A DNA stretch of 24,182 nucleotides from a virus: positions 1 to 24,182 of the IMG/VR virus record IMGVR_UViG_3300009593_000120; one strand, given 5' to 3'. Of the stretch, positions 1 to 24,182 are shown piece by piece (the first letter of the stretch is position 1; each line of letters opens with the position of its first letter). Under the pieces are notes generated by a model, which saw nothing but the letters and a program-made list of their open reading frames with translations, ran no database searches and was not told the DNA's origin. The position numbers and the translations under genes were made by a program.

Positions 1-447
1 ACTCATGTTTGCTTTATCGCCAAACATTTCGTCTGCTTTTTTGTCACCTGCTGATCCCATTTCAATAGTTTGCAACATATTTTGATATTCTGATTTTGTA
101 TTCATTTGTGCTTGATATTCTTCTTCAGGTGCGTTAGGATGTTTAACCATAATCATCGCCGGAGACATTCTCATATAGTCTGCTAGATACTCTTTGATTT
201 CTCTTGGTGATGCTGGATAGTTTGTTGTTAATTCAAAAATGTGTACTTCTTGATTCTTTAACATTGGAAAATCTAAAGGATGTTCTTGTATAGGTGTTTT
301 TTTACCTGCTGATAATTTTGCTACTTCGTATTTTGCTAAAGCCTGTTCCATACGAGAACCAAAGTCGTCTGCTATATCGCCTGCAACTTTAATTCTGTAC
401 TCGTATTGCTTCGTTGATTCTGTTAGATATTGTCCGAATGTGCTCAT
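1..447 (-). CDS. Conserved marine T4-like phage protein, 3' end outside window
   Basis: The reading frame starts at the ATG at 447 and is still open at base 1, giving the first 149 residues. The product begins MSTFGQYLTESTKQYEYRIK and is charged and soluble, with no signal peptide or membrane segment. Its early residues resemble small proteins found near capsid and scaffold genes in marine phages, so a prohead-core (gp68-like) role is possible, but I cannot establish it. A late-type box, GCTAAATA, ends 7 bases before the ATG and overlaps the stop codon of gp16. No Shine-Dalgarno is seen, so the transcript may be leaderless. It is the last gene of the leftward gp4-gp16 group visible here. The frame is clearly real; the function is uncertain. 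Confidence 0.7.
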   Translation of the reverse strand, partial: MSTFGQYLTESTKQYEYRIKVAGDIADDFGSRMEQALAKYEVAKLSAGKKTPIQEHPLDFPMLKNQEVHIFELTTNYPASPREIKEYLADYMRMSPAMIMVKHPNAPEEEYQAQMNTKSEYQNMLQTIEMGSAGDKKADEMFGDKANMS

Positions 448-454
448 AATATAA

Positions 455-462
455 TATTTAGC
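455..462 (-). promoter_or_regulatory. Late-type promoter box GCTAAATA
   Basis: GCTAAATA on the minus strand lies across the stop codon of gp16 and 7 bases before the next ATG. It matches the NNTAAATA pattern seen before many other genes here. T4 late promoters (TATAAATA) act as the -10 region, so the start site would fall at or next to the ATG. Confidence 0.6.
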
Positions 463-985
463 CTTTTTTCAATAGTTTCTTCATTAATTCGTTACGGTCA
501 GATATGATCATACCCTCCGATTCTACAGGTTCCGGCCCTGTATCACCGTCTTTGTCCAGTTTTGCTTTCTTCAGTTGTAATTCAACCATTTTCAGTTTCT
601 TATCTATCTTGCTAGATTTAGCATCAATGGCATTACGTAACATAGTACTTGCTACTTCAAATATACGTCCTGAATAACGAGAGTCAACATTCATTCCTAA
701 GTCCATTAAATTCTTATACGAATCTTCTGCTTCTCCGGCCAACTTATCTAATTCTAAATCAGATAGTTCTCCTAGTCCTTTTACTGCTGGCAATGACGAA
801 GAAATCTTATCAAATTCTTTATAAGTTTTTTCAAGTGCAGATGCAGTTTGAGGATCTACATTTTTAGGTGCAGAATGTGAAGTTCCGTTATTTTTAGACT
901 CTTTAACTTTTTCTTTTTCATCAACTTTTGCAAATGCTTCTTTAACATTTGGTAAATTGAGTATGTCTTCTAATTTCTTTGTCAT
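458..985 (-). CDS. gp16: Terminase small subunit, gp16-like
   Basis: 175 residues, close to T4 gp16 (164). The small terminase forms a ring that recognises concatemeric DNA and regulates the large subunit gp17 during head filling. The N-terminal half is charged and low in complexity. A helical core follows at about residues 80-145, with the motif SRYSGRIFEVASTMLRNA and then a lysine-rich helix IDKKLKMVELQLKKAK, the pattern of gp16 oligomerisation helices in marine T4-like phages. It lies 5 bases after gp4. A late-type box CGTAAATA ends 6 bases before the ATG and there is no Shine-Dalgarno. gp17, its normal partner and T4 neighbour, does not follow directly; another small gene does. Assignment rests on remembered family pattern, not an alignment. 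Confidence 0.78.
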   Translation of the reverse strand: MTKKLEDILNLPNVKEAFAKVDEKEKVKESKNNGTSHSAPKNVDPQTASALEKTYKEFDKISSSLPAVKGLGELSDLELDKLAGEAEDSYKNLMDLGMNVDSRYSGRIFEVASTMLRNAIDAKSSKIDKKLKMVELQLKKAKLDKDGDTGPEPVESEGMIISDRNELMKKLLKKG

Positions 986-990
986 TGCAA

Positions 991-1431
991 TTATTTACGA
1001 TTACCATTGTGGAATAATTGTTCTTCTGAAACCACTCTAAACGTAACTTTGTTCTGTTTAGCATAGGCGTTAGCGGCTTCCCACTTTGCAGTATTCACTA
1101 CTACTTGCATCTGTTTTCCTCTACTTTTACCTGCTTTTTCCATTGATGATTGTGCCGCGGGTTTTACTTCGATTATTTCTGCGTGTTTACGTCCGTTTTT
1201 GTCTATGTAAACAATAAAAAAATCCGGTACATAAATTGTATACTTTCCAGATATAGGATGTCTGTAAGGAATTTTTATCGATTCACTTGCCCACTTTGCC
1301 ACGTTAGGATGTTCGTCACATAATCTCATAAATGCTTGTTCCCACCCACTTCTATAGGTAGGTGTTTTAATTCCAATATATTTTTCTGGATTTTTGAGGC
1401 TATACTTTCCTCTTGCAAATCTCATAGCCAT
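991..1431 (-). CDS. gp4: Head completion protein gp4, PD-(D/E)XK nuclease-like
   Basis: 146 residues, close to T4 gp4 (150). gp4 acts on filled heads before tail joining and is thought to trim packaged DNA ends. The protein shows the nuclease-type residues in order: E31 in WEQAFMRLCD, D70 in VPDFFIVY, and E88-V-K90 in EIIEVKP, a PD-(D/E)XK arrangement. Conserved family text such as ASESIKIPYRHP at residues 48-59 supports it. The start at 1431 gives MAMRFARGKYS; M3 is a possible alternative. A TAGGAT sequence upstream can serve as ribosome site. It sits 4 bases after the 125-residue gene and 5 bases before gp16, so the three are probably co-expressed. Placing gp4 beside gp16 joins two steps of packaging and head closure. 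Confidence 0.85.
   Translation of the reverse strand: MAMRFARGKYSLKNPEKYIGIKTPTYRSGWEQAFMRLCDEHPNVAKWASESIKIPYRHPISGKYTIYVPDFFIVYIDKNGRKHAEIIEVKPAAQSSMEKAGKSRGKQMQVVVNTAKWEAANAYAKQNKVTFRVVSEEQLFHNGNRK
992..999 (-). promoter_or_regulatory. Late-type promoter box CGTAAATA
   Basis: CGTAAATA on the minus strand overlaps the last codons of gp4 and ends 6 bases before the gp16 ATG. The spacing fits the short-leader class seen elsewhere here, but the bases also encode the end of gp4, so chance is possible. Confidence 0.45.
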
Positions 1432-1435
1432 GACG

Positions 1436-1813
1436 CTATCCTACTATATTTCTAGATACAGAAGTTTTTGTTTTTTTAGTTTGTCTTGTTCCTAAACGAC
1501 TAGATTTATATCTAGTAGAATTTAAAATCATTTGTGTTACTTCGGATAATTCAACTGGGTTTGCATTTCCTAATTTTTCAATAACTTGTTGCGGATTTAC
1601 TTCATCAATCTTTGCTTGTCTTAAAATAATGTATGATAACTGTTCTGCTGAAGCACGTTCAAAACCTCTTTTAACAAAAAAAGCAATCGCTGTATCATAA
1701 TCGCCAACGTTAAATTCAAAAGCACCTTCGTCTTCATGCGTTAATGTTTTCATAGTTTGTTTTAGTTTGTCTTCATCTGCAGACGGTAAATTTGAATAAA
1801 AATTATTTGCCAT
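1436..1813 (-). CDS. Conserved T4-like virion-type protein, function unknown
   Basis: 125 residues. Its ATG overlaps the stop of the preceding 467-residue gene (TAATG), so the two are translationally coupled. Central text such as EFNVGDYDTAIAFFVKRGF and LSYIILRQAKID recalls a small protein conserved in marine T4-like phages and placed in the structural gene block. The fold looks mostly helical, with a basic, disordered C-terminus (residues about 100-125, rich in K, R, S and T). No catalytic motif or membrane segment is seen. The coupling to a tube-fold protein suggests a virion or assembly role, possibly at the tail-baseplate junction, but this is inference from context only. Confidence 0.65.
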   Translation of the reverse strand: MANNFYSNLPSADEDKLKQTMKTLTHEDEGAFEFNVGDYDTAIAFFVKRGFERASAEQLSYIILRQAKIDEVNPQQVIEKLGNANPVELSEVTQMILNSTRYKSSRLGTRQTKKTKTSVSRNIVG

Positions 1814-3216
1814 TATATACTTTGACTTTCTGTTGAGATAGATACATCAGAAGAGTTTCTATCAATTTTAATATATCCTTCGTTAACAAGTTTTGTAATG
1901 TTTGAAGTTGCTTTATTATTGTACACATTTTTTACACTATCAGATGAAGAAGCAAACTCGACATCACTTTCGGCAACTGTTAAACCTTTTCTGCTTCCAA
2001 CATCTTTGTAATACATATTTGATGCAATTTGATTTTTTATATTAGGATTATTTGAAACAATGTCAAAACTTTCACTAGGTGTTAGATATACTTCTGTGTT
2101 TAGTGTATTGTTGTGTACAACTGTATTGTCATTATTGTTTCCGTCTATTAAACCTTTTGCCGCGGCAATGGTTGTTCCTGCTAATACTGCCGTTGTTGCC
2201 GCATTACCTATTGAAAAGTCTCCAATCGGGTTAGCAATAGTTCCAGCAGATTCTCCTATTTTTCCTATTTCGTCTTTTACTATTCCGCCTAGTTCTTCTT
2301 TTAATTTTCCTTTAACATTTTTTATTTTTCTAGCATTGTTGTATGTGTTAATTCCTTTTAGAATTGTACCTAATCCAACTCTACCATTTTGAACATCACC
2401 CATCACTGAGCCTATTCCGTCGACAATACCACCAGGTCCAAAAATAGAACTAGTGCCTCCACCTAAAACAGACAACGGTGATGGTGAATGATCGTAATGT
2501 AAACTAGCAAATCCTGGTACTCCACCGCCTTTAACTAGTCCTGTGTTATATAAAACTGTTTCATAAAAAACTTGCATTGTATTTTGTAATAATCCTTGGC
2601 CATCTGCTTGGTCTAATGTGTCATGTGCAAATGATCCAACAACAGGATTTATTAAACTGAAAGATGTAAATCTTTGTTTGTGTAAAACAAAAATATCAAT
2701 ACCTCTTAAAAAAGGTTTTTTTCTTTTTGTTGCAGTATCCATACCAAACTGTGTTGTAGTAAGTTTAGCATCGTATTGTGTATCTTTATTTTGAGTACGC
2801 ATAGCAGGATTTGTAGTTATTGAATCTGCTATATGATGTTCGTAGTATGTTTTCCAGAATGCATTTACAGTATCAGCATTGTCATCGTGAAAAGTTACAT
2901 TAACAGGTTCATAACCTATTCTTGTTGCAAGATACATTTTTTTATTATATTGAATTTTTTCATCAACGTTCATGTTATATTTTGGCAAATCAATTGCCTT
3001 AACTAACATATTCAATTCTAATTTTTCGTTATTAGAAAAAGGTTTTGATACACCCGTAACTCCCCAATCACAATCAAAAACAACATGGTAAAGATATTTG
3101 TGTTTTGGTGCTAATTTAAAATTATCATCAAAATATAATCTAGATGCGTGACGGTAATCCTTCATTCCTGGAAGGCCGTCTGAGAATCCTTTTAAAAAAT
3201 TATTGATACTTGGCAT
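1813..3216 (-). CDS. Tail-tube-fold structural protein (baseplate-tube initiator/cap candidate, gp54/gp48-like)
   Basis: 467 residues. The first roughly 130 residues parallel the tail tube protein gp19 in this window: both have a YxxxV beta strand, a segment of the type V-DLP/RPDL, an aromatic pair near YN, and a final xxVTFHDD or ITLNLRDD strand (residues 104-112 here). In T4 the baseplate proteins gp48 and gp54 share the tube fold and nucleate tube growth, so such a role is plausible. Residues about 250-335 are glycine-rich, followed by a small hydrophobic stretch at 339-357 rich in A, T, G and V, and a serine-rich C-terminus. It has its own perfect late box TATAAATA 7 bases before the ATG, no Shine-Dalgarno, and a terminator just upstream, so it starts a separate transcription unit. 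Whether it is gp48, gp54 or a third tube-like protein cannot be decided. Confidence 0.65.
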   Translation of the reverse strand: MPSINNFLKGFSDGLPGMKDYRHASRLYFDDNFKLAPKHKYLYHVVFDCDWGVTGVSKPFSNNEKLELNMLVKAIDLPKYNMNVDEKIQYNKKMYLATRIGYEPVNVTFHDDNADTVNAFWKTYYEHHIADSITTNPAMRTQNKDTQYDAKLTTTQFGMDTATKRKKPFLRGIDIFVLHKQRFTSFSLINPVVGSFAHDTLDQADGQGLLQNTMQVFYETVLYNTGLVKGGGVPGFASLHYDHSPSPLSVLGGGTSSIFGPGGIVDGIGSVMGDVQNGRVGLGTILKGINTYNNARKIKNVKGKLKEELGGIVKDEIGKIGESAGTIANPIGDFSIGNAATTAVLAGTTIAAAKGLIDGNNNDNTVVHNNTLNTEVYLTPSESFDIVSNNPNIKNQIASNMYYKDVGSRKGLTVAESDVEFASSSDSVKNVYNNKATSNITKLVNEGYIKIDRNSSDVSISTESQSI

Positions 3217-3223
3217 ACACTTG

Positions 3224-3231
3224 TATTTATA
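3224..3231 (-). promoter_or_regulatory. Perfect T4 late promoter TATAAATA
   Basis: TATAAATA on the minus strand ends 7 bases before the ATG at 3216. It is identical to the T4 late consensus. The terminator at 3239-3264 lies just upstream, so this promoter restarts transcription. The predicted start site lies at or within a base or two of the ATG. Confidence 0.8.
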
Positions 3232-3238
3232 GTCACAA

Positions 3239-3264
3239 AAAAAGCGTCTATAAAGACGCTTTTT
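3239..3264 (-). terminator. Intrinsic terminator, probably bidirectional
   Basis: An 11-base-pair stem AAAAAGCGTCT / AGACGCTTTTT closes on the tetraloop ATAA. Either strand gives a GC-containing stem followed by a U tract. On the minus strand it follows the gp18-gp19-117-residue group and precedes the promoter of the next gene. Confidence 0.85.
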
Positions 3265-3308
3265 CCTTATTCGGGAGGCCGAATGTAATTTATAATGCTA
3301 CTCTAATT

Positions 3309-3662
3309 CTATGCGACCGTTATTGACGATGCCGCTACACAGTCTGAACCTCTAACATCTATGTTATTTGGTCCTACTGCTGAACCCAAGTTTCTCACTC
3401 TTTGCTGAATATCAGCCGCGTTGTGATTCTTATCCATTACTATATGAATAACACCTGAGTTGTCATTAACAACGAAGTACATTAAAGGATTTAATTCTCC
3501 AATAATTTCTTCTACTGCTTCATTAACTGCGTCGTCTTCTGCTCTTAAATCTATGTTTGAGTTGGAGTTATTTTGTACAGTTAGTTTAAAACCATTTGCA
3601 CCGTGACTGTAAAGAGTTCCTGCTGTTACTCCTAAACCAAATATTCTAGTTTGACCTGCCAT
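3309..3662 (-). CDS. Small conserved structural-type protein after tail tube, function unknown
   Basis: 117 residues. It starts 17 bases after the gp19 stop with a good ribosome site (TAGGAG), so it is co-transcribed with sheath and tube genes. The product begins MAGQTRIFGLGVTAGT and contains a VDLRAEDD-like stretch (IDLRAEDD, about residues 37-44) then ELNPLMYFVVNDNSGVIHIV, and ends in a beta-rich tail SSITVA. I recall similar small proteins next to gp19 in marine T4-like phages, always without known function. No catalytic motif, signal peptide or membrane segment is seen. Position suggests a tube- or sheath-associated virion component or assembly factor, but nothing in the sequence proves it. 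Confidence 0.65.
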   Translation of the reverse strand: MAGQTRIFGLGVTAGTLYSHGANGFKLTVQNNSNSNIDLRAEDDAVNEAVEEIIGELNPLMYFVVNDNSGVIHIVMDKNHNAADIQQRVRNLGSAVGPNNIDVRGSDCVAASSITVA

Positions 3663-3679
3663 TTTTTATACTCCTAACT

Positions 3680-4306
3680 TTATTGTCCACCACCAGTAGC
3701 AAGTGTACCAAGTGTTCTTGTTACAGCACTTCCAATTCCAGTACCTTGTGGTGTTTGTATTGCGTTGTCATATCTGATGTTCAACGTAATAGTTGCTGGA
3801 TCTGAAGTGTTATATGCTAATGTGTTGTAGTTAACTGATTCAATGTATGCACCGTATAACTCAAATGTTTCTAAAACAGTTGGTTCTGATGCACCTTGTC
3901 CACCATCAAGAACTTCTGTTCTTGCAGTAAATTTATAATCAATACCTGATGCCGCACTCGCTTGTTCAAAGAAGTCAAATTGTTTCTGAATTTGTTCACC
4001 AACAAGTTTAGATACCGCATTGTTTACATCGTCTCTTAAATTCAATGTAATTGGGTTCCAAGTATGTTTACCTGCCATGTAAACTCTTGAGTTGTACACG
4101 TCTAAAGTAATTTGGTCAAAAGATAAATCTGGTCTTGTAACATCAACAACCTGTTTTGTTAGTTCGGATCTAGGTGTTGATACTCCAAAGTTTTCCAAAA
4201 TAACTCTAAAACGATACTGTAATTTCGGCATTAACAGACCTTGTGACTGAGCACTTTGGTCGTTTGCTAAAGGTACTGTAAATTTTGATAATGTTGATAT
4301 TGACAT
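3680..4306 (-). CDS. gp19: Tail tube protein gp19
   Basis: 208 residues, longer than T4 gp19 (163) but usual for marine relatives. gp19 hexamers stack to form the inner tube through which DNA passes. Visible features include the first core strand YRFRVILENF (about residues 31-40), then VTRPDLSFDQITLDVYNSRV and the strand WNPITLNLRDDV, the tube fold shared with the gp48/gp54 family. A later strand set contains YNTLAYNTSDPATITLNIRY near residues 165-185. It follows gp18, as in T4, after a gap of 28 bases that carries both a late-type box (GATAAATA) and a ribosome site (GGAGAG). This internal promoter may let tube be made separately from sheath. The C-terminal 20 residues are rich in G and T and probably disordered. 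Confidence 0.92.
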   Translation of the reverse strand: MSISTLSKFTVPLANDQSAQSQGLLMPKLQYRFRVILENFGVSTPRSELTKQVVDVTRPDLSFDQITLDVYNSRVYMAGKHTWNPITLNLRDDVNNAVSKLVGEQIQKQFDFFEQASAASGIDYKFTARTEVLDGGQGASEPTVLETFELYGAYIESVNYNTLAYNTSDPATITLNIRYDNAIQTPQGTGIGSAVTRTLGTLATGGGQ

Positions 4307-4319
4307 AGTTTCTCTCTCC

Positions 4320-4327
4320 TATTTATC
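4320..4327 (-). promoter_or_regulatory. Late-type promoter box GATAAATA before gp19
   Basis: GATAAATA lies in the 28-base gp18-gp19 gap on the minus strand, 13 bases before the gp19 ATG. GGAGAG follows directly and can be the ribosome site. The leader would be very short. Confidence 0.6.
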
Positions 4328-4334
4328 TAAAAAA

Positions 4335-7300
4335 TTAAGACCCTAATTTTCCGATTTCTCCTGTGTTTTTAATTCTTAATGGTATGTAAATAAATTCAAC
4401 TGATTTAACTGGTTCAATTGCTATATCAACATACAATTCGTTTCTGTCTATTCTAGTTGCTGTGTTGTTTGTTTCATCACAAACTACTAGGAAGTCATAA
4501 ACTGCTCTTTGGCCTGCTAGTTCTAGTAAGAATGATTCAATTGCTTGTTTAATTTCGTTTCTAGTAATTGTATCATTTGGTTCAAAAATAAACGGTTTAC
4601 CAATTCTCTCTAATTGAGTTCTTAAGTAAACTGTTAATCTAGCAACATTTATTCTATCAAGTGCTGAAGTTGAACTTGCCGCAACTTTAGTTAAGTTACC
4701 GTAGTTCATAATTCCTGCGCCTGAGAAGAAAGTAATTGGATTGATTTTTGCTGTATGCATTGAATCTCTCATACCTTCTGATATTGCCATAGTTTGGAAC
4801 TCGCCTTCTTTAGCGTCAATGTATCCAACTGCTGTTGCGTTGTCAACAATACCTCTTCTTGTACCTGCTGGTGCAAACCAAGGATATGCTAAATTGTCGT
4901 TGTTCGCTAATACTCTCATCATCATATGTGATGGTGGAACAATAATTGACTTACCTGCATTTGAAGTAGTTTTTCCTGATGGGTAAAACACTCCTAAGTA
5001 TTCTGAACTTGAAACTAGACCGTCTTCGCCGTTGTCTGCCGCTCCAGCCGAGTTTGCTGACCAGTTGCTAACTTCAGTTGCTGAACCTTTTAATCTCATT
5101 GGAGTATCTCCAACTATAAAGCCAGTGTAACCTCTGTCTGCGTTTAGATTCAATAAGTTTGAAATTGCTTCTGGATATCCAGGACAAGCCATAACGTTGA
5201 ATCCTCTTTGGTCTTCTCTAATTGCTTGGTTAGTATCAATTGTTGATTTAACTTGTGATACAATAACTTTTCTTTGTGCTTTTCTTCCAAAACAACCTGA
5301 ACCGTCTGCGTTGATTGAGTTTTTAGAAACCCATCTGTCCGGGTGGTATGTAGAAACTGATTCGTTATTGTATCTAATGTTACCTAATCCAGTTGCTCCT
5401 GAACCTGGATACGCCGCAGTTGTAATATAACTGTTTTTGTATTCTTTAACATTGTAACCAGAACGTCTTGTGTTCCATAACAACATTGATTTAGGATATA
5501 ATTTAGGATTTGGTGCATCTGGATCTAAGAAAGAATCGCTTAAAAGATCTTTAATTGAACTTGCTGTACCAACACCGCCTGCTGATGTAGTATCTGTTCT
5601 GTTAGCCGCTGTATGATATCTAGCGTCTGCAAAAACAATACCGCTTTCAGTTGTTTGGTCAGTGTTATCAACTAATTCAAAAGCAGGTCCAGTTGTTGTA
5701 ACTGCTACACCTGATGTTGAATTTGTAATAGTTGCTGTTGTATTCCATCTGTAAAGTCTTGGATAGTTTTCTAAGTCTGAAGTGTCAATCCATAAGTCGT
5801 TGTCAACAAGTGCTGTACCATCTGATTGTTTAGTTGGTTCAACTGCTGAAAACTGTGGACCATTTGGATCAGTAGAAGCATAAACTTCTGCATAACCTTT
5901 CCAAGTTGTTCCGTTGTGTACCATGATGTCTGCATCTAAGTTTGTGTTGTACCATAAAGTACCTGCAACTGCTTCATTCGAAGGTTGACTTGATGCCGCT
6001 GTGTATGATAATCTTCTCCAGTTAGATCCAACAACTGCGTTGTTAGCCGATGAGTCTAATGCTTCACCAGTTGGTGCATCGTATAAGTTATCAACTAATG
6101 AAGTTGAACTTGCTGTATAAGATCCATAACTGTGTGCTGTTGCTGAACTGAAACCTGCTGTTGCAAGTGGAGTTCCTTGTGTATCAACCATTCTAAAATC
6201 ACCACCAAGTGAGTGAGTAAATTTAATAGCACCTGCGTATTGTCCTGATGCTACAATTGAAGCACTAACGTTTGTTAAGCCTGCTGAGTTAACTGCCGCT
6301 ACAAAGTCATTTTGGTCTGCGATTGTAGAGCCGTCTAAATTAGTAACTGTAACAGTTACCGCACTTGATAAAGTTTCTGAACCTTTTGTTGATTCTTGGA
6401 TTGTAAATGTTCCTTGTAATCCAGTTCTGTGTGTAAGTTTAGATTGTACTTCTGTTGTTCCACCTTCGTATCTCATGAATGTAAAATCAGCAACGTTAGG
6501 TAAACTATCGAATCCTGATTCTTCAGTAACATTGTATTGTGCATATAAAGTTCCAGCCTTAATTGCAGTTCCACCTGTTGATGGATCTAAATTTCCTAGT
6601 GCTGAACTATTATTTGCATACATTGGTGCATCAACACTTGAGTATGCCGCTGATGATGAACTGTAAAGTTTAACTTTTAAATTTGCACCTGAGTTAGGTG
6701 AACTTGATTTAAACCAAACTGAACCATTAGGTCTTGGAGTTGTGTCTGCTGATTTCCACTCTGGTCTTGATGTGTGTGGTGCTTGTAAAAACTCTGGACC
6801 TGCATATGTTCCTGCTGTTAACCCAATATCAGTTAAAAGTGTTCCTGAGTTGTTAGCAATAGTAATTTTGCCATCTAAAACAGAACCATTTGATTTTGAA
6901 GTTCCGTCTGAGAATAGTTCCAAGTAACCTGTTGTTGCATCAACTGCCGCTGTAACACCTGGTATTGACGCCGCATTAATTTGCGAAGCCATGTTAGCAA
7001 ATGTAGTTGAACTAGATGATACGTTTGAACCGTTAATTGTAATTGAATGTCCTGATGTTATCGACGCATTACTATTAGTTGAAGTAATTGTTGCGTGTGA
7101 TGTTTGCCATGTAGTAGATCCAACTTGTCTCCAAGTTCCGCTACTGTTTTTGTAGTAGATCTTGTTTGAATTGTGTGTTGTATTAACTGCATAGTCACCA
7201 ATTGTTCCAATATGAGGTTTTGGTGCTCCAGTTGCCACATCGCCTACTAGGTCAGTAAGTTTTGTAATCAACATTGGAGTTACTGTTGTAAATTTTTGGT

Positions 7301-7760
7301 TAGTAGATGACCACTCAAATATACCAAAAGAAGATGATGCAAGGTCGAACCAATAAGTTCCATCTGTTGGTTTTGAAGTTGGTGCTGAAGAACTTCCCAA
7401 TAAATCGTTTAGATCTATGTTTGCTCTTAATACATATGCTCTGTTGGCAATTCCTAAGAATGAGTATGCCGCTTGTAAACCGTACTCATTTAGTTCGTAA
7501 CCATTTAGTGAATTTCCTGATGCATCTGTGTAGAATTTTGGATCTCCAAAAGTCTCTGTTAATTCTCTTTGTGAAGTAATTAGATATACGTTACTTGCGT
7601 TTGCTGTTTGTGTTCCACCTGCTGTTCCGCTTCCTGAACCTGCTGTTTTATCCTGTGCTGATGCAACTATGAATAAAGGTGTAGTACCAGCATCTGCGGG
7701 TACGTAAAAACTCTCGTCAATGACGCTTACTGCTACTCCTGGACTAGTTAGTATTGCCAT
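4335..7760 (-). CDS. gp18: Contractile tail sheath protein gp18, with very large central insertion
   Basis: 1141 residues against 659 in T4. The N-terminus (MAILTSPGVAVSVIDESFYV, to about residue 120 with AAYSFLGIANRAYVLRAN) and the last roughly 390 residues are sheath-like. The C-terminal end carries LTVYLRTQLERIGKPFIFEP and then AIEPVKSVEFIYIPLRI, the strand-exchange region that links sheath subunits. Between them, about residues 125-750, lies S/T/G/N-rich sequence with repeated tryptophan units (GTYWFDL, GSVWFKS, GTLWYNT, NDLWIDT), which look like surface-exposed beta modules. Translation starts after a strong AAGGAG site; a late box GCTAAATA lies 58 bases upstream. gp19 follows, as in T4. 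The sheath drives contraction; the insertion probably decorates the tail exterior. Confidence 0.95.
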   Translation of the reverse strand: MAILTSPGVAVSVIDESFYVPADAGTTPLFIVASAQDKTAGSGSGTAGGTQTANASNVYLITSQRELTETFGDPKFYTDASGNSLNGYELNEYGLQAAYSFLGIANRAYVLRANIDLNDLLGSSSAPTSKPTDGTYWFDLASSSFGIFEWSSTNQKFTTVTPMLITKLTDLVGDVATGAPKPHIGTIGDYAVNTTHNSNKIYYKNSSGTWRQVGSTTWQTSHATITSTNSNASITSGHSITINGSNVSSSSTTFANMASQINAASIPGVTAAVDATTGYLELFSDGTSKSNGSVLDGKITIANNSGTLLTDIGLTAGTYAGPEFLQAPHTSRPEWKSADTTPRPNGSVWFKSSSPNSGANLKVKLYSSSSAAYSSVDAPMYANNSSALGNLDPSTGGTAIKAGTLYAQYNVTEESGFDSLPNVADFTFMRYEGGTTEVQSKLTHRTGLQGTFTIQESTKGSETLSSAVTVTVTNLDGSTIADQNDFVAAVNSAGLTNVSASIVASGQYAGAIKFTHSLGGDFRMVDTQGTPLATAGFSSATAHSYGSYTASSTSLVDNLYDAPTGEALDSSANNAVVGSNWRRLSYTAASSQPSNEAVAGTLWYNTNLDADIMVHNGTTWKGYAEVYASTDPNGPQFSAVEPTKQSDGTALVDNDLWIDTSDLENYPRLYRWNTTATITNSTSGVAVTTTGPAFELVDNTDQTTESGIVFADARYHTAANRTDTTSAGGVGTASSIKDLLSDSFLDPDAPNPKLYPKSMLLWNTRRSGYNVKEYKNSYITTAAYPGSGATGLGNIRYNNESVSTYHPDRWVSKNSINADGSGCFGRKAQRKVIVSQVKSTIDTNQAIREDQRGFNVMACPGYPEAISNLLNLNADRGYTGFIVGDTPMRLKGSATEVSNWSANSAGAADNGEDGLVSSSEYLGVFYPSGKTTSNAGKSIIVPPSHMMMRVLANNDNLAYPWFAPAGTRRGIVDNATAVGYIDAKEGEFQTMAISEGMRDSMHTAKINPITFFSGAGIMNYGNLTKVAASSTSALDRINVARLTVYLRTQLERIGKPFIFEPNDTITRNEIKQAIESFLLELAGQRAVYDFLVVCDETNNTATRIDRNELYVDIAIEPVKSVEFIYIPLRIKNTGEIGKLGS

Positions 7761-7818
7761 AATATTTTGTCTCCTTGCAATTTAACAAATTATTTGTTCT
7801 CTTTAAATATGTTAATAC

Positions 7819-7826
7819 TATTTAGC
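7819..7826 (-). promoter_or_regulatory. Late-type promoter box GCTAAATA before gp18
   Basis: GCTAAATA on the minus strand, 58 bases before the gp18 start, gives a leader of about 50 bases ending in AAGGAGACAAAAT before the ATG. It is arranged back to back with the plus-strand box at 7882-7889. Confidence 0.65.
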
Positions 7827-7881
7827 GGTCATTAAGTATTTTACGGCAAAATAAATGCAATTTTGGTACCTATATAGGTGA

Positions 7882-7889
7882 CTTAAATA
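7882..7889 (+). promoter_or_regulatory. Late-type promoter box CTTAAATA
   Basis: CTTAAATA ends 5 bases before the ATG at 7895 and no Shine-Dalgarno is present. The same octamer precedes the plus-strand gene at 20987, supporting it as a true element. Confidence 0.6.
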
Positions 7890-7894
7890 CTAGT

Positions 7895-8254
7895 ATGAAT
7901 GCTGAAATAAGGCCATTATGTGTAGAATGTAAAACGAATCCTAGAGCCATGGGATATCGCAAAGGCACTAAAATATACTGGCGTAAGCGATGTGATGCTT
8001 GTTTACGTAAAAAGAAGAATCTTAAAATAGGTGGTGTAACACCACTACAACGTTCTGGATATAGCAAAAAACGTAAGTGTGAACTGTGCGGATTTAAAGC
8101 ACGTGAGCAAATACAATTAGATGTATTGTTCATTGATGGTAACAGAAACAATACTGTAGATACTAATTTAAAAACTGTATGTGCTAATTGTCAGCGGTTA
8201 GCCAGTGTTAAGCGGCTTCGATGGTCTGTGGGCGATCTTGAAGTTGACGGATAA
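7895..8254 (+). CDS. Zinc-binding HNH-like protein with degenerate active site
   Basis: 119 residues with two four-cysteine sets: C9-x2-C12 with C33-x2-C36, and C62-x2-C65 with C96-x2-C99. Between C65 and C96 runs LDVLFIDGNRNNTVDTNLKT, which follows the HNH pattern (HHIDGNRxNNxxxNLxxLC) but has Leu-Phe where the catalytic histidines are expected. Homologues occur in marine T4-like phages near structural genes. I infer a zinc-binding fold that binds nucleic acid or protein rather than a working nuclease. It is read opposite to gp18, from its own late-type box, and its last 47 bases overlap the 3' end of the dNMP kinase gene on the other strand. The basic content (many K and R) fits nucleic-acid contact. 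Confidence 0.8.
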   Translation: MNAEIRPLCVECKTNPRAMGYRKGTKIYWRKRCDACLRKKKNLKIGGVTPLQRSGYSKKRKCELCGFKAREQIQLDVLFIDGNRNNTVDTNLKTVCANCQRLASVKRLRWSVGDLEVDG

Positions 8255-8804
8255 TATTGTCTATATTGTCGTTTAATTCATCTAGAGTACCGTTGTTATT
8301 AATAGTGTAATCAAATTCAGCACTCATCCAATCCCATTCAGATTTATGTCGTCCGTTTGCAGACATCCATTCTTGTGTAGGTAATTCTCCTCTTTTAACT
8401 AGTATAATAATACCTTTATTTTCACGTATAGTTTTAATTTCGTTCATAAATCTAGTATCCGAAATTACTGTATTGTCGCCTTTGTATCTTGCAATAACAG
8501 AATCAATCCATATTGCATCATGCATATTTTGACGCATAACTTCTGTACCAAAGTGTTGCAATACCCAACGAGGAGTTACTTCTTTTCCAAATTTTTTAGT
8601 CCAAAATTCATCAGGTTTTTCACGCCATGCTCTGCTTTCTTTAGTGTTACCTTCAAGCATTTCTCTATTCCAGTCAAAAATAGAACTAACTGCATCTTTT
8701 AAACTTTTAGCGAATGAATCTCTTTTATAATTGTGATGTGTAACCAGTCTTTCTGCGACTGTATCTTTTCCTGAACCTATTAAACCACAAATACCTATAA
8801 GCAT
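8208..8804 (-). CDS. gp1: Deoxynucleoside monophosphate kinase (T4 gp1-like)
   Basis: 198 residues (T4 gp1 is 241). The enzyme phosphorylates dNMPs to dNDPs using ATP, supplying precursors for phage DNA synthesis. The Walker A loop is G7-L-I-G-S-G-K13-D-T near the start, followed by the helix TVAERLV. The text FGTEVMRQ, then ISDTRFMNE and IIILVKRGE, matches the P-loop kinase family of gp1. The start at 8804 is fixed by a sigma70-like promoter whose -10 lies 6 bases upstream; there is no Shine-Dalgarno. It is an enzyme gene placed between structural genes, and the promoter type differs from theirs, so it is probably expressed earlier. Its 3' end overlaps the plus-strand zinc-binding gene by 47 bases. 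Confidence 0.9.
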   Translation of the reverse strand: MLIGICGLIGSGKDTVAERLVTHHNYKRDSFAKSLKDAVSSIFDWNREMLEGNTKESRAWREKPDEFWTKKFGKEVTPRWVLQHFGTEVMRQNMHDAIWIDSVIARYKGDNTVISDTRFMNEIKTIRENKGIIILVKRGELPTQEWMSANGRHKSEWDWMSAEFDYTINNNGTLDELNDNIDNIIRQLQDRPQTIEAA

Positions 8805-8810
8805 TTGTAC

Positions 8811-8839
8811 AGTATACTATCTTTTTATTCTTTTTGCAA
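8811..8839 (-). promoter_or_regulatory. Sigma70-like promoter for dNMP kinase
   Basis: On the minus strand TTGCAA (8839-8834), a 17-base spacer, and TATACT (8816-8811) form a near-consensus host-type promoter. TATACT lies 6 bases before the ATG, so the expected start is the A of the ATG and the mRNA would be leaderless. It overlaps the end of the upstream 67-residue gene. Confidence 0.75.
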
Positions 8840-9020
8840 TCTCTTCTTTTGCTTCTTGTACAGCACCTAAAACTTGTCTTCTTAGGTGTGGATCGTGTTT
8901 GGCTCTTTGAGCATCGTTTTCTAAATGCTTTACCATATGTTCTAATTCATCAGGTCTTAGATCACTGTAACGTCTGCAACGTTCTTCTCCTGAATCTACA
9001 TTTACACTTACTTTAGGCAT
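8817..9020 (-). CDS. Small charged protein, function unknown
   Basis: 67 residues, rich in charged amino acids (H, K, R, E, D), with no cysteine pair: the single cysteine is in EERCRRYSDL. From about residue 22 it is predicted to be nearly all helix, with PDELEHMVKHLENDAQ and then VLGAVQEAKEEIAKR, perhaps a helical hairpin. A box TTTAAATA ends 8 bases before the ATG and no Shine-Dalgarno is visible. It lies between gp13 and dNMP kinase and its stop codon abuts the -10 of the latter. I do not recognise the family. The frame is plausible from promoter placement and tight packing, but it is short enough that translation should be shown. Confidence 0.6.
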   Translation of the reverse strand: MPKVSVNVDSGEERCRRYSDLRPDELEHMVKHLENDAQRAKHDPHLRRQVLGAVQEAKEEIAKRIKR

Positions 9021-9028
9021 AGTGTTAG

Positions 9029-9036
9029 TATTTAAA
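9029..9036 (-). promoter_or_regulatory. Late-type promoter box TTTAAATA
   Basis: TTTAAATA on the minus strand, 8 bases before the ATG at 9020. It fits the spacing class of the other short-leader genes but has T instead of A at the second variable position, so it is among the weaker members. Confidence 0.45.
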
Positions 9037-9052
9037 AAAGTTTGATAATGAA

Positions 9053-9814
9053 TTAACCTATAACAAAACTATGTGGTGTTCCACCGTCTGCAAAATCGTT
9101 AATTTCTGCATCAAGTTTTTCCATCATTGCTAGGCCTTCTGCTTTCAAGGCGTCACCGTTAAGTGTTGTACCACCTTGTGGTCCAGCAATAGTACTAAAT
9201 TTACCTCTTGCTTCTCCTAGCATTACTTTTGAAACTGCAAGAGTGTAATCTCTAATCCATGGTTTAGAATAGATATCTTTGAATAGTGTTATGTCTGGTC
9301 TATAATTGTCAGTGTGCATTAGTATAGTTTCGTCGTCTGCTCTTGGTCTTTGTGTAATAGTAAGTTTCTTGGTTGCTACGTCCCAATGAAATTGAATAAA
9401 AGATCCAAATAATTTTCCTACTAATTCCTGGTATGATGCAAAAGCAAAATATGTAGCAAGTCCACCTGTTGCTCCTGCTCTTAACAAATACGTATTTGTG
9501 TATGCAAGGTTAAATGGTTCAAACAATGTTCCACCTTCTCCGCCTTCGGTTCTTGAACCTACTGTTCTTCTAAATAACTTTCTTACGTTAATTACTTCAT
9601 CTGGTAAAATGTAAGTATTTTGGTTTTTCTTTAGTGTTAGAAAAGCATACGATTCTTCAACAGCATTAGACGATCTTTGTCTATATCTGTTTATTGCTCT
9701 TTCTAAAGCAGTCTGATAATGTTTAGGATCTAATTCAACGTCAATCATACCTTCACCTAGGTTGTTTTTAACGTAATCAAATACCTCTTGTTGACCTGTT
9801 TGTAATTCTGACAT
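9053..9814 (-). CDS. gp13: Neck protein gp13
   Basis: 253 residues from the start chosen here (MSELQTGQQEVFDYV). gp13 with gp14 closes the filled head and forms the neck where the tail attaches. Recognisable text includes ALERAINRYRQRSSNAVEES, then TLFEPFNLAYTNTYLL, LATYFAFASYQELVGK, and ARGKFSTIAGPQGGTTLNGD near the C-terminus, which ends in FVIG; these match marine T4-like gp13. An ATG further upstream at 9865 would add 17 residues, but that stretch contains the late box GGTAAATA (9820-9827), which ends 5 bases before the 9814 ATG, so I reject it. No Shine-Dalgarno is seen. gp14 starts in the opposite direction only 44 bases away. Confidence 0.87.
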   Translation of the reverse strand: MSELQTGQQEVFDYVKNNLGEGMIDVELDPKHYQTALERAINRYRQRSSNAVEESYAFLTLKKNQNTYILPDEVINVRKLFRRTVGSRTEGGEGGTLFEPFNLAYTNTYLLRAGATGGLATYFAFASYQELVGKLFGSFIQFHWDVATKKLTITQRPRADDETILMHTDNYRPDITLFKDIYSKPWIRDYTLAVSKVMLGEARGKFSTIAGPQGGTTLNGDALKAEGLAMMEKLDAEINDFADGGTPHSFVIG

Positions 9815-9819
9815 ATACA

Positions 9820-9827
9820 TATTTACC
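9820..9827 (-). promoter_or_regulatory. Late-type promoter box GGTAAATA for gp13
   Basis: GGTAAATA on the minus strand ends 5 bases before the gp13 ATG at 9814 and sets that start. The same octamer precedes the gene at 18175. Only 15 bases separate it from the opposite-facing gp14 box. Confidence 0.65.
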
Positions 9828-9842
9828 ACATGGTTCGCTTTC

Positions 9843-9850
9843 AATAAATA
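9843..9850 (+). promoter_or_regulatory. Late-type promoter box AATAAATA for gp14
   Basis: AATAAATA on the plus strand ends 8 bases before the ATG at 9859. An ATG at 9850 overlaps the box itself and is therefore unlikely to be used. Confidence 0.65.
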
Positions 9851-9858
9851 TGTGTGAT

Positions 9859-11028
9859 ATGCCAAGATTATCTTTATTCAAACCAGAAAAAGGAAACGAT
9901 TACAAATTTCACGATCGTAACATAAATGAGATGTTTCAGGTCGGCGGAACTGATCTAAATATTCACAAGTATTTAGGCCCGTATGACCAAGGAGACCTGC
10001 AAAAAGACGGAAATGCTTCTCCAACTCAACCTAATTATGCTGGTAGCGAAATTAACGAATTAACAATTCAAGATTTATTATTTTTAGAAAACAGAGATAG
10101 AAAATATTCGCCTGATGTTTACACAATTAGGGGAATTTATAACGTACAAGATGCTGATTTTAATTTGTCTCAATTTGGAATGTTTTTGCAAAATGATACA
10201 TTATTTTTAACAGTTCATTTAAATGATACAGTTGAAAGATTAGGTAGAAAACCAATGAGTGGTGATGTTATAGAATTCCCTCATATGAAAGACGATTTTT
10301 CTTTAGATAAAAATATACCAATTGCATTAAAAAGATTTTATGTTGTAGAAGATGTAAACAGAGCGGCAGAAGGATTTAGTCAAACTTGGTGGCCACATCT
10401 ATTAAGATTAAAAATGAAAACGTTAGTAGATTCACAAGAATTTAAAGATATATTAGGTGATGCAACAGAAACTGGATCTCTTGCAAGTTATATGAGTTCG
10501 TTTAACAAAGAAAAAGAAATAAACGATGCAATAGTAAATCAAGCAGAAACAGATGCACCTAAATCAGGATTTAATTATAAGCAATATTATGTAACTCCTA
10601 TAGATGAAAAAGGTAATGTGAGATTAGATAATGTTAATAATAAAACAGATAGAGTATCTAATGACAAACCTATTAATTCAACAATAGATACACCGGCAAG
10701 TTCGTCTTATGGATTTTATTATGACGGCGATGGCCTTGCACCAAACGGTTATCCAACAGGTTTTGGTACTTCGTTTCCAACAGTTAATAGAAACAAAGGT
10801 GATTATTTCTTAAGAACAGACTTTTTACCTAATAGATTATTCCGTTATGACGGTGCAAGATGGATTAAAGTAGAAGATTCTATTAGATTAACAACAACAA
10901 ATAACGATACAAGAAAGAACTTTAAAACACAGTTTACTAATACATCAGGAACAAAAACTATTAATGGTTTAACTGTTGAACAAAGACAGTCATTATCAGA
11001 TGCATTAAAACCAAAGGCTGACAATTAA
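9859..11028 (+). CDS. gp14: Neck protein gp14
   Basis: 389 residues from the chosen start MPRLSLFKPEKGNDYKFHDR. gp14 binds gp13 at the portal side of the head to make the tail-attachment site. The N-terminal half has the family signatures ITELYQVGGT-like text (INEMFQVGGTDLNIHKY), QDLLFLENRDRKYSPDVY, NVQDADFNLSQFGMFL and MSGDVIEFPHM, all typical of marine T4-like gp14. A C-terminal beta module at about 10798-10878 reads GDYFLRTDFLPNRLFRYDG and then ARWIKVED, similar to modules in sheath and stabiliser proteins. It is longer than T4 gp14 (256). The stop overlaps the gp15 start (TAATG). Unlike T4, gp13 lies on the opposite strand. Confidence 0.87.
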   Translation: MPRLSLFKPEKGNDYKFHDRNINEMFQVGGTDLNIHKYLGPYDQGDLQKDGNASPTQPNYAGSEINELTIQDLLFLENRDRKYSPDVYTIRGIYNVQDADFNLSQFGMFLQNDTLFLTVHLNDTVERLGRKPMSGDVIEFPHMKDDFSLDKNIPIALKRFYVVEDVNRAAEGFSQTWWPHLLRLKMKTLVDSQEFKDILGDATETGSLASYMSSFNKEKEINDAIVNQAETDAPKSGFNYKQYYVTPIDEKGNVRLDNVNNKTDRVSNDKPINSTIDTPASSSYGFYYDGDGLAPNGYPTGFGTSFPTVNRNKGDYFLRTDFLPNRLFRYDGARWIKVEDSIRLTTTNNDTRKNFKTQFTNTSGTKTINGLTVEQRQSLSDALKPKADN

Positions 11029-12470
11029 TGCTACATTTTTACGAAGGACAGGTTAGAAAATTTGTAACTCAATTTATTAGAGTATTGAGTAATTTTTCTA
11101 TTGAACAAGGTAAAGGCAAAAACGGAGAAGTTAATCTACGTCAAGTTCCGGTAATTTACGGAGATATGACAAGGCAAGTAGCAAATATTATTAAAAATAA
11201 TTCAGAAAACTTTTTACAATCTGCACCAAGAATAGCGGCATACATTTCAGGTTTAGAATATGATAGAGAAAGAATGCAAAATCCTTATCATATTGAGAAA
11301 CAACATTTAAAAGAAAGACATTACGACGAAACTACAAAGCAGTACACAAATAAATTAGGAGCAGGATACACAGTACAAAAAATAATGCCATCTCCTTTTA
11401 GATTAAATGTTACAGCAGATATATTTTCAACAAATACAGATATGAAATTACAAATTTTAGAACAAATTTTATACCTATTCAATCCAGATTTTGAAATACA
11501 AAAAACGGACAATTACATTGATTGGACAAGTTTAAGTTATATTGAACTAACAGGCATAACTTTTAGTTCTAGAACAATACCAATCGGTGCTGATACAGAA
11601 ATAGATGTTGCAACTATGCAATTTTCTATGCCAATATGGTTATCTCCGCCTGTTAAAGTTTCTAAATTGGGTGTAATACAAAAAATTATTATGAGCATTT
11701 ACGATGATGCAGGCACAGGTGCTATGAATAAAGGATTAATTGATGGATCGTTAATATCGAGAAGTTATGTTACTCCAAAACAATATCATGTATTACTAAC
11801 AGGAAACCAATTAAGACTGTTAGGAACAACAGGAGATAATGCAAAAACAGGTGGCGACGGTTATCATACAAATGTTGATCATGGCAATAAATTAGATGCA
11901 TTTACTACATATGGTCCACCATTAAATTGGAACATAATATTAAACCAATATGGACAAATAACAAACGGTGTTTCTCAAATAAAATTACAAACGCCAGAAG
12001 GAAAAGAAATTGTAGGAACAATAGCAACATCAACACTAGATGATTCTATTTTAATGTTTAATATTGATAGCGATACTATTCCTGCAAACACACCAGCATT
12101 ACCAAATGTTACTAAAATAGTAAATCCATTAACTTTTGATCCTGGTACTAGTGTACCAAATGGTACAAGATACTTGCTTGTTGATAATTTAGGTGACTCA
12201 ACAACTGCTTGGGGAGATGTAGAAGCAAGTACAAATGACATTATTCAATATAATTCAAGTACATCAAAATGGTCAGTAGTTTTTGATGCATCAAATCCAG
12301 ATTCAACACAACATTATATCACTAATTTAAACACAGGTATACAATACAAATGGAATGGTATTGAATGGTTAAAATCTTACGAAGGTGTTTATATTGCTGG
12401 TAAATGGACTATGGTGTTAGATGGCGGAAGTACACCATATGATCCAAGTACTGACGTTAATAATCCATAG
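11028..12470 (+). CDS. gp15: Tail sheath stabiliser gp15, C-terminally extended
   Basis: 480 residues against 272 in T4. gp15 caps the sheath and tube and joins the finished tail to the neck. The N-terminal 215 residues match the T4 plan: an aromatic start (HFYEGQVRKFVTQF), LRQVPVIYGD, a long helix with PRIAAYISGLEYDRERM, then PSPFRLNVTADIFSTN, LEQILYLFNPDF and MPIWLSPPVK, corresponding to RVPITYAS, PSPIKMIYEL, EQILPYFQPHF and YPPV in T4. The C-terminal roughly 250 residues are an added beta-rich region with tryptophan units (SSTSKWSVVFD, YKWNGIEWLK, AGKWTMVLDG). It is translationally coupled to gp14; an AAAGG sequence lies 8 to 10 bases upstream. It ends just before the Nudix promoter. Confidence 0.87.
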   Translation: MLHFYEGQVRKFVTQFIRVLSNFSIEQGKGKNGEVNLRQVPVIYGDMTRQVANIIKNNSENFLQSAPRIAAYISGLEYDRERMQNPYHIEKQHLKERHYDETTKQYTNKLGAGYTVQKIMPSPFRLNVTADIFSTNTDMKLQILEQILYLFNPDFEIQKTDNYIDWTSLSYIELTGITFSSRTIPIGADTEIDVATMQFSMPIWLSPPVKVSKLGVIQKIIMSIYDDAGTGAMNKGLIDGSLISRSYVTPKQYHVLLTGNQLRLLGTTGDNAKTGGDGYHTNVDHGNKLDAFTTYGPPLNWNIILNQYGQITNGVSQIKLQTPEGKEIVGTIATSTLDDSILMFNIDSDTIPANTPALPNVTKIVNPLTFDPGTSVPNGTRYLLVDNLGDSTTAWGDVEASTNDIIQYNSSTSKWSVVFDASNPDSTQHYITNLNTGIQYKWNGIEWLKSYEGVYIAGKWTMVLDGGSTPYDPSTDVNNP

Positions 12471-12487
12471 ACTTAAAAAAATAATCT

Positions 12488-12496
12488 TGCTATAAT
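12488..12496 (+). promoter_or_regulatory. Extended -10 promoter for Nudix gene
   Basis: TGC-TATAAT (TATAAT at 12491-12496) is a consensus -10 with an extended -10 TG. The -35 is weak (TAGACT at a 17-base spacing). It lies 6 bases before the ATG, so the transcript should start at the ATG. Confidence 0.7.
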
Positions 12497-12502
12497 ACAA
12501 GT

Positions 12503-12934
12503 ATGTCTCCAACTAATATAATATGTTCAGGTGCATTGTTTTATTCAACAAGCACAAGAAGGTTTTTGTTCTTACAAAGAACAGATGACAAAACAAAAGG
12601 ACTCTGGGGATTATGTGGTGGAATGGCAAAGTTTCATGAATCTGCATTCGAAGGTTTACAAAGAGAAATTGCAGAAGAAGTTGGTAGTATACCGCCTATC
12701 AAAAAAACTATTCCGTTAGAATTGTTTACTTCAAACGATCAAAAATTTACTTTTAACACTTACTTAATTGCAGTTGAAAACGAATTTATTCCTAAATTAA
12801 ACAAAGAGCATTCAGGTTATTGTTGGACTTCGTTTGAATGTTGGCCTAAAAATTTACACGCAGGATTGAAAAATACTCTTAACAATAAAAGTATAAAAGG
12901 TAAGTTACAAACTATATTAGATTTAATAGTCTAA
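12503..12934 (+). CDS. Nudix hydrolase
   Basis: 143 residues. The complete Nudix box spans residues 40-62: G40-x5-E46-x7-R54-E55-I56-x-E58-E59-x-G61, read in GGMAKFHE and then QREIAEEVGS. These glutamates bind the metal that cleaves nucleoside-diphosphate-linked substrates. The substrate cannot be told from sequence: oxidised dNTPs, ADP-ribose, ppGpp-like molecules or capped RNA 5' ends are all open. The N-terminal strand NIICSGALFYSTSTRRFLFL is typical of the fold. It has its own sigma70-like promoter and no Shine-Dalgarno. It follows gp15 by 32 bases and its stop overlaps by 3 bases the stop of the convergent fibre gene at 12931. Marine T4-like phages often carry such a gene. Confidence 0.93.
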   Translation: MSPTNIICSGALFYSTSTRRFLFLQRTDDKTKGLWGLCGGMAKFHESAFEGLQREIAEEVGSIPPIKKTIPLELFTSNDQKFTFNTYLIAVENEFIPKLNKEHSGYCWTSFECWPKNLHAGLKNTLNNKSIKGKLQTILDLIV

Positions 12935-13566
12935 CCAGCACTAATTTTTACAGTACCGTTATCGTTCCAAAGTTGTCCAGCATTGTTAGGATCACTTGTA
13001 GGCAAGTCAGACGCCATTACTTTACCTGATTCGTTAACCATTACTTCACCGCTTTGATCAGGAAATACAATATCTCTTCTTGCAGTAGCATTGGTGCCAT
13101 ATAATCTTGTTTTTTTATATCCTGTTGTTTGTAACATTAAAGGTTTGTCTACGTGAACAAGTACTCCGTCGTTCTGTACAACCAACATTGACTTATGTTG
13201 TCCGCCGACTCTTATTGTAAATGTTAAGTTAGAATCGTCAGTGCCTTTTTTTGCGTCTTTAATTACTGAATGAATACTTGCATATCTGATTTGTTCACCG
13301 TTATCATTCATGCCTTTCCATTGTATTTTTCCTAGTTGATCACCTTGTGCTGGACTAGTAGAATCTCTATGAAACGTCATATGAGGACCGGCGGCAGAAG
13401 TATCTGCTTTAGTGATCATCAATATATTATTTTCACTAGTAGATGTATTTTTTACAACAAGTTTTTGTAATACTTGTTTTTTGTGAAAATCACTATCTTT
13501 ATCCGTTACTGGTTTATTATCAGAATCGGAATCTTCTACCTTCATTAAACTATAATACTTTGGCAT
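12931..13566 (-). CDS. Small fibre-type structural protein sharing a module with its upstream neighbour
   Basis: 211 residues. Residues about 40-131 (NTSTSENNILMITK, then AGPHMTFHRDSTSPAQGDQ and LGKIQWKGMNDN) align by eye with residues about 952-1050 of the 1147-residue protein immediately upstream (NTSTSDALLVTTTE, AGPVISLKRNSSSPADAD, LGQIKFKGENDN). The C-terminus ends LPTSDPNNAGQLWNDNG and TVKISAG, a tail-end common in marine phage fibre proteins. The start overlaps the upstream stop (TAATG) and has a strong AAGGAGG site, so it is coupled to the 1147-residue gene. I infer a partner or terminal piece of the same fibre. No enzyme motif is seen. It ends convergently with the Nudix gene. Confidence 0.75.
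   Translation of the reverse strand: MPKYYSLMKVEDSDSDNKPVTDKDSDFHKKQVLQKLVVKNTSTSENNILMITKADTSAAGPHMTFHRDSTSPAQGDQLGKIQWKGMNDNGEQIRYASIHSVIKDAKKGTDDSNLTFTIRVGGQHKSMLVVQNDGVLVHVDKPLMLQTTGYKKTRLYGTNATARRDIVFPDQSGEVMVNESGKVMASDLPTSDPNNAGQLWNDNGTVKISAG
13174..13449 (-). repeat. Module shared with the large fibre gene (copy 2)
   Basis: Encodes residues about 40-131 of the 211-residue protein and matches the region at 13860-14156 in protein sequence. The DNA has diverged, so the duplication is not recent. Confidence 0.75.
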
Positions 13567-16500
13567 TATTCCTCCTTAATGTATGTTTTACCTGTTAATT
13601 TTTCCATGTCTCTAATCATTTCTTCCATATCAACTCTTACAACTTTACCTGTTTTAACGTTTCTAGAGTAGTATTCCCAATTTCCTTTTTTGTTGTGTGG
13701 TGAAAGTTTTGTAACGTTTCCTGCTTCGTCTTTTACAAATACTTCAGCACTTGCTGAATCGTCTTTAGCATAAATGTGAGCATGGTCGGCTGTACCTGAT
13801 GGGTCACCGGACAGCACACCTAGTTCAACATGACCTGATACTCTTAAACTTGTATCATTTAATAATTGTAATGAGTCTGATCTAAATCTTCCTGATATGT
13901 TTTGCGATCCGTTTTTCATAAACGCAAACTCTAATATTCCGTCCTCAGATCCATCTGATGCATCTAAAATCTTACCTGATATTTTTGCATAATTTACTTC
14001 TTGATCGTTATCATTCTCACCTTTGAATTTAATTTGTCCTAGATAGTCTGCATCTGCTGGACTTGAACTGTTTCTCTTTAATGATATAACTGGTCCTGCT
14101 GTGCTTGAATCTTCTGTTGTAGTAACTAATAATGCATCACTTGTTGATGTGTTTGTGATTGATGCACCTGTGCTTGTTGTCTCAAAAACAGTTGTACCAT
14201 AATGTTTTAATTTTACTGCACCAGTAGAACCATCTGCTACAACATACTCAGTTATTCCACCACTGCCGTCATCTGAACTGATTACAACATCTTTATCATT
14301 TGCATAAGTTCTTATGTTAACGTCACCAGTTGTTTCGTTTATGTTTAGATTTGTACCTGTGTGTTTAATATTAGCATCGCCACCGGTACCAAATTTTAAT
14401 TCTGTACTATCAGTAAATGTTTTATTACCTGATATTGTTTGAGCCGCACTTAAAGAAACTGTATTTGAGATATCGGCTTCGGCATCTCTTTTTAAATTTA
14501 TTCTATATGCATTTACAGTTGTTGATCCACCACTTGATGAAGCGGCACTAATTGTTACGATATCACCCGAAATTGTTGCTGTAAATGATAATTGATCTGT
14601 ACCTTCAGAAGAGATAATTGGACCTGTTGTTGCATAAGCATCTGTTCCGTCAGTTGCTACAACAACTTCTGCCATACATGAATCACCATTTGCTATTGTA
14701 GATGTTACATAATAAAATGCTCCGTGAACATTGTTTACGTTAAATGTATCAATTGCAGTTGCACTAGACGATATTGTAGTTGCTGGAACGATTGACATTT
14801 GATCACCAGTATAAGCATTTTCATCATCTGCTAATAATATTCTATGCATTTTTACGTTTAGATTTGCTCTGCTACCTGTACCACGCAATCTTACGTTGGC
14901 CCCGCTTATATCCGCTGTAAGTGTGATTAAACCGGTAGATCCTGTACGTACATTGTTGTATACAGTAATAAATGCACCGGTAGTATTGTGCGTAACCATT
15001 GCTTCTAATGTTTCTAATTCGTCGTCTGCTTCGTCGTTTACAGATATAAAGTATTTTGCACCTCGATAAGATGCGTGTGCCCATGTATCTAAATTTTCTG
15101 TTGCACTGTCAACATCTGCATTAACAATAATTGCAGTATTTCCACTAGTACCTGCTGAATGATTATCACCAAGTGCTAGTTTGTATGCTGAAATACTGTT
15201 TGAATATGAACCACCGGTTGCTCTCAATCTCATTGAACCACCAGATATAGAACCATCGAACGTCATCTCTGTTGATGATCCTGTTTTTGTAACGTGTGAT
15301 GTTGATGCAAATCCAGTTGAGTTGTTATGAATTGTTGTAACTTTTTGTGCAGTTACCATATTATTAACTTCGTCTCGTGCTACTATGTAATACAATACAG
15401 AATCATTAACACTTGTGGCGTACGATTCAATAGTTGATTCAGATTCAGTAATACCTGTTTTCTTAATAACAGATGAAGATGTATCATCGTTACTTGTTAC
15501 TGTGGCACCTTTAGTTGATACTGATCCTGAAAATACAAATCCTGTTGATGTTGATTTAATTGTTTGATCACCAATGTGTACTGTGCCTGCGGCAAAGTAA
15601 CCTTCTTTAAATCTTTTTGATGAAGATCCTAGGTCAACGGAGTTATCAGTTTTTGGAATGATGCTTGATGATGTTTCAATAACACCTGTTCCGTTGGCCG
15701 CAATTTCTATGTTTTCGTTTGATCTTTGTCCTGTAATTTTGTTATCGTCATATGTTATAGCACCTGTTGCCAAACTGTCTACAGATACACTTGCCCAACT
15801 TACGTTTCCAGAACCATCTGTTTGTAAAACTTGACTAGCACTTCCGTCTGCTGTAGGAAAAGTAAATGCACCATTGAAAGTTATTGCACCACCACTTGTT
15901 CCTTTAAGCCAAGTTGTAGTGTTTGAACCATCATGTCCAGCAATTATAAATTGTCTGTTACCTGTTGCTGAGTCTGGATTTGTTGCTGAACCTATGATAA
16001 CGTTTCCAGAACCACTTGTAATATTATCTCCTGCGTTTTCACCAATTACTAAATTTCTTACTCCGGTAATGGACTTTCCTGCACTTTCACCAATTGCGAT
16101 ATTGTTATTGCCTGCGTCTGCATCACCTAATGCGTTTGCTCCAATTGCCACACAACCTAAAGGATTAGTTGATAGTTCTCCTGATCTGGCACCTATGAAT
16201 ACGTTTTGACTTCCTGTATTAATTGTTGAACCAGCATTATAACCTACGCCAACGTTTAGTGTTCCAGAGGTTAGAGCATCTAGTGCCGCTATACCAACTC
16301 CTGTGTTTTCACTTGCTGAACTTAAAGTACCTGAATCAGAATGACCAATTAATAAAGAGTTTGTAAAATTTGTTCCGGCTCTTTTTCCGTATATTGCATC
16401 CGCTCCATTGAGTGTAACAACACCAGAACCTGCTGTGTTTAATTGTAAGTCTGAGTTTGATGCTGTGGTTGTAATTGTGTTATCTGAAATACTGATATTT

Positions 16501-17009
16501 TCAAGTGCAACACTACCAGTATTTGATAATGTCATTACAGTAGTTGGTGTTGTACCTGCCTTAATTACAAGGTCTGTGCTTGAGTTTGAAAATCCACCAA
16601 ATGCTGTACCGTCATCTTTTAATACTATATCTGCACCGCCGGCGTCTAGTGTTATGTCTGTTGTTGCATCAAGAGTAAGTGCTCCATCTGATGCCATTGT
16701 TGTACCTGAGAATGATATGTTTGACGAACCTTCTTTGTCCGCCCAAGTAACGGTTCCTGAACCATCTGTTGTTAGTTGTTGTCCTGCTGAACCATCAGAT
16801 GTAGGAAGAGTGTAAGCATTATTAACATTAATGCCTGATCCTCTAATTGTTCCGTTTACGTGAAATGTTGTTGCTGGTTCTGAAGTGCCAATACCTACCC
16901 GTGAGTTAGTTACATCAAGATATAATAGGTTTGTTTCAAACGCAAGGTCGACTCCATTCCTAGTCATGTTAGACTTTAGGACCGACCCAGATATACGACC
17001 AATGGCCAT
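13566..17009 (-). CDS. Large modular fibre/adhesin-type structural protein
   Basis: 1147 residues, beta-rich and S/T/G/N-rich, with few charged residues until the C-terminus. Order of modules: residues 1-51 N-terminal MAIGRISG module shared with the gene at 20889; 66-92 a TLPTSDGSAGQQL module, repeated at 383-407; 218-358 seven units of the type NxxIGxxAG, a beta-roll as in trimeric adhesin heads; 515-842 three tandem domains of about 105 residues; 952-1050 the module shared with the next gene; then a C-terminus (residues about 1078-1147) with AEVFVKDEAGNVTKLSPH and WEYYSRNVKTGKVVRVDMEE, probably a trimerisation or chaperone segment. It has a perfect late promoter, an 84-base leader and a GAAGGAG site. 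Likely a host-contact fibre; the receptor is unknown. Confidence 0.8.
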   Translation of the reverse strand: MAIGRISGSVLKSNMTRNGVDLAFETNLLYLDVTNSRVGIGTSEPATTFHVNGTIRGSGINVNNAYTLPTSDGSAGQQLTTDGSGTVTWADKEGSSNISFSGTTMASDGALTLDATTDITLDAGGADIVLKDDGTAFGGFSNSSTDLVIKAGTTPTTVMTLSNTGSVALENISISDNTITTTASNSDLQLNTAGSGVVTLNGADAIYGKRAGTNFTNSLLIGHSDSGTLSSASENTGVGIAALDALTSGTLNVGVGYNAGSTINTGSQNVFIGARSGELSTNPLGCVAIGANALGDADAGNNNIAIGESAGKSITGVRNLVIGENAGDNITSGSGNVIIGSATNPDSATGNRQFIIAGHDGSNTTTWLKGTSGGAITFNGAFTFPTADGSASQVLQTDGSGNVSWASVSVDSLATGAITYDDNKITGQRSNENIEIAANGTGVIETSSSIIPKTDNSVDLGSSSKRFKEGYFAAGTVHIGDQTIKSTSTGFVFSGSVSTKGATVTSNDDTSSSVIKKTGITESESTIESYATSVNDSVLYYIVARDEVNNMVTAQKVTTIHNNSTGFASTSHVTKTGSSTEMTFDGSISGGSMRLRATGGSYSNSISAYKLALGDNHSAGTSGNTAIIVNADVDSATENLDTWAHASYRGAKYFISVNDEADDELETLEAMVTHNTTGAFITVYNNVRTGSTGLITLTADISGANVRLRGTGSRANLNVKMHRILLADDENAYTGDQMSIVPATTISSSATAIDTFNVNNVHGAFYYVTSTIANGDSCMAEVVVATDGTDAYATTGPIISSEGTDQLSFTATISGDIVTISAASSSGGSTTVNAYRINLKRDAEADISNTVSLSAAQTISGNKTFTDSTELKFGTGGDANIKHTGTNLNINETTGDVNIRTYANDKDVVISSDDGSGGITEYVVADGSTGAVKLKHYGTTVFETTSTGASITNTSTSDALLVTTTEDSSTAGPVISLKRNSSSPADADYLGQIKFKGENDNDQEVNYAKISGKILDASDGSEDGILEFAFMKNGSQNISGRFRSDSLQLLNDTSLRVSGHVELGVLSGDPSGTADHAHIYAKDDSASAEVFVKDEAGNVTKLSPHNKKGNWEYYSRNVKTGKVVRVDMEEMIRDMEKLTGKTYIKEE
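13860..14156 (-). repeat. Module shared with the adjacent 211-residue gene (copy 1)
   Basis: Encodes residues about 952-1050 of the large fibre protein. Copy 2 is at 13174-13449 in the next gene. Both contain NTSTS, AGPxxxxxRxSxSPA, LGxIxxKGxND and a following beta region. Confidence 0.75.
14484..15467 (-). repeat. Three tandem copies of a roughly 105-residue beta domain
   Basis: Residues about 515-616, 625-728 and 740-842 of the fibre protein each follow the plan: short S/T stretch with ID/IES, an aromatic strand (VLYYIVAR, AKYFISVN, AFYYVTST), a strand leading to TxHNxTxxF or ATDGTDAY, then a TGSxxxxTFxxxISG-like strand with LRATGG or LRGTGS, and a final YKLAL, HRILL or YRINL strand. A fourth copy ends the protein encoded at 20889-18358. 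Confidence 0.75.
15936..16358 (-). repeat. Seven short NxxIG beta-roll repeats
   Basis: Within residues 218-358 there are seven units: NTGVGIAAL, NVGVGYNAG, NVFIGARSG, CVAIGANAL, NIAIGESAG, NLVIGENAG and NVIIGSATN, spaced about 15-22 residues. The pattern is that of left-handed beta-roll heads in trimeric adhesins. Confidence 0.8.
16857..17009 (-). repeat. N-terminal fibre anchor module (copy 1)
   Basis: Encodes the first 51 residues of the 1147-residue protein; about 40 of 51 are identical by eye to the first 51 encoded at 20889-20737. Shared text includes DLAFETNLL, LDVTNSRVG and PATTFHV. Confidence 0.85.
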
Positions 17010-17092
17010 ATTTGGCTCCTTCTATAATTATGTTAGTGCAGTATTACACTACACACAGCCTCCTTTACATTGCCGGCTGACAGCAGTAACAG

Positions 17093-17100
17093 TATTTATA
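17093..17100 (-). promoter_or_regulatory. Perfect T4 late promoter TATAAATA for large fibre gene
   Basis: TATAAATA on the minus strand, 84 bases before the ATG at 17009, directly after the terminator at 17112-17137. The leader ends with AGAAGGAGCCAAAT before the ATG. Confidence 0.8.
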
Positions 17101-17111
17101 CCGCCGTAAAA

Positions 17112-17137
17112 AAAGGGCGAGTAAAAACCCGCCCTTT
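17112..17137 (-). terminator. Intrinsic terminator after the 337-residue gene
   Basis: Stem AAAGGGCG / CGCCCTTT with a 10-base loop. On the minus strand it ends in a run of seven T. It lies 25 bases after the stop of the gene at 17162 and just before the next late promoter. Confidence 0.88.
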
Positions 17138-17161
17138 ATAATATTAGTTTAATGCTTAAAA

Positions 17162-18175
17162 TTAGTTGTTTGTTCTAACTACTGCGTTAACTAAACCAAT
17201 TCCTGCATCAGTTTTAGCCTCTAGTGCTCTACCGATAACGTGGAATGGAGTGATATCTTCTTCTGAAGTTACTGCTCTTGCAGTACCTTTAACAGATGAA
17301 CTTACTAATCTGTCACCTTTTGCTACTGAACCTGTAACTCTCACTGGAGTTCTACCTGTCATTGCAACAAATGGGTGTGATTCGCTGTTACCTGCTTCTG
17401 CATTCATCATAAATGCTGGCTGAGTAGAAATAACACCAAATACTTGGTTGTTCATATCACCTTGTGATTCAGTAATTTCTGCTGATCCACCAAGTGTTAC
17501 TACTGCGCCTTCTGACATAGGAGCGTCTGCTTCAAAACGCTCCGCCACGTCCGCGTAAGCCGCCGACGTTGCTCTTGCGTGTACAACATTTGCTCTAATG
17601 TCAACTAAATCTTTGTTAGATAAGTCGTCATCAGATCTATATGCTGTCCAGGCACCACTTGCGTTTCCGTAAACAGTTGTTCCGTCGTCTGCGAATGTTT
17701 CATCCCAAACCCAGAAAAGATCTTCTTCAGTTGCTGATGATGTTGCACCTCTGTTGGCTTTTAAGCCAGAGAATGATGGCATCCCAGAAGCCGCTGATAC
17801 GTTTCTGTTAACTTCTATCATGTTGTCTTCAACTGATAAAGTTGCAGTGTTTAGTTCTGTTCTTGTACCGTCAACTGTTAAGTTACCAGTAATTCTTACT
17901 AGTCCTGCAGTTGCGATAAGTTGGTCTGTTCCACCGATATCTAATGATACTGATGAACCACCTACTGTTACGTTGTTTGATCCAGATACTAGGCTAGTTT
18001 TAGCAGTTAACTGATCATCAACATACTTCTTATTGGCCAATTTTGCGTCTGCGTTTGGCGCCGTTGTATTATCTAGCGTCAAAGATGCCACACCTGTTAA
18101 TGCACCTGAAGATGCACTTATAGATACGTCACCGCAATCAAGACCATTGTGTACTCTAAAGTTTCTTGCTGTCAT
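17162..18175 (-). CDS. Fibre-type structural protein with YADVAERFEAD C-terminal domain
   Basis: 337 residues. The N-terminal part has NTTAPNADAKLANKKYVDD (about 36-54), a stretch common in phage fibre proteins. Next comes NLTVDGTRTELNTATLSVED (98-117), matching NLTVNGTTTTIDSATLTVED in the gene at 20889. A C-terminal domain starts at YADVAERFEADAPMSEG (207-223) and continues with FGVISTQPAFMMN, VAMTGRTPVRVTG and KGDRLV, ending VIGRALEAKTDAG and VNAVVRTNN. Such YAD-x-AE-x-xEAD domains occur at the ends of many phage tail proteins and resemble intramolecular chaperone or autoproteolytic (Peptidase_G2-type) ends; I cannot see the catalytic residues with certainty. It has a late box GGTAAATA, an 85-base leader, a GGGAG site, and terminators on both sides, so it is a single-gene unit. 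Confidence 0.75.
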   Translation of the reverse strand: MTARNFRVHNGLDCGDVSISASSGALTGVASLTLDNTTAPNADAKLANKKYVDDQLTAKTSLVSGSNNVTVGGSSVSLDIGGTDQLIATAGLVRITGNLTVDGTRTELNTATLSVEDNMIEVNRNVSAASGMPSFSGLKANRGATSSATEEDLFWVWDETFADDGTTVYGNASGAWTAYRSDDDLSNKDLVDIRANVVHARATSAAYADVAERFEADAPMSEGAVVTLGGSAEITESQGDMNNQVFGVISTQPAFMMNAEAGNSESHPFVAMTGRTPVRVTGSVAKGDRLVSSSVKGTARAVTSEEDITPFHVIGRALEAKTDAGIGLVNAVVRTNN

Positions 18176-18260
18176 GGTTCCATGTCTCCCACATGATTGT
18201 TTAATTTAAATTTAACAAAATCATTATTGTTAAACTGTTAAGCAAATTGCTCAACAAACA

Positions 18261-18268
18261 TATTTACC
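18261..18268 (-). promoter_or_regulatory. Late-type promoter box GGTAAATA
   Basis: GGTAAATA on the minus strand, 85 bases before the ATG at 18175 and downstream of the terminator at 18313-18339. The same octamer precedes gp13. Confidence 0.6.
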
Positions 18269-18312
18269 ATTATTTTGAAGTTTTTTGTGTTGTACTATTA
18301 AAAAGCCACAAA

Positions 18313-18339
18313 AAAAGGGCGACATAAAGCCGCCCTTTT
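18313..18339 (-). terminator. Intrinsic terminator after the 843-residue gene
   Basis: Stem AAAAGGGCG / CGCCCTTTT with a 9-base loop, followed on the minus strand by a T run. It is 18 bases after the stop at 18358. The stem core GGGCG/CGCCC is the same as in the terminator at 17112-17137. Confidence 0.88.
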
Positions 18340-18357
18340 ATGTAAACTGTTATTCTA

Positions 18358-20889
18358 TTATACTGCTTGTAAAGAGTACTGTACTAGTGCCGTTTGTGCG
18401 CCACCTGTACTAGTCGCTTTAACTTCAACAGTGTTTGAACCGTCATGGTTGAAACTAATAGTTGCTAAATCAGTAGATCCAGTATTTGTTACACCGTATA
18501 CTGTACCAAATGCTGTTGTTCCGTTATGGATAACAACTGCTTTTTGTACTGAGTATTCAGTGTTTGCTGAATCAGTAATTGTAATCAATAATTCTGCCGC
18601 TCTGTACGATGCTTGGTTGAAACTCATGATCGTAGTCGCTGATGATTCAAATGATACTGATGATGTTTGTGTTCTTGCTACACCGCTTGTTGCTAACGCA
18701 GTATTGTCAAAACCAGTTAAAGCAAATATTCTTGCACCACTGTGTGGAGCAGAAGTAAATGTAACTGTTGTTCCTGATACTGTGTAGTTCTCAGTCGGTT
18801 CCTGCATAACGTTGTCAATAAACACTAATACGTTGTTTACTGTTTCTGGTGCTGATCCAAAGAATGAACCAAATACTGTAGATGATCCATCTCCAGTAGC
18901 ACTTACTTTAGAAATAGAAGGTGTATCACCTGCTATCGCTAATTCAACGTAAGTAGATCCATCATTACAAGCCTCATACTTAGAAGTTTGAGAGTTATAT
19001 CTGATGATACCTGCTGTTGCAGTTGGTCTTTGTGCTGTTGTACCTGATGGTAATTTAACTGCATCAGTTGAACCTGATACGTCTAAAGCATAACCTGGAG
19101 AAGATGTCATAACACCCACTCTGTCGTTACCTGCGTCAACAAATAAACCATGAGTAGCACCATTTGATTCTACTCTGAAGTCTACGTCTGCTGATGCTTC
19201 GTTAAAGACAACACTTGAACTTGCCGCAGTAGTAATTGTTAAGTTACCAGTTGCGTTTGTAATTGCTGTGTTTGATCCATCGTGCGTTACTGCAAAGTCA
19301 TTACCTGCACCAATTCTCAATGATTGAGAGTCAGCCGCTATGTCTATACCTTGAGAAGAATCAATAGTTGTGAATGAACCTGTTGAAGCAGATGATCCAC
19401 CTATTGCTGTTCCGTCAATTGTACCGCCATTAATGTCTGCAGTTGTTACTGTACCTAAGTTTGCCCAAGTACCTGTTACTGTTGGTGTATTTGATAATAC
19501 AACAGAGTTACCTGTAATTGTTACAGAGTCACCAGTTGCGTCACCAAAAACAACGTTACCTGTTGAAGTAATTGTTGTACCTGTGATTGCACCCGGAGTT
19601 GCTCCACCAATAGTTGCTCCATCAATTGTACCACCGTTAATGTCAGTAGTTGTTAATACTGAACTAGCGATTGTGTGTACACCTGTTGAGTTTGCTATTG
19701 TTGAACTTGCTGTTCCGTCAGCCGCTTTAATTGTACCAGTTTGTAGTTCTGATCCTTTTAAAACACCAACTCTTAATCCAGCGTAACTGTCTAGAGTTAC
19801 GTTACCTGCAGTTGTTCCATCCTCTGATGCTGTTACTGCCGCAACAAACTCGTCTGCTGATTCATCCCAAAGGAATGAAACGTTATCTAATGATCCTCTG
19901 TTAAAGAATAAACCTTGGTCAAAGGCATTCGCCGCTCCACCTGAGTTATTCTTCGCTAATTGAATCATCGGATCTTCAACTGTTAATGTTGCTGAATCGA
20001 TTGTTGTAGTAGTACCGTTAACTGTTAAGTTACCACCAACTGTCAATGTACCTGAAGTAGTTACGTTTGTAAATGCTCCAGTACCTGCACTGTTGGCACC
20101 AATGTTAACACCATCCAAAACACCAGATCCATTTGAATCTGTGATTGAAATTGTTGTACCACTTGCTGTTAAGTTTGTGAAAGTACCTGCCGCCGCCGAA
20201 GCCGCTCCAATTACTGCACCGTCGATTGAACCACCGTTAATGTCTGCTGTTGTTACAGTACCTAAGTTTGCCCAAGTACCTGAAACTGTTGTAGCATTCG
20301 CTAGTGTCCATGCCGCAGAGTTAAGTGTAAGTGTATCACCTGAAGCGTCACCAATTGTAGTATTTCCTGTTGATGCTAAAGTTGTAAATGTACCTGCTCC
20401 TGCAGTTGATCCACCGATTGTTGTTCCGTCGATTGCACCACCGTCGATGTCAACTTTTGATATGTCAACCTCTCCTGAACCGTTTGGTGTAATTGCGATG
20501 TTGGCGTTAGATGTTGAAACGATTGCGTTACCATTTACATCTAAAGATCCACCTAGTTGAGGTGTTGTGTCTTCAACTACGTTACTAATACCTGATCCAA
20601 CCATAGATGCCCAACCTGAGTTTGAGTATCCTTCAATTTTTGAAATTGTTGAGTTGTATCTGATATCACCGTTTGCTGGCGAACCTGGTCTTTGTGCTGT
20701 TGTACCTGATGGTACTCTTATAGAATCTGTTGCAGAAACGTGAAATGTAGTGGCCGGACTTGCTGTTCCAACACCTACTCGCGAGTTTGTCACGTCCAAT
20801 GCTAAAAGATTCGTTTCAAATGCTAAATCCGTTCCTGATCTCTCAAGATTGGCTTTTAACATCTGTCCTGATATTCTTCCTATTGCCAT
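18358..20889 (-). CDS. Modular fibre-type structural protein
   Basis: 843 residues, beta-rich. Modules in order: 1-51 the MAIGRISG module shared with the 1147-residue protein; 57-90 and again 610-650 a VPSGTTAQRP or LPSGTTAQRP module followed by IRYNS; five units of the type DINGGxIDGxxIGxxxxxxGxFT at about 147, 217, 258, 417 and 486; 287-306 NLTVNGTTTTIDSATLTVED; 665-727 a GDGSSTVF to NVMQEPTENYTV module; 740-843 one copy of the roughly 105-residue domain. The middle is thus a beta-helix-like shaft and the end a likely head domain. The leader has a late box AATAAATA and AAGGAG site. A terminator follows the stop. Likely a fibre or tail decoration protein; which one is unknown. Confidence 0.8.
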   Translation of the reverse strand: MAIGRISGQMLKANLERSGTDLAFETNLLALDVTNSRVGVGTASPATTFHVSATDSIRVPSGTTAQRPGSPANGDIRYNSTISKIEGYSNSGWASMVGSGISNVVEDTTPQLGGSLDVNGNAIVSTSNANIAITPNGSGEVDISKVDIDGGAIDGTTIGGSTAGAGTFTTLASTGNTTIGDASGDTLTLNSAAWTLANATTVSGTWANLGTVTTADINGGSIDGAVIGAASAAAGTFTNLTASGTTISITDSNGSGVLDGVNIGANSAGTGAFTNVTTSGTLTVGGNLTVNGTTTTIDSATLTVEDPMIQLAKNNSGGAANAFDQGLFFNRGSLDNVSFLWDESADEFVAAVTASEDGTTAGNVTLDSYAGLRVGVLKGSELQTGTIKAADGTASSTIANSTGVHTIASSVLTTTDINGGTIDGATIGGATPGAITGTTITSTGNVVFGDATGDSVTITGNSVVLSNTPTVTGTWANLGTVTTADINGGTIDGTAIGGSSASTGSFTTIDSSQGIDIAADSQSLRIGAGNDFAVTHDGSNTAITNATGNLTITTAASSSVVFNEASADVDFRVESNGATHGLFVDAGNDRVGVMTSSPGYALDVSGSTDAVKLPSGTTAQRPTATAGIIRYNSQTSKYEACNDGSTYVELAIAGDTPSISKVSATGDGSSTVFGSFFGSAPETVNNVLVFIDNVMQEPTENYTVSGTTVTFTSAPHSGARIFALTGFDNTALATSGVARTQTSSVSFESSATTIMSFNQASYRAAELLITITDSANTEYSVQKAVVIHNGTTAFGTVYGVTNTGSTDLATISFNHDGSNTVEVKATSTGGAQTALVQYSLQAV
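19451..19475 (-). repeat. 25-base direct repeat in shaft module (copy 1)
   Basis: A 25-base stretch identical to 20258-20282. It encodes GTWANLGT in both shaft units of the 843-residue protein, and similarity at protein level runs for about 37 residues around it. Confidence 0.85.
20258..20282 (-). repeat. 25-base direct repeat in shaft module (copy 2)
   Basis: Identical to 19451-19475. The two copies are about 800 bases apart and in the same frame, so recombination between them would remove about 269 residues without breaking the frame. Confidence 0.85.
20737..20889 (-). repeat. N-terminal fibre anchor module (copy 2)
   Basis: Encodes the first 51 residues of the 843-residue protein; partner of 16857-17009. 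The likely role is attachment to the virion, since different shafts and tips follow the same start. Confidence 0.85.
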
Positions 20890-20905
20890 TGTATGTTTCT
20901 CCTTA

Positions 20906-20933
20906 AACTTTCGAAAGTTATATTATATAATAT
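20906..20933. other. Two adjacent perfect 14-base palindromes
   Basis: AACTTTCGAAAGTT (20906-20919) is followed at once by ATATTATATAATAT (20920-20933). Both lie between the late box and the ribosome site of the 843-residue gene. They could be protein-binding sites or small RNA hairpins. The second is pure AT and may be due to composition. Confidence 0.5.
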
Positions 20934-20939
20934 GTAACA

Positions 20940-20947
20940 TATTTATT
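20940..20947 (-). promoter_or_regulatory. Late-type promoter box AATAAATA
   Basis: AATAAATA on the minus strand, 50 bases before the ATG at 20889, giving a leader with the two palindromes and AAGGAG. It faces away from the plus-strand box at 20969-20976. Confidence 0.6.
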
Positions 20948-20968
20948 GTAACCACCCAAATTTGTATG

Positions 20969-20976
20969 CTTAAATA
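20969..20976 (+). promoter_or_regulatory. Late-type promoter box CTTAAATA
   Basis: CTTAAATA ends 10 bases before the ATG at 20987; a weak TAAGG lies in the gap. Same octamer as at 7882-7889. Confidence 0.6.
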
Positions 20977-20986
20977 CCATTAAGGC

Positions 20987-21532
20987 ATGAAATATACGCA
21001 TATATCTATAACAGGAAATTTAACAGTTGATTTTGACACTAGAAACTGCTTAAAGACCGGCGAGTTAATAATATCTGGACTAACCAATAAATCCACTGGT
21101 TGTAGATATGCTGTAACAAATAATGAGTTAGAACTTCAAAATATGCTAAATTCCCCTAATTTAAGGAATATACCATTAGTTACCAGTCTAGCATTGTACA
21201 AGAAGTATATGTTTTTTGATAATATTGAATATGTACCAAGTTTTTCTGATAATGCAACGATAGATATAGACGTAGACAAATGTTCAGCACAGTTATTATC
21301 ATTGTTACTTGCTTGTTGGTGTGAATATCCTGCAGTTTACTGTTTTGGATATGACATTGAAAATCTCAAAGAAAGAGAATTATTCATAAAAGTTGCAGAA
21401 AATAACCCAACTATAAAGTTTTATTATGTAAGAAAACCCAATGTTAATAAAATAAAATTATTTGACGCAATTAAAAATTTAAACGTGATGGATTATAAGG
21501 AATATACTGCTTATGCAAAGCAAAAAAGATAA
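20987..21532 (+). CDS. Unrecognised protein, plus-strand insert in fibre cluster
   Basis: 181 residues. I do not recognise the family. The start MKYTHISITGNLTVDFD suggests a beta strand opening. A middle region ACWCEYPAVYCFGYDIENLK (about 109-128) combines a hydrophobic helix with a strand ending in GYD, and then IKFYYVRKPNVNKIKLFDAI. Alternating strands and helices would fit a Rossmann-like alpha/beta fold, and GYDI-type strand ends occur in nucleotide-sugar-binding proteins, but that is a guess. It is read opposite to the fibre genes on either side from its own late-type box. It overlaps the next gene by 20 bases, so the two are coupled. Placement among fibre genes hints at a fibre assembly or modification role. 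Confidence 0.6.
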   Translation: MKYTHISITGNLTVDFDTRNCLKTGELIISGLTNKSTGCRYAVTNNELELQNMLNSPNLRNIPLVTSLALYKKYMFFDNIEYVPSFSDNATIDIDVDKCSAQLLSLLLACWCEYPAVYCFGYDIENLKERELFIKVAENNPTIKFYYVRKPNVNKIKLFDAIKNLNVMDYKEYTAYAKQKR

Positions 21533-21887
21533 AGAAGTTTTTTACAAGTACACAGTTACATTACAATGGCCACAACTTGCTCGTAATAGATCAATTGAAA
21601 CATTACGAGAAAGGCCTGATATAATGCAAGAAATGAATCACTTCATGCAAAAAATTGAAAACGTTACAAAATTAATCTTAAAAAAACCTTATAAAATCGA
21701 CTTTAAACACAACGTTGCAGGAGTAAAGATACAGTTTTGTTCTGGACAAGATTTATATGAATTCATTGTAAGGCAACCAGAATTCGAATGGGAAATTCTT
21801 CCAAAAATTGGAACTATAAATTCTTTAAATGGAGAATATAAAAGTTTTGATTTAGTTTATCAACCTACAGGGTTTTCGGTAGTTTAA
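21513..21887 (+). CDS. Unrecognised protein coupled to upstream gene
   Basis: 124 residues. The start overlaps the end of the 181-residue gene by 20 bases; AAGGAA lies about 11 bases upstream. Its product is mixed alpha/beta and basic: an early strand FYKYTVTLQWP, a helix region ERPDIMQEMNHFMQKIENV, then KPYKIDFKHNVAGVKIQF and later strands ending QPTGFSVV. No motif or membrane segment is visible and I cannot name a family. The stop overlaps by 4 bases the stop of the convergent 344-residue structural gene, with no terminator between them. Coupling suggests it works with the 181-residue product. Confidence 0.6.
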   Translation: MQSKKDKEVFYKYTVTLQWPQLARNRSIETLRERPDIMQEMNHFMQKIENVTKLILKKPYKIDFKHNVAGVKIQFCSGQDLYEFIVRQPEFEWEILPKIGTINSLNGEYKSFDLVYQPTGFSVV

Positions 21888-22918
21888 GTTTGTGCTTCTG
21901 AGAAGCCAGACATAATAACAATTCTTGCTCCCAAGTGTGGAGCCTCACTTATTGTAATTGTAGAAGTCGACCCGTCAGTGGTATAGTTTTCAACAGGTTC
22001 CTGCATGACTCCGTCTATGTAGACAATTAAATTTTCAGGTTGTGTTGCAACGTGTGGAGAATTAAACACAGTAGATGATCCATCTCCAGTGAACACATCT
22101 TTAGAAACTTCTTGTGAAGTGTGTTCAGTCCTTAATTCTGTAAATGTTGATCCATCTTCAGATACTTCAAACTTTCCAGTTGTTGTGTTAAATCTCATTA
22201 ATCCTTCTGCGGCAGAAGGTCTTTGTGCAGTTGTACCTTTTGGAACTTGTATTGAAGATGTTCCTTCAAACACATATCCACCTGTACCTGCATTATCAAA
22301 TGTCATGTCAGCATTTGACGGAGCAGATATAGTTGATCCTGAAATAGTTAGGTCACCTATGGATCCACCAGTTGATAGATTATGTAAACCTAAAGTTCCT
22401 GAGTACCTTGCTCCGGAAACGTAAACTGCTTTGCCTGAGAAGTTAACACCATTAGGTAAGTTTGTACCAATAAAGTGTAACACACCAGATTGATAGTCAA
22501 AAAAGAATTCATCGTTGTTACCTGAACCACCCGGGAAAACTCTTGTTCCTGATCCTGCGGCATTGCCGGCATCACCTGATGTATGAATGTAAACTTTCAC
22601 ACCATATGTCGCACCAAACTCTGGTGGTATCCAATCAGTCAAACCTGTCTTCCAGGTTCTATTTGCTGTTGCTGTTCCGTCAGCGGTTGTTTCGTCAGGT
22701 GCTGATGTTGGATATACTGTAACCACACCTGAACTTGATCCTGGTATTGTGCCAGGGATAGAATTTGCTTCGTTCCAAGTTTTGTCACCTCTTAATAATA
22801 AAGGAGATGCAATGGCTTCGTTTGGACCTGCCTTAGCGGCATTTGTATCTGTTTTAGTCGCACCAAAACCAATTTTCTTCCAAAGATAATCTATTTTTTT
22901 TGCGTCAGTTATAGCCAT
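21884..22918 (-). CDS. Conserved T4-like virion structural protein with fibre modules
   Basis: 344 residues. The N-terminus MAITDAKKIDYLWKKIGFGA, then NEAIASPLLLRGDKTWNE and TWKTGLTDWIPPEFGATYGV, followed by DEFFFDYQSGVLHFIGTNLP (136-155), is a pattern I recall from structural proteins of marine T4-like phages. The C-terminal third carries VPKGTTAQRPSAAEGLMRFN (225-244) and the GDGSSTVF to GVMQEPVENYTT module (278-314), both also in the 843-residue protein. The gene is coupled to the upstream one through a TAATG overlap, with an AGGAAC ribosome site. It is therefore likely a virion protein in the same tail-surface assembly. The exact place in the particle is unknown. Confidence 0.78.
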   Translation of the reverse strand: MAITDAKKIDYLWKKIGFGATKTDTNAAKAGPNEAIASPLLLRGDKTWNEANSIPGTIPGSSSGVVTVYPTSAPDETTADGTATANRTWKTGLTDWIPPEFGATYGVKVYIHTSGDAGNAAGSGTRVFPGGSGNNDEFFFDYQSGVLHFIGTNLPNGVNFSGKAVYVSGARYSGTLGLHNLSTGGSIGDLTISGSTISAPSNADMTFDNAGTGGYVFEGTSSIQVPKGTTAQRPSAAEGLMRFNTTTGKFEVSEDGSTFTELRTEHTSQEVSKDVFTGDGSSTVFNSPHVATQPENLIVYIDGVMQEPVENYTTDGSTSTITISEAPHLGARIVIMSGFSEAQT

Positions 22919-24182
22919 TATACTGTTCCTATATCGAAATCGGTGATACTATCACCAGATTCTAATTTAAATCTTACTAAACAAACATTACCAGTTGAGT
23001 TAGACATACTTCCTGTTCCTAATGTTATATCAAATGTTTGTGATGAATATGTTGTTCCATCAATAATTCTGTCACCACCTGTTTTTGCAACACCATCTGA
23101 TCCGTTACCGCCTGAACCTGATCCTGGTAGTCCAGAACCGTTGTATTGTGTTGAACAATCCAACCAACCATTCGCTCCTGATGATGTGTCTGTACTTTCT
23201 CCTGGTAGTGCTATCCATACACCAGATACTTTTCCTGATAGTGTCATTGAAAATTGTGATACTGTTGATCTTCTAAATGCTATTGTAAAGTACTGTGCAC
23301 CAGATCTTCCTGTATTTAAATCTGGTCCTGCTGGAAGATATCCACTACTTAAATTTGTTGTGAAATGTTTAATTGTTCCAAATCTTGAAATTGCTTCTCT
23401 TGTACCTGCCACAGTTTTATTTCCTGTGAATAAATTGTTTGTATAGAAATTTGTTGATCCGTTATAAGATGGAGTATCTGTTGTATCACTTGCAAAATCA
23501 TAGATACGTAAAGCATCGTCGTCGTATGTTGCTCCTAATGAATCTGAAACGGTCATACCACCTTGCTCGTTGTCCATTGGTAATAAAGTGTTTGAGTACA
23601 TCTGGATTTTTGTTGAACCTTCTGAATATGAACTAGTACCATTACAGTTACTTGCTCTCATTTTAATTTGTTGAATTGAACGTCTTTGAGTACTTAAAAG
23701 AGGTACTGTGAGTGCTCCTAATGTGTATGCACTTCCTACACCTGTGTCTGCTTTTGGAACGCCACTGCTTAACATTGTAGTTGAACCATCAACATTTGCA
23801 TATGTAAAGTTTAAATTACTGATAATGCTTCCAGATGTACTTTCTTGATTAGTACCTGGATCTATTTCAACTGGAGAACTTGTATCTTTGTATGCTTGTC
23901 CTGTAAAGTTTGCAATAGTTGATCCTGTTACTGTTAAACTTGGAGAACCGTCGTTGTAATACGGAACACCAGAAATATATCTTAAATTTCCTGCCGCATT
24001 TTGCGTAATAGTTCCTATTGTTGCTGTTGGTGATGCTGTTACGTCATCCTTAACAACGTGAACTATGTTTGTGTTTCCACCTGCTGAACTTTCTAATCTT
24101 TGAGCACTAGACCCAACACTATAACCACCTATTGCAAGAGCCATTTTTGCTGTTGCAACTAAAAACATTCTTTGAGGATATG
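22918..24182 (-). CDS. C-terminal part of a large fibre-type structural protein, 5' end probably outside window
   Basis: The frame is open to the right edge; the four complete codons between the first ATG (24168) and base 24180 read YPQR and contain no stop, and no Shine-Dalgarno precedes the ATGs at 24168 or 24144, so I think the gene starts beyond the window. At least 416 residues are visible. The C-terminal domain contains GAQYFTIAFRRSTVSQF, then LSGKVSGVWIALPGES, GANGWLDCSTQYNGSG and DRIIDGTTYSSQTF, ending NVCLVRFKLESGDSITDFD. I recall this ending from large structural proteins of marine T4-like phages. It is a galactose-binding-like beta fold by appearance only. Overlaps the next gene by TAATG. 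Confidence 0.72.
   Translation of the reverse strand, partial: YPQRMFLVATAKMALAIGGYSVGSSAQRLESSAGGNTNIVHVVKDDVTASPTATIGTITQNAAGNLRYISGVPYYNDGSPSLTVTGSTIANFTGQAYKDTSSPVEIDPGTNQESTSGSIISNLNFTYANVDGSTTMLSSGVPKADTGVGSAYTLGALTVPLLSTQRRSIQQIKMRASNCNGTSSYSEGSTKIQMYSNTLLPMDNEQGGMTVSDSLGATYDDDALRIYDFASDTTDTPSYNGSTNFYTNNLFTGNKTVAGTREAISRFGTIKHFTTNLSSGYLPAGPDLNTGRSGAQYFTIAFRRSTVSQFSMTLSGKVSGVWIALPGESTDTSSGANGWLDCSTQYNGSGLPGSGSGGNGSDGVAKTGGDRIIDGTTYSSQTFDITLGTGSMSNSTGNVCLVRFKLESGDSITDFDIGTV

Follow-up and report, generated by a model that had tools for sequence, protein, structure and literature searches.

Late promoter boxes at start codons and predicted leaderless late genes in a family of large T4-related phages

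The late genes of phage T4, the textbook system, normally have leaders with a Shine-Dalgarno (SD) site. The virus locus analyzed here raises the question of whether T4-type late promoters may also be placed so close to the start codon that their mRNAs would carry essentially no leader. The window is the full stretch of DNA that was analyzed, positions 1 to 24,182 of IMG/VR virus record IMGVR_UViG_3300009593_000120. A preliminary description of this DNA had proposed that seven genes have a late box 5 to 8 nt before the ATG and no SD motif, while genes with the box farther upstream all have a strong ribosome site.

Late boxes and ribosome sites in the window

Upstream of late (structural) genes, the window carries the TAAATA core of the TATAAATA box, as in T4-type late promoters. 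All seven of the genes named in the preliminary description were as described, and an SD motif was found in 0/7. Their boxes and coding sequences are as follows, with spacers counted from TAAATA to the ATG.

455 to 460, minus strand: late box TAAATA of gene 1-447, 7-nt spacer to the ATG at 447, without SD
1 to 447, minus strand: virion structural gene (phrog_14802), truncated at the window end, predicted leaderless
992 to 997, minus strand: late box of gene 458-985, 6-nt spacer, overlapping the stop codon of the upstream gene
458 to 985, minus strand: gene of phrog_16202 (weak match: terminase small subunit), predicted leaderless
3224 to 3229, minus strand: late box of gene 1813-3216, 7-nt spacer
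1813 to 3216, minus strand: tail-tube-like protein (phrog_4542, weak match), predicted leaderless
7884 to 7889, plus strand: late box of gene 7895-8254, 5-nt spacer, which would put +1 on the A of the ATG
7895 to 8254, plus strand: HNH endonuclease-like gene, predicted leaderless
9029 to 9034, minus strand: late box of gene 8817-9020, 8-nt spacer
8817 to 9020, minus strand: small gene with no assigned function, predicted leaderless or with a 3-nt leader
9820 to 9825, minus strand: late box of gene 9053-9814, 5-nt spacer, half of a divergent pair
9053 to 9814, minus strand: gp13-type head-tail adaptor (phrog_211), predicted leaderless
9845 to 9850, plus strand: late box of gene 9859-11028, 8-nt spacer, paired with the divergent box at 9820 to 9825
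9859 to 11028, plus strand: neck/virion structural protein (phrog_11591), predicted leaderless or with a 3-nt leader

The window contains 19 copies of TAAATA where 36 would be expected, and the hexamer lies 5 to 8 nt from the ATG at seven of the 22 gene starts that have upstream sequence. Dinucleotide shuffles of the same 22 upstream regions gave a mean of 0.21 such starts and a maximum of 3 in 20,000, and none reached seven. The comparison with an AT-matched background that the preliminary description had called for was thus run, and the enrichment of the box was very strong and, as shown below, conserved. In the divergent pair 9814/9859, only 44 bp separate the two ATGs, and SD is absent in the 74 and 79 orthologs of these genes, so the RNA of each gene most simply starts within this gap.

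The boxes that lie farther from the start codon belong to the following genes.

7819 to 7824, minus strand: far late box of the tail sheath gene 4335-7760, 58 nt from the ATG, leader with SD
17093 to 17098, minus strand: far late box of gene 13566-17009, 83 nt, with SD
18261 to 18266, minus strand: far late box of gene 17162-18175, 85 nt, with SD
20940 to 20945, minus strand: far late box of gene 18358-20889, 50 nt, with SD
4320 to 4325, minus strand: late box of the tail-tube gene 3680-4306, 13 nt from the ATG, plus the SD GGAGAG
20971 to 20976, plus strand: late box of gene 20987-21532, 10 nt before the ATG, a borderline case

GGAG/AGGA-type sites are present at all four of the far-box genes named beforehand (7760, 17009, 18175, 20889), as had been claimed. 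The division of the genes into two sets had also been called clean; this holds for the genes then listed, but not for 4306, where a box at 13 nt is combined with SD, nor for 20987, with its box at 10 nt. Both signals are retained in the orthologs of the tail-tube gene 4306 (SD in 19/19, box at 9 to 13 nt in 18). Four starts were absent from the preliminary list, namely 4306 and 20987, which have TAAATA, and 8804 and 12503, which have a sigma70-like -10 box and no TAAATA.

Conservation and distribution of the pattern

To follow the pattern in relatives, 80 related IMG/VR viral loci were fetched using the neck protein, and orthologs of the window genes were located to their starts. A box 3 to 12 nt before the ATG was found in 10/10 orthologs of gene 447, 11/12 of 985, 16/16 of 3216, 59/59 of 7895, 16/16 of 9020, 74/74 of 9814 and 79/79 of 9859, and SD in none of the orthologs of these seven genes across the 80 loci. 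The spacer is exactly 5 nt in 74/74 orthologs of gene 9814 and 6 to 8 nt in 79/79 orthologs of gene 9859. The far box was likewise kept in 53/53 orthologs of the sheath gene (at 30 to 58 nt, with SD), 12/12 of 17009, 20/20 of 18175 and 12/12 of 20889, and SD is present in 95/97 far-box orthologs (18/20 in the gene 18175 family). When only distinct upstream regions were counted, the near families had the box at 5 to 8 nt in 150/151 and SD in 0/151, and the far families had the box at the ATG in 0/55 and SD in 53/55; an independent clustering into families gave the same near/far division. Of 601 TAAATA sites in the 80 relatives, 316 lie 5 to 8 nt before an ATG that opens an ORF, whereas permuted A/T hexamers gave 4 to 96 in the same test, the higher values being those that overlap the TAAATA box itself. 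The start codons that follow near boxes in the 80 loci are 255 ATG to 1 CTG. Taken together, these sequence comparisons indicate that the box-at-ATG pattern is conserved throughout an uncultured family of large T4-related phages.

A whole-genome view came from G006, a contig of 196.6 kb that shares synteny with the window's first half and was reached through the major head protein (phrog_138) of the relative L164. Gene starts were called with a simple ORF caller that considered every early ATG, so that single assignments may be wrong; comparison phages and permuted motifs were treated identically. TAAATA lies 5, 6, 7 and 8 nt from the gene-start ATG in 9, 9, 7 and 4 genes, respectively, against about 1 gene at each other distance; that is, 29 of 202 genes have the box at 5 to 8 nt, compared to a shuffle mean of 1.8 and a maximum of 7. 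These include the genes for the terminase large subunit, a spanin and a baseplate wedge protein; SD is found in 1/29, and start codons after near boxes are 31 ATG to 2 GTG. G006 encodes a gp55-type late sigma factor (phrog_12791, E=1e-84; phrog_234, 1.7e-23); the genome in the window is incomplete and too short to show its own copy. T4 late transcription requires gp45, and no match to the T4/cyanophage profile of gp45 was found in G006.

The structural genes of the window match T4-type families (sheath, tube, head-tail adaptor gp13, gp15-like sheath stabilizer and head closure). Among cultured phages, the closest are jumbo myoviruses (Phosso, Atu_ph07, SCTP-2, PA5oct and the 121Q group) at about 30-37% protein identity; a megablast of the window against phages gave no match, and a tRNA search for hints of the host found none. 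The pattern is at background in T4, syn9, S-PM2, 121Q, Atu_ph07 and PA5oct; in the whole T4 genome, 1 ATG lies 5 to 8 nt from a box, which is the background level. A trait general to jumbo phages of this type was considered and rejected, as Atu_ph07, SCTP-2, Phosso, PA5oct and 121Q are at or near background. Fewer near-box genes, mostly at 5 nt, were present in the more distant relatives that the head protein retrieved. Among pelagiphages, TAAATA lies exactly 5 nt before the ATG in 11 genes of HTVC008M and 6 of Mosig EXVC030M, mostly with a pyrimidine at -1 and with 1 and 0 SD matches, respectively; P-SSM2 (4 genes at 5 nt, with A at -1 in three) and Melnitz (3 at 5 nt) have too few for a claim. 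In SAR11 genomes, the raw counts of the patterns seemed higher than those of a reversed-pattern control, but a gene-level test did not confirm this: the 400-kb SAR11 genome G013 showed neither a peak of -10-like hexamers at 5 to 7 nt nor a TAAATA peak at 5 to 8 nt. The idea that the phages copy a leaderless habit of a SAR11 host is therefore not supported.

Predicted transcription starts and modes of translation

The late box of T4 occupies positions -13 to -6 (PMC1524935), which places +1 six bases after TAAATA. Far boxes of the clade allow a calibration free of start-codon constraint: of 71 distinct sites, a set that includes some paralogs and close relatives, 83% have a pyrimidine-purine step at bases 5/6 after the box; the step is weaker at the far boxes of G006 itself (Y5R6 39%, n=18). 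This step likely marks the transcription start at the T4 spacing, 6 bases after TAAATA. By this 6-base rule, the predicted leaders are 0 nt for genes 7895 and 9814, 1 nt for 985, 2 nt for 447 and 3216, and 3 nt for 9020 and 9859. In G006, T is found at -1 in 24/29 near-box genes and 13/18 genes with a sigma70-like box at the ATG, compared to 18/72 SD genes (late near-box vs SD genes, Fisher p about 1e-7), as expected if the A of the ATG is itself the initiator. The near-exclusive use of ATG after near boxes matches the need of leaderless initiation for ATG or GTG (PMC4633059). Folding of the first 38 nt indicated weakly structured 5' ends that were not clearly different from shuffles. The earlier suggestion of late mRNAs beginning at or near the ATG thus gains support from box enrichment, conservation and the calibration at far boxes, the start itself being predicted.

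A second type of box was found in the same position at two further genes.

12491 to 12496, plus strand: sigma70-like -10 box, TGnTATAAT in relatives; spacer of 6 nt to the ATG of the NUDIX gene 12503-12934, without SD
8811 to 8816, minus strand: sigma70-like -10 box, reading TATACT in the window and TAGTATAAT in relatives; spacer of 6 nt to the ATG of the dNMP kinase gene 8208-8804, without SD

Neither gene has TAAATA or SD, and orthologs of both keep TATAAT/TATACT (TAGTATAAT or TGnTATAAT) 5 to 7 nt before the ATG; a looser hexamer set finds 18 genes of this kind in G006. That two unrelated boxes occupy one position, in each case without SD, points to promoter placement as the constraint, rather than to a special ribosome signal. 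The preliminary description had proposed two translation modes within one late regulon. The two modes are supported, but the predicted leaderless mode is wider than the late regulon because it extends to sigma70-type boxes, and the tail-tube gene combines box and SD.

The reading that best accounts for these data, with a probability of roughly 0.85, is that T4-type late boxes at the ATG would yield leaderless mRNAs, that far boxes would yield a leader with SD, and that sigma70-like -10 boxes would produce the same geometry as the former. A gp55-like sigma factor is predicted to recognize the TAAATA sites, which would be late promoter boxes of the T4 type, and a box fixed 5 to 8 nt before the ATG would direct transcription from the A of the AUG or at most 3 nt before it. 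Ribosomes would then have to initiate on a bare 5' AUG at near-box genes, and leaderless translation of these genes is considered very likely on the strength of the sequence patterns. Abundant virion parts, such as the tail sheath and fibre-like proteins, would instead be expressed from the same box 30 to 87 nt upstream, through a leader with a strong SD; a sigma70-like -10 box would provide the leaderless arrangement at other genes.

An improbable alternative is that box-at-ATG genes are translated mainly from polycistronic mRNAs by coupling, with the box an extra or weak promoter. In G006, 25 of the 29 near-box genes follow a same-strand neighbour, often 4 to 13 nt away, the box of gene 985 overlaps its neighbour's stop codon, and tail-tube genes retain box and SD together, all of which coupling would accommodate. 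However, for the divergent or isolated genes 9814, 9859 and 7895 there is no gene upstream that could serve for coupling, yet 74, 79 and 59 orthologs share this geometry, and coupling requires neither a box fixed at 5 to 8 nt, nor T at -1, nor ATG-only starts. Genes just 3' of a same-strand neighbour may also be read from longer mRNAs; the cases most clearly free of same-strand readthrough are the divergent pair and gene 7895.

Far less probable still is that the box, instead of being a promoter, takes the place of SD as an AU-rich standby site for the ribosome or S1. Non-SD starts with A/U-rich upstream regions are common in bacteria, and the box sits where a ribosome site would. This proposal is difficult to reconcile with the occurrence of the same box, followed by an initiator step at bases 5/6, 30 to 87 nt ahead of genes that have SD, with the different, sigma70-like box in the same place at 8804 and 12503, with the gp55 sigma factor encoded in G006, or with the lack of such a peak for permuted A/T hexamers except by overlap with the box. 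Chance or mis-annotated start codons in an AT-rich genome are next to negligible as an explanation: the region is 30-41% GC and TAAATA easily overlaps stop and start codons, but the hexamer is under-represented overall, its enrichment is far outside the shuffles, the ATGs are backed by protein conservation across 10 to 80 orthologs, T4, 121Q and Atu_ph07 show nothing at similar GC, and ortholog conservation, shuffles and distinct-upstream counts together already refute it.

The near-box set includes genes for neck/connector, packaging and a homing endonuclease, along with other products that are apparently made in few copies. Genes with leaders and SD are those for the tail sheath, tail tube, head protein, scaffold region and fibre-like proteins; genes predicted to be leaderless are those for neck, terminase, HNH endonuclease and other probably low-copy products. 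A leaderless ATG works like a leadered one in mycobacteria and gives about 10% of leadered expression in E. coli (PMC4633059), and by the latter figure the division of genes fits tiers of expression strength, with copy number as its putative purpose. A broader proposal falls slightly short of even odds: promoter distance would act as a genome-wide switch of translation modes, leaderless initiation being the default for low-copy products whether the promoter is of the late sigma or the sigma70 type, and SD leaders being kept for abundant virion proteins, and pelagiphages would have reached the late-promoter geometry separately.

Relation to known systems

Like T4, the family has a TAAATA core, a likely start 6 bases on, a gp55-type sigma factor (in a close relative) and late structural genes under this control. 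It differs from T4 in that about half of the TAAATA sites in the relatives lie at an ATG and gp45 was not detected in G006. The T4 late promoters belong to the gp55/gp33/gp45 system (PMC1524935, PMC2988020, PMC7892883).

Pelagiphages HTVC008M and Mosig (Kyanoviridae) share the box at the ATG, few SD matches and mostly a pyrimidine at -1; they differ in having only the 5-nt spacing, fewer genes and another phage family, and the related cyanophages syn9 and S-PM2 lack the pattern. Leaderless phage genes are known from late gene V of phage P2 and cI of lambda. As with these, the mRNAs here are expected to start at the AUG without SD; those are single genes, whereas here a large conserved set stands beside a leadered set under the same promoter type. 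The P2 late promoters are cited in PMC4633059. In mycobacteria, leaderless transcripts, which start at the initiation codon with ATG or GTG only, account for a large share of genes (PMC4633059). The present phages resemble them in a start site at the initiation codon (predicted here), in ATG/GTG only and in the large share of genes, and differ in that the mycobacterial mode is cellular and host-wide, while here it would be that of a phage. In the literature searched, which was covered in part, no report of leaderless T4-type late genes or of the pelagiphage pattern was found.

The predicted leaderless late genes would represent a new form of T4-type late expression. If true, leaderless and leadered mRNAs would arise from the same promoter type side by side in a conserved lineage, which would account for the missing ribosome sites in these phage genomes; gene callers that rely on SD may misplace starts in such phages. 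The family would also offer a clean natural test of the purpose and efficiency of leaderless initiation in an unstudied host.

Late boxes and their flanks

Both a late box (TAAATA) and a Shine-Dalgarno site (SD) precede the tail-tube gene (3680-4306, minus strand), and this arrangement is retained in its orthologs:
4306-4325, minus strand: late box and SD of the tail-tube gene, with the SD as the first bases downstream of the box (TAAATAGGAGAGAGAAACTATG)

At T4 spacing, the SD would fall largely upstream of the predicted transcription start; it would therefore mainly serve readthrough mRNA from the sheath promoter. Elsewhere, the near box of gene 3216 is closely preceded by a terminator-like hairpin and its run of T (AAAAAGCGTCTTTATAGACGCTTTTTTT; about 3234-3266, minus strand), and an inverted repeat surrounds the far late box in several orthologs of the gene at 17162-18175 (ACGCCCCAA TGG[TAAATA]CTACTG TTGGGGCGT).

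In HTVC008M (NC_020484) and Mosig (MT647606), pelagiphages of a family other than that of the window phage, 11 and 6 genes respectively also have TAAATA, with a spacer of exactly 5 nt to the ATG. These genes include gp53-like and gp4-like genes, and SDs are almost absent from them.

The late sigma factor and clamp

The late sigma factor gp55 is encoded in G006, a relative contig syntenic with the first half of the window, but the sliding clamp gp45 was not detected there with a T4/cyanophage profile; the same was true of the jumbo phages 121Q and PA5oct. The clamp may be too diverged for this profile.

Further candidate leaderless genes

Two genes carry sigma70-like -10 boxes at their start codons, kept in relatives and without an SD:
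8811-8816, minus strand: box of the dNMP kinase gene, 6 nt before the ATG
12491-12496, plus strand: box of the NUDIX gene, 6 nt before the ATG

From their sequence, these boxes are predicted to be a second class of leaderless promoter. In G006, 83 genes have neither an SD nor a recognised box, and 51% of these have a T immediately before the ATG; this set may thus conceal further leaderless genes whose -10 boxes are variants.
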